A stretch of DNA of 64,000 nt from Ceratodon purpureus (lineage: Eukaryota > Streptophyta > Bryopsida > Pseudoditrichales > Ditrichaceae): assembly GCA_014871385.1 (NCBI GenBank), contig CM026429.1, forward strand, positions 6,793,080 to 6,857,079. The letters are read 5' to 3'. The notes beneath the pieces are model-generated. The model did not search any database. It was not told the DNA's origin and saw only the letters and a program-made list of their open reading frames with translations. The translations under genes and the position numbers were made by a program. Shown one piece after another: positions 1 to 64,000 of the stretch. Numbering within the stretch: the stretch's first letter is position 1; each line of letters opens with the position of its first letter.

Positions 1-693
1 TCGTGCCTCCGCCGCTCTGGCATTGGATCGTCAGCAGCAACAGATCTAGAGCCAGCGTGTAAGTTGGCCTGTCCCTCAACGTCAAGCGGAGCACCGTGGT
101 CGATATTGAGGCCCTCCGTCGTAGCAGCACATTCGGGTACCTCATCACCGTCATTCATATCACCCCCTCCGGTTAGGAAGTCATAGTGATTAAACGCAAA
201 ATGCACGATCCCCGCAGTATCTAATCCTTCGTCCATTTGCGTTGCCGCTGCAAACAGACGACCTCTTCCCCGAACGCCATAGTCCGCGACAACTTCTGCA
301 TCCCATTCATCGTCAGAAGAATCCTCGGCTCCGTTCCATCCCTGCATGCCAAACAAACAATCAATAAGCATCGATCTGGACTCGGGAATATGGCAAAATT
401 CGACGTGCAGGTGGACAGACAGTCCTCACCCTTGTTCGGCCCCGCAGATATGGATAGCGGCCCACTTCTTCGAGATGCACCCTAACCATATCTCTCTTAC
501 GTTTGCTGTGCACCTCACCCATGCAGATATTGCATGGGCATCGAACAGACGTCAGTCCGTCTCTATTGTGGACGAATTCCTCCCGGAACAGAACTCTTGC
601 GTCTCGAGCCCTTATGCGGCGCTCGTCGAGTATGGGAAGTCGACCTTGCCCAGCCATGTCCGCAAAATGCCTAAGTGCCATCAATGAGACCAT
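1..693 (-). CDS. TNP2-like CACTA transposase, N-terminal part (partial at window edge)
   Basis: Two exons can be read. Exon 1 is 693-430 (88 codons, starting MVSLMALRHF). Its donor is GTGAGG at 429, and the acceptor after gcatgcag at 342 opens exon 2, which stays open from 341 to base 1. The exon 1 peptide contains CPCNICMG, then an R-rich stretch and VRVHLEEVGRYPYLRG. This is the cysteine/histidine pattern of the plant transposase-associated domain that precedes the TNP2 catalytic domain in CACTA transposases. Exon 2 encodes an acidic linker rich in D, E and G (for example EDSSDDEWDAE). The catalytic domain would lie left of the window. Family assignment rests on the CPC...C...HL pattern and on the TNP1-like neighbour. 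The start could also be a later Met in MVSLMALRHFADM. Confidence 0.6.
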
Positions 694-3060
694 GTGTTAC
701 ATCCTTTACAACTCGTGCCTCAAACAACGTCAGCACATAAAGCAGCTTATTCATACTCATAATTAAAGAAGCTCACGACTTAGTCAGTCCATCTTCCTCA
801 GATCACGAGTGCCCATACCTAACAACGCAGCCACTGCATCAAGGGGGTGTACAAGTCGCGATGACTTGGAAAAAAAAAAACGCAGAGTCGAACAAGCAAG
901 GACGATGTAGAACTGGAGAGGTTGTGCACTATTCAAAATTGAAAAAAATTTGGAAGGGGAGGGGGGTGTGGGAGGGAACGGGAAAACAATAAGAGACTGG
1001 GAGAACTCAGAAGTGAGCAAGGGAGAGACCGTGAGTGCTATCCATATCCAGACTACTACCCCAGCATTGACGAAATCCACGAAAAAAAAAATAACCTTCA
1101 AGAGGCGTGACTACATTGACAAGAGGCATGTAAACAGCATTTTAAAAGAGCTGCAACGACTTATTATGATCATCATCGGAAGGAACCAGACACGTTGGTA
1201 GCAATAGTGGAATGGGAGGCAACAGTCACTGAGTCAAGGACGTACCTGTGCAGAGCGTCACTGAAGACAGCAATCACGCAGCAAAATGAGCAACATCCTC
1301 TCACGTAGCTTACTCCATGACGTCTCGATAGCAACCCTGTCTGCACATTGTTACCCAACTCGAACCCCTGCATTCAACACCTGAAAACCTATGTTTATAA
1401 TCGGAACACTTAGACGTTGGACTGAGATGAATATAGTAATGGCCAGTCGCGATAGAATCTCCCATATACGCCATGTGACAGTCGACCACGCAATTATCGT
1501 GCACGTATTATTCAGACTGGATCCAGAACCCAATTCTGTAAAGCTGCGATGGACTCTCCCGTGTACTCAACCGGCCTCACTATGTACAGCCGTGTAGTGA
1601 ACAGATATATCTGACGGATCTGGCAGAAAAAGAGGATCAATTACGTCTCTTCACAGTACATTCTATCACAATTGACCTGAATATAGCAAAATCGGCTGAA
1701 TCACTCGACTATAATTCTCCTCATAGATCCGAAGACGTGTATTTTTAAATCGTGCACAGAAGAACTTTTGAAGTCCACTCCTGTTCACCACCAATTTTGG
1801 CGACGAGCATATGTGCAAAAATCTAGCAGTCCCAATGGCTGGAACGTGCAAACGGCCCCCCAGATTAGCCTAACGAGTCTCGTGGTGTCCTCTTATTGGC
1901 TATTGATCTTATGAATACTTATGGATACTGATTTGCATACATTCAGTACATTCTACGACGACGTCGTGGTGGACGTGGATATGAGGTTATAAAAGCGAGC
2001 TGAACGTCGAGTCCTCGTTTGTGCTGCAGGAATCCTCATTACTTCCGTAGACATAGTGCATTTCAGTCTTTTAGTCTTCTCCAGTTCCATGTAGTAATAG
2101 TGTCTGATCTTTCTGTGTATAATCTGATCAGTTATTTTGCGAACGCAGCACGTGATCCCAGACGTAGGCCATATCGACACATTCGCGGTTTGTAGAGGTC
2201 GGCGGCATAGACTTCTCGCAGTGGACGTCCAAGCTCCATCTCGCTACGGCTGCACTGCAACACACACATCAACGATCGCACATGTTCTCCCGCACTTGCA
2301 TTTCTAGCTTCGCAACTGAGCCCTGATATGTTTCCATACACGAGTAGTGCTGTAGTAGGTGAATCATATACGAGCTACCTCGCGATGGACAATTCTCAAG
2401 TACCAAGACTATGCATGCTTTTTCAAATGTCGTTATGGCCTGGACAATCTTTCCTCTTCCTCGTCGTCCACGGCATTCAACGTGCGATGTTTTCTACTCA
2501 CTAGAGTCCAGTGTCCGCTGTCGCTTTAGTTCTCTAAAAAACTTTCATTCATATGCACCAGACATCCGCCCATCGTCCACGCCGTAAACGAACCAATATG
2601 TCATCAACATTAAATGAACCTGGATATCATTAACCATATTTAACGTGTGTCACTCTAAAAAAGGATTATAATATATACGGTTATCTATCATTCTCGGCCG
2701 GCAACATCACCATATTCGTAAATATAAATACCGAAGCACTTACAAGCTGTCGAGGTCTCTATTGAAGTACATGTTCCTCGCCCCTTCCCCATCACACTCT
2801 TCTCCTTGCATACGCCACTCTACTGCTGAAACCTAGCACCGCACACCCTCTCACGCAACGCACTGTCGTCGGAACGTCGTCTCTAGAGAGCTGTACAGAC
2901 ACGCGCCCAGATCTCTTCTCCTACGCGTTCTCTCACAAACTCTTTGAGAAGTAATTGCCTCGGTGACAATGAAAATCGCATCCACATAACCTAGCGATCT
3001 CAGAATAGATGCCGTAGCCGAGCTAGGTTTCAAATTTTGTGCAGTGCAAGGGGCGGCGCG
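694..3060. other. Divergent intergenic region of the CACTA element
   Basis: No convincing gene is visible. The open frames here are short, overlap on both strands and show no recognisable motif. The segment lies between the divergently oriented TNP2-like and TNP1-like genes, so it probably carries both promoters and 5' leaders. A purine-rich stretch (about 865-1000) includes an A-tract and a G-run. The rest is unremarkable. Confidence 0.4.
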
Positions 3061-6000
3061 ATGTGTGCGGCGCGATGTGGAGGGCGAGATCTTGATCCCC
3101 GCACGCTCGTTGAGATGGATGACCTAGATGCTGGTAGTGAAACCGGTACTCCCTCCGGCGGCACTATTTACCAGACAGCCGCTTCACGAAGGCAACGCAT
3201 TCTAACGTCATTCACTCACTTCCTCACTGTCGAAGTGCGCTCTCGAAAGAGCTTATCGTCAGTCTCCTCCAACATGTTTGGGCGACAGAGCTCTGGATCT
3301 CCCTCGCAGTTCAACCGCCTCCCGGTGACGCGCGGCAACCAGGTAAGCCCTCTGATCACACCTTACATCGACATGTGTATTATTATTTCTCTTTGAATTC
3401 CTTCTGCTAATGTTTGTGTATTAGAAATCCAGTAGTTGCTGCTCATTCAATTGAATACCCACGAATGTCGTTGTGAATGTGAACTTAACGATCACCGTGG
3501 ACCATGACACACACAGCCCCAAGCAGCTGGCACCTCACCGCACAGCGTCAGTAATTCGGTACCTACAACGATGCCGCACATCGAAATCCGTGGGAGAGCA
3601 CCCTACATGATCCCACCCGGTAATGCGCGTTCCGACATTCTTCCCGACGGATCGAGGACGCTCCCCATTCGACCTCGGGCTGCGTACACTCCATCACCCG
3701 TTCTTTCAGGACCTCCGCCTTCTAGACCGACGGGTACTCCCGGGAGTGGCCGGCATTGTCCCTCCGAGCCTCTGGTCCAATCGACCTCACTCCTGACACC
3801 GCAACCTCGTCCACCAGCATGCACTGCTGTCGTCGTGGCTCCAAATCTGTCTCTCCAACGCCCGCGGCCTATCCCATGCGCGGCCCAACGTGACGCCAAT
3901 AATGCTGCACGGCGCACGCATCGACAGCAGCACCAGATCGGGTACGAAGAGTTAAGGGCCGCGCATGCAGAAGGGCGACAAGGTCGATTCCCCATCCCAA
4001 CTACTCCATCCGGCGAAATCATTGGACAGAGAGCGAAGTGGCATCGAGCTGTCAGGGCAATTGCCAAGCGGACTCTGGACTGGTCCATCAGAGAACATAA
4101 AAAACACCCTGTATCGTGGAAGTGGAGTCTGGACACCATTCAGCGCGAGCTAGACCAGATGTTCACCTTCGACGTGCCGGTTCGTGAAGATGTCCTTCAA
4201 GAGTACGTGGCGGGTTTTATCAGCAATGATAGATCAAAGTGGAAGAAGTTTTGGGTGGAAAACGACCACCAGAAGCATGAAGACTGCCCTGACGAAGCTT
4301 TCGCTATGCTAGACAAGTATTGGAGGAGCGACGTGGGCAAAAAGGAATCTGAAATCATGAAGGAGAAAAGGGCGAGGGTCGGTGCAACATCAAGTGCGAG
4401 CTTACCGTACAGTGATGACTCCCCAGACCAAAAGCGTAGCAGATGGGATGAGGACCCCCTCGACTTCGCAGAATTCCCCGGTGAGAATTATGTCGACCCA
4501 AACGACAGACTCCATAGCCCGGTAAGCTTCTATCTGCCCCATGTCATGACATTCATATCATATCTTGGCCGCATTAGTGTTCCTCAATGTGTGATGTGCA
4601 TTGCGTCTCTTATTGCGCCTCTTATCTGACTCACATTGGAATCACTTATTTCATTGCACAACAATGTATCATATAAATGCATTACCATACCTGTAGTCAT
4701 GGAGTAACATGTACCCACGGTGTACCTGTGAAGGAATACAACGCAGTCACATATAGTACACAAACACCATTCAACAGCTTTGATAGCACAGGTTCAGAAC
4801 CATCTGTGCCTCTTGGTCACGATTCACTCATGGACGCCGAAACGGAACTTGCGAATCCTGACCCGTACGGGTCCATGGCCGGGACATCTGATCCATCCAT
4901 GGCCATGTACCATGTATCACATGTACGTCTTCACCCTGCTTTTACTCCGTAATATGTATAGCTCTTTCACAGTCTCAATTCCCTAAGATCTTTCACAGAA
5001 TTACTGACTTCGGATCTGTCAAATGCAGAGAGCTCCGTCGCAAGGATACAACGGGCAGCTTCAAACCAAATCGAACTGTGACAGTTTCTCTGCTTACGGA
5101 ACTTACTCCAACGTGGGGGCGTTACGGGAAGAAGAAAGAGCCAGACTGGAATTACTCGAATCGAGATTACTCGGCTGCGAGGATTCTAAGGTTGCCATGG
5201 AATCTCGCTTGGATTTCATTCAGGCTGATGTCAGCAGCACTAGAAACGCCATGCTCGAATTAATAGCGATGATCAAAAAAACATCTGCCACGGGCAAAGA
5301 GCCGCGTGTGACACAGCGCCATGCCACGACTGCGGAGCACATTTCTCCTCCAAAATCTGGTAATAGCACTCTGCAACCCTTGAATACCATTTCGTTATAA
5401 TCGTCATTCACTTGATGCCAGCATCTGACCTTGTGATTGTGGATGGCCTGCATTCAGATTCGCCTACTCCAAGTACGAAGACTGTCTTGCTCTCACCTGA
5501 TTCTGCAGTCACGCAGAATGTCCACATGCAGAACCCAATACTCCCGACACCGGAGCATGTTGAGCCACCATCAGAGCAGGCGGCAAACACTCCAACCCGC
5601 GCGGATGTTTCTACAAGTTCCCACGCAGGAGGGACTCCTATTCTTGCTCAGCGGAAACCACCGTCACCGCATGAGCCCACAGAATCTGAAAAAGGTTTGC
5701 CCACGTCCGTAGACATTCCAGACAGCCATCCAACTGCCGACCCGGCAATCGCAGGATTGCCAACCGAGGACAAGTCAGCAAACTCGTCAAGCCCAGGGTC
5801 AGTTCAAATGATGCAGATATATCTTCCGCAGGGTTCAGGCTGGGAAAGCGACTTCGAACCCATCCCTCCTCGACGCACGCCGCAGCCAGCGATCGAACAA
5901 GTTCAGACTAGAGGGCGCAAAAAAGGAAGGACAACTCTGGCGTGTACCAAGGTACCTCCGGAACCAATAGTTCCAAGAGAAGAACGTTGTGATCCGATAT

Positions 6001-6287
6001 CGGTTGGGAAGCTTGTGTGGATACTCCACGACCAGTTCCCTCTCATCGTCGTTGCACAGGGCAAGGCCGGAATTGCATGGCGAACAAAATCAAACAAGCT
6101 TGGTGCCCAATGCACAGAGGGTCACCAATGGATTCAGGTCCAACGCATTTTCAAGCATTCAGTTCCACTTTTATTTCCAGAGCCAGAAGTAGGATGCTCT
6201 GTTCTAGAGAGCGCCTTGCCTCCATCCCAAGGGCGTCACAGGAGCATAATGTGGTCTTCCAGACACCTAATTTCGTATAAGCCTTGA
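3061..6287 (+). CDS. TNP1/Transposase_24-like CACTA-associated protein (5 exons)
   Basis: Five exons join in frame: 3061-3342, 3517-4480, 4792-4922, 5029-5359 and 5422-6287, all with GT...AG introns and matching phases, giving about 857 residues. The N-terminal third is low-complexity, rich in P, S and R. The central part (exon 2) has the spacing of the plant Transposase_24 family: a conserved-Trp region (SWKWSLDTIQREL), WKKFW, then a YW-containing helix (LDKYWRSDVGKKESE) and a basic KEKRA tail. Exon 4 (from 5029) encodes an acidic coiled-coil-like stretch (EEERARLELLESRL). The C-terminus (VGKLVWILHD... through HQWIQVQRIF) resembles the C-terminal domain of TNP1/TNPA-type proteins. In En/Spm such proteins bind subterminal repeats and aid transposition. 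The frame is intact, so it may be active or domesticated. The start at 3061 versus 3115 is uncertain. Confidence 0.6.
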
Positions 6288-7339
6288 TTTCAGTAGCGTA
6301 ACGTGATTGTTTAACCACATTTCTCAAGTATGTGAGCCCATGCCCAATTGGTGCATATATATAATATTTGGTGCATACCAGTAATACACATGCCATATAT
6401 TTCATCTGGTCGTTTATAGCGCGAAATGCTGATGTTGTCCTAAACCTGGAACGCCATATATACCATCACGAAACGTTTCACCTTCATTTTATTCGACAAT
6501 GATTCGTACATTCAGACGCTGTAACGAATGCAATTCATCTACTAATTGTATTACAGGTTACACCCACTCAATCCGCTAAACTTCCAAATGTAGCAGACTT
6601 TATTTTAGCCACATACGCATTGCCAAAATAATCCACTCCCGAAGATAAGTGACACCTGTCTGCCGACACCTAAACCTAAGACGCCACCTCTTCAGCACAC
6701 ACCTGTCAGTAATGCATAACCGTCAAAAGTGATCCGGGTATCCATATACCCGTGTATAAACCAGAAACCTGGAATGACGCCCGGAATAGTAGCCCATGAC
6801 AGGGTATATGTGGTTCCTCAATAATGGGCCGGATAAAACGTTTGCGGGTATATACCTGACGGTACATCGAATCCGGGTACCATGGCACGAGTTTATCCCC
6901 CACGGATACGTGCCGGATAAGCGATGTCGGGCGTGGTCGGGTACAATCAGAGTTATGTGTCTCCGTGGATATGAGCAGGTCTCAATAGCTAAACAATCTG
7001 CCTCTAACCGGGTACGTCAATGCGAAGTAAAATCCCAGAGCCAGTAAATATTCCAGCGAGGGTTGTCACATCGAAACAGTTCATCCACGCACCGCTGGAC
7101 CGCAGCACATTTCTCAAAGTGCCATTATTGGAACCAGACGCGGGTTCAATTCCCAGATTCGTGAATACAGAAAGTGGGACCATCTGGATGGCGGGTTACA
7201 CCAGCGCCACTGTCGCAGTAAACCGCGGTGTACACACCAGGATGCAGTGTACTCGCCCGTGTAATCTGCGGTGTTCCTATCCATCATTTCCACTAGTGCT
7301 TACAGGTCCTAGATTTAGTTCTCTCAATGTACATTAGTG
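6288..7339. repeat. Subterminal repeat zone and candidate right end of CACTA element
   Basis: After the TNP1-like stop, the sequence between about 6720 and 7270 holds many copies of a short degenerate motif on both strands: cgggtat, atacccg, gcgggtatata, ccgggtacc, cgggtacaat, ccgggtacg, gcgggttacacc, gtgtacac. CACTA subterminal regions have this texture and are the binding sites of TNPA/TNP1-type proteins. The zone ends at ctctcaatgtacattagtg (7321-7339), after which the composition changes abruptly to a GC-rich stretch. No gene is seen here. Confidence 0.45.
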
Positions 7340-7524
7340 TCCCTGGCCTCGCCGGCCCTGGCGGGGCTGGTTTGTCTCTGTTCTCTTTTCATCTGCAGTA
7401 AAGGTTACCCTTTATTTGTGTCAAAAAATAAATAAAAAAATTAAGGTGATTCATTCTCAATACTCTGATTATCCAAAATAGACTTTTGGTCACCTGCATA
7501 ACCTCCCTGTGTATAAACTAAATA

Positions 7525-7605
7525 TTGTCGACAGCCCAAGTTTCCGAAGGGGATTGTAATTTGTCGACAGCCCAAGTTTCCGAAGGGGATTGTAATTTGT
7601 CGACA
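7525..7605. repeat. 36-bp tandem duplication
   Basis: A 36-bp unit starting ttgtcgacagcccaag occurs twice without mismatch (7525-7560 and 7561-7596). It is followed by the first 9 bases of a third copy (7597-7605). Perfect identity suggests a recent duplication. It lies just outside the candidate CACTA right end. Confidence 0.95.
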
Positions 7606-10440
7606 TTCAGGCAACCTTGCATCGGAACCGGGACGGAAATTAGAGCCATGTATACAATGTGTGCATGCACTGGTGCATGGGATTCAGAGCTTCGGGCTCG
7701 TTTCGGGACTTGGAACGAGCAAAGTCGGAGGGAAATAAGAAGCTGGAGATATCGCTGGAATCGGCTGGATCATGCCTAAATTCGACGTTACGGGATTCCA
7801 GCACCCCATTGACAATAATGCCAAATGCTGGGTCCGGACAATCTGGCATCTCCAATTTTCTGGGTCTTTTTTCCATATTTAACAGCCTAAATTTTCTCAT
7901 TCATAGTTTACAGGAGATTCGGAACGCGTTTAATTTTGTTGCCTGGTTACTTCACTGGCAGGTACCTCGAGGCGCTTGTGGACGTACCTTTACAGGAGGG
8001 CAAGACATGGTTTAACCCGTAAACATCCTCGCCTATGTCCAATTATGGTACTTTTGAAAAGATGCATTATAATATGCAATTAATATGAATATTTTGAACT
8101 TGATGTATGAATAAAAGTTATACATTTTGAATTTTAGATTCTATGTATACGGTTAGATCTATGACTGCTATCACTAATCTTTATTTATAATTTTGAAACA
8201 TAAAATAAAAAATCAGTTTGTAATTCATTTACAAATAAGATATTGATAATAAGTGGATGAAATTTATTGTGATGGATTCTAATGTAGTACTTTGGGTGTA
8301 GTGATTTCTGGAGATTTTTTGGTTGCTTGATTTTATGAGTTAATTTTTTCAAGAACACTTTCAGACTAAAATCTTCAAAATTATGGATGAAACACTGCAA
8401 CACAAAATGAAGCATAATTTCTTCAAAAATTGTTTCCTTTTCGATCAGATGACACATAGAAGAAGCTAACTTCCCACAAAAAATTCAATAAAAAAATCAC
8501 ACCACAAAAAGTGCATGGCAGATGAGAAGACGCGGATGGAATCTGTACATCGGGCCAAAATGGCCTGCTTAGGCAATTAAGGATTAATGATAGATGATGT
8601 TGAGTATCGAGAGAAACGCTCATTTCTTGCAAAATCAGTGATGAGAGACTTGTTTATTGTGTGCAAGGTAGAAACATTTAAGCAATTTGTACCTTCAGCG
8701 TTCGTGTTAGGGCCGGGCCGGAACTCACCAAATAGTATGATCCTTGTTATAACGTAGAATGGCCGTTTTAACGTATATGGTGTTTAAGGTGTGAATTTTA
8801 AAAAAATTTAAAAATTTAAAAAAATTTAAAAAAAATGTCATGGCTAATACTAAAGCAATGACAATAATGAGAACACTAACTTACAAAAATTAATCATTCT
8901 ACATTAAAATGTTGAAAATTACAAGAGCTTCATGAAAATATGATTTAAAATGATCCTTGTTTAAAAAAGGTATTTTTTTCTAAGTGACGTTTTTTAAAGG
9001 AGGGGCATTTTCAAAAAAATTGTCACTCATGAATTATATTATCTTTAAGAATTTTTTGCAATTAATTGATATGATCATTTATGAGATTGTCGTGTCAGTT
9101 ATTTGTATAAAACATTTCAGATGTAATAAAGGGATGCAACCCAAAAATAGAATTGCTATTATCCAGGAAAAATGTTGTAGAAAAGTATCATTTTTCTTCT
9201 TTGAAAATTTTGTGAAAAGAAAGATATACAAATACAAAGTTCTTCCAATTATCCACATGTAGTTTTCTTTTACAAAAATCGAGGTCAAATTTGACATTGT
9301 AGAAATTCTTCTTAAACCATAATTGTATGTGATATGGATGTTTCTTCTTTAGAAGTTATATATATAGAAAGTTAGTAATTATGCTAATTCTTAAGATTAA
9401 AAAATCCTCTATCTATAGAAATAAGTTTCAAATTTTTAGGGCCAATAACAAATGAGAAAAAAGGCCTTAAGCTTTAGAATTGGATTTTCAAAGGCTATAT
9501 GATGACTGTCCAATTTTACTGAAATTGTAATTTTCTTTTTAGAATTTAGAATAGTAGATTGAAAGTACATACGGTGTGATACAAATTAAATTAAAAAAGA
9601 AATAGGAACAAAGTGTAAAATCCAATGCAAAGATGTGCATTTTAGCAAAGGACTCTAGGTATAGATGGTGCTTCTTTGAGACACATGTCTTCAACATGTC
9701 ATTTGCAAGAAGGCTAAATAGAACTCATTTTTGGTTAAAATATTTATGCAATTCATGCATCCGGGTTTTTTTAAATTAAAAATGTGTTATTTTATAAATT
9801 TTAAATTACCACTTAATCTCCAATTCATTTCTAGGAAAAATCAACCCCAGTCAACGTCTCTTGAACATTCTTAGATTTAGAAATGTAACTTTTAAAAACA
9901 TAGCAACTCACTTTGGGTAGCCAAAGAAGTCAAAGGTTATGACTACAGTTACTTCTAAATACTCTGGGTTTTTTTACAACAAAATTGAGCTCAAAAAATA
10001 AAAATTAGAATTCTCTAAAAATTAGTTCGTACATTGTGATCAATTCTAAATTTGCTTTTACTTTTCCACCCAAAAAAAAAAAAAAAAAAACTTAAGGCTT
10101 TTGTATTAAAAACAATTACCTCAATCAATTGGATGAAATAGTCTTATATTGAAGCACGTGTTCTAGTTTTAAAAGGAGAAGGTGAACGAAGTGAAATCAT
10201 GGATAACTCATTAGATGAAAATAATTGAGTTTGTACATAATTATAACATTTTATTTTTATTTTTCTAGTAGTTAAAATTACCTAAGTATGCTTCAACAGT
10301 TGTAGAAAATATGAATTTTTGATCATCTTTATTAGAAAATAGCAATTAAAAATTATATACATATATATTATTTAAATAACAAATAATCACAAAAATTATG
10401 GAGTTTTATATGAATGATAAGTGACTAATATTTATCACAA
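7606..10440. other. AT-rich region without genes
   Basis: About 2.8 kb of strongly AT-rich DNA with no supported gene. Open frames at 8984-9262 (plus) and 9079-9297 (minus) overlap each other and consist of low-complexity F/K/I residues, so I treat them as chance. An A-tract lies at about 10073-10090. No terminal inverted repeats were recognised. Confidence 0.5.
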
Positions 10441-10710
10441 GAAGAAGAAGAACTGCGGCTCCGAAGGGGCCGACGTGAATGAAGTGTTTCTTCATTCTAT
10501 CCACTAATCCGATGGCCGCTGGACAGTAAAGACAACCGACATGTCATCTCCCCCAAAGTCTTATTGAGTACCCATGCGGCGAAGTCTCAAGACCTCCCTC
10601 CATAGTTGGATGAACTATGGTAGTAGATACCACGTCAACATAGGGATTCGAACTCACGACCATCTCGCCGGCGTGCCATGACCTAAACCACTGCACCACG
10701 GCCGTGGTGC
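10441..10710 (-). mobile_element. tRNA-derived SINE
   Basis: Read on the minus strand from about 10710, the sequence begins ccacggccgtggtgcagtgg, containing a tRNA-like A box (GTGCAGTGGTTTAGG). About 35 bases later comes a near-perfect B box (GAGTTCGAATCCC). These are internal RNA polymerase III promoter boxes. A tRNA-unrelated body of about 200 bp follows and ends in a (CTT)n tail next to 10441. This is the standard layout of a plant tRNA-SINE. Composition is much more GC-rich than the surroundings. Target-site duplications are not clear. Confidence 0.75.
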
Positions 10711-12095
10711 TTTATAATTATCATATCATACAATGTTTCAACAAAATCATCTATATAATGACTCAATTCAATCAACCGAAGAAGATAAACTTCGGTCTTT
10801 AGAAGAAGATTGAAACCAATATGATTAAAATGTGTGATCATTCCATCTGTAATCAGCGATTTTTTTAGATTCTAAAAATAAACATTATTATTCACTCGTC
10901 ATATTGAATAATAAGTATATGTAAAATAGAACTAAAATAAAGCTTAGTTGCTTCATGTAGTTGAGGTTATAATTGATTTTTTTAGAATCCTATGTTTGAA
11001 GGAAGATGGATATGACATATCAAAGCATTTAACCCCTTGCAAAGAAAACCATGACATTACCAAATATACCAGATCTTGTGATAGCTTGTCATCCTCTTAA
11101 AATACTAATAATGGTTGTTGATAACCTTGACTAAGACTTTAAAGAATGTTGTTATGGTTTCACTGATATTGAACCTTCGGATATCTGTTAAATGAAGCTA
11201 TAGTGGTTAATTTTTACTCAATAGGAGAAAAATGGGGTCTCAAAAGGGCCCTCAAAGACAACCCATGGTTAATGAAGCGATGCCCAAACACTCCTTCCTA
11301 TAAAGCCCATTGGTGCATGTCCTTGCCTGCTGAAGTTACAGTGTTGACAGTGTTGGCAGTGTTGTTATCGCTGGCAGTGTCGATTGGGTAAATCCTTTGC
11401 AGGAGCTATAGAATTTCATTGTTGTCAGCAAGATAGTACCATTGGTGCCTCCATTAAAAAATGAATGGTTTGGGGTCAAATTTCTTGCATGTCTGAATGT
11501 CAAAGGCCCCTTTGAGACTAGAGATTTCTCCTAATGCTTCGACTACTCAATGGCAAAGATCAACCAATCCATTCAATTTCAACAATTTAATGGAGTATGG
11601 AATTGGCTTGAAATCAAACACCGACATGTATGAAGAGCATTGTCCAGGAAGAACCGTCAATTAGTTACAAGTGAGCCAATTAGTTTTTAGAAATAGCTGG
11701 TTGTACTTCAAGAATAGAGGCAAAACACTGAACGTAATGATTGAAAAATAATTATATTTAGTATTGATGGACAAAATATAGTGGATATAATCTTCAAAAA
11801 TCGATTACTTTTGGGAAAATAGAGGACATTAGATGGTTGGCTGAAAAAGCTTCCCAAACACTAATCAAGAATTCCTTTATGTATTGTTTCACCCGTTTGG
11901 CTTTAAGCACTCATGGCTCTTTACTTACAATATTTTAGAGGATGTGTAAAAAGGTACTGTAGTAACATTGACGCTAAGTTATTTTGCAATAAAAAGCCTC
12001 GGCTAGTCGTGAATGATGATCATTTGTTTCTCTCATTGCTAGGTTTATATGTCTCTCCAAACAAAGTGTCCAATTATCACTCATATGTTTAGCCA
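10711..12095. other. AT-rich region without genes
   Basis: No supported gene. The 62-residue frame at 11203-11391 has no recognisable domain and no neighbouring exons that extend it. A short V/L-rich run there comes from a local repeat (gttgacagtgttggcagtgttg). Nothing else stands out. Confidence 0.45.
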
Positions 12096-12099
12096 TTAA

Positions 12100-13152
12100 C
12101 CCCTAAAGCATTTGGCCATAAAATCCCAAATTCTGCCTCAATTCTGCCCTGTTTTAGTTCAAGGCAGAATTATGCAATATCAAACATATTTTAAAGAGTC
12201 TAACCATAGGATCTAGTACCTAACTTGTACGTGTATGTGTATACAAAATTTTAGATTGTAACTTGTCGTCGTTTAGAAGATCATAAGGTTTGAACTTGAG
12301 AGATTTTTTTTTTTGGGTATTGCTCGGCAAGGACAGCCACCCTTTGGAGAGTGAAACAGCCAATTTTTTGAGATTGTATGGTTGGAGGCTCTTCATTTTA
12401 AGATTCTAAAGTGAGTTGGGAGTATGCTCAAAAAATTTGAAGACAATACAACACACAAAAGCATTGCAAAACCACATTTCCAGTGATGGGAGTCAAATGA
12501 AATGCATATACACTAGCTCCTTTTCCACACTACAAATGCCTAAGAAGATCATCTGTTTTTTGAAATCCGAACGATGTATACATGCATTTGTATGGAAAAG
12601 AAATTTTAGAGGAAAAAAATCCAAAAAATAAAAAAAAATCCAAAATAATTATGAATTTTACAGCATACACTGTGGTTTAGGAGGAGAAAATGGTGAAGGA
12701 AAAATGGGTGACAAAACTGTTTGAAAGTTTCTATAAAACTTGGAACTTTGACTATATATATCTCAAGATCCGTACGGTCAAACTTTACGAAACTTAGTAC
12801 CTAGACTTGGATGGTTTTGAACAAGATCCTACGGTTGGATTTTTCAAAATCGAGTTTCAAAAAAATTGTGAAACAATTTCAAAAAGGATCATTTGGAAGT
12901 CACAGTAGAGTGTCATAGATTTGGTACACCACTTCAAACCTGCCCGAGTTGCCCTGAATTGAATTTTGATCTTTAAAGACGAATTATTTCTTCACTACGG
13001 GCCCGATGAAAGTAAAATTTGGTCTTGTTAGAAAGATATGACAATTTCCCATGTTGTGCCAAAGTTACAGCCACATCCGGTAAAATTTGACTCATAGGAA
13101 ACCTGACCAGATCCAAAATCATACCAAAACTGTTGAGTTGATGCTTTAGGGG
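12100..13152. mobile_element. TTAA-flanked non-autonomous element A (piggyBac-like termini)
   Basis: The termini are perfect inverted repeats, CCCCTAAAGCAT at 12100 and ATGCTTTAGGGG ending at 13152, each flanked outside by TTAA (12096-12099; 13153-13156). A TTAA target with ends beginning CCC is the signature of piggyBac-superfamily transposons. Because TTAA is palindromic it cannot be proven to be a target duplication rather than part of the inverted repeat. The 1,053-bp interior has no coding capacity, so the element is non-autonomous. The interior shares layout and stretches with element B at 13421-14231. Confidence 0.6.
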
Positions 13153-13420
13153 TTAAGCTTATTTGATATAGTATTAGCTGACAGAGCCCTCATGAGGGTT
13201 TTCAAAACAAGTTGGCCACACAAAAGTTACAAGTTTTTAATGTCAAATTGGACCAAGAATCGAGTAACAACCCATGGTTACCACCTTGAGATATCCAAAT
13301 ATTTGGCTTCAACAAATTTATCATTGTTATACCAAATAACAATGAGATCCTTATGGTTTACAATTTGGTATTAAATATATGGAATCCAGTACTAACAATT
13401 CATGTGCAATCCTTCCTTAA

Positions 13421-14231
13421 CCCCTAAGTTGAGAGGGTATTTTTCATCAAAACTGCTTCAAATCGGCCCTTCTTCAAAGCAAGGTGGATTTTGCAAACTT
13501 GGGGTCTTAATTAGTACATCTAACCCTAAGATCTTGTAGCTAACCCCTATGTCTACATGTCCACCAAATCTCACACATTCATTCCTCACCAATTGCAAGA
13601 TCGTAACGTTTAACGTTAAAAATCAAGTTTTTTTTTCCTGCGCAAAAAGGGGACAGCAGAGTTTTGAAGGCCCAAAAAACCATTTTTTAAAGTAGATATG
13701 GAATGAGGCTCTCCATATTCTTGTTCCTAATTGAGTTAGGTACATGTCCCAAAAATATCATATTCAAAAAAATTGTGGAAGGTTGCCAAAAAAATCATTT
13801 TCGGCAGGGGGTATACTGAAATTCACAAACAAAGGCCGTTTTTTGACAAGAAAAATAGTATATGAAAAAAAATTGGATTAAAATCTGAACGGCAGGAACA
13901 TGCTCTATTGCCTTTTCTATACATAAATCTTAATTTTTGGTGGGATTTCAAAGTTTTGTATTTGGACAGTTTTGGGCAATTTCGGGCAGAATTAGCTGCA
14001 TTCATTGTCATTCTCATTGGCTAACTTACTGCCCTTGGAGGAGCTTTTGCGGTTCAGAGGTGAATAACTTTTCACTCCGACATCGGAATTCAGAATAAAA
14101 AATATCGACACGAAGCTCTCACCAAGTCCTACTTTCATTAAAATTTCCATAAAATCTTAGTCCAAATTGCATTCGCAAGTACATGCCCAAACTCCAAAAA
14201 AGCCCCACTTTGCCAAATTGTCCTTTAGGGG
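13421..14231. mobile_element. TTAA-flanked non-autonomous element B
   Basis: It starts TTAA|CCCCTAAGTT (TTAA at 13417-13420) and ends CCTTTAGGGG|TTAA (TTAA at 14232-14235). The shared inverted terminus is CCCCTAA. The 811-bp interior has no gene. It resembles element A in order of features: a T-run, a 'ggacagc' block, a 'gaggctct' block and a 'gagttgggag/gagttaggta' block. Its right end, inverted, matches the start of the partial element at 27054. It lies only 264 bp from element A. Confidence 0.55.
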
Positions 14232-14235
14232 TTAA

Positions 14236-15197
14236 AGACTACCACGTAAGGTATGCAATGATTAGTTACCTTCGGTTGCCATAAGCCTTGAAAAAGAGCC
14301 TAAGAGTCTTCTCTCATAGTAGAATTATTGAAAAAAAAAATGAACATTTTAATTGACAAATGTGGAGCAAATTAATATTTTAATTCTCAATTAGAATTTA
14401 ATATGTTGATTCATTGTCAAATTTTAGGATTTGAAATTTTTCCTTCAAGTTTTTTACAATGATATTTATTATGATAAATTGCCAAATTTGTTATTTTCAC
14501 ATAAGATTAAAAAATGAGAATTAAATCCATTAAGACTTTCATAGAGATATACATGATCATTCATACAAAATTTCATGTGTTAATTTTACTTTTAATTTTT
14601 TTTTAATACCAACACACCTCATAATGTTTAATTAAGGAACATGGTAGAGAAGCAAGAGAAGCACATATTAGTCAATGATTCTTTTATACATGGATATAAT
14701 TCATTGAAATGTATTTTTCTTTCTTATTCTATGAGATATATTCTCATTAAATGTAAAATATCAAATTTTTAACCCTCCAATTTGAAGCAGTTGAGTGAAT
14801 TCCTTGTGTAGAAGTGACAACAACTTTGGTGAACTTTATGTGGTACATATATATCCTATAGTAATTGTGTTGACAAGAGGAATTGCCATTTTATGAAGCT
14901 ACATTTGCATTCTAGAGCAGAATGGAAATTAAGATGAGACGGAGGTTGTGGAGATAATTGCTACATTGTAAGCTTGTAAAAAAAGTGTTATCATTCTTGT
15001 CCATGCCAAACTTATGCAAATATTGTGTTGTTTGCAAAGAATGGAATATCATCATTTCAATACCAAGATTTCTGTTCTTTATCTTGAAAATGAAAGGACA
15101 ATGAAGTATTGGAGATTGTAAGGTAACTTACAATGATAGATGGATGAATGAAATCTTCTAATCACAGTGGACAGTGTGTAAGCAGAGGATGAAATGA
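14236..15197. other. AT-rich region without genes
   Basis: No gene, tRNA or terminal repeats recognised. The stretch is AT-rich and leads into the minisatellite at 15198. Confidence 0.45.
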
Positions 15198-15370
15198 GTC
15201 AGACAACTCCCAGTTGAGAATGGATGGACCAGAGTCAAACAACTCCAAATTGAGAACATGTGCACTGGAGTTAAACAGCTCTATATTTAGTGCATTGGAG
15301 TCAGACCACTCCAAGATTGAGAATATGTGTACAAGAGTTAGACAACTCAAGATGAGGTACACTAGAATTA
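15198..15370. repeat. Degenerate ~36-bp tandem repeats (about 5 units)
   Basis: Units begin around 15198, 15235, 15271, 15300 and 15337 with variants of gtcagacaactccaa followed by gagaa and a short purine tail. Unit length varies between about 30 and 37 bp, and the identity is imperfect, so the array is old. It forms the left part of the possible LTR below. Confidence 0.75.
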
Positions 15371-15379
15371 GACTATTGA

Positions 15380-15760
15380 TAGTAGTGAATTATCTTTACT
15401 CTAAATATAGGAGTAAAGATCTAGAAGAGTATATGAGTTAAAGGGAAAGAAAGATCTAGAATGATCTATGGATTATCTTTACTCCAGATATAGGAGTAAA
15501 GGAGATAGAATGATCTATGAATAGGCTAGACTCTGGGACATAGTCTGAGATAGACTCTAGTTCCTTTCGGGAAGGAACTAGTATATAAAGGCGCGGGGGT
15601 GAGAAGGTGAGACACTTCTTTGGTGATCACTTCTCTATGGTTGGGTGGTGAGCCTTCAGTCAATATATTTTGATCTTTGTAATTCTAGTGTAGTCTATTG
15701 AGGTTTTTATCTTTCCCTTGTCTTTATTGTCTTTTTTATTTGAGAGTTGGTAGCAAACAT
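15380..15760 (+). other. Possible LTR-like promoter segment
   Basis: Two copies of a self-complementary block, ctttactc...gagtaaag, lie at about 15394-15418 and 15476-15500. A 10-bp-stem hairpin (ctagttcctt/aaggaactag) at 15557-15581 directly precedes a TATA-like box (tatataaag, 15582-15590). Further on, ttggtagca at about 15746 faintly resembles a primer-binding site for initiator tRNA-Met. Together these suggest a decayed or solo LTR, but no matching second LTR or gag-pol sequence is seen. The assignment is tentative. Confidence 0.3.
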
Positions 15761-15909
15761 GTTGGGAGGTTTGTTACAGAGATACATTGTTGTATGTGTT
15801 GTCGGCAAGGCATGAACTCAATAAATTCATGTTTTTTACTTGGAAAAGCAAAAATGGAATACCATGATCCATCAAATGCAATGAAGAGAATTTAATACGG
15901 AATAGCATA

Positions 15910-15977
15910 ATTGTAGTCAATGAACTAATGAGAATTGTAGTCAACGAACTAATGAGAATTGTAGTCAACGAACTAAT
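15910..15977. repeat. 24-bp tandem repeat, nearly 3 copies
   Basis: The unit attgtagtcaa(t/c)gaactaatgaga is repeated about 2.8 times with one base difference between units. It is a simple minisatellite with no gene context. Confidence 0.9.
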
Positions 15978-16651
15978 GCCTGCAACTCAAAGCTACATTT
16001 TTGAATTTGTCACATGGAACACTATTGGATCAAATATATGCATCTACAACCTCTTTGCAAAAAAAATTGTGACAATGCCATACATACTAAATCATTTACT
16101 TGTCTGTCATCCTTTAAAAATATTAGGAATGCTTATTCACAACCTTCACAATGACTTCATAATCGTGTCATAAATGATGATTTTCATAGGTATTAGACTT
16201 ACAAAGAATTTATAAATTGTGAATCTTAAATAGCTATTTTCAACTATGCCTCTTGTAAATGCAGAGTTTAATCAATCCATTCAATTTCAAGGATCTAATG
16301 AAGTGTAGAGATGGCACAAAAATTTTGCACCCTCATGTATCAAGAATTTCATCCTAAAAAACTTGACAACAAATCAATATATAAGTTATGGCTCCTGAAC
16401 AAAATTACTTATTTGTTAAACATTTGTTGATTACCGATAAACTCTTTCTAATTTTTTTTTCAATAATCATACTACCAAGAAAAGACTCTTAGAAGATCTT
16501 TTCCTATGATTTTGGTAAATCAAGATTAGTAGTCTTTGAATACCAAAAGTGATAACGGTGTGGAAAGAGGGACTACATAGGCTTTGTTGATAGCCCACTT
16601 CACAAATTTGGCATTAAATCGTAAACTAGATGATCTCATTGTTAATTAGTA

Positions 16652-17550
16652 CTCCCTCCGTCTCACAAAAAGACCTTGATTTGCGGGGGGAAGCACAATA
16701 AAGTGTACCAAAAAAGTGCTCCGCTCATTGTCAATTTCAGCCCCTATCGCAAAGACATAAGAAAGTGGCATCTCGGTTGTTGGTATGTTGGGAAGAAGTT
16801 TGGGTTTAGAAAATAGACTTGATTCTCTAAAGTGTGGGAAAATATGGTACGAATTCGCATCTTCTACAATGTTGTACGAGAACCTCAAAGTCCGACAAAG
16901 TGAATGCCCACATTTGAAAAAGTGATAAGAACAATGTCGAATGTTGTCGGAAATCACTTTTGACTCCACCGGGATCTCCGTTTGTGAATTGCGGATGTAT
17001 AAATGGCAATGACCACTTGAAATGAAAGTTTGGGTGCACGAGAAGTATTTCAAGGACGTTTTTTAAAACACTGTTTTCCGTGAAACTTTTTGTGAGGCTT
17101 TTTTCACCGAACATTGTTTTTTAAATTGGAAAAAACATCCTCTAAAGACAATAGAGGTCCCTAAGTGAAGAAATTAAAACTTTGAAAAAGTTCATTTTCA
17201 TGATTTAGAATTAGCGGTCAAGTTAAGTTTCAATTGAAGATGTTCTTTTTATGGAGATGCGTGTAAAATATCTTATGACATCTTTAAAAGTGACTAAAAT
17301 GCTCAAAAACTACACCAAAATGCTCAAAATCAGCTTTGAGCTTTCAAAAACAGCACACTTCATATTCACTTCTTAGTCATCACATATTGCACTTTGTGGT
17401 ACACTTTATTGTCCTTCCCCCCTTGCTAATAATATCAAATTCAAGGACAATTCCAAATTTAGAAACAAGTTGGCCAAATTTAGAAACAATGATCTTATTT
17501 CGAGACAGATTTTTTGAGCAAACCAAGGTCTTTTAGTGAGACGGAGGGAA
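16652..17550. mobile_element. Stowaway-like (Tc1/mariner) element, interrupted by a second transposon
   Basis: The left end ctccctccgtctcacaaaaa and the right end ...gtgagacggagggaa (ending 17550) are inverted repeats that begin with the classic Stowaway CTCCCTCCGT motif. They are flanked by TA at 16650-16651 and 17551-17552. Without the inner insertion the element is only about 160 bp, typical of a MITE. Almost all of its interior is the 738-bp element at 16685-17422. Confidence 0.75.
16685..17422. mobile_element. 738-bp non-autonomous element, copy 1 (nested)
   Basis: Inverted termini of about 25 bp start GGGGGGAAGCACAATAAAGT and end in the complement (tggtacactttattgtcc... then a C-run). 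They are flanked by identical 4-bp direct repeats TTGC (16681-16684 and 17423-17426). A second copy of exactly the same length is at 34191-34928. The interior has no transposase; a 135-residue minus-strand frame shows no domain. A 4-bp duplication excludes Stowaway (TA), Harbinger (3 bp), hAT (8 bp) and Mutator (9 bp). Sola or a related superfamily is possible. The nesting shows it inserted after the Stowaway-like element. Confidence 0.8.
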
Positions 17551-17552
17551 TA

Positions 17553-18650
17553 TTACAATCATTGATTTGTTGAAACCAAATACTTGGATATCTTAAGGTG
17601 CTAACCATTGGTGGTTACCCATTTCTTCGTCCGATTCCACTTTGTAAAGTTGTAACATTTGCATCACTAAATCTTATTGGAATACCCTTACAAAGAACAA
17701 AGCATGTTTTGTAAATGCATATTCATTTGAAGGATGATGTATATCATGTACTTTTAGATGTTTTTAATAGATTCAAACTATAATTAATTTCAATGAATTT
17801 GTAATCAATTTTTCAGTATACATTGATTGATTCATTACACATTATGTCAAAGTGAATAGGATGGAAATGAACTTCCAGAAGTAGTGGCCGTAACAACTTT
17901 TTTGAGTTGGAAGAAATTCATGAAGTGTCAGCAGGTTATCACTCATAGCCATTTGAAAGCTCACTATTGCAACACACATTTGATCCGACTCCAAACTGCG
18001 CCGAAGACGAAGCTCGAACCAACAATTTTGCACACATTGAAGTATCAATCTACAGTATTCACTAACCCCTCCCTTTCTGTTTCGATTGATACCTTGAGAT
18101 GGAATTAATTATATTTGTGCTCAACAAAAGAGGATCAAAGTTTGCACAGGTGCAGATTGAGTCTAGAAGTCTGGTGACAAACAGTGGACCGGCAGAAGCT
18201 TGATTGGGTGCAGATTCCAAATTCTGGGAAGAAGATTCGGGAGCTCGAAGTGGGACCGGAGAACATTCGATTTAAATACAGTTCATACCGTACTGTGCCG
18301 TAGAATCTTGATTCTTCCATGATAGGCAATATCCTGATCAGAACAAGTTACAGGACCCACAGGTCAGGAGTTACTCTTTGGGCTTGCGAGCTGGTGGAGC
18401 ATCATCATCCGGTGGTGATGAGGCAATGGTTTTTCTGAATGCACACTGTTCCCTTCGATCGTCCTCCGCCTGGTCATCAAGAACAAAGTTTTCTGGATCA
18501 TGGTGACATGGGCTGTGTTTTGGTGCTGATTGGAACATTCGTGACAAACAGGCTCCGATTCCGAACGCTGGATACTGTCAGAGATGACACTGTTACAGCG
18601 GTATGAAGTAGTGCGATTCTACATGATTGTTCAATTCATTGATTTTGTGC
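17553..18650. other. Intergenic region without supported gene
   Basis: Short overlapping frames on both strands (for example 17884-18108 and 17842-18048) are complementary shadows without domains. Nothing else was recognised. Confidence 0.4.
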
Positions 18651-18658
18651 TACGGACG

Positions 18659-18660
<2 letters not shown>

Positions 18661-18712
<52 letters not shown>

Positions 18713-18842
18713 CTTGAAGCAAAATTCATTGCAAGGAGATAAAATACAAGCCCTCATCGGGGGAAGCCCAGGGCAGGAGAGTTACCAAAAGATTACAAGA
18801 CGGTTAGCAGGGATGGAGTTCCAAGCAACATTCAGACCAGAT
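18661..18842 (-). mobile_element. 5'-truncated LINE with poly(A) tail
   Basis: A 52-base T-run (18661-18712, poly(A) on the minus strand) is followed by about 130 bp resembling the 3' end of plant L1-type LINEs (minus strand: ...cttgtattttatctccttgc...). The piece is bracketed by direct repeats tacggacgggttt at 18651-18663 and 18843-18855. Poly(A), 5' truncation and a 13-bp target duplication show ordinary target-primed reverse transcription. It differs from the intact LINE at 35081-43138, which has no poly(A). Confidence 0.8.
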
Positions 18843-18855
18843 TACGGACGGGTTT

Positions 18856-21036
18856 CACTTTAGCTTCAAGTGGTTATTGCCCTTGCTGACTCGTTTGGAT
18901 ATGTTGGCGATTTAGTTATCAGCGAAAACCGTAACTAGTCAGTTGATGTTGGGAAATCATAAATCTGTAAAGCAGGTAAAGTGAATCCTCTTATAATTAA
19001 AAGCATCATCAAGTGCACTATTTTCACCATGATTTAATTAGATGTCATTTCAGATTATCGACCAGTAAGTTCTGGACAATTTGAAGCAACTGTACTTGAA
19101 CGTTTTTCGCTGTGGTTTCTTGAGAACTTTCTGGTCTCCATCATGATACAGTGATGCTGGGATAATTTGAATATACGGAAATCGAAGAGTCAGCAAATAA
19201 TTTGATTGGGTATTCAGGAGTTCAAAATTGACGGTGACTCTACAACTAGTGCGATGTGCAACACTCGACCTTTCATATTAGTTTTATGTCACTTGTGGGG
19301 ACTAGTGCATTCCCTTTCAGTAACGACCAAAGGGCTCTCGCTCGGGACGCTGCATTTCCAAACCTCGAAGCATACAGTGCAAGGATAATTCTGCTCCAAT
19401 TATGCTGGAATGTCTCCCTCTTATCAAGAACCTGTAGATTGTGGGATGCAGCAACAGTGTTACCTGTCAAACAGTAAAACCTGCTCGTAAGCAGAATCTG
19501 ATTTATTTTTTCAAAACAAATCCACCATGATAGTCCACTCCCCGAGAAAAATATACAAATAAATCCAAACTATACCTCCTCCCGACCCCACACCACCAAG
19601 TTGCAACCACCGAAGCAGGTCAGGTCCCAATTTCCCATCGGAGCAGCGAGAGAAGCAGGAGAAATGGGCTGGAATCCTGGACCTCTCAAATTTACCTCAT
19701 ACCATTTCAGTCGGCCGCAGCATTCAGGAGGTGATTTCTACGCCGAATAGTGCTATTTCTAGAATTCGACAGTTAGAAGGATACAGTAACTTTGCACAGT
19801 ATAACCGCAACATGGGAATCCTCCCAACCGAAATTGTCAAAAGCTAGACCTGGATCCTTCATTTGTGTTAAACAAAAGAGAAAAAAAGGAAAAAGTAGGA
19901 CCTGGATGAATCGGATGATCTCGGAAGGATGGGCCGAGGGCCGAGGGGAAGGAGGGCGGAGCGCAAAAGGCTGGGTCTGCGATACGAGGCGCCGCGGGCA
20001 GCAGAATAAAGAAAGACTTGAGGAGGGGGCCATTGTTCCTTTGTTCCTTGGCATTCTTTGCGAGGCGCTGGAACTGCTTTTCTTTCGCTGGCAAAGGATG
20101 GGCTGCCCGCGGTTCAGCGGCGACGCACTCCACCTGCCCCAGTGGCCGCGGATGTTTAGCAAAGTTTCATCACTTGCATTGCTTCATTGACAAGGTTGCG
20201 ATTCCGTTGAGAGCGGTAGGTGACCATTTCTGCCTTTCTGCTTCAGCATTTCACACTGAACTTACGAGGGTGGTCTAAGTTTGTTATCTTGACTTTATGG
20301 TTCCGCCTGTGGTAACATTTGAGAAAAATTTGACGAACAACTACTTGAACTCCCACTCATTTTCTTTATTAAAATAAAATTGGAACGAAAAATAATTATA
20401 ACTTGACATGCTACCAAATTGTCTACTTTTGATCTAAAATTATACAATTCTCAATAAAACTGAATCTATTTACATGTATGTCAATGTGACAGCTTGAGCA
20501 AACATGATAAATCAGTATTCATTACCGTGATGAGTTATCATATACAATTCAGCCATCACTTACTTTCACACCATCAAAATTACACCACAGCGACATCAAC
20601 TCCAGTCCCGTCTCCAAATCATCCGCAACAAACCAAACTTCACCAAACATCTCCGGAACCCAAATAAAAACAATCCAAGACCCAAATTTGAGAAAAACAA
20701 AAAATAATTACCTCCCAAACTTCCAACAACACAGAGAATCGCCAGATGGCAGAAAGTAACCAGAGCGCAAGGGATCCCGGGCAGAAAATAGGACGTCAAC
20801 GGAGAACGGAAGTCCGGGGTTGGTGGTTCAGAACCTTACCAGAACTCTTATAAGGCCATCCCCTTCGACTTCGTTCCCATGTTTGTCCTCCCGATCGGAA
20901 GATCATTCCGTTTGCTGTGCAGCAGCTGGGACTCGAAGCTCTGCCGCTCCTGGAACAGCATTGTCGACTTGGTCGATAAACAGGAGTAGCTAAGAGTCAT
21001 CGACGAAGTGCAGAGGGGAGTTGGCTGGTAGACAGG
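18856..21036. other. Upstream region of first AMT1 gene, with block duplicated at 25.5-26.0 kb
   Basis: No confident gene. The overlapping 132- and 129-residue frames at 19773-20190 lie on opposite strands and have no domains. A GC-richer block at about 19985-20075 (gaggcgcc...ggcagcag ... ccttg...gcgaggcgc) recurs in decayed form at about 25880-25965. The phrase cagtgttac(c/t)tgtcaaac occurs at 19456 and at 25499. The last 200 bases before 21037 are pyrimidine- and purine-mixed leader, presumably promoter and 5' UTR of the transporter gene. Confidence 0.45.
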
Positions 21037-22789
21037 ATGGGGAGTTGGGGCTGTGCGGATGGTGACCTTCTCACCATCCAGGGCCTCCTGGGGGCGACTG
21101 CCGGGAATGCGACGGGGCTGAGTGAATTTCTCTGCTCCAAGCTCGATGGCGTTTCTGCACAGCTCTTGGCGACCAATTACGCCGTCGACAATACCTATCT
21201 GTTGTTCTCGGCGTACCTGGTGTTTGCGATGCAGCTGGGATTCGCGATGCTGTGTGCCGGGTCGGTGAGGGCGAAGAACACGATGAATATCATGCTTACG
21301 AACGTGCTGGATGCTGCGTGCGGAGGAATCTCGTATTATGTGTTCGGGTATGCATTCGCGTTCGGAGTGGGAGGTTCCACGAACGGGTTCATCGGCCACT
21401 TCAACTGGGGGCTGAGCGGCGTGCCGAACTCGACGTTCGATTACAGCTTCTTCCTGTTTCAGTGGGCTTTTGCGATTGCGGCGGCGGGTATTACGTCTGG
21501 GTCGATTGCGGAGCGGACGCAGTTCGTGGCGTACCTGGTGTACTCGTCGGTGTTGACGGGGTTCGTGTACCCGATCGTGTCGCACTGGTTGTGGTCTTCG
21601 GACGGGTGGTTATCGGCGTCGAAGTCGGTTGGGCCGGGATCGCTGCTGTTCGGGACCGGAGCGATTGACTTCGCGGGAAGCGGTGTGGTGCACATGGTGG
21701 GCGGGATTGCCGGGTTCTGGGGGGCTTTGATCGAGGGGCCTCGCATTGGGCGGTTCGACAAGTCGGGGAATTCAATGATCTTCCGGGGTCACAGCGCGAC
21801 GCTGGTGGTGCTGGGGACGTTCCTGTTGTGGTTCGGATGGTACGGATTCAACCCGGGGAGCTTCGTGAAGATTTTGGTGCCGTATGCCGGGTCGACGTTC
21901 AAGGGTGCGTGGAGCGGAGTGGGAAGGACAGCGGTGACGACGACGTTGGCGGGGTCGACGGCGGCGGTGACGACGCTGTTCGGGAAGAGGCTGTTGGACG
22001 GGCACTGGAACGTGCTGGACGTGTGCAACGGGCTGTTGGGAGGGTTCGCGGCGATCACGGCGTCGTGCGCAGTGGTGTCACCATGGGCAAGTATCATCTG
22101 CGGATTCGGGTCCGCCTGGGTTTTGATCGGCTTGAACAAGCTTGCAGGTATGGATTGTTAACATTTGAAATTTGCTGTCATTAAGTTTTCTGTTGCTCTT
22201 TCTTTATTATCCGTTTACGGAGTTGCATTGGAATAGATACGGGAAGACGATGGGTCGGATTTTCTTCAATCAGTCTTATATTGAAGAGTTTAAATTCATT
22301 CTTTGTTGTAAGGTACGATGATCATCGGTCATTTTTGAGTTAACCCCTTCATTATCTGGTTGTGAATCTGCAGCTCGTTTGCATTTCGACGATCCTCTGG
22401 AAGCTGCGCAGCTCCATGGTGGGTGCGGAGCATGGGGGCTTCTCTTCGTGGGGCTATTTGCTGAGCAGAACTACGTGCAACAGATTTACGGTGGGGATCC
22501 AGGAAGACCCTACGGTTTGTTCATGGGAGGTGGTGGCAAGCTCCTAGCGGCCCAGATCGTCGAGATTCTTGCAATCACCGGGTGGGTGACTGTGACGATG
22601 GGCCCTCTGTTCTTTGCCCTGCACAAGTTCCGTTTGCTGCGTATTACCCCTGAAGACGAGATGGCGGGTATGGACGTTACCCGACATGGAGGCCAGGCCT
22701 ACATTCACGCGGACGGCTCCGAGCACATGATGCACATGAGCACCATAAACGGCGACAAGAAGCACAACAACCAGACCCCTATGGTCTGA
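21037..22789 (+). CDS. AMT1: AMT1-type ammonium transporter, copy A
   Basis: Two exons, 21037-22147 and 22374-22789, with a 226-bp GT-AG intron (phase 1), encode 508 residues, the usual length of plant AMT1. AMT proteins move ammonium across the plasma membrane as trimers with 11 membrane helices per subunit. Visible marks are the AMT signature [13 protein letters not shown]...GPRIGRF, the first pore histidine in that motif (HMVGG), the second in LHGGCGAWG of exon 2, and the cytosolic tail with GMDVTRHGG. The Thr of that tail (about T473) corresponds to the phosphorylated Thr that closes Arabidopsis AMT1;1 trimers (T460). The start MGSWGC is shared with copy B, in the same 'ggtagacagg' leader. 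Exon 1 is almost identical to copy B while the intron is unrelated. Confidence 0.95.
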
Positions 22790-25485
22790 TTTAGTTCTCA
22801 AATGCTGCAACATCACGCCATCGGAACGTTTTAATTTGTAGTTTGGAGTTCACAGTATTAATAACGCTCTGCATGATATCTTTTAAAATGTTGGGCGCTT
22901 GGTCATTCAGTAATAGCTTTAGTGCGCTTTGGTGAAAGGTGTAGGAGTATTACGATAGCACTAGCGAATTTTAGTCTGGAAGCCCATTTAATACCAGTGT
23001 TTTCCACAACGTGATGAGGTGCAGCAGGCGAAGGGTTAACTTCCAGGTACACGGGGTAGTTCCCGGTGCTTCTGGAAGCTCCTCTTATATTCCAGGCTTG
23101 GGGTGTTCAAGTTCCGAAATTTCACTTGAGGCTGCGGATTTATGGTATCACAGCCTGCCATGGCGTTTCTCTGCCTTGCTACTCTTTGGGAAGAAGTCGC
23201 CAACGAGACTGAGAGCTTCTGAGCTCTTACGAAAGATTAACTACTTTGGTAGAATGAGAACTGGCAGCATGCCCTGAGAATAGGGAGACACAACTTTCTT
23301 CACTTTTGGTAGCATATGGGCAGCGCCATTGTACTCTAGGTTGCTTTGTGCTGGGTAGGTCTTCAGTTTGGAGGCCCACCCAGAGGTTGTTTCACTTATC
23401 CTGCAATGAGATATGGTTCTTATCAAAGACATAAGCTGTGGAAGCCTTGAGATCAGTTGTTGAACATATCATATTATTGCTTGTTCTAAGTTGTGTGGTT
23501 TGTATTGTAAATCATTTGTTGACCTGTGGGCCACCACTTGCGGATTGTAGGCTGACTTGGGGCTCTGGTTTCTATAGAATGCTGATGAGAAAGTAAATTG
23601 CAGTCCCCGTTGCATACTTGTATCATTGTTTGATGTTCAATAATTTGGTGTTTAATTAACTTTATAATAGTGGGCTGTAACCTTTAAACAACCCTTAGTC
23701 CGAATAATGGCCATCGTGAAGCCTTTTGATGTGTAACTTAGGCAGGAAAATACGAAGGCAAACAAGTCTTTTTTATCACAAATTTGCACAGCCATAGGGA
23801 ACAAGATCACAGAATGAATTTTGCTTTGCCTCGATGCTTGAATTGCCTTGCTTTAGCTCAAACGTACATCTAGAATCAGGCATGGAAACGTAGATGTAAA
23901 ATTTTCTGAGCAAGTAGGTAATTTTAATACAATGTGAGAGACAGGGGCTTGAGTGCGCGACCGCCTGCACGCATTAGCTTCCGAAGGAGAGTAATGAACA
24001 AGCCCATGTAATGTTCTGTGTGTACCAAATTTTCTCTTGAACCTTGGATGAAGCAAGCCAAGCGCAAGCAACGTGGAAGTCCCAAGAAACGTAACTGGAT
24101 ATGTTATCGGTAATAATCTGGAGCTACTGTGGACCATGATTGTGGAATGCCGGAATTATGGCCATCAAGCTCAGAATTAGAAAGATGCTAATGCCGTTGT
24201 TTGTGCACGAAGTTCACACATACGAGAGCACTGAACAGTGCATAGGGTATTAAACCGGTAATTCTTGAGTCTGTGGCTTTAGAGGAGGGGGAATTAGTAA
24301 TTACTCCATTTAGTACGTCAAAAGTGGTTTAATTTGCATATGATACGAGATAACAGAGGAGCGAGAGAGAAAGAGAGCAGAAAAAAGTGGAGATCATTTA
24401 CAAAATTAGGGTTTCAAAGTTTGAAGTTCTCTCAACAATTAGGTTGCGTCATTTGTAGATATTTATGTATATCAAGCAAATGCTTCTATTTGGATATTTA
24501 TATTCTATAAATGTTTGTAGATTATAACATAGAAGAAATTTGTTTGAGATGTTTGATAAATTTTCCAATATCATTTGATCTTCATAGAGTATTTAGATTC
24601 AAATATGGATCAATTTTAAATTGAAAAACATGTTAAGTTTTCTTGATGGATTTACTTAATATTGCATAAAAATTAGAATGAAAAAATTGGGACATGCTTA
24701 CATATATTCCTTGCATTGGCAATGGTTTGCTAAACTCTGTCTTAAAAAATTTACAATGATAACTTGCATTGAACATGGAGTTTTAAGGATTTATGTCCAA
24801 ACAACTAAAATAAGAAGACTAAATACTTTGATTTTCAATACAAAAAAATTCATTTGATTTGATAATTGGATAAAAAAACATATGGATAAAAACTATGCCA
24901 TGACTTGTCTACCTACAATTACCTTTGCAATTGCAAAATCATCATTGTATTCAACTACAATGGCATCTAATTCTTTTGAAAGTTGTCAAAATGTTAATGA
25001 TATTCTGCACCAAATGTATTGCTTCTGTTGTACATAAAATTCCATTTGTATCATATTAGACATTGACATCTCTTATAACAACACCTACATGTTGAAGAAA
25101 ATAAGACTATTGTAAACAAAGTAAAAAATCAATCTAATACTAAAAGTGTACATATCCTACAAACAATGAAAATTTATGCTACAAATTTTGTATCTACATG
25201 TAGATCTTAAAAACATTTGAAATCATATTCAAATTATGGTGTTCCATTGTGGAATTGAACAAGCAGTATGAAAATTATGACTGAACATTCTAATTTCTGA
25301 AATTGCATTGTTGGTGGTTACCACAACCTGGTCTCAAAGTTACGGTTATGAGTGGTCCTCCCTTATGATGAGTGATATGATTTTTTTTCTGAACAGATTC
25401 ATGCAGTTGATCCAACTTGTTCCTTTTGACTGTCCGAATCGACAAAGAAAAAAAGTTAATCCTTACTCTTATCGATAATCATACA
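22790..25485. other. Intergenic region downstream of AMT1 copy A
   Basis: The first few hundred bases are presumably the 3' UTR. Beyond about 24.3 kb the DNA becomes AT-rich. Frames at 23011-23277 and 23853-24137 have no recognised domains. I see no terminal repeats, tRNA or other RNA gene. Confidence 0.4.
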
Positions 25486-25489
25486 GTAT

Positions 25490-26000
25490 GCTATGGAAAC
25501 AGTGTTACTTGTCAAACGGATCACCTACAGCACATAAATTAGTATACAGGATATATGTACACAAAGTCCGCTTGAGATGGCGCCCACCATAAACTGTGCC
25601 CACAAGTTCCAGCTTCCGGATTTGCCCCATCATTGCCAGTAAGAAATATAGCAAATACTCATCGTAGCAGGAGGAAAGGCCGGCATCGACCTGGAATTAC
25701 TACGAATATAGTCGGCAGCAGGTCGCAGTTGCACCCAGAATTCACCCGGACGGAGGAATCGCAACTGCAAATGGGAACTTGGGAAGGATGGATATCTACT
25801 CCGAACAGGTGGGTAATCCCGAGGTCCAGAAAGGCAGGGACGGGTGACTCGCATATGCGAGCGCGGCATGCGGTGGCTAGAGTCGAGGCGCCACGAGCAG
25901 CAAAATTTTGAAAGAATTTGCACAGGGGTCCAACGATCCTTCATATTCCTTGCGAGACGCTTCAATCTAGCCTGCTATCGAAGAAGCTGATTCCTTTGCT
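25490..26000. other. Decayed duplicate of the AMT1-A upstream block
   Basis: Segments align by eye with 19.45-20.1 kb: the phrase cagtgttacttgtcaaac at 25499, and 25880-25965 (gaggcgccacgagcagcaaaat ... ccttgcgagacgctt), which parallels the GC-rich block at 19985-20075. The order and orientation are conserved. The block lies about 4.2 kb upstream of AMT1 copy B, separated by younger insertions. It is best read as a remnant of the tandem duplication that produced the two AMT1 genes. No coding function is apparent. Confidence 0.5.
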
Positions 26001-26021
26001 TGGTTGCATTCATCCACTCCA

Positions 26022-26087
26022 TTCCATTCCGACTGCACCAGTTACAGCCCGGGCTTCCATTCCGACTGCACCAGTTACAGCCCGGGC
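26022..26087. repeat. 33-bp perfect tandem duplication
   Basis: The unit begins ttccattccgactgcacc and ends cagcccgggc. It occurs at 26022-26054 and again at 26055-26087 without mismatch. It is recent and lies at the right edge of the duplicated AMT1 upstream block. Confidence 0.95.
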
Positions 26088-26109
26088 GTGACGTTTGGGT
26101 GCGAGTGGA

Positions 26110-28341
26110 GAGTCGCTTTGTGCATTTTCAAGAGACCCAACGTAGGTGCCCAAGAGCCAACATGGTCTCGAAAGGTTTTGTCAAAGGTATTAGTTTATTC
26201 ACAAATTTCTGAGGATAAGCCCATTTTGTATATTAGAAAATTGAACATAAGCAAATAGGTAGGATGGATTCAGGCCTTATTTTACACTAGAAACCAGAAG
26301 TCGTGGAGAAAATGAGTCAAGGGTCATGGCTCATTCTTGAATCACCTACATAAAATAATCACACTTCTATCTATTGAAGTAATGACTTCCCTAATCACAA
26401 ATTACCAACACTTCCTCCATCTCTAAATTTGACGTCCTTTGGATATAGTGTAAAGTGAGAAGGGGCCTAAAAACAATGTGCTGAAAATTTTAATACATTT
26501 TCTAATATAGGCTTATAAAAAATGTTTAAAAAATGAAAATGATTGATTGTGAGAATTTTGGCCAAATGGCCTCTTGGATTTTTAGGCCTCACTAAAAATC
26601 CAAAGGTTTTCATAAATGTGCCTTTTGGCTACCACCAATGACAAAAGTGCTATCCATGTCATTTTCTCGTCCATGTCATTTTCTCCTCGTTTCATATCTT
26701 GGGCGGAAATTTTGGGTGTCAAGTGACATTTTTGGTCCTCTCAATTTTTAGGCATGTCATTGGCTGAAACTTCTTTTCTCATGGCCTTTCAACCTCTAGT
26801 GTAAAGGGGCCTCAGTTAGCTTAAAATGGACATCATGGAATTCTTTTTTGTTTTTTTTAACAACAATCGGTAAACTAAATTATGACCACTGCACATAAAC
26901 AATTGAGATCACTATAAAGAAATAATCAAGATCATGGATAATCCCCCTAGTATTTATGTTGGTCAGGTAGAATTGTACAATCCTCCTTGGCAATAAGTTA
27001 GGAAACTCCAAACTCCTAAACTCGGCAATTACTATTTTCCCAAACTCCGTTAACCCCTAAAGGACACTTTGCCACATTTGGGTTTTTTTGGAATTCGGGC
27101 ATGTATGTGTGGATTCAATTTAAAATAGGTATTTTTGAAAAAAATTGTGAATGTTTGCCATAACAAGGACTTTGAAGGAATTTTATTTTATTTTATTTTA
27201 TTTTATTTTATTTTTCTAATTAAACACTTTAAAAAATAGTTATGGTACCCAAAGTGGAATTTTTTGTTCAGTGGGCAATTTGTGTAGCCATCCTAAACAC
27301 ATCATTACCTTTGAGATTTTTCCTATAAACACATTATGTTGTTGTCTTTGAGATTTTCAAAAAAAACTTCTTTCAATACAAAATGTTCATTCTACGTATC
27401 GTACAAGTTTTCTTATGATTTCGGGCAATGTACCAGAAAAACTTGTTCTTTTCTTCATAAAATTTATAAAACTTGGTTTTTAATGTTTTATCTTTATTTA
27501 ATTTAAAGAATGGGCATTAATCTTTACTTTGACCGTTTGGATTGGGACTTTATGAAATAATGGAATTTCTAAGGAAGATATATGAATTAGCATTCTTATG
27601 TATTCAACTTAATAAAAAAAATTATTTCAACATGCTACACTTTTCTTTTGTGCTTAAATTTTTTTATACAATTAACTAACTTAGTCAGCTTTGTCATACA
27701 CCAAAACCTCCAAAATCTATAATGCAAAAAATCTAAGGAAAAAAAAGTTAGAGTATGCCGACCTAGTTAGAAATTGTATTAAAAAGGTTTGTTTTCAAAT
27801 TTCAATGGCTATAATATTTTAATCTCTACGGTCAATTATGATGGAATATTTTGAGTTATCTACTAAAATAATCTAGTTAAAGATTTTACGGTTAGAATTG
27901 AAAAATAATGATTTAAGGATTACACATTCTTCATAGTAGAGTTATTTGTAAAAACAATATGTATTTGACTTTGATACCGTAAGTTTTCATTTATAATATT
28001 CTTATTTTTTCATTCTAAATAATTAATAGATATGGAAAAGTTTAGTGGTTTCTCCATGTTTGGTGTCAAAGAGCTCAATGGCCTCTAAACTCAAGGAAGC
28101 TATTTTTTAAGGACGGAATGGTAACAAAACTAGTTTTCCTTGATTTTAGAGACTACCAAGCTCTTACACACCCAGTATGATCAAACTACCAAGTTTTTTT
28201 CATACCTCCCAAGTGTTTGAAGTAAAAATAATTATAATACCAAACAAATAAATTTAATTTAAAAAAAATAAAAATTCATAATATCTTTTAAATACTTAAA
28301 AGTAACCCAATTGTAAGGATTTTTATTACAACTGTTTGTCT
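26110..28341. other. AT-rich transposon-derived region with partial TTAA element and (TTTTA)n
   Basis: No gene. TTAA|CCCCTAAAGGACA at 27050 starts a partial copy of the TTAA-flanked family: its first ~80 bases match, inverted, the right end of the element at 13421-14231. No matching second end is found. A (TTTTA)n microsatellite occupies about 27181-27215. At about 26409 a sequence like a degraded Stowaway left end (cttcctccatctctaaattt) appears without a partner. Confidence 0.45.
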
Positions 28342-28345
28342 TTAA

Positions 28346-28695
28346 CCCTTAAACGTCAGACCCAGCCCGAGGGGCTGGATTTAAAGGAATAATTGGAGAC
28401 AGAAGTTTCATTTCTCAACCAAATGAAGCGAGACTTGTTGCGTTGGAAAGCTATTGAAAAAGCGATATAGATTCCAAATTTTCGCCCCATTTGATAGATT
28501 GTGGAATCGTTGGTAAGCAATCAAAGTTATCAGATTGAACAAGTTTTGAGGTTGGGGCAGCTGAAGTTGAGTTGTGCTCCAATGGTACAGTGCTACAGTG
28601 CGGCGCTACAGTGCACTGCAGAGCCATTTTTGGGGGAAAAAATATTTAGATTCGGTCCGGGCTGCCCACCCAGGACCTAAAATGACGTTTAAGGG
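28346..28695. mobile_element. TTAA-flanked MITE, 350 bp
   Basis: Perfect 13-bp inverted ends, CCCTTAAACGTCA at 28346 and TGACGTTTAAGGG ending at 28695, are each flanked by TTAA (28342-28345; 28696-28699). The interior is non-coding and GC-richer than its surroundings, with small self-complementary pieces (ccagcccgaggggctgg). The ends resemble, but are not the same as, the CCCCTAAAG ends of the 12-14 kb elements, so it is a second family with the same target. A piggyBac-type origin is inferred from TTAA plus CCC ends only. Confidence 0.65.
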
Positions 28696-28699
28696 TTAA

Positions 28700-30237
28700 G
28701 CCTAAAGTCCATTACAAACTTCAATGTTAGAAACAACATTGTGTCGGTATCTTCTTTGTAATGGAACCTATTATCATTTGTGAAAAAATCAAGATATAAA
28801 AATAAATAAGTTAGAAATTGATTCCCACACAATACTTTATAGTACTCCTTCATTATGTATGACTTTTTGTTTTTATGATGATTCACTTCAATATTTAGAA
28901 TTGTTTAAATTTATCAAAAACCTATCCATGTGCATCTAAAATTTGGTATTATTCTACAGATAGTATACATATAAATATTCAAAATTTGTAAAACTTCTAC
29001 ATTTGCATATCTATCAAATATGAATGTTTATGTTTTATAATCCATAATTATTTGAAATATTTTAGAACATCAAAAAATTAGTATTGATCAATCTAATGAC
29101 TGTATTTAATTGATTGTATATTGTTAAATTAACAAATTTCTTTGTTCAATTCGAACTGTGTCAAATCACTTGGTGACCTAGATCAATAATTAACCATGTA
29201 GAAGAAAGCATGAAAATCTTAGTTCATATTTTAAAAGTAAAAAATGGTTCATTTTTTTATGAACTGAGTTTTGTTAAATCAAAAGTAAAATCTACATGCA
29301 CCAATGTTTTGCCATGTTATTTTATTTTATAAATTTTGATGGTAAAATTATTAAAAGTGATTGGGTTATTTTTCAAATTGTAATTTTGTAAGTTCAATTA
29401 GAAAGTGTAATTTTAGTAATCCAATTTATTTTAGAAAGTTATAATTTTCCTTGGAGGTATCAATATCAATAACATAACAATTAGATCTACCCTCTACAAA
29501 AATATAGTAGCTTCAATCTCAAACCTTAAAATATCATGGATAAGTAGTAAAGTCACCATTTGCTTCAAAAAAATTAAAACATATATATATCATTGACAAA
29601 ACCAAGGAAAAACAAAAAAAAATATATTGAAAGAACTTCAAAACGAAAGTTCCACCATGTACAAATTAATCTCCACATTACACAAAAATAGAATTTGAAT
29701 CTCCATATCACCCAGCACAACTAAAGTTTCTTAAAATTTCCACAACCCTAACTCAATCCCACGTCGCCCTAAACCTCAGTTAAAACTCAAAAATCTACTA
29801 AAAAAGCCTCAAAACGTGACACAACTCGACTCAACACAGACACTTCCGCATGGACTTCCACCTCGCAGTAAAAATAACGAAGATGCGCCGTAAACCCGCA
29901 AACCCTGACGGAATGCAGAACGAGCGCCTGGGAATGATTGCCGCTGCAGCCTGTGCTCGTCAGGCGCTCCTTGGTCCCGCTCGATGCGCCCTCCCTCCGA
30001 CCCACTTGCTGCCAATGAGTCGACTCGCAAGTCACAACCAATCTGTATCACACAGCCTGGGGTGTCCGCAACCAGCTCCTGGGGCTGCAAGACCTCACCT
30101 TGTCAGTCACTTTGTCGAACGCTAGCATTGTCTGCAGTCTCACGGATTGAGTTGCAGGAGAGAGGTTGCTCGGGAGTTGTTCTGGTAGTTGCAATTGTGG
30201 TGGAGTTTGAGAGGGAGTGAGTCGGCTGGTAGACAGG
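28700..30237. other. Upstream region of second AMT1 gene
   Basis: 28.7-29.7 kb is very AT-rich and featureless. From about 29.8 kb the composition rises in GC and gives overlapping frames on both strands (29787-30125) without domains, probably promoter and 5' leader of AMT1 copy B. The last 20 bases (ggctggtagacagg) match the leader of copy A. Confidence 0.4.
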
Positions 30238-32179
30238 ATGGGGAGTTGGGGGTGTGCGGATGGTGACCTCCTCACCATCCAGGGCCTCCTGGGGGCGACG
30301 GCTGGGAATGCGACGGGGCTGAGTGAATTTCTCTGCTCCAAGCTCGATGGCGTTTCTGCGCAGCTCTTGGCGACCAATTACGCCGTCGACAATACCTATC
30401 TGTTGTTCTCGGCGTACCTGGTGTTTGCGATGCAGCTGGGATTCGCGATGCTGTGTGCCGGGTCGGTGAGGGCGAAGAACACGATGAATATCATGCTTAC
30501 GAACGTGCTGGATGCTGCGTGCGGCGGGATTTCGTATTATATTTTCGGTTTTGCGTTCGCGTTCGGGGTGGGGGATTCCACGAACGGGTTCATTGGCCAC
30601 TTCAACTGGGGGCTGCGGGGCGTGCCGAACTCGAGCTTCGATTATAGTTTCTTTCTGTTTCAGTGGGCTTTTGCGATTGCGGCGGCTGGCATTACGTCCG
30701 GGTCGATTGCGGAGCGGACGCAGTTCGTGGCGTACCTGGTGTACTCGTCGGTGTTGACGGGATTCGTGTACCCGATCGTGTCGCACTGGTTGTGGTCTAC
30801 GGATGGGTGGTTATCGGCGTCGAAGTCGGTTGGGCCGGGGTCGCTGCTGTTCGGGTCTGGGGCGATTGACTTCGCGGGGAGCGGTGTGGTGCATATGGTG
30901 GGCGGGATTGCCGGGTTCTGGGGGGCGTTGATCGAGGGGCCTCGCATTGGGCGGTTCGACAAGTCGGGGAATTCAATGATCTTCCGGGGTCACAGCGCGA
31001 CGCTGGTGGTGCTGGGGACGTTCCTGCTGTGGTTCGGATGGTACGGATTCAACCCGGGGAGCTTCGTGAAGATTTTGGTGCCCTACGCGGGGTCGACGTT
31101 CAAGGGTGCGTGGAGCGGAGTGGGAAGGACAGCGGTGACGACGACGTTGGCGGGGTCGACGGCGGCGGTGACGACGCTGTTCGGGAAGAGGCTGTTGGAC
31201 GGGCACTGGAACGTGCTGGACGTGTGCAACGGGCTGTTGGGAGGGTTCGCGGCGATCACAGCGTCGTGCGCAGTGGTGTCACCATGGGCAAGTATCATCT
31301 GCGGATTCGGGTCTGCGTGGGTTTTGATTGGATTGAACAGGCTTGCAGGTATGCCTTTTGGAATTTCCAATTACTGTTGCCTCTTCGTGAGTGTCTTTAA
31401 TGTGCTCTGTCTGCCTAGTCGCATGTATTGTTATTTAGATTTAGCGAGTAGTGAAGGAAACAATGAAAGTTTTATTAGCCTGTTCAATTTACTATTGGCT
31501 GTATGTCCTTTTTTTCTTTTTCTTTTTTCTCTTCAGAAGTCCGACTAGAGCAAGTTTCGTCTTTTCTGGTTGTGATTGTAGATTGATTATACCTGTTTGT
31601 TACATATTGTTCTTGAAATTTCCGTTTCTGATGTGTTTTATTTTCTGCATTATGCTCCCATCTTTCAGACCCTTGGCTGTATACTTACTGTAAGACTAGA
31701 GCGGATGAACCATAATGAATTATTAATTTACATACATTGATCATCTTTGTGATTGTGAGTGTGCAGCTCGCATGCGTTTTGACGACCCTCTGGAAGCCGC
31801 CCAGCTCCATGGCGGTTGCGGAGCGTGGGGTCTTCTCTTCGTTGGACTATTCGCTGAGAAGAACTACGTCCTGCAAATCTACGGTGGCACCGACAGACCA
31901 TACGGTCTATTCATGGGAGGTGGTGGCAAGCTCCTCGGAGCCCAGATCATCGAAATTCTTGCAATCACCGGGTGGGTATCCATTACCATGGGCCCTCTCT
32001 TCTACGCCCTACACAAGTTCCGTCTGCTGCGCATCACCCCCGAGGACGAGATTGCAGGCATGGACGTTACCCGACACGGTGGCCAGGCCTACATTCACCA
32101 GGACGGCTCCGAGCACGTAATGCACTTGGGCACCATCAACGGCGAAAAGAAACCTCACAACAACCAAATGCCAATCTAA
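30238..32179 (+). CDS. AMT1: AMT1-type ammonium transporter, copy B
   Basis: Two exons, 30238-31348 and 31767-32179, separated by a 418-bp GT-AG intron at the same position and phase as copy A, give 507 residues. I chose the ATG at 30238 (MGSWGC) because it matches copy A. It carries the same signature ([13 protein letters not shown]...GPRIGRF), both pore histidines ([14 protein letters not shown]) and the regulatory tail GMDVTRHGG (Thr about 472). Exon 1 has the same 1,111-bp length as in copy A and is about 96% identical by eye. The start of exon 2 is only about 84% identical and the introns are not alignable. The extreme C-terminus also differs (HNNQMPI versus HNNQTPMV). It is the downstream member of a tandem pair in the same orientation, so subfunctionalised ammonium uptake is plausible. 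Confidence 0.95.
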
Positions 32180-33704
32180 GCCCTGAATGGTGTAGATAGA
32201 CTTATAAAAATATTTTCAAAGAATACAAAATTCAGGTTAGACGATCACTTGAAGACTTTCAGTGCTTCAAAGTCGTTGGTTATATCGGTAGTGAAGAACT
32301 TAGGCTTGATTTGAGTTGAACTATTTTTCTCGTTGCACCTGAGGGTGATTGAAGGTGGAAGACGAATCCATACTTCAGTTACGGAGCATGTTTTAGATAG
32401 ATCATCACACATATTGCTCCGGCAAACACCCGGTTTGGTTGGCACTGTAGTTGGCTTGGAGAATATTAGCTTCTGCGGAATCAGGGAGTGAAGATAGGGG
32501 TTCGCTGTTGGATGGGCTGTGCCACTGTTCCATCAATGCTAGATTCAACCTAGAGCTTCATCGTCAGCGCTGGGCTGGTTCCTAGTTCTATATTATAATG
32601 TAGAATAGAAACAGATTTAGAGGTCAGATTCGAGTGACAGGCTGACATCCAGCGTTGATAAGTATTGAGCTGAAGAGGAATCATCTGGGAGCGTTGCTAT
32701 CCCTTTTTGATTCCTTTGTACACCAGTGTCGTTTGCCCTTAATTTTAGAAGGCCACACGTTTTGTATCTGTCCTTATCCTGCGGTGCAATCTAATGTTGG
32801 TTGAATATGTACTCGCCTTTGGTTTTTTGCTACAATAAATTGTTAGGCAGTACTTCGTGGCATCATAGCTGGGTCGTTCACGAACTAACGGTTATTTTTA
32901 TTTTTTTTAAAACACGGTGCTGCTTTCAGTTTGTTTATTTTCATGTTATGCCAAAAACAATTTCTAAAAGTAACTCCAAATGACCTCAGAGTTATTATCA
33001 CTGGAAGTAAATAGTTATATTGGTTTTACTTTCGCACCAAAGCTATAACACAATCTAATGTCCGTTGTGATTTTTTTGTAAGTACGTATTACAATATTAC
33101 CAAATCCAACATTGCACAGAAGATTAACTTTATGAACTATTTCAAATAAAAATCTTACAGTGAAGAGGTGCACAATGAGAAATATCATGAATTTAAAGAT
33201 TGCCACTGACCTAAAAATGGATCAGCCCTGGTCTTTAGAAATCAACAATTCCTTGATTGAGGGTTGTTAATTGAAAGAATTTGAGACTCTCTGTACAAAG
33301 TCCAAAGCTATCCACATTTTAATTTTAATTTTTTAAAACCTTGTTTGGCCAGGTTGCAAAACTTCGACAATTTATGAAGGGAAAATATTTTTACTTTAAG
33401 ACAAGGTTTTTTATTTTATTTTTATTTTATTTATTTTATTATTTTTATTTTTTAAAAGATATAAAATAAAAACATATTAATTATTATTACAAAAAATCTC
33501 AAATGTAATAGAATTGTGTAACGACATTTTTGAATTTGCCCAACTTTGGGAAAACAATTATTGGATATAATAGCTTTCTTTCTTAGAAGTTTTCGCGTGG
33601 AGAATATCATATTACCACAAAGCTATTATCTTCTTATACTTCTATGAAATAATTTCATAAAATTATGATTCCAAACACTATTGTGTACATTCAAAATATA
33701 ACTA
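32180..33704. other. Intergenic region downstream of AMT1 copy B
   Basis: Presumed 3' UTR, then AT-rich DNA including A/T homopolymer-rich stretches at 33.30-33.48 kb. No gene or repeat boundary recognised before the MITE at 33705. Confidence 0.4.
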
Positions 33705-33966
33705 CTTCCTCCGTCTCAGAATATTATCGTGATTTACTTGAAAATTTTGTCTCAAAAATATACCTTGATTTGCTAAAAAAGGTTGTCTTTGAATAATTTC
33801 CTACTTCTCCGGCAAGGAAGGATGACATTCTACATCATGCAAATCCTATAAATGACAAGGTATCACCTAAAAGTGCGTTACACCACCTTGACAAAGTGTC
33901 TAGGCAGTCTTGACCTTAAAACAACCAAATTAAGCAAATCACGATATTATTCTGAGACGGAGGGAG
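33705..33966. mobile_element. Stowaway-like MITE, 262 bp
   Basis: Ends cttcctccgtctcagaatat and its complement ...tctgagacggagggag form about 30-bp inverted repeats with few mismatches, flanked by TA (33703-33704 and 33967-33968). Length, TA target and the CTCCCTCCGTCTCA core fit Stowaway MITEs mobilised by mariner-like transposases. The interior has no coding capacity. Confidence 0.85.
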
Positions 33967-34190
33967 TAATAAACATGAAAAATTTGGTGGTTCCTTCATA
34001 CTTGATGTATAAGAAAAAGCTTGGCGGTCTCTAAATTTTTTTAAGAAAAATCTGAATTTCAAGATTGGATGATAGCAATATATAGACCACCAAGTTCACA
34101 TAGACCAAATATAGTAAAATCTCCAAACTCTTCCATGCCTCCCAATATTTGGGGCAAAAATAGTAATACCAGAAAGCACGTTTCATGGTA

Positions 34191-34928
34191 GGGGGCAAGC
34201 ACAATAAAGTGTACCAAAAAAGTGCTTAACTATTTGACAATTTCAGCCCTTCTTATAAACACTCAAGAAAGTGGGATCTAAGTTATGTTGATTCAAAATT
34301 TAGTTATGGATTTCAAAAATAGACTTGATTCTCTTGAACTTCCCAAATGTGCGAGACAAGACATCGAGGTTTAGAAGTGGAACGGATACCGCGAAGTCGG
34401 TTCAAGTGAATGGGATTATTTGCGAAAGTGAAGAGAAATGTTTATGGATTCCTCGAAAGTCACATTTAATTTCGCTGTCCACTCCGTTCTTAAGGTACCA
34501 TTCTAGAAATGCGGGGGTTCCAACAGTTTGGACCCATAAAGTGTACCAAAAGTACCGTCGTGACGTTTTCTGGACACTGTTTTGGGCGAAACTTTTGGGG
34601 CTCTTCCCTTCAAATATTGTGGTGTTCAAATGCTCAAAAAATAATTTTCTGATGTTTGCAAATGGTCGGGAAAAAAAAAAGTGAAAAAAGAACATCTTCA
34701 TTTTCATGATTTAGAACTAGCGGTCAAATTAAGTTTCAATTGAAGATGTTTTTCTTGTGGAGATGCCTGTAAGATACCTTGTGACACCTTAAAAAGTGAC
34801 TAAAATGCTCAAAAACTACACCAAAATGCTCAAAATCAGCTTTGAGCCTTAAAAAACAGCACACTTCATATTCACTTGTTGGTGGTCACATGTTGCACTT
34901 TGTGGTACACTTTATTGTGCTCTCCCCC
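34191..34928. mobile_element. 738-bp non-autonomous element, copy 2
   Basis: The ends GGGGGCAAGCACAATAAAGT and the inverted ...tttattgtgctctccccc match copy 1. Flanking direct repeats are GGTA (34187-34190 and 34929-34932). Length is exactly that of copy 1 (738 bp), and long interior stretches are shared, for example aaaatgctcaaaatcagctt. The two independent insertions with different 4-bp duplications define the boundaries firmly. Frames on both strands in the middle are chance. No transposase is encoded. Confidence 0.85.
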
Positions 34929-35015
34929 GGTACGGTTATTTGAAGCACAATAGAATGTTAGAAAAGGAATGGGAACAATTCAATGCATTATAAAAAAGCT
35001 AAAAAGATAATATAT

Positions 35016-35080
35016 TGCCCAATACAGGTCTCGAACCTGTGGCCTTCGCGTTATTAGCACGACGCTCTGACCAGCTGAGC
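35016..35080 (-). pseudogene. tRNA-Ile(AAU), 3' part of a gene split by a LINE
   Basis: On the minus strand this piece holds tRNA positions from the D-arm (GCTCAGCTGGTCAGAGC) through the anticodon loop CUAAUAA (anticodon AAU), the T-arm ACAGG-TTCGAGA-CCTGT and the 3' acceptor strand ATTGGGC plus discriminator A. A T-run terminator follows near 35001-35005. The adjoining upstream bases belong to the LINE and do not pair with the acceptor strand. The missing first nine bases (GCCTAATTA) are found 8 kb away at 43155-43163, where GCCTAAT pairs with ATTGGGC over all seven positions. The gene is therefore interrupted and presumably dead. The B box survives. Confidence 0.9.
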
Positions 35081-35124
35081 CAAATACCCCCCCGGGGTTA
35101 AAGAAACTGATAAACATGTACAAC

Positions 35125-35197
35125 GCGCCGAGGCGCAGGTGAACGGGCGGAGCCCGTGTCAAGCGCGGGGGGACCCCCGGGCTTGCCCGGGGTCCCC
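35125..35197 (-). other. Three consecutive hairpins in the LINE 3' UTR
   Basis: Three inverted repeats stand in a row close to the 3' end. At 35169-35197 there is a 13-bp stem with one bulged C (GGGGA...CCCGGGC-tt-GCCCGGGG...). At 35143-35157 there is ACGGGC-tcc-GCCCGT. At 35125-35136 there is GCGCC-tc-GGCGC. About 44 bases of unpaired tail follow to the end of the element. LINEs whose reverse transcriptase recognises a specific 3' structure carry such stem-loops instead of poly(A). The role here is inferred. Confidence 0.8.
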
Positions 35198-35369
35198 GTG
35201 CTTGGGACGCAGGGATCCTGCGGGAGAACAGGCTGAAGTACCTGGCAGCCCAGGGTCCGACAGCCTAATTAGCAACGCGGACAAGGCCGCAAATAGCCAA
35301 GGACAAGTCCCGCGATCGCGGCAGAGCCACGAAGGGAACAGTGCCAACGGCAGGAGAGCTACAAAGGGC

Positions 35370-38300
35370 TCAGGGCGACTCGCTATCTAGACGAACCTCC
35401 TGTCTAAGAGACCGAGATCTACCGCTATCTAACCTGTTGAGCCAATGCTCACGAGAAGGGTAGGAACTGTCGATGAGGCGGAACAAATCTTCGTCTTCGA
35501 TGTCGGTGTTGGCCATTGTCGAGTAGATGTGAAGTTGAGTGTCAGCGGCGAGGCGAGTGCGGTGCGCTCTGGCGTACAGGAGAAGTCTTTGTCGGATTGA
35601 GGGTGAAGGCGGCCTGTTCCTTCTCTCCTCTTCTCTTGCTGTATCTTCTCGTTCTTGGAGTCTGTCCTGTTCAAGCTCCATTCGCCATGCTTGTAGCTCG
35701 TCTTGTAAGGCCGCTTCCAGTTCCCGTTCGGTGCCTGGGCTTACGTCGTGGTACCTGTTCTGCCAAAAATATCCGCTGTGGGGATCTTGAGGGATTCTAA
35801 CCGGGGAGGGTGTTGCGTGTATAGGGATTTCCTCAGGGTTAATCTCCGCAGCATCAACATTGGCGTTGGCGACGCGGAATAGTTCTGCGATAGCTGCTTC
35901 GAGGTGCGGGGGAGGCGGCTGTGGGCCTTCCTGTCTTCGTGCGATTTCCTGCGATACAAGATGCGGTGGCGGTAGCAAATTCCAGGTGGGTTCATCTCTT
36001 GTTGGGTCTTGAGTTGTCGATGCGAACACCTGGTGTCTCGACCATGTCTTGGTGAAGAGTAGGTTCTTGGCTTCTTGTATGTTCGCAGGTCGTTGGTGCT
36101 TCTGAAGCTCTCGCCAGGCCTCCATTCCGATATGGATGGTGGTCTTCCATGCCTTAAAGAGGACCGTGCCTGTGTGGTATTGTGTTGCGTCCCTGTCATA
36201 AGCACACTTTGCGCACCAGATGTTCCACATGATTAGCGTTCTTAGAAGGAGCCATGGAGTGTCGGGGTTAACCTTAACCGAGTCTGTCAAGTCCCGAGTT
36301 GCTGGCCGAGGGTTGTGAAGAGAGCCGTAGAGCACGTCCTCCCACCGTGTGAGGGTCGGTTGGTTGGCTTGCGAGCAGAGGTTGTTGTACTTTACCCAGG
36401 CTAGGCATGTGTGCGGACACTCCCAGAAGGCGTGTCGAATGGTTTCCAAGGTATGGTTGTTGCACAAGGTACAGTTACCGTCTTGGTTCATAACGCGGCG
36501 CCATGCTCCGACTGGGATCCCGCCTGAAAGAACGAGCCAGCGCATGGCTGCGACTTTCCGGGGGAACCATGGGTGCCATAGGGCTTGGTAGAAGGCCTTG
36601 CAATCGGCGTCGTTAAAATTATGCTGTCGAAGAAGGGCTTCGCCTTTCAGAGGGGCGCCGTCTTGTTTAACTTTGAGACGATATCCCCTCTTAGTTGTGT
36701 AGTTGAAGAAGTTTGTAACGGGGAGGTCGCCCTGGGGGTTCCACGTCCATTCTTGGGGATCGATGGCGAGCTTGAGGATGGGTTGGGAACCGGCGATCCA
36801 TAGGGTGAGGTCGGGGCTCACTGCTGCAGCCGGGTTGAAATCCTTGAAGATTCCTGACTGGCCGATTCGGGTGACCACTCTCACTCTCTGGACTTCTTGG
36901 TCGCCGATTTCGATGGGGCCAGAGCCCACCTCCAGGAGCTCTTCTGAGTCGAGGACGATAAATTTGTCACCTTGAAGGACCCCGGAGGTGAAACTCCGAA
37001 TGTGAAAGATTTCAACAATTGGACCTCTGATGTCTGTAGTCCACCAGTCTCGGGGCGAATATGGGCGGGCGTTTCCAGGATCCCAGGGGATGCTCCTGAG
37101 AAGGAGTTCCCGTTGATTTTCCACCAGCCGGCCACCTGTGAATCGGGTGAGTGTTTGGGCTGAGTGCCAAACACGCTGATCCTCGTCCCACAAGTCGCCT
37201 ACCGTTCGGAGGAACTTGCGTGCCCATAAAGCATACCGGTCCTGGCTTCCGATTCTCCACTGGACACCAAGGGCGTCTGTAAGGAGAGAATTGCCGAAGA
37301 GAGGCTGGCGCTTAATTTCGTCGTGGTGCTGTGGAGGATTGTGAGAGAGGCCCTCTTGAAGTCGCTGCCAAGCAATTCGGGCGCTGTTCCAAAGGAAGGA
37401 CCCTGAGGGCTCGACTGGAAGTTCGGAACCGAGGAGCCAGTGGGAGCTTCTAAACCAGAGGCCCCCGCGCTTTAGTTGAGTGGCGGATACTCGGTGGCGA
37501 ACCATAATCTTCCAGGGCTCAAGTCCTGGTGAGAGTCCTCTGGCTATCAGCTTGGCAAGAAGTGCTTGAGCTTGAATCTCCGGATCGAAAACCTTTAGTC
37601 CTCCACTGGTCACGGGCTGGATTACGGTAGTCCACTTAACTTTAGCCCTGGTCGTGCCTTCAATCACTCCGCTCCAAAGGAAGTTTCGGACGAGGGCTCT
37701 AACCTGAGTAAAGATCTTGCTCTCTATGCTTGCACAAGAGGCTATAAACCAGATGGAAGCTAAGATTACTTGGTTAATTACCATTGCTCGTCCTGCCAGG
37801 GAAAGTTTTCTTGGTCCCCATTTAATAAGTTGACCTGTGATCTGCTTGAGAACCTTGGCACCACTTTCTGAGGGGGGCATTCGGAATCCAATGGGGAAGC
37901 CCAGATACCGAACTGATTTGCCCTCCTCTATCCAGGTCAGGCCGTGTTCTGTTCCCCAAGTGATAGTCCTCGGTCGTCTTGACGCCCAAATTGCTGATGT
38001 TTTGTGGTAGTTCACTTTTGCTCCAGATGCGGCACAATAGCAGTCTAAGACTTTCATCATGCGGTGGAGGTTCGCAGGCTCTCCGCGCAGGAACAAGGAA
38101 GTGTCATCCGCAAACATCAGATTTGTGAGGTAAGATTTATCGGGCATCTTGAGACCCTCTATCTTCCATTTGGGGTCGTCGAGCATATAACCTAGGGCGT
38201 CAGCTGCGAACAGAAATAAGTACGGCGCCAGGGGGCAGCCCTGGCGCACGGATCTCTCTAGGTTAAAGACAGGTCCATGCTCTCCGTTGAGAGTGATCGA

Positions 38301-40280
38301 AGCTGCGGAGCTAAGGTTCAAGGACATGATCACGTCGATCCATTTGCTAGAGAAACCTAATTTCTCCATAGTGGCTCGAAGGAAAGTCCAGCTAATCCTG
38401 TCGTATGCTTTCTCGAAATCTAACAGAAGTAGGACTAGGTCTTGATTACTCTCTTCGGCCCAAGTCATTGCTTCGATTGCTAGAAACACGTTGTCGAAGA
38501 TGCATCTTCCCTTAACGAAGCCTGTTTGGGATTTCCTTATCCATTTGGACAGGTTGGGCATCATTCGATTGGCTAGCATTTTCGCAATGATTTTGTATAC
38601 CGATCCTAATAGGGAAATGGGTCGGTAGTTGGGAATGAGAGAAAGGTCCCCTGATTTGGGGACTAAGACAATGTTGCTCGTATTTAGCTTAGTTGGGAGA
38701 TGATTGGTTGCCCATACCTCCCGGACCAGCTCGATTAAGTCGAGTTTTGTGCCTTCCCAACAGGTTTGGAAGAATTCCGTGGGCACCATGTCTAGGCCTG
38801 GGGTTTTCCCTGAGGGCAAACTCTGCAAGGCTGAAAGGACTTCGTCGTGTGTGATCTCCTTTTCAAGCTCCAGGTTTTGTTCGGGAGTCACTAGCCTCGG
38901 GGTACTCTCCAGGCAAAGGTTGCGGGCGGCTATATTTTCCTCTACGGTTGGGTCTTTGGAGTATAGGTTACGGTAGAAGGATTGAGCGAAGGTTGCCATA
39001 TCTGGCTGCTTGGAGAGAATTCGGCCGTTGTCGTTGAACTCTCGAATTCTAACCTTCTTGTGCCGTTTGCCATGATGAGAGAAAAATTCGGCACTACATC
39101 GGTCCCCAACACGGGTCCACTTGGCTGAGATGGCATTGAATTGTTTCTCCAGACGCTTATGACGGATCTGGGCTAACTGAAGTTGAGCCTTGTTCAGATT
39201 CTCTCTGGCTACTGGATCCTGCCAATTGGACTCAAGGTGCTCTTCGGCAGTCATCAGCTCAGTGATCTGAGCCTGGTAATGTTCCTTCCATTCTCGTCTG
39301 CTCTGATCAGCTATTGCTTGATTTTTAGATTGGACTGCCTTGAGAGCTAAAGCCACTCTGTCGCACCAAGAGTGGTTAGGGAAGTCGTCAATGGTCTGTC
39401 TCCAGACTAGGATTAATTTCGCTCGTCCTTCCTCTGAATTCAGCTGGCGAAGGTCAAAGAAGGTGGAGCGGGGGAGTGGCTTTCCCCGAGGTTTGAGCTT
39501 CAGAAAAACAGGTGCGTGGTCTGAAATTGATGGTTGGGTCGGCCAGATCCCTGTAAGACCGCCCCTGTTTTGGAGCACTGAGCTGATGTAGATTCTATCG
39601 ATACGAGTGAATACTGTACGAGGAGGGTCTCTGTCGTTGTTCCAGGTATAAAGCTTCTTGTTGATCTTCCGGAACTCCCCCATGTGGAAAGTATCTTGAA
39701 TTCCAAGCTTGATAACTAGGTTATTCCAAGCTTCTATCTCTCTAGGGCCACGTCCGGTTGATCTGGTCCCCCCTAATTTGTCATCAAGAGATTCTACGAA
39801 GTTCAAGTCGCCCCCAAGGATCCAGTGGGCCTCGGGGAGGTTGAATTCGAAAATCTTTTGCCATAGGCGGGCTCTGGGGCCAGTATAGCTATGACCATAG
39901 ATATTGAGGAGCCCTACTTTCAGTTTAGGGGTTAACCGAAAGGTGACGAATTGGGCTCTTCCTCGAACGATAACTCCGTGTTCCACAATGTTGTCGGAGA
40001 TTTTGCTCGAGGTTAAGATGGCTGTGCCTCCAGCTAGGCTGTCTTCTTCGGCTGAGTAATAGGCTTCATTCCAGAGAATGGAGCCTTGAAGGAAATTGAG
40101 CTGATCGGATCTACTAAGGCAGTTAGGTAAGGTTAGGCGGTGTTCCTGTAGAAAAATGATCTCGGGTTTGGGGTGAGAGTTTAGGAAAAAATCCCGTAGC
40201 TCTCGTCGTTTTCTCACCCCGTCCAGTCCCATGCCTAGACATTGGACGTTGTAGGAGGCTAGCGTGAGGTCGTCAGACAT
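35370..40280 (-). CDS. LINE ORF2: endonuclease-reverse transcriptase
   Basis: 1,636 residues from the ATG at 40280. An in-frame ATG at 40322 also exists but lies inside ORF1. The N-terminus (about residues 5-265) is an APE-type endonuclease: SYNVQC, LQEHR, GGDLNF and SDHAPVF supply the catalytic N, E, D/N and DH. The reverse transcriptase spans about 535-800, with NYRPISLL, LLDFEKAYD, RQGCPLAPYLF and FADDTSLF (catalytic DD). A zf-RVT domain follows at about 1225-1295 (WHPWFPRKVAAMRW, CTLCNNHTLETIRHAFWECP). About 330 further residues, rich in P, E and R, form a C-terminal extension that I do not recognise. The ATG overlaps the ORF1 stop as ATGTCTGA, suggesting termination-reinitiation. The frame is intact. 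Confidence 0.95.
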   Translation of the reverse strand: MSDDLTLASYNVQCLGMGLDGVRKRRELRDFFLNSHPKPEIIFLQEHRLTLPNCLSRSDQLNFLQGSILWNEAYYSAEEDSLAGGTAILTSSKISDNIVEHGVIVRGRAQFVTFRLTPKLKVGLLNIYGHSYTGPRARLWQKIFEFNLPEAHWILGGDLNFVESLDDKLGGTRSTGRGPREIEAWNNLVIKLGIQDTFHMGEFRKINKKLYTWNNDRDPPRTVFTRIDRIYISSVLQNRGGLTGIWPTQPSISDHAPVFLKLKPRGKPLPRSTFFDLRQLNSEEGRAKLILVWRQTIDDFPNHSWCDRVALALKAVQSKNQAIADQSRREWKEHYQAQITELMTAEEHLESNWQDPVARENLNKAQLQLAQIRHKRLEKQFNAISAKWTRVGDRCSAEFFSHHGKRHKKVRIREFNDNGRILSKQPDMATFAQSFYRNLYSKDPTVEENIAARNLCLESTPRLVTPEQNLELEKEITHDEVLSALQSLPSGKTPGLDMVPTEFFQTCWEGTKLDLIELVREVWATNHLPTKLNTSNIVLVPKSGDLSLIPNYRPISLLGSVYKIIAKMLANRMMPNLSKWIRKSQTGFVKGRCIFDNVFLAIEAMTWAEESNQDLVLLLLDFEKAYDRISWTFLRATMEKLGFSSKWIDVIMSLNLSSAASITLNGEHGPVFNLERSVRQGCPLAPYLFLFAADALGYMLDDPKWKIEGLKMPDKSYLTNLMFADDTSLFLRGEPANLHRMMKVLDCYCAASGAKVNYHKTSAIWASRRPRTITWGTEHGLTWIEEGKSVRYLGFPIGFRMPPSESGAKVLKQITGQLIKWGPRKLSLAGRAMVINQVILASIWFIASCASIESKIFTQVRALVRNFLWSGVIEGTTRAKVKWTTVIQPVTSGGLKVFDPEIQAQALLAKLIARGLSPGLEPWKIMVRHRVSATQLKRGGLWFRSSHWLLGSELPVEPSGSFLWNSARIAWQRLQEGLSHNPPQHHDEIKRQPLFGNSLLTDALGVQWRIGSQDRYALWARKFLRTVGDLWDEDQRVWHSAQTLTRFTGGRLVENQRELLLRSIPWDPGNARPYSPRDWWTTDIRGPIVEIFHIRSFTSGVLQGDKFIVLDSEELLEVGSGPIEIGDQEVQRVRVVTRIGQSGIFKDFNPAAAVSPDLTLWIAGSQPILKLAIDPQEWTWNPQGDLPVTNFFNYTTKRGYRLKVKQDGAPLKGEALLRQHNFNDADCKAFYQALWHPWFPRKVAAMRWLVLSGGIPVGAWRRVMNQDGNCTLCNNHTLETIRHAFWECPHTCLAWVKYNNLCSQANQPTLTRWEDVLYGSLHNPRPATRDLTDSVKVNPDTPWLLLRTLIMWNIWCAKCAYDRDATQYHTGTVLFKAWKTTIHIGMEAWRELQKHQRPANIQEAKNLLFTKTWSRHQVFASTTQDPTRDEPTWNLLPPPHLVSQEIARRQEGPQPPPPHLEAAIAELFRVANANVDAAEINPEEIPIHATPSPVRIPQDPHSGYFWQNRYHDVSPGTERELEAALQDELQAWRMELEQDRLQEREDTAREEERRNRPPSPSIRQRLLLYARAHRTRLAADTQLHIYSTMANTDIEDEDLFRLIDSSYPSREHWLNRLDSGRSRSLRQEVRLDSESP

Positions 40281-42612
40281 GGTCTGAGGAATCTGGGATA
40301 CCGCTAGCAAGGGTCTGCTCAAAGTAGACCAAGGGAGGCTGCATTTCTGCGGTGGGCGGCTCGTCTTGATAGTCGTATCCTAAAAGCTGTACCCACTCTG
40401 AGTGTTGGAGTCCTCGAAGCCTCTCCAAAATTGGAGTGTTAGGGAGTCCTAGAGAAAGCTGCAGAGGTTTCCAGTAGGCCGACTGCTGCTTCTTAATTGC
40501 TGTAGACTCCTCCTTGAAAGGGATGATTGCGAGCCATTCTGAGACGTAGGCGTTAGGTTGCTCTCTCCAGCCCGAGGTCCAGATGGCGTCTTCCCAAATT
40601 CTAAGGGGGTTGGGTCCACTATTTCGGTTGGTGATCTCTTTCCGAAGAACTTGCATGGTAGAGTTGACCAAGTGGGACTTGGCTGTGTTCGGGGACCATG
40701 TCGACTCACCTCTTGTTTGCTCAATATGGACTGTGCAGAGAGGGGAGTCGTTCTCTTTGCGGACTAAGACTTCTAAGGAGTTCTCTGGAGTCGATCGGAT
40801 GAAGATGGGAGTGATGATTCCATGAGTCGGCTTCGATGAGTCTTCGAGGTCAGGGGTTGGATAATCTACGAGAGCTCTCCAAAAATTTGGGTGGATGTCG
40901 GAGGTATTGTAACCAACCGGTTGGTTACAGAGCTCCGACGATTCACCGGGTGTGTTTGTCTGTTGTAATTTCTCTCTCCAGACAAAGGTGTGCTTCGGTT
41001 TGGGAATTTGCCAAGGGGCCGAGGGACTTGATGGAGCTGGTTCAGGAGCTAGGGTAGGCTTCTTGAAAATTCGATGGGAATTATCATCAGCCTTATGTGA
41101 TTTCCCTCGCTCTCGTTTCCTGTCCCCGTCCAGTCTCGGTTGAGGGCAATTCTTCACGTGGTGATCAGCACTTCTACAACGGCTGCATTGGGAGGGGAGT
41201 CCGCTGTATTCTAACTTGTATTCAAGCTCTTTCCCCCCTTGGATTCCTGGTAGGATTATGCTAGTTGGAAGTCTAGAGAGGTCGTCAACTAGGAGTCTTA
41301 CCTTGGGTCCTGCCGCTCTAGTGCAGTAGTTGTCTCCGTCGTCAACCCAGATCACTTCCCCTATGTTGGTGAATATTTCTGTAAGCAATTCTGTGGATCT
41401 AAGGGCTCTGCGAAGTCCTACTACCTGTGCCCAAATGGGGAAGATGAGATTGGTATCTCCCTCAGTTGAGCCTGTAGGTTTAAAATCTGCCCTCCAGGTT
41501 GTAAACTGGATGAGCTGATTGTGTAGGCGATGCTGCCTAGTAAGAGTGTTGAGTTTCCCAAATTCACTGGAGAATTGGATCTCAAAGAAGCCCCCTCCTA
41601 GCATGGTAACCGAAGAGTATGAACGATGAAGTGTGTGGAGCGCCCAATCGTGTAATGCTCTCGGTCCTGGATTCTTCTTTAGGTATCCTATTAGTGAGTG
41701 GGATTCCTCTGTGGCGACCTGGTCTTGAAGTTTGAGTAAAGTTTCTGCTTTCAGCTCTATCCGGAGTGCCTTGGTTTTAGGCTGCTCTGGTTCTTGAGAG
41801 GGGCTGCTGGTTGCTGAATCTGCTTGCTTGGTCTCTGCGATGGTTGTGGGCGCAATGCCACAAATCTCTAAGAGACGGGAAGGGTCCGGCTTGAGATCTC
41901 TGGCTAACCGAGAAAGCTCCTCTTCCCGCGAACGCATATGAACCAAACCGAGCTGAGGGTTTGCTAGGATGCATTTCTCTGCTTCTTCCCATCTGCTGTG
42001 AACTAGCGATACTAGACTGTCTAGCATTCTAGAAGCCAGATCTTGCGTGAGAGACAGGAGCTGGTTCTCACCTGAGTGACCTTGCTGCGTGAGCGATGGG
42101 GTCGTTGGGGTGTGAGCCTGCGTTGGCGTGAGCTGAGGGCGGGGTTCGGGCTGAGTGAGCTGAACGTCCGGCTCCTCTTGAATTGGTGGCAGTGGGTTGC
42201 CTGGGGAGGCAATAGGGCTGTCTTGGAGCATTGGTTCTGGCGGCGCTTCTGTGAGGTCTCCTGCAGGTGAGAAATGGAGCTGTTGAATCTTGAAGTCACC
42301 CAGAGATTCCTTAGAGGACGTGCCAAGACTGCTAATGCTGTCCTCTGAGATTTCGTCACTACTCTCTGATAATATCGTGATTGGAGTGTGATCGACTGTG
42401 ATGATTCTGTTTCTGAGAGAATACCCTGAATCACTTGAATTTTGCACGCTACTAGGTCCAGCCATTCGGCGTGTGATATTCTCTAAACGCTTATCCATAA
42501 CTCTTCCTAAGCTCTGTCTACTGCTACCTGTGGGTTCTGCTGCGACCAGAGAGGGATTCTCTGAAAGCGCTCTAACCCGGTCGGTTACACTCTTCCCTCT
42601 CGACTTAGCCAT
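40273..42612 (-). CDS. LINE ORF1: nucleic-acid-binding protein with CCHC knuckle
   Basis: 779 residues. The first ~200 are S/P/T/Q-rich and disordered-looking. A globular section at about 310-450 resembles the DUF4283-type domain found before zinc knuckles in plant LINE and gag-like proteins. A CX2CX4HX4C knuckle follows at C476-C479-H484-C489 (CSRCRSADHHVKNC), then a basic RKRERGKSHK patch and a long C-terminal half without recognised domains. In LINEs, ORF1 protein coats the RNA and helps target-primed reverse transcription. The start MAKSRGKS at 42612 is the first ATG of the frame. The stop at 40273-40275 overlaps the ORF2 start. Confidence 0.9.
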   Translation of the reverse strand: MAKSRGKSVTDRVRALSENPSLVAAEPTGSSRQSLGRVMDKRLENITRRMAGPSSVQNSSDSGYSLRNRIITVDHTPITILSESSDEISEDSISSLGTSSKESLGDFKIQQLHFSPAGDLTEAPPEPMLQDSPIASPGNPLPPIQEEPDVQLTQPEPRPQLTPTQAHTPTTPSLTQQGHSGENQLLSLTQDLASRMLDSLVSLVHSRWEEAEKCILANPQLGLVHMRSREEELSRLARDLKPDPSRLLEICGIAPTTIAETKQADSATSSPSQEPEQPKTKALRIELKAETLLKLQDQVATEESHSLIGYLKKNPGPRALHDWALHTLHRSYSSVTMLGGGFFEIQFSSEFGKLNTLTRQHRLHNQLIQFTTWRADFKPTGSTEGDTNLIFPIWAQVVGLRRALRSTELLTEIFTNIGEVIWVDDGDNYCTRAAGPKVRLLVDDLSRLPTSIILPGIQGGKELEYKLEYSGLPSQCSRCRSADHHVKNCPQPRLDGDRKRERGKSHKADDNSHRIFKKPTLAPEPAPSSPSAPWQIPKPKHTFVWREKLQQTNTPGESSELCNQPVGYNTSDIHPNFWRALVDYPTPDLEDSSKPTHGIITPIFIRSTPENSLEVLVRKENDSPLCTVHIEQTRGESTWSPNTAKSHLVNSTMQVLRKEITNRNSGPNPLRIWEDAIWTSGWREQPNAYVSEWLAIIPFKEESTAIKKQQSAYWKPLQLSLGLPNTPILERLRGLQHSEWVQLLGYDYQDEPPTAEMQPPLVYFEQTLASGIPDSSDHV

Positions 42613-42760
42613 GATCCGAAAAAAACGGATCTCTAAGAACTCACAAACTGCTCAAAAATCGAGGTGAATCGATGCGAAATGGTCTCCTAGAGATGCACCA
42701 CGCAATGCCGACTGTTGCATACAGATCTTGTGAAAGGAAAAGCTCTAAAACATACTGTCC

Positions 42761-42839
42761 TGGAAATGCGGAATTCAAACTAGGATGCGGCTCCGAATTT
42801 CACGGAGCTCCTCCGCTCTTCCATTTGAGCTACACCCCC
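42761..42839 (-). other. tRNA-like sequence in the LINE 5' UTR
   Basis: Read on the minus strand, GGGGGTG-TA-GCTC...GAGC-G-GAGGA resembles a tRNA 5' half, closest by eye to plant tRNA-Tyr (GAGCGGAGGA, then later CATCCTAG). GTTTGAATTCC looks like a degenerate B box. The 3' strand CATTTCC plus A can pair with GGGGGTG, using three G-U pairs. The variable region and T-stem are missing or mispaired and a GCTCCG...CGGAGC hairpin sits in the middle, so it is not a functional tRNA gene. It may be a captured tRNA relic or an internal Pol III-type promoter for the LINE. Confidence 0.45.
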
Positions 42840-43138
42840 GTACGGTCTTCATTTTTCCAAGGCCCCACCGAAGCTCGGAGGAGGTGCCCTGAATTCTTGA
42901 AGACAGGATGACCTTTCGGGAGAGTTTTGAAAATTTATATGCTTCCAAGCAATCACAACGCAGGTACAAATCTCACGAAAATGCCCGGACACGGGAGGTG
43001 CCAGATTAGATTCAAACGGCATGCTCACTCACACACCACAGTTCCACTAGCTTAGCAGGGGTTGCTCAAAGGGAACCATCCCAACACACCGCCACCCCAT
43101 CACACTGCCAACTCCAACACATTCCAGCACCAGTGTTC

Positions 43139-43163
43139 CTCTGACCAGCTGAGCTAATTAGGC
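43139..43163 (-). pseudogene. tRNA-Ile(AAU), 5' part of the split gene
   Basis: The minus strand gives GCCTAATTA followed by GCTCAGCTGGTCAGAG, that is tRNA positions 1 to about 25, ending exactly where the LINE begins. The last 16 bases are the target-site duplication and recur at the other end of the LINE. GCCTAAT is fully complementary (one G-U pair) to ATTGGGC of the 3' part at 35017-35023. The A box is retained here. Confidence 0.9.
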
Positions 43164-43611
43164 GGTGAGTGGGTCCCACACGAGATGGCAGTGAAGTATC
43201 TCGAAATTACTATGATCTTTGAGAAAGCCGGCCCTCCCAATCTCGAGAGCCTAGGGGTGCCCTGGAGTTAGTACATGTCACTTAAACCAATCCTACCCTT
43301 GAATTTATCCAATCCTTATGTAAGAGTTTTTAGAATAGAAAATATCCAGGTATTGACATCATGGCATCACGCTTCTCATCAGTCCCCTGTCCTGAGTTCC
43401 AATGTTCGTTCTGAATTAGCTGCTACACGAGTAACGTCATCAGTTTCAAATGCTACCAGGGAGCCAAATCCACTCCAGTTGTTGCTGTTGCAAGTCCATG
43501 CTACTAGAACAACCCCTGCTTGAATAAGTCACTAATAACAAACTCAAGCAAAACAATGGTTAACATTCCAGATTACATTAACCTGGAGGAGCTACTATTA
43601 GAATACTAAAA
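43164..43611. other. Intergenic region between the split tRNA and the PPR-SMR gene
   Basis: Contains a short frame at 43275-43523 without domain. Part of this is presumably the 3' UTR of the minus-strand PPR gene, whose stop codon is at 43612. Nothing else recognised. Confidence 0.4.
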
Positions 43612-46600
43612 CTAGTATGACAATGATTGTGGATCAGTGATTGTTTGCGCAACCTTCCTTCCCAACCATGCATTGAGAGACTCTTTCGTCACCTTCAATC
43701 TACCTGAATTAATCGGTCTCCGTGGTCTGATCTCTACTATTTCATTGACACCCTGTCTCCGTTTCAACCTATCAGACTCCGTAGGATTTATATCCTCCAT
43801 TTCTGCGATCTCACTATCTTCGACTACCTGGGTATTCAAATCTTGACGCTCTGGAGCGTCAGACAGAACAGATAGTACACGGAGACCAAGCTCTTTCTGC
43901 AGAACGCCAAGAACAACATCCCGGATCACAGGGACTCCTTTCTCACTACGACGACCCATCCCCGTGATGATTATCAAATCCTCCTCCACAGGGCTGCCGA
44001 GCAAGTAGCGCTCCTTGATGATTCGCAGCACAGCTAAAACGGCCGTGCGAGCCTCCCCCTTGGACAAACCATGCAAGTCGATCGTGTAAGCATTGCTATC
44101 TCCCCGCGCATGTACAGCCACTTTGTGCACAAGTGCTTCGGTATACTCCAGAAAGCCCTTCTCAGAGTCCACTTCACTTGCAGATGAAGAGGAAGAAGGT
44201 GAATTGGACAAACCTTCTGCCCATTCTTTGATCAGTCCCTGCACGATTAGCCAAATAATTCCAACTTAGTAGCGTTTCACCATGGACTATATATGTTAAA
44301 TAAGTTACACTCAAATTTTATTGGTAATATTGGAATATACGGTAATCATTATCTACAACAAAAAAAGTTCCAACAGATAAAACTCCCAAATACCACCTGC
44401 AACTAAATGACGCAATACATTCTCATAAGTTTCTGCTATTTTAATATTTAACATCGTAATCCCAACGAAAAATAAGACAGCAATCACCCCAACATGTACC
44501 ACTACAAACACCATAGCAAAGAAGTCAAGACCTGCAAGATGAAGTCGTTGGGTACATGTCCTGCTTCTCGCATCTCTTCGTACAGAGCCAAAGCGCGTTG
44601 CACTTGGTAAAATTGTCCGTTATTTCGGTGTCCTCTCAGGAGAGTGTTGTATGTGACGGCGTTTGGTCGCACTCCTGAGGCTTTCATTTCGCTGAAAATC
44701 TCGAAGGCTTTGTCAGGTTGGTTGGCTTGGACGCACGCCTTCATCAATGCTGTGTAGACAATCACGTCTGGCTTGAACCCATAGGCTCGCATTTCCTCGA
44801 GCGCCGCCAGGGAGCCCTCCAGGTCGCCTTTGGTGCCGTAAGCGTCCAGCAGAATGGACCAGCTTTTCACGTCTGGGACGAGGCTTAGCTTCTTCATTTC
44901 TCGCATCAGGGACCTGATTCTCTCTGGAGCTGAGCCACATGCTTTCATCATGCAGTTGTATGTGACTAGGTTCGGCTTGCAACGAGCATAGCGCACCGAC
45001 CAATTCTCGTTGTCCATATCTGCAACGGCCTCGTTTTGATAATCGTTCAATGATGGTGAAGGTTTGGGAAAGATGTCTGTAACAGCTATGAGTTCGTGTG
45101 TTCTGGTGAGAGGGTCAGGGTGGTTGACAAGCTCAGTGAAAGAGCGGATTCGACCGGTTTGCTTCCACTCTTGGAACAGCTGGAATGCTCGTTCAACTTG
45201 ATCCGCCTGCATACAAAATCTACGTGTAAGGTCCATATAAGAAATGGAGAGTAGTAGGTCGTGAGTATTGATATCGTGGTGCAATCTAATCATGATCGCA
45301 AAGGAGAAAGAGTAGATAAGCGAAGATGACGTGCAAGTGAGGAGCATTACCATGATACAAGCCTGAAGGAGCATATTGTAACAATTCACATTTGGACGAC
45401 AACCAGCTTTCAGCATTTCATCAAATTCCCGAAAGGATTGTTCTACAAGGCCTGCAGTAGCACAGGCACCAATAATTGAGGTCCATGTCACCACATTTGG
45501 GGTTATTCCAGCATCCAACATGTCGACTTTAACTCTCAAAGCTTCTTCCCACATCTTTGCTCTTCCGAACACCTGAATGGCATAAGAACAATCTGTATCA
45601 AGAGAAGGTAAAGTTCCAGCAATACGCAGGTTGTAGGCAATCAGTAACCACGAAACAAAGCAAGATACTTACCAACAGTACTGAAACAATACTGCTCGCA
45701 CAATTTCATTGCCCTGATCAGTAAGGTACAATTGGCAAATACCACACTCCTTGTAGAACAGACTAAATGGAAGAGAGAATGTGGGGATAATGGTTTTTGG
45801 TAAGTAGAGCATTAAGTAGTTAGATATACGGCAGAAGTCATTGTCGAATTCACAAGAAGTCAGCCTCGCCAACATAAGAGAGTCTTACATTAATAAGTGT
45901 ACTGTAAGATACAACGTCCAGACTCAGTTCGCCTGTCTGTTGAATGTGAAAGTAGAGGCCAGCCGCCAGGTCAGCACGGCCACTAGCAGCATACGCCTTG
46001 AGCAGAATGTTGAAGGTAGCTAAGTCAGCTGTAATTCCTGCACCCTGCTTCCCACATTAATTTGTCCCTTCTAAAAATGTTCCAAGCAACTGCCTTCACC
46101 TTGATAGTCATGCCCTTCCAAGAGAAGCGCTATCATAGTCCTTACTGTCGAGTCGAATTAACAAATTTAGATCACAAACAAACACTTTCATTCTTCCTAG
46201 TAGATGATCACTGTTTAAAATGGCTACCTGCATGTGTTCATAGTAACGCTGAACTTCATCTAAGTCGCCGACATTGACGTTCATCATGCTGTTGTAGATA
46301 AAAATATTAGGTTTGAACCCATCTTTCAGCATAGCCTACACACCGAAACTTGAACATAGTCAAAAACTACACATAAAAAGTGTTGGTTGCTTCACTGACA
46401 ATGGGTTAACGGATAAGGTGGTGCAATGCAGTGCCATCTTTAATGACTCAAAAGGAATGTGATTCATTTTGATTATACTGATAAAAAGACATGATCCAGG
46501 AGCCAAGCACGTTGATATGAATTTTGAGATCTTAGACCAGCAAAGATACAGAGTTGTAGACACTAACGATATCTGTAGCATGGAGTGCTTCAATTATACA

Positions 46601-48780
46601 TGCCAGGAACATTGAAGCATTGACAGCATCAATACCACAAAGCACTAAAAATAAAGGACAAACCTCAAAAACAACGGCCGCTTTGGACGGTTCATTGCAC
46701 CGCCCGCATGAGTCCATTAAAGCACGGTAGGTGTATAAGTCAGGCGCAACTCCCAACTCTTTCATAATATCCAGAACATCGAATGAGCTCTGAAGTTCAT
46801 GGTGATAGCTAAATTCCCTTATCATAAGATTGTAGTGCCAGGGGTTGCGGGAAAGAAGTTTTACAAATCTGCGCAAGTGGCAGAATGCGTCAAAAAGTAT
46901 CCAAACATTGTAATATTTTAGTCCTGTATTCTAACATCTTTTCTATATAATAATTCAGATTGTCATTACACACAGCTTCATTGAACTTTACAGTGAAAAA
47001 GAAACGTCAATCCACTGCCTCTACCCTGCTAACGGCAAGAAATGAAAACGAACTTGAGAAAATGAATAAGTCTTCTGAGGAAGTAGGACACAAATCATCC
47101 CTAAACATATTCGATAATTGGACTTTTCTAAACCCGAGGTATCTATGCACAAGACTATCTAGCAATTCTCGCTTCACGCACTTCCGAATAGTTACAATGT
47201 TTCAAACTGCGAAGGAGGGTTCCTGTCTTGCAGTTGAGACACAAGATGTACACAAATACAAAGTTATAAACACAAGCCGATCGGAGAAAGAAGTGAAAGC
47301 AAGCAATTACATACCGATGAGCCAATTCAAGGTCTCGCGATTTCGCGCAGCTTGCAATCACACGAGCTGGATCAATTAGTTTCTTAACGAGAAACCCGCA
47401 TTCTGAAACAATCAAACAATAAATCTTCTTAATGTTACCCTGTAAGAGGCAAGAGGATGTACCTTGAAAGAGGTACGAGGATACATACCAGTACTTGTCC
47501 AGTAAGCCCTCCATCGAAGCGTGAAGAAAATAAATGACAAGACAAGATTTTAAGATCTTTGCTAAGGCCAAGACCTACCTACTAAAACTCATCTTGCAAT
47601 TCTAACATTGGATACATAATCAACCTAACATCAAAAAGCCTCTAATACGTACCTGTTAGAGATTCGATAACTTTGACGCAATATTCTGTCCTCCCAGATT
47701 CTAAGAGTAAAAGAAGCTCATCAGTTAAAACTTCTCGCGAGCCCTTGCCCGCAAACTCCCATGCAGTGTATCCTGCTTTGGTAAGCTTCTTCATTACGTG
47801 TACAAATAAATCAAGTTGTTTGCGTGACAGTAATAAGGTGAGACCCGCGTCCAGTTGAGAGGAATCCAATTTTGAAGTGAATATTTCTTTATCAAGTCCT
47901 GCATCGGCAAGCATCTACAAGAGACACAATCCTATCACACTAAATTAATGCCATGCTTGCTTTAGGCTTCTTCTGAGCAATTCTGAAGCATATTGGGCTT
48001 CGTTGTGAATCAACCTCCAGGTGCCCATGGGTGCACTATCATCACAGAACCCTAAACCCTAAACCTTCTACTCAATTCCATTGCACTCCACTTTTCGACA
48101 GTTTTCACCTAGAATTCCCAATTTTTTGAATCCAATTCAATCACACACCTTGAGTTCTGAGGAATTCGAATATCTCAAAGAAGGTTCACAATGTGGGTAT
48201 GCACACATACCTCAAGAAGCTTAGCAAACTCAAGCATATGTCCCTCGCCAGCGAGCTGCCCAGCCAAGGTCGTGTAGCGCTTCAGGTGCCGCTTCTTCGG
48301 TGATTCCAGGGAAGCTTTAAAATGCACTGGCCTTAGGGCTTTAAACTGGGCCAACGTTGTCCTAACTTTGCCTGACTTCACAGAATTCGATTGCTCGGGC
48401 TCAATTGAACCCTCAATATCAGGGTTCACATTGGAAGTCCTAAGAGTAGAATCAGAGTTTTTAGGGCTAACAAGAGACTGGGAAAAATGCAACGTCGCAG
48501 CTTGCAGAGGTGACAACATAAGCCGCACATTCCTAGAGGCCCCTCTCAAATGCGAAGAGCAATAACGCAAATCATATATCCTACTCTCACCATCTCCAGA
48601 TAGCCCACTACTCGGGACAATTGCGACAGAGCCCACGCTCCGTCTAATATGCGGCATCATAATCCACAAATCCACAGAAGAATGCGACATGGAATGCGAG
48701 AACGAAACATCATGAGCCTGGTGGATTGGCCAACAGCTGCTGAAGCCGTGACCCAACATGGCCACCATGGCCATACTCAC
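43612..48780 (-). CDS. PPR-SMR protein, probably plastid-targeted
   Basis: Nine exons join in frame: 48780-48211, 47914-47653, 47402-47315, 46868-46664, 46335-46228, 46044-45889, 45572-45351, 45206-44532 and 44238-43612, giving about 970 residues. The N-terminus is S/H/M-rich with few acidic residues, compatible with an organelle transit peptide. Many 35-residue PPR motifs follow (for example TYRALMDSCGRCNEPSKA, TYNCMMKACGSAPERI, VTYNTLLRGHRNNGQF). Exon 5 encodes exactly 36 residues, about one repeat. The C-terminus is an SMR domain with DLHGLS at about 816 and TGMGRRS at about 854, the two conserved SMR motifs. PPR-SMR proteins (GUN1, pTAC2, SVR7, SOT1 and relatives) act in plastid gene expression and RNA processing or cleavage. 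By eye the architecture is closest to the At5g02830 type. The exact start is uncertain. Confidence 0.88.
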
Positions 48781-49259
48781 CTCCTCAACACCACATCACA
48801 ACTTCTTCACCTCCAATCCCAATCACATACCCACTTCAACAAAAACTCATTTCAATTCAGGAATCCATTGGCTTGCTCCAAATCCTTGAATCCTCAACTT
48901 AACCCTGCACTGTGAGCTTCAAGTGAGGAATTCATTCACTGATTGATTGCTCACATTTGGACCAATATGTGATGTCCACCACATCCGAACACACTCTTCG
49001 CTCAGCCATGCCTCACACCACAACAATCCAATTCCACTTTAGCTTCATGATCACGAGGTGGCGGGCGAACAGCGCACATCGCAACCAATCCATCACCAGC
49101 TTCACCATCCTGTCGCCTTTCAGGAAAGAGCGGAAGGGACGCACCTAAATCCGTCACTTCATCTACAACCAGTAGTATCTTAAAAGGGGCGTACATTTGG
49201 TTCTTGAACTCTAGGTTTCGGTTAGATGGTGCCCGGTTTGGGTAGGCATCCCTGACCAT
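48781..49259. other. 5' flank of the PPR-SMR gene
   Basis: Presumed promoter and 5' leader of the minus-strand PPR gene. A minus-strand 85-residue frame (49002-49259) has no domain. No repeats here. Confidence 0.4.
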
Positions 49260-49800
49260 CGGAGGAAGTTATCCACATCCAATTGGAGGTTAAGACAAGG
49301 GTGTATACTCAAAACCGACAATATTACAAGTATTAGTCACTGGGATTTATTCTTTCATAGATATTATGGGTTTTGGGTAGAGTGAGGGTTACAAATTTGC
49401 ATTCCTAAGCACCATTGCACATTGAGAAGTTATCCAGATCCATTGAAAGGCAACAGAACAGATGCATATGTAAAACCGTCACTATACCCATGGCCGACAT
49501 GAGGACTAAATTGGGGACTCTCGAGAGGATGAAGAACTAAATTGTCGGCTTTGGGTTACAGTGCCGAATTTCGGTTTCTGCTACCCCTCACAATTGGAGG
49601 AAGTTATCCTCGTCCATTGGGATGTAAACCTGAAACCGTCACTGAACCCCGAAAATGACATTTTACTATCACTCTTCAAGTTTATGTGTATATAATCTAT
49701 GTGAAATGTAGATGTTCTGGGTTTCTGGGTACCGTGATGGTTTTGGGTACGCAATGGAGAAAGTTATCCACATCTACTGATAGGCAACTAGCCATCTCTC
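49260..49800. repeat. Degenerate ~160-bp tandem array
   Basis: The phrase aagttatcc(a/t) recurs at 49266, 49427, 49601 and 49761, each time after a g/a-rich lead-in and before variants of catccattgg. A second phrase, aaaaccg(t)cact, follows each of the first three by about 45 bases (49311, 49472, 49632), and gggttttgggtac-like text precedes several. Spacing is 160-174 bp, so this is an old tandem array of about 3.3 units in the gap between the PPR gene and the protease gene. Confidence 0.65.
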
Positions 49801-51360
49801 AAGGCAAGACCGCACTGGCTGTCCCTTCCTCGGGACGACAGTTCTGTCCGGAATTAGCAACGAGGGCCTGTTCTACATCTGACGTGGCGAACAGCAAGCT
49901 GGGGAATGGAACGGTCCTCGTAAACTCCGAGAACATGGTAGTGTCAGATATTTCCCTCTGTAGGAATCTACAGTACTTTCTAAATAGGCCTGCCTATACC
50001 AGTGAGGTTGAGTGTGCAAGAGTGAACTCAACTTGAGTATCTTTCTTTTCTTTTGCGTTTTTATCATAGGTATCTCCTTTTCAACTTCCATGGTTGAGTG
50101 TATGAAAGAGCAAACTCACTGGTGACTTTGGGGACTCAACTGTCCATAGAAACAGAAATAAAGAGAGGTTGCTTGGCCATGTGGGTTTCACTCTTCGAAT
50201 GGAAAGCAGAAAGCTCAAAACTCACCATTCACACAACTTATTTGCCTACTATTTGGCTGGCTTGAGTAAATCACAGGCTCCCCAGGTAGTTGGTCATTGC
50301 GTAACGGCAGCAAGGTACATCCTAAAAACATGACAGGATTCTAGTTTTTTTTTCTGGAATGTTAATCTGTGAAAGAATAAAAGAATAACTTATGAAGTTC
50401 TGAGATGTGAGGAATGAGGAATGAGGGGGCTCACAAGTTAGAGACGGGTGCAACGTCATTGTTGAGTGAGCTCATTGTTCCTGATCATGGAAAACCACTC
50501 CCGGAGCACCTCATCGTGCATGAATCCGTATGACTGGTTACGAGCTTGAAGCAACTTGAAGTAGGCTGCAAGCAATCGAGAAAAGAACACACTCTTTTTA
50601 CTTGTTACTTACAGCTACGGTCACTTACAACAAGAAATCCACATTATTTTTGCTCCTGGAGGATACACATAATTTTACAATTTCGTTTTAAAGCACGGAA
50701 CTCAGCTTCAACAAAAATTAGATTCACTTAAATTAGTTGCTTTTACTAGAGTCACTCTTTCCCTTTTTGTAAATTATAGATATTTTTTATTAAAAACAAT
50801 CCTAAATCCAACCTTTGATGCAATCTAAAATTATAAATTATCTACAATTTAAATATGTGTGCCAACTTCAAAATCCTCCCTCTAATCACATATTACAACA
50901 AATCTTTTCAACTTTACAAATACGAAGAAGGGTCTGATCCTTCCAGAGTTCACAGCCCACACTAACTTACACAAAAAGCATTGCATTGCACCCACAGCCA
51001 GGACCATTCAAGGGAGAATCAAAAAACAATACTATTCCACCAAGAGAAACCAACAGAAGAATCTCCCAACTGAATAAAAAGAGATTAAAATCCACCGCAA
51101 AGTCCTCCATCTAGATACACAACCCCTCCTCCACCAACCTACCAGACACACACCTAACGCCACTCCTGCCCATCTCCGACCTGCCAGCCCAGCTGGGGGG
51201 TCACCAAAGCTCCAGCAACACTCTTTTCCTTTCCAAGGCCAAGGCTGCAAAAACCCAGCCGTCATCATTATTATTTATCAACCTGAGCGGAGGCGCTCGT
51301 GGACCTGATCTTCTTCTAGACAAGCCTGGGTGATCGATCCGATCGATCTGATCGAACACG
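49801..51360. other. Upstream region of the RD21-like protease gene
   Basis: No supported gene. An open frame at 49686-50036 and several short ones have no domains. The last ~250 bases are GC-richer and probably hold the promoter and 5' UTR of the protease gene. AT-rich DNA lies at 50.7-50.9 kb. Confidence 0.4.
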
Positions 51361-54576
<3,216 letters not shown>

Positions 54577-56121
54577 AAACAACTTGGTTGTAGAATGAGC
54601 ATTTGGGATGCAACGCCCAGCTCAAGATTCGAGTTGGTTGCTCTGCAGGACTGAGGAGTCGTCGAAACAAGTATGGCATGACTTTGATCGATCTCATCAG
54701 GTCAGACCGTGGAAGGAAAACTGTACATCGCTCTCAGCTTTGCACTAGGCAAGTTATTCCTCCGCAACGCAGATGCGTGCGGGACTAGGAAAATGTACAT
54801 TCTTGTGTATTTCTTTCAAAGTAGTTGATATGAGTGGCGAGGTGGTTAGGGGGGATTCTTTCTTTCTTCAACGACCTCTCAATCATGCAGTAATGTGATT
54901 AAGTTATGGTGTTTATAAGAACTCACAAGATTGAGATCTGTTGACTACTAGTTTCATTGTCGACAGTCTACATTAGTGGGTAGCTGATGACAGGAGGTAG
55001 CTTCGTACTCTTGTAAGAATGGAAGGATGTTTTTTTGCCATTTATCGGTATAAAGATCTTTATTGGCAATTTGGCGATTTGATCGAGATGATAGAGCTAT
55101 TTGTATACGCCCGGAGAGAATCAGCCCCCTCTCTGTCCTGACTGATGGGCTCAATGAGGGTTGGTTTGTCCTCATCCATGGCCTAACCCTCGATGATCCC
55201 TTATGATTATCGACACTCTTCCCCGGCTAGAGCGTGCGTGTCTCCTCCATCCTCTTTGCAGGCGTGATTTTCTTCGCTCTCCGCAGATGTACAGATGTGG
55301 TCGTTGAATCACCCTCGCATCTCCTTGTCCATGTCGTTCCTTGCTCCAGCGATTCTCCCATGCAGCTCGCCTCATGCTCTCCTCGCGTGTTTTTGTCCGA
55401 GCGTTTGCTATACTGCTAATCCTCCAGCTTGTTGTCGTTCCATTTGCCCTCCTGCTCGCCACCATTGTGTTCGCCCTCCCATCGACGGTACTCGATGAAG
55501 ATTCCTGCTAATGCTCCTTCTTTTCGATGTCATAGCCTCTTTCCTATCCTTTTTTGATAGATTTTGTATGGGAACCTTGCATAGAAGAAATTTGTAAATG
55601 AGAAAAATATGCAATTTAAAACAATAATCATGAAGATATGACAGTTAATGTAAAGTTATTGGAACGGAATGGCCAGATAACGTGTTGGAATTCTCTGTTT
55701 TACGCTAAAATCTAGATAAAATTTGAGATACTTCAGTCTACACAAACAATAGTTATGTAAGGTCAGGATGAAATGGTGTTTGAAACCGGTTGTTTTATTT
55801 TTTATTTTTTAAATACAGGATTTTTATTGTTTGTCTTGGAAAAATCCTCGTTCACTACTTCAGAAGTTCAAGAGGTTCTCAATGTGAGTTGATTATGTCA
55901 GCTCTTTGTTTTAGGCTAAAATCAAACATCACCTTGTAATGATTGGAATGGACTTCCCTTCAATGACTTTATTATTAATCTGACAGTATAATACACAAAT
56001 GAGACAAATGAGAACGAAGGAAACCAAATAAAACAATAGCCTTCAAATTTAAAAATCTTCCTCAAGTGATGCTCAATCCATCAATTAAACTTTGTAAATC
56101 ACTCACAACAGAGTTGCTCAG
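54577..56121. other. Intergenic region between protease and phosphatase genes
   Basis: The two genes converge here, so both 3' UTRs lie in this gap. Overlapping frames at 55172-55614 on both strands have no domains. No repeats or RNA genes recognised. Confidence 0.45.
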
Positions 56122-57252
56122 TCATGCAGGCTGCCCGACAACATCATTGATCTCTCCATCAATCACTCTGTTCATCTCTCTAAAATGATAGTTTGTGAAA
56201 AACCACCGCCCATGAAAAATGTTCCAAAACATTTCCTCATACAACCCAAACCTAGAGAGTAGATATGCATGCTGCAGCTCTGAGACCTTAAGTGGCACAT
56301 GCAAACAGAAATGGGTTACAAGTGCCTCAAGCACACCAATGGCTTCCCCTCCAAGCACGTCTAAAATATAGTGCCTACCTAGAACCACTCGAGAACAAGC
56401 TGTGACCGTCAACCACAACATCAACACAAATTGAATAGTTCTAAGTAGGTTATTCTCTACATAAGGCAGAACATATTCTGACATGTAATGGTTTTTCTCA
56501 TACTTCAGTACAAGATAAGGCCACCAATATTGACTAATCATGGCACGCCACATGGGTGAGTAGAGCCAGATAAGGGACACTATCATCACTGCACGCGAAG
56601 AGTGCCCACTGGGAAAAGACCACTGATCCATAGAGACAACCATCAAATGTCCTGTATTGTATTGCGGTCGCTTCCTTTGAACAGCAGATTTGATGCATCC
56701 AACCACAAAAAAATCTAAAAGCAAGCCTATGAATAGATTCAAAGCAAACATACGAGTGTCCGGACTTCCCGCCGATGGTGACAACCAAAATGCTGCTGTT
56801 CCTGGCAGCCAAAACAAACCATCACCTGAAACCATAAAGATAACACGTAAAGATCTTGATGATGGGCTGCAAAGTACAAAAGTTGACTCAAACTACTAAT
56901 ACAATTTCTTTGATAAAACTTTCCACAATTTAGTGGATAAATATGACTACTGTAATGCTTTGTGGTGACCATATTGCAAAAGTATACAAATCAGGACAAA
57001 AATAGACCAAATTACTTCACCTGAAAACTCAAAAAACCGCAGAATAAAAAATGCCCAATCTGAAAAGAAGGTTTCGTGCACCCACTTTGAGTATCTTCTG
57101 TCAAATACTATCATTTTAAGGACCCAGGCAGGGGTTTCAAAACTTCCACCGCTGGCTTTAGCAGCTACTGTTGCTTGACGTGATTCCTTGGTTTGAATCC
57201 TTGACACAATTCTCCTGGGGCTAGCTTGGGGGCTAACTGGACCCTTCTTCAT
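56122..57252 (-). CDS. PAP2-type lipid phosphate phosphatase
   Basis: Two exons, 57252-57021 and 56825-56122, with a 195-bp GT-AG intron in phase 1, encode 311 residues. All three PAP2 motifs are present: KSAVQRKRP (K123-P131), PSGHS (149-153) and SRVVLGRHYILD (S222, R223, H229, D233). The family dephosphorylates lipid phosphates or isoprenoid diphosphates at membranes; motifs 2 and 3 supply the catalytic histidines. Several hydrophobic segments surround them. The first exon is a basic, probably cytosolic N-terminus (MKKGPVSPQASPRR...). The spacer between motifs 2 and 3 (about 70 residues, including KYEKNHYMSEYVLPYVENNLLR) is rather long. The nearest plant relatives are probably the LPP-beta/PLPP6-like group. 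The substrate cannot be read from sequence. Confidence 0.88.
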
Positions 57253-58886
57253 CCTTGCAAGATGTTGTCAAATAGCTTGTGTTTTTTTCGAACAATATGT
57301 GTTCACTGCATCCTAAAGAACTGTGCCACAATTTAGATGGTGTTACCCAATGATCAATCCATAGTACTTTTGCTGACAAATTGATTGATATTGGATGCAG
57401 GAGTAGAGTATAGAAAAGACATTGGAGGAACACTGCGGATGGAATTAAAAAGCAGCAACACTTAATAATTTGACACAAATGTATTTTCACACAAGCATGC
57501 TCAATAATGTCAAATGATTTATATGTAAAATTTGTACTTCCAAACAAATGGTCTGTGATCATAACTGGATGGTACCCAACTCATGCAACCTTGTTATATA
57601 TGTCAAGATCTACTTACATATTCAATGCATTCTACACCAAGAATCTGAAGGGGAATGAAAAATATCCTTCACCCAAACAACCTAATTGAATACATGTACC
57701 AAGGAAGGAAAATATTGAAAACATGAAGTCTTGGAAAATATTACTATGCATTACTGGCTGTATGCGAACATCTAATCTCCACATGGGCTTTGGCTACAGT
57801 TTAGAACAAAAAGCAAGGAGAACCATGTGGAAGTTATACCTAGTAATGACACAATTGAAAATGTTCTTTGATCTGTCCAACATTGCGCACATTTGCCTCA
57901 ATTCTCACATTCGCCTTAATTCTCACATTTGCCTCAATTCTCACACTTGCTTCATTTCCTGACTGCAGTTTGCAACCCTAAAATGAGAGTACAGTGCTCT
58001 GTACATTGGGGCCCATCCAATTGCCTTCTCCTCCCATCATCATTATGATCACACTGTATGTTCATAGTACAGAAAATGATGCCATGCATGTAGCAAGTGG
58101 ATTCTCCACCCACAAATCAATTTAACTTTGATGACCATCCCCTATGCATGCATTCCTCCTCCATTTGCATTGTACCATTTTTACAATGTATTAAGGGTGA
58201 TGTACCCAATATGGTGGGTCGTCGGAAATGATCTCTAACTATTCAACCTAAAATGGTTATGATAATATGAACACCGTTACTTTCAACTAAAAAAAAAAAA
58301 TGGTTATGATAAATTTATGCTACAATCTTCATTGGCAGTTGGATATATGACATTACTATGTCCATTTTGGGTGTTTTATCATCTACATTTTTGCCACTTT
58401 TATTTTGTACTTTAATCATTCAATAAATATGATTTTATTTTATGATTTTATTTTATGAGACTAATTTTTGTTTGAACCCACATAACCAAATTAGAGTTCT
58501 ACATCAAAATTGAAATGTGATTTCAAGTTGTCAACTAGAGCTGTGATTTGGAATTATAAATTCAAGATGTTAATTCATTTGATGAATTCAAAATAACATC
58601 CTATTTCAATTTGTAAAATCAAGATGAAGTTCTATGAATTTATAATTTTATTTATTTTTTCATAATTTTTCGTAAAATTGATTTTGATTTCAGCTCACAA
58701 ATTTAACTTGCAAATAAATTTATAAATTCAGCAGCTGCTCCTCTGAGATTGTAACCTAAAATAATTAATTTTTTATTTTATTTTATTTTTATCTTTTAAC
58801 TAGTGGGACCCGAGCCATTGAGCAATTGACGTTAGTTTAATGTTAAGAACTTTTACGGACTTCATATAAGTTGATTCAAAAAAAAA

Positions 58887-58890
<4 letters not shown>
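57253..58890. other. Intergenic region upstream of the phosphatase gene, with an 18-bp minisatellite
   Basis: No gene recognised. At 57891-57944 an 18-bp unit, atttgcctcaattctcac, occurs three times with two base changes in the middle copy, followed by a degenerate fourth. The rest becomes AT-rich toward 58.9 kb. Confidence 0.5.

Positions 58891-58970
<80 letters not shown>
58891..58970. repeat. (AT)40 microsatellite
   Basis: Forty uninterrupted AT dinucleotides, preceded by an A-run and tttat. It lies just beyond the 3' side of the Helitron helicase relic. It is likely to be length-polymorphic and hard to assemble. Confidence 0.98.
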
Positions 58971-58975
<5 letters not shown>

Positions 58976-58992
58976 TTATTTATTTGAAAAAC

Positions 58993-61900
58993 TTAAATAT
59001 ACATTGTTCTTGTCGATATAATAATGATTTTTTTATTATTAGAGATCTTATAAATGAAATAATAAATTAATTCAATAGAAAATGCAATTTCGAAGGAAAA
59101 AAATAGACAAGAAATTGAAATTGGAAATGAAAATGAAAATGAAAAGTAGAATTTTTGTTGCAAAAAAATTTTATGGTAAATAACATTGACATTGTTGGAT
59201 ACTATACTATTTTGTGGAAACAAAGCTGCAATATGATTGGAAGAAGTTGCTCTTGAAAGTGCAACATATAATTGTCCATAACAAAAAATTGAGACTTTAA
59301 TATCTAATCCAACATACTCTATAGATTGTCGTTGGAACTTGTCCATTGTCATAGCAAATGCCAATTGCACTGGATATTACCGCCTAGTGAAATGGAATTG
59401 CAATGCAGTAAAAGAAGGAGTCAAAGAAATCCGTAAATAAAAACGTGCTCGCCTGTATGCGGACTTGAAAGTAAACGTGCTTCTAAAACATTGTACAAAA
59501 AGCGGGTGAGAACCATTTTAGCTCCATTACAAGTCCATGTTTTAGAGTAAGGTTTTGCAATAAAATGTTAAGACATCCAATTTTCAAATCAAGTTTTGCC
59601 AAAGGAATGCAAGATAAATTGCAATTTATCTCCTTGTTGATTAAATCAACATTTGTATTGCAAAAACTCAAAATTGTTCAATCATGGAAATATTGATCTT
59701 CATGTGAAGATATGTCGTCAGTGTTATTGTAGATGTTGTCAATAAGAGATCAAGCAAAGGAAATGATATTCATGCAATTATACAATTGAATCACACCAGT
59801 GTAAATCCTAGGATTTTTGGTTTGGTGCTAGGGTGGCCACAAAGAATATTATAGGAGCGAATTTTAGGCTTCATCAATTTTTTTTATGGAGAAGTTCTTT
59901 GGCAATCCTTGTTTTTTTCCCACTAATTTCAAGTATTATGTAGTATTATGTAACTAGACACCTTAAAAGGAGTAATTTGTTGGGAGAATGATGGCTCCAT
60001 CCAACTTACCTGTTGGGTAATTTCTGGCTTCGTCGAATCAGTAATTTCACGACTTTATAGCCAAATATAGGAAATTTCTATTTTTATTTCGCCTTCTGGC
60101 AAAATTTTGCCACCTAAATAAACACTGGAATCACACTGCTACTTGAATCATCAAAATTAGAGCCATTGCCTGCTCATTATAGCCATTGTGCAAATTCCCT
60201 ATTTTCAAGCGATGAGTTTTGTAAGGGCATATTGATGGAAAGGGCCAAGATCATAATACGTTGCCATATTGTAAATTTGCAAAAACATGCTCCAATAATT
60301 TGAGGTCTAGAACCTTTTCAAATAATTGGCAGAATATATCGAAAGTCACCTCTAAATACAGCACTTACACCTTCGAAAGGAGGATTTGAACCACAAATGT
60401 CTCATAGTGATCGATCTACTATTTTTGCACGATGTTGGTATTGCATAGGAAATTCATCTTAAATAATTAAAGAAGCCTTACAAAACACACCCACATATTC
60501 AAAAAAATTGTATATAAAGCATATTGAAAATTTATCAACTTCAAAAGAAAATTTTGAAAGTAGAAAGCATTGTGCGGCGTTCATGAAGAAGAAGTACAAC
60601 AATTCCTGAAGAGCCAGCACATACAACAATTTTCACTTTGCTTCGCACATTTGCAACCACAATATTATAGAGAAATGTATTTTTTGTATCAACAAGACCA
60701 TTAACAAAAAAAGCAACACCAAATTGGTCCTCAATGGAACTGAGAATGACATCATAACTATAGTATTGATTTCCATTGAGTTGTAACTTTTGCTCTTGAA
60801 GATAAGGTTCAAGTTCCTCAAGATTCTATTGTAGTTGTTCATTAACAAATCGATTACCACAATGATAAGACCAATTTAGAGTTGATATTGCTATGGAAGC
60901 CTGAAAAAAACAAAAAATAGGCTTTTGTTTGATTGTTCACGTAATATTTCATCAATGAAGGAAAAGCCATAATTGTATTCATTTTCTTCAGTTGGTTCAG
61001 ATAAATCATAGTATTGGCGAAGATAGTGTGATGCAAGTCATCACACAAATGAGGACAAAATTATTATTATATAACCTTAGGATGAGTAGAATTGCATTCT
61101 GAGAGTATGAGCACAAACAAACTGCGCAATGATGCACCGATACACATAGTAGATGCTTCTTTTAAGCAATGAATCCACTCTCGATCATCTTGAAATAAGC
61201 CTAAAGCATTACATGCATCTTTAAAGGTTTTGTGTATTATTCCGTTCACCGTCCGTAGATCTTCAAAAGAACAAGGTCCAGGAATAGTTATTAGTAAGAG
61301 TCCCAAATAAAAACGTTTACTTTTGCTAAACTTGCAAAATACAACCTACCAATTGCAAAGCTTCTTTCACAAATTTTCCATGTGTTTTCTTAAATTCTCC
61401 AAACATAATATTGGGAAAACTCTTAATAGGTCAATCAATATGCATTTTCATCTCTAACACACATCCTAAAGAACTCTATCAATCTAGTTCTTTGAAATTG
61501 GCCACGATTCCAAAAAGCCTAAGGATCATTGCTGGTATTGAAAATCATACAATGCATCCTTAGCAAATGTAAATATAGCCAAACGACATTGGGATCTTCT
61601 TTGTGCATCTTCTTCTTAAATAAACGCCGCTCAACCTTTGATACCTTAATGTAACGAGCATCAAGGTATTGTTTGATCTCATCTTGTTCCTCGTCAATCT
61701 TCATTGACGTAGCCCTGACATGACCCTTATAGATGTATTTATGGATATATTTAACTACTTGAATAGATGCGCAAAGTTCAATATTAATATGGTAGTCATT
61801 CTTTTAAATGAAATCACGTCTGTACAAAACAATCTAGTTATTGTTGAAGAAGAATCAGTGTTTTTCAAAACTACATCCATCATCGCAAAATGATAATAAA

Positions 61901-63760
61901 GAGGTCCATTGTAGTTTAATCTTGGAAAATTTTAGGAAAGTATTTTTTGCAATATCCAGTCTTGTCAAGACATTGATGGCGTGTGCATGGTCCATGGATC
62001 ATGTGTTTTGGAACCATACCAAAAATTCCATGATTCTCTTGTTCATCAGGAAATTCTGCACAAATTGTTCTATCAACTTGGTCAGTTTCTCTTATCTTGT
62101 CTTCATTAGCACAAAAGATTAGAAAAAACCTATGAAGCAACGTTCACTTTTGAAACTCAATATCAAACGAGTGGGTAACAAATTTTCCAAAATATTGCAT
62201 CTTTTTAATATCATCTATGACTGTATGAATGCATTGCATTGAAGTTCAAATACACGTGCTACAATATTAGGCCAATCAGCTGCACTTTGTCCGGAAAAAG
62301 AACTTCTTGTATCTCACTGGTTCTCACGCCAATTGGGATTTGTAGTCATGGTTCCAAAAATATTTAAATGTTGAACAAATCTTCTTATGGCCATTGAATG
62401 CTGAAACAATTTGAACATGTCGTGGGTACTACCAATATGACTTAAGGGAAGAATAACATGATGCTCTAAGTTTTCAAGATTCATATTTCTTTCTCCATAT
62501 TATAGTATATCAGCAAGGTCTTGGTAGAGATCAATACACATCTATTTATTCATTTGGATACAGCCTAATCTATTTTGTTTGATTGCAGCCCAAGCACCGA
62601 CAATGAATTGGTCAAATAACTTCCTACAATGAGAAATAGTAGAAAAATTCATAAATCCATGGAAACAGCTAAAAAGCAAAGTATTTTCTTTAGGTAAGCT
62701 GACTTTCACCATTAGAAATGTCTTAGATGTTTGTGCCATCCAAGTTCTCTATATATTGCAATGGCAAATAAGTAGGATGACACTTATTAATAAGTTCCAG
62801 AAAAATGACCTTCTCCTCTTAGTTGAAGTACAATGTCTCGTGTTCATTGTCGTTGATCTTCGTCTTGAGGTATCAAAACAACTATTTCACTCCCTATCAA
62901 AAAATTGTAGCATCTTCAATCCATTTGACCTCCAAAATGCATATGCACAACAGCGTCTGGAATTCTTTTACCACATTATTGTTGTTGTTGTTCAAACTCC
63001 ATCAAAATTGATATGCTTGTATGTAGTGTTCATGAAACGCATGATGAGTTTGTGATAATTTTTAAAGCTCTAACGTAGTAGTTTTAGTACACTCTGAATT
63101 ATGTTTCATTCAAAATGTTAGTTGCTTCAATAGTATCAATAAAATATAGTTGACCATATTTGGTTGTTTCACCAACAATAAGCAACAAAGATCCACTCAA
63201 ATATCTTAACTCTCCTTGAAATTTGAAGACAATGGACCATTTCCTACAACATGTGTATTGGAGTTTGAAGTCCCAACCGAAGTGAACGCAAAGGCAACAT
63301 TTGTACCTCTGGATGTTTCTTCAAGATTCTTTAGCTTGTTCGGTGTCACCTTCAAATAATTAGGGAAACTGTTGTCGAGGATCTTACAATAAGGGAAGGT
63401 TTACGTTGTCTTTCACATCCAATTTGTGGATGTCGATTACTTAATTGTTTTAATCTCTCATCACTCCAATGCAGTCCATAATAGTAAGTACAAACTCAAC
63501 TTGTGCGTCCCAAATAATGGAAAGTTAAATCTATAGGTTTTAAATGTGTCTTGCGTCTTGCAATTCTCAATGCTATTTGTACCCTCTCAAAACGTACTTC
63601 ATGTACATTGGCATCTTCTCTAGTTATGCTGAATCTTTGTGCTCTCTGTCACCTCAATAAGTATTCATACATACTTTGATTTTTGACCTTGGAAAAACCT
63701 CTAGCTCCATGGCTATGACGCAAAGTTTGTTCTTCTAACAATGAATCTTCCATTTTTCAT
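58993..63760 (-). pseudogene. Decayed Helitron Rep-helicase gene
   Basis: Fragments of a plant Helitron protein appear in order on the minus strand but in different frames with stops. They are: about 63400-63490 (HWSDERL...QIGC, the N-terminal Helitron-like region); 62542-62739 (LFDQFIVGAWAAIKQNRLGCI); 61916-62140 (VDRTICAEFPD...MIHGPC...GYCKKYFPKIF); 61519-61704 (DEIKQYLDARYI...MHKEDP); 61067-61306 (LRTVNG...FKDACNALGLFQDDREWI); and 59190-59370 (QLAFAMTMDKFQRQS...GQLYVALSRA, Pif1 helicase motifs). Helitrons move by rolling-circle replication. This copy is clearly non-functional. The ATC start and CTRR hairpin terminus were not identified, and the 5' side may continue past the window. Confidence 0.82.
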
Positions 63761-64000
63761 GCACTAAAAATATATATTACCACAGTGTTCAATTGGCAAA
63801 AGTGCGGAGCTTGATTGCTCATCTCACTTGGTCAATTTGGGCGCGTTTTGATGTTGCGTAGCATTGCAATTGTGCGTTTTCTGTGGACTTTTTGGAGTTT
63901 GGTTTTTGATTCTGTATGCTAAGTTTTTTTGAGGTACATGTTGTCATTTGCCTCTCTTTTCTTATTTTTTATGAGAATTAGTTTTGGTTCTATGATGTGC

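Follow-up and report, generated by a model that had tools for sequence, protein, structure and literature searches.

A 64-kb stretch of DNA from the moss Ceratodon purpureus (the window) carries a minus-strand L1-type LINE with intact ORFs that interrupts a tRNA-Ile(AAU) gene, and this is very probably a young, full-length LINE from a moss branch of the plant L1 elements that inserts inside Pol III-transcribed RNA genes by target-primed reverse transcription. Its target duplication, the perfectly repeated 16-bp CTCTGACCAGCTGAGC, occupies 35065-35080 and 43139-43154, with 8,058 bp between the two copies and no third copy on either strand of the window. When the flanks are joined after removal of one copy, ARAGORN reads them as a 74-nt tRNA-Ile(aat), whose missing first nine bases lie outside the right copy at 43155-43163 and whose acceptor strands pair at all seven positions, one of the pairs being T-G; in each of these points, from the duplication to the acceptor stem, the original prediction was borne out. 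Rfam gives a tRNA match of 45.5 bits at 35016-35089. The prediction had also considered that the 16 bp might be part of the element itself; they belong to the target, because the duplications of other copies carry different tRNA sequences. The features of the locus are as follows, the numbering within tRNAs, and in several cases the anticodon, having been assigned by eye.

35001-35005, minus strand: T run immediately beyond the 3' end of tRNA-Ile, a likely Pol III terminator (sequence)
35016-35064, minus strand: split tRNA-Ile(AAU), 3' part, nt 25-73 (sequence, ARAGORN)
35065-35080, minus strand: target duplication, 3' copy, sense GCTCAGCTGGTCAGAG, tRNA nt 10-24 (sequence match)
35081-35099, minus strand: LINE 3' terminus AACCCCGGGGGGGTATTTG, a short hairpin without poly(A), relatives having similar tails (sequence)
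35081-35369, minus strand: LINE 3' UTR (sequence)
40280-35370, minus strand: ORF2, with endonuclease, reverse transcriptase (RT) and zf-RVT, likely ATG at 40280 (open frame, Pfam)
42612-40273, minus strand: ORF1, 779 aa, with a DUF4283 domain and, by eye, a CCHC-like motif (open frame, domain search)
42613-42814, minus strand: LINE 5' UTR proper, with a 5' hairpin at about 42787-42814 by eye (tRNA-Cys copy alignment)
42815-42839, minus strand: fossil of the first 25 nt of tRNA-Ala(UGC), the target of the previous generation (sequence match)
42840-43138, minus strand: tRNA-Ala(UGC) upstream flank, transduced (95% identity to two C13 loci)
43139-43154, minus strand: target duplication, 5' copy (sequence match)
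43155-43163, minus strand: tRNA-Ile nt 1-9 (sequence)

The open frame listed for ORF2 is 1,650 aa long (40322-35370) and begins at a TTG at 40322, while the reading frame from the likely ATG shares, as judged by eye, its first 8 bp with the end of ORF1. Its Pfam domains are an apurinic-type endonuclease, an RT and a zf-RVT (PF03372, PF00078 and PF13966), and its best PDB match is the LINE-1 ORF2 protein (9.7e-58). This EN-RT-zf-RVT arrangement and the DUF4283 ORF1, the latter usual in plant L1s, are shared with plant L1-clade LINEs (ME1-3). In a FastTree phylogeny of 84 RT segments, which included neither Tx1 nor vertebrate L1 elements and from which five too-short Azolla loci were left out, one clade unites the window element with three moss copies from tRNA genes and 41 metagenome proteins (45/45, local support 0.90), and it is placed beside Azolla L1s under midpoint rooting. 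By its domains and its RT grouping, the window element is an L1-type non-LTR retrotransposon of the land-plant branch. A search with ORF1 yielded one metagenome relative, and of 34 stretches in viral contigs that matched one or the other of two peptide patterns, none encodes a relative.

The targeting extends across a family. An ORF2 census found 28 copies including that of the window; the 3' end could be read in 22 of them, of which 16 lie inside Pol III RNA genes, namely those for tRNA-Ile, Cys, Lys, Ser, Val, Pro, Met and an Arg-like tRNA and for 7SL, the 7SL copy having a Plant_SRP match of 144.6 bits at its junction. Independently, a genome scan for the conserved 3' tail placed 23 of 62 tails next to a tRNA remnant, against a background of 0.00615 per flank (0.6%), or about 0.4 of 62 expected, and 0/62 on the opposite strand; the other 39 tails do not stand at an RNA gene recognised by our half-tRNA finder. 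Rfam misses several split tRNA remnants, and those calls come from this finder or from inspection by eye, which together were the sole assessment for 34 of 54 tail flanks. Copies are inserted in the tRNA sense orientation with exact duplications of 10-19 bp, and where both sides could be read the duplication lies within a tRNA or 7SL gene in 14 of 15 copies, the copy at C1:12086254 having a 17-bp duplication at a non-RNA sequence. The nearest relative, in a tRNA-Cys gene, is 75% identical, has two internal stops and shares the tail and the |GCTCAG junction of the window element. The targets therefore go beyond tRNA-Ile, each subfamily cutting at a short word of its own that in most cases falls within the D-arm/A-box. 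Thus, of the plant LINE lineage predicted to target the tRNA-Ile D-arm, the D-arm lineage stands through its repeated junctions, but the restriction to tRNA-Ile does not, since other tRNAs, 7SL and other cut positions are used. Intact 3' ends at unrelated sequences, which the prediction had named as evidence against itself, do occur in some sister subfamilies (6/22 ORF2 copies, and 20/25 tails of the ...GGGGATTTT subfamily, which is mostly off RNA genes), but not in the window's own tail type, where 6/6 adjoin GCTCA and 5/6 score as tRNA, two of the six having identical flanks.

How the target is chosen admits more than one reading. It is quite possible, though we lean the other way, that active Pol III genes draw in the element through their machinery or open chromatin, the endonuclease then setting the exact site; this would explain why Pol III genes are hit more than other sequences containing those short words, but the off-target subfamily suggests that no more than the word may be needed. 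Tethering of the element to Pol III machinery in place of DNA-word recognition, as for Ty1, Ty3 and TRE5-A, would fit the observation that all identified RNA-gene targets, including 7SL, are Pol III genes, and TRE5-A is described in the cited passages as requiring the B box (PMC5911963). We nevertheless regard it as improbable, since insertions fall inside the gene at base-precise words, whereas tethered elements are described as inserting beside genes; one word, moreover, serves at different tRNA positions (AGTTGG is cut at one place in Val and another in Met and Lys, T|GGT at one place in Pro and another in Lys, Ser and Ile), and many insertions at non-RNA sites retain the word CAAGTC. B-box words occur in 5 of the 39 tail flanks that did not score as tRNA and in 1/39 on the other strand, against a 3.6% background, these numbers being small. 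That an ordinary unspecific plant LINE struck one tRNA gene by chance could be entertained from the single event in the window and because plant L1s are usually unspecific, but the census and tail-scan counts speak against it, and the identical junction words re-used by independent copies at tRNA genes already refute it.

The first 324 nt of the element (window 43138-42815) are transduced host DNA and not LINE: the alignment to the tRNA-Cys copy begins at element nt 321, and nt 2-325 are 95% identical to the upstream flank of an intact tRNA-Ala(UGC) gene on C13 together with that gene's first 25 nt. Two such flanks match (C13:13768990-13769274 and C13:13764606-13764890), and at both an intact tRNA-Ala follows immediately; this is a 5' transduction, and it shows that the parent element sat in a tRNA-Ala gene. 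Shorter tRNA fossils stand at the front of some sister copies, and a single copy has three consecutive tRNA-Ser 5' halves, its present target and two fossils. An A box and a B-box-like word in the window 5' UTR (p ~0.008) had raised the possibility that the tRNA pieces are parts of the element, as a SINE-like head or Pol III promoter, but this reading is refuted to the point of near certainty, since the flanking tRNAs differ between copies with matching 5' and 3' halves, and Rfam gives no tRNA in that 5' UTR. A tRNA-like promoter there was likewise discarded: of the two boxes, the A-box part comes from the transduced tRNA-Ala and the B-box-like word from the LINE 5' UTR.

Under the favoured reading of word recognition and target-primed reverse transcription, the ORF2 endonuclease of each subfamily would read a short DNA word, for the window element on the strand opposite |GCTCAG, and reverse transcription would start at the 3' hairpin, perhaps aided where tRNA sequence gained by read-through pairs with the primer strand at the nick. 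The element RNA would have its start upstream, within the host tRNA locus or close to it, such that flank and tRNA 5' half could be copied along. We give even odds to a broader proposal, in which the endonuclease of a plant LINE clade radiated over Pol III genes with one subfamily per DNA word, and in which elements with little promoter of their own are transcribed from the occupied tRNA locus; jumps may then carry pieces of the old target, making the 5' ends a readable host genealogy (Ala to Ile, Ala to Cys, Lys to Ile, Val to Met, repeated Ser).

Keno is a member of the Tx1 clade, whose elements, like the moss family, are APE-type and target-specific. Keno targets U2 RNA genes and, as far as the source passages go, is not found outside animals. 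The dictyostelid TRE5, TRE3 and NLTR-A/B elements are likewise described as LINEs directed to tRNA genes, and the ORF2 of TRE5-A and TRE3-A as having an APE-type endonuclease, RT and zinc finger like that of the moss. According to the cited passages, however, dictyostelid elements insert beside tRNA genes, about 50 bp upstream, about 100 bp downstream or 2-6 bp upstream (PMC5006619, PMC5911963), whereas the moss family keeps no such set distance outside the gene and inserts within it at base-precise junctions. The planarian LINEs LIN15_SM and LIN25_SM are described as specific for tRNA-Arg and tRNA-Glu genes, but are NeSL-related, from animal hosts and treated in a paper on restriction-like-endonuclease elements (PMC4640811), while the moss element is L1-type with an apurinic-type endonuclease. 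Dada elements, with lineages per tRNA, are described as inserting inside tRNA genes, the A box (nt 8-13) being one main site and the putative duplication (PMC8869645); these are DNA transposons, and the moss LINE uses the same spot convergently. Our literature searches listed no plant LINE inserted within a tRNA gene, and at 20 loci tested (18 L1 loci of a Trichormus (cyanobacterial) MAG, which most likely stem from Azolla, plus two further loci) no tRNA was found by ARAGORN (0/20), which would miss split tRNAs, or by Rfam (0/11 scanned).

Target-specific LINEs are described, in the literature passages used here, from animals, amoebae and other protists. Here, in one genome, the target word has shifted within a branch of land-plant L1s, from one tRNA or 7SL gene to another, with a sister subfamily mostly off target, and the evolution of target choice is therefore directly testable, through related endonucleases with differing words and fossils recording an earlier target. 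Gene insertion may also profit from such endonucleases and RNA tails, which put kilobases at set tRNA sites in plants.

The 3' tail sets the family apart from flowering-plant L1s, as does gene-specific insertion: all 14 of the junctions listed have a hairpin-type tail without poly(A), whereas flowering-plant L1s are reported with poly(A) ends, and the cited passages describe a 3' stem-loop in one maize/sorghum L1 lineage (PMC3747384). That the LINE 3' end mimics tRNA nt 1-9 (5/9 matches) was rejected, because the tail is the family hairpin, which precedes many targets. The 3' UTR also contains GCTAATTAGGC, antisense to tRNA nt 1-11, a match that is probably due to chance (p 0.18 over the whole element, 0.006 within the UTR).

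Two copies of CTCTGACCAGCTGAGC (35065-35080 and 43139-43154; no third within the window) enclose 8,058 bp carrying two long, unbroken open frames, with a candidate ORF2 ATG at 40280 that by eye gives an 8-base overlap with the ORF1 stop:

42612-40273, minus strand: ORF1, 779 aa, DUF4283
40322-35370, minus strand: ORF2, 1,650 aa, with Exo_endo_phos, RVT_1 and zf-RVT

Joining the flanks minus one copy of the repeat restored a 74-nt tRNA-Ile(aat), confirming the original prediction of a LINE inserted in a tRNA-Ile gene with a 16-bp target duplication. Element and gene share the same orientation, and the 64-kb window holds no second copy of the LINE. At the 3' junction the A and B boxes are perfect but 3 of the 7 acceptor pairs are gone, so that, judging from sequence, Pol III could transcribe the split gene but would be unlikely to yield a functional tRNA. 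Losing one such gene would be bearable, because the moss holds many tandem tRNA-Ile copies. A 91% identical repeat (34697-34928 and 17191-17421) has one copy adjoining the split gene.

The 16-mer has 38 matches in the 362-Mb assembly (151 contigs, the window being C9:6793080-6857079; C-numbers denote its contigs). Of these matches, 29 belong to a tandem tRNA-Ile array of 627-bp period (C11:7680659-7732274) or its surroundings; at least two LINEs of the window lineage sit in the array. The 38 include three more tRNA-Ile genes (loci L029, L030 and L034) that each carry a related LINE (38-44% ORF2 identity). Since this search is biased to tRNA-Ile, we made two further searches without tRNA sequence.

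A genome search with the ORF2 protein gave 28 scored copies, including the window's, from 1,488 first-look candidates; 28 is thus a lower bound. A Pol III RNA gene stands at the 3' end of 16 of these at least 28 copies, or 16 of the 22 with a resolved junction.

ORF2 copies in Pol III RNA genes
tRNA-Ile: window, C11:7697012
tRNA-Cys: C3:11634325, C3:11658359 (latter by eye)
tRNA-Lys: C5:18204481, C4:19862028, C8:2973232 (C8 by eye)
tRNA-Ser(GCU): C11:6619186, C9:12283023
tRNA-Val: C5:7876707, C13:2976265
tRNA-Met: C11:1885057, C13:2197365 (both by eye)
tRNA-Pro: C11:5846476
Arg-like tRNA: C12:5322424 (read and named by eye)
7SL: C8:9829830 (Rfam Plant_SRP, 144.6 bits)

The evidence for these 16 placements is of unequal strength. 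Among 26 newly collected 3' flanks, our half-tRNA scorer (anticodon arm plus T-arm) scored eight, with weak matches elsewhere too, 1 and 3 of which were wrong-strand. Rfam recognised a junction tRNA in four (two scoring slightly below threshold) and overlooked others, L052-L054, L057 and L065 among them. Two 3' ends were taken from the tail list described below. In six of the 28 copies the 3' end is visible but adjoins no RNA gene (C1:12086254, C3:7489790, C6:22856892, C9:16636239, C2:8873555, C13:4810327); for C9:16636239 and C13:4810327 a tail 5.1 and 3.2 kb downstream, in the same orientation, was matched to the copy by its position. The remaining six, left out of the 22, lack a readable junction: four show no 3' end in the stretch examined (C1:23164671, C1:23198157, C5:2905670, C12:12183198), C1:15235439 is followed by N only, and C9:6004203 lies near two tandem tRNA-Leu genes with no junction found.

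The tRNA copies read first end in a short hairpin tail (e.g. AACCCCGGGGGGGTATTTG) with no poly(A). Allowing at most one mismatch, the pattern AACCCCGGNGGGGTNTTT matched the genome 62 times, against 6 for its reversed control, and the flanks of all 62 were read. The scorer found a tRNA at the right offset in 23 of 62 flanks (12 of 17 with exact tails) and in none of the 62 when the other strand was scored, its background in random window DNA being 0.00615 per flank; seven of the 23 are copies already in the ORF2 census. Rfam, run on 20 flanks, supported a tRNA in L072, L073, L074, L077, L085 and L088 at 24-43 bits, two below the gathering score; L081, tRNA-Ser by the scorer, is absent from its results, and L078 gave a weak unrelated match.

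Tail loci at further tRNA genes
tRNA-Asn: L073, L074, L077 (named by eye except L077, GTT)
tRNA-Gly(UCC): L085, L095
tRNA-Glu(CUC): L096, L099
tRNA-Gln(CUG): L117
Decayed tRNA-Ala: L116 (by eye only)
About 20 nt of tRNA-Lys, then other DNA: L078 (by eye only)

Both searches and L029 together give 33 Pol III gene insertions (16 + 16 + 1), or 32 if L073 and L074, whose identical flanks may represent one duplicated locus, count as one.

Of 15 copies read at both ends, 14 duplicate tRNA or 7SL sequence. Exact target duplications in Pol III genes span 10-19 bp, among them GGTAGAGCGCAAGGCTCT (Lys), GGTCTAGTGGTATGATTCT (Pro), AGTTGGCTAGCGCGTA (Met) and CGTCTGTAACCCGAG (7SL); that of a tRNA-Cys copy is 11 bp exact within a longer repeat with one mismatch, that of the C9 tRNA-Ser copy 13 bp, and that of L029, a 5'-truncated LINE, 10 bp. 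In our own tRNA numbering, the word AGTTGG follows the cut at nt 9-10 in the C13 tRNA-Val and in the D-loop in Met and one Lys copy. The cut T|GGT falls in the D-loop for the majority of Lys insertions, for Ser and for part of the Ile insertions, but near nt 8-9 for Pro. Because one word is cut at different places in the tRNA, the site is likely set by an endonuclease that reads DNA words, not by a fixed spacing from some bound factor; the Pol III apparatus or open chromatin may contribute. At C3:11658359 (Cys) and C12:5322424 (Arg-like) the cut, at AGGTC, adjoins the T-arm, not the D-arm. On C3 (~11634000-11662000; L039, L040, L138), where tRNA-Cys genes repeat in tandem every 595 bp or so, two distinct LINEs have inserted, each at its own tRNA position.

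The original prediction of a lineage targeting the tRNA-Ile D-arm stands as repeated insertion into Pol III RNA genes (16 of 22) and is too narrow as a restriction to Ile or to the D-arm, given the Cys, Lys and 7SL targets and the cuts beside the T-arm. How strict the targeting is differs by subfamily, some being strongly specific and others loose. Tails of the window element's type show strict targeting: GCTCA adjoins 6 of 6, and 5 of 6 have a scored tRNA. In the ...GGGGATTTT subfamily just 5 of 25 tails adjoin a tRNA, and by eye the copy at C1:12086254, which lies in no RNA gene, is flanked by a 17-bp duplication (TGTCTAGTATAAATTAA). Many non-tRNA sites of ...GGGGATTTT still start with CAAGTC, a word shared with the tRNA-Gly, Glu and Gln sites, so that the tail itself may supply part of it. 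T-arm-like GTTCGAATC words in the flanks of two non-tRNA insertions (L066 from ~1960, L070 from ~1430) are perhaps a tRNA-derived SINE.

The window element aligns with the tRNA-Cys copy only from element nt 321 onward, which predicted that nt 1-324 are the upstream flank and 5' half of a tRNA-Ala gene. Element nt 2-299 have two further genome matches at 95% identity, an inverted pair on C13, both continuing directly into an intact tRNA-Ala(tgc); the match ends at nt 325, the end of the tRNA-Ala D-arm. The element's parent thus sat in a tRNA-Ala gene, and its RNA, begun about 300 nt or more upstream, was copied into tRNA-Ile. Shorter fossils are also apparent: read by eye, a copy now in tRNA-Ile appears to carry a tRNA-Lys piece at its 5' end, one now in tRNA-Met a tRNA-Val piece, and the tRNA-Cys copy a tRNA-Ala-like piece; one Ser copy, also by eye, has three serial tRNA-Ser 5' halves, the present one and two fossils.

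Among the best 120 of 161 matches in a protein search, 43 close metagenome relatives (36-46% identity, at least 686 bits) precede the next match at 266 bits and 27%. The 41 of these 43 with a long enough RT segment cluster with the moss copies in an RT tree (local support 0.90), with Azolla L1s adjoining. Titles and abstract openings of mostly top-ranked papers in the open-licence literature yielded no plant LINE inside tRNA genes. Of 20 loci found, 18 (L001-L014, L016-L019) are L1 LINE contigs of a cyanobacterial Trichormus MAG, most likely DNA from Azolla, its host.

Elsewhere in the window, 58861-58998 forms an inverted repeat (about 135 bp, self-complementarity 83-88%), and two ammonium-transporter genes stand in tandem at 21037-22161 and 30217-31548, sharing 95.5% identity over 1,144 bp. 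Among the best 120 of 3,805 matches, moss AMT1 proteins are the most similar, and we take the host to be a moss, though not Physcomitrium; for the 30217-31548 gene the most identical named ones are from Physcomitrium patens (86-92%) and Sphagnum (80-84%), and two longer records from flowering plants, Fraxinus (69%) and Gossypium (75%), rank high by bits.
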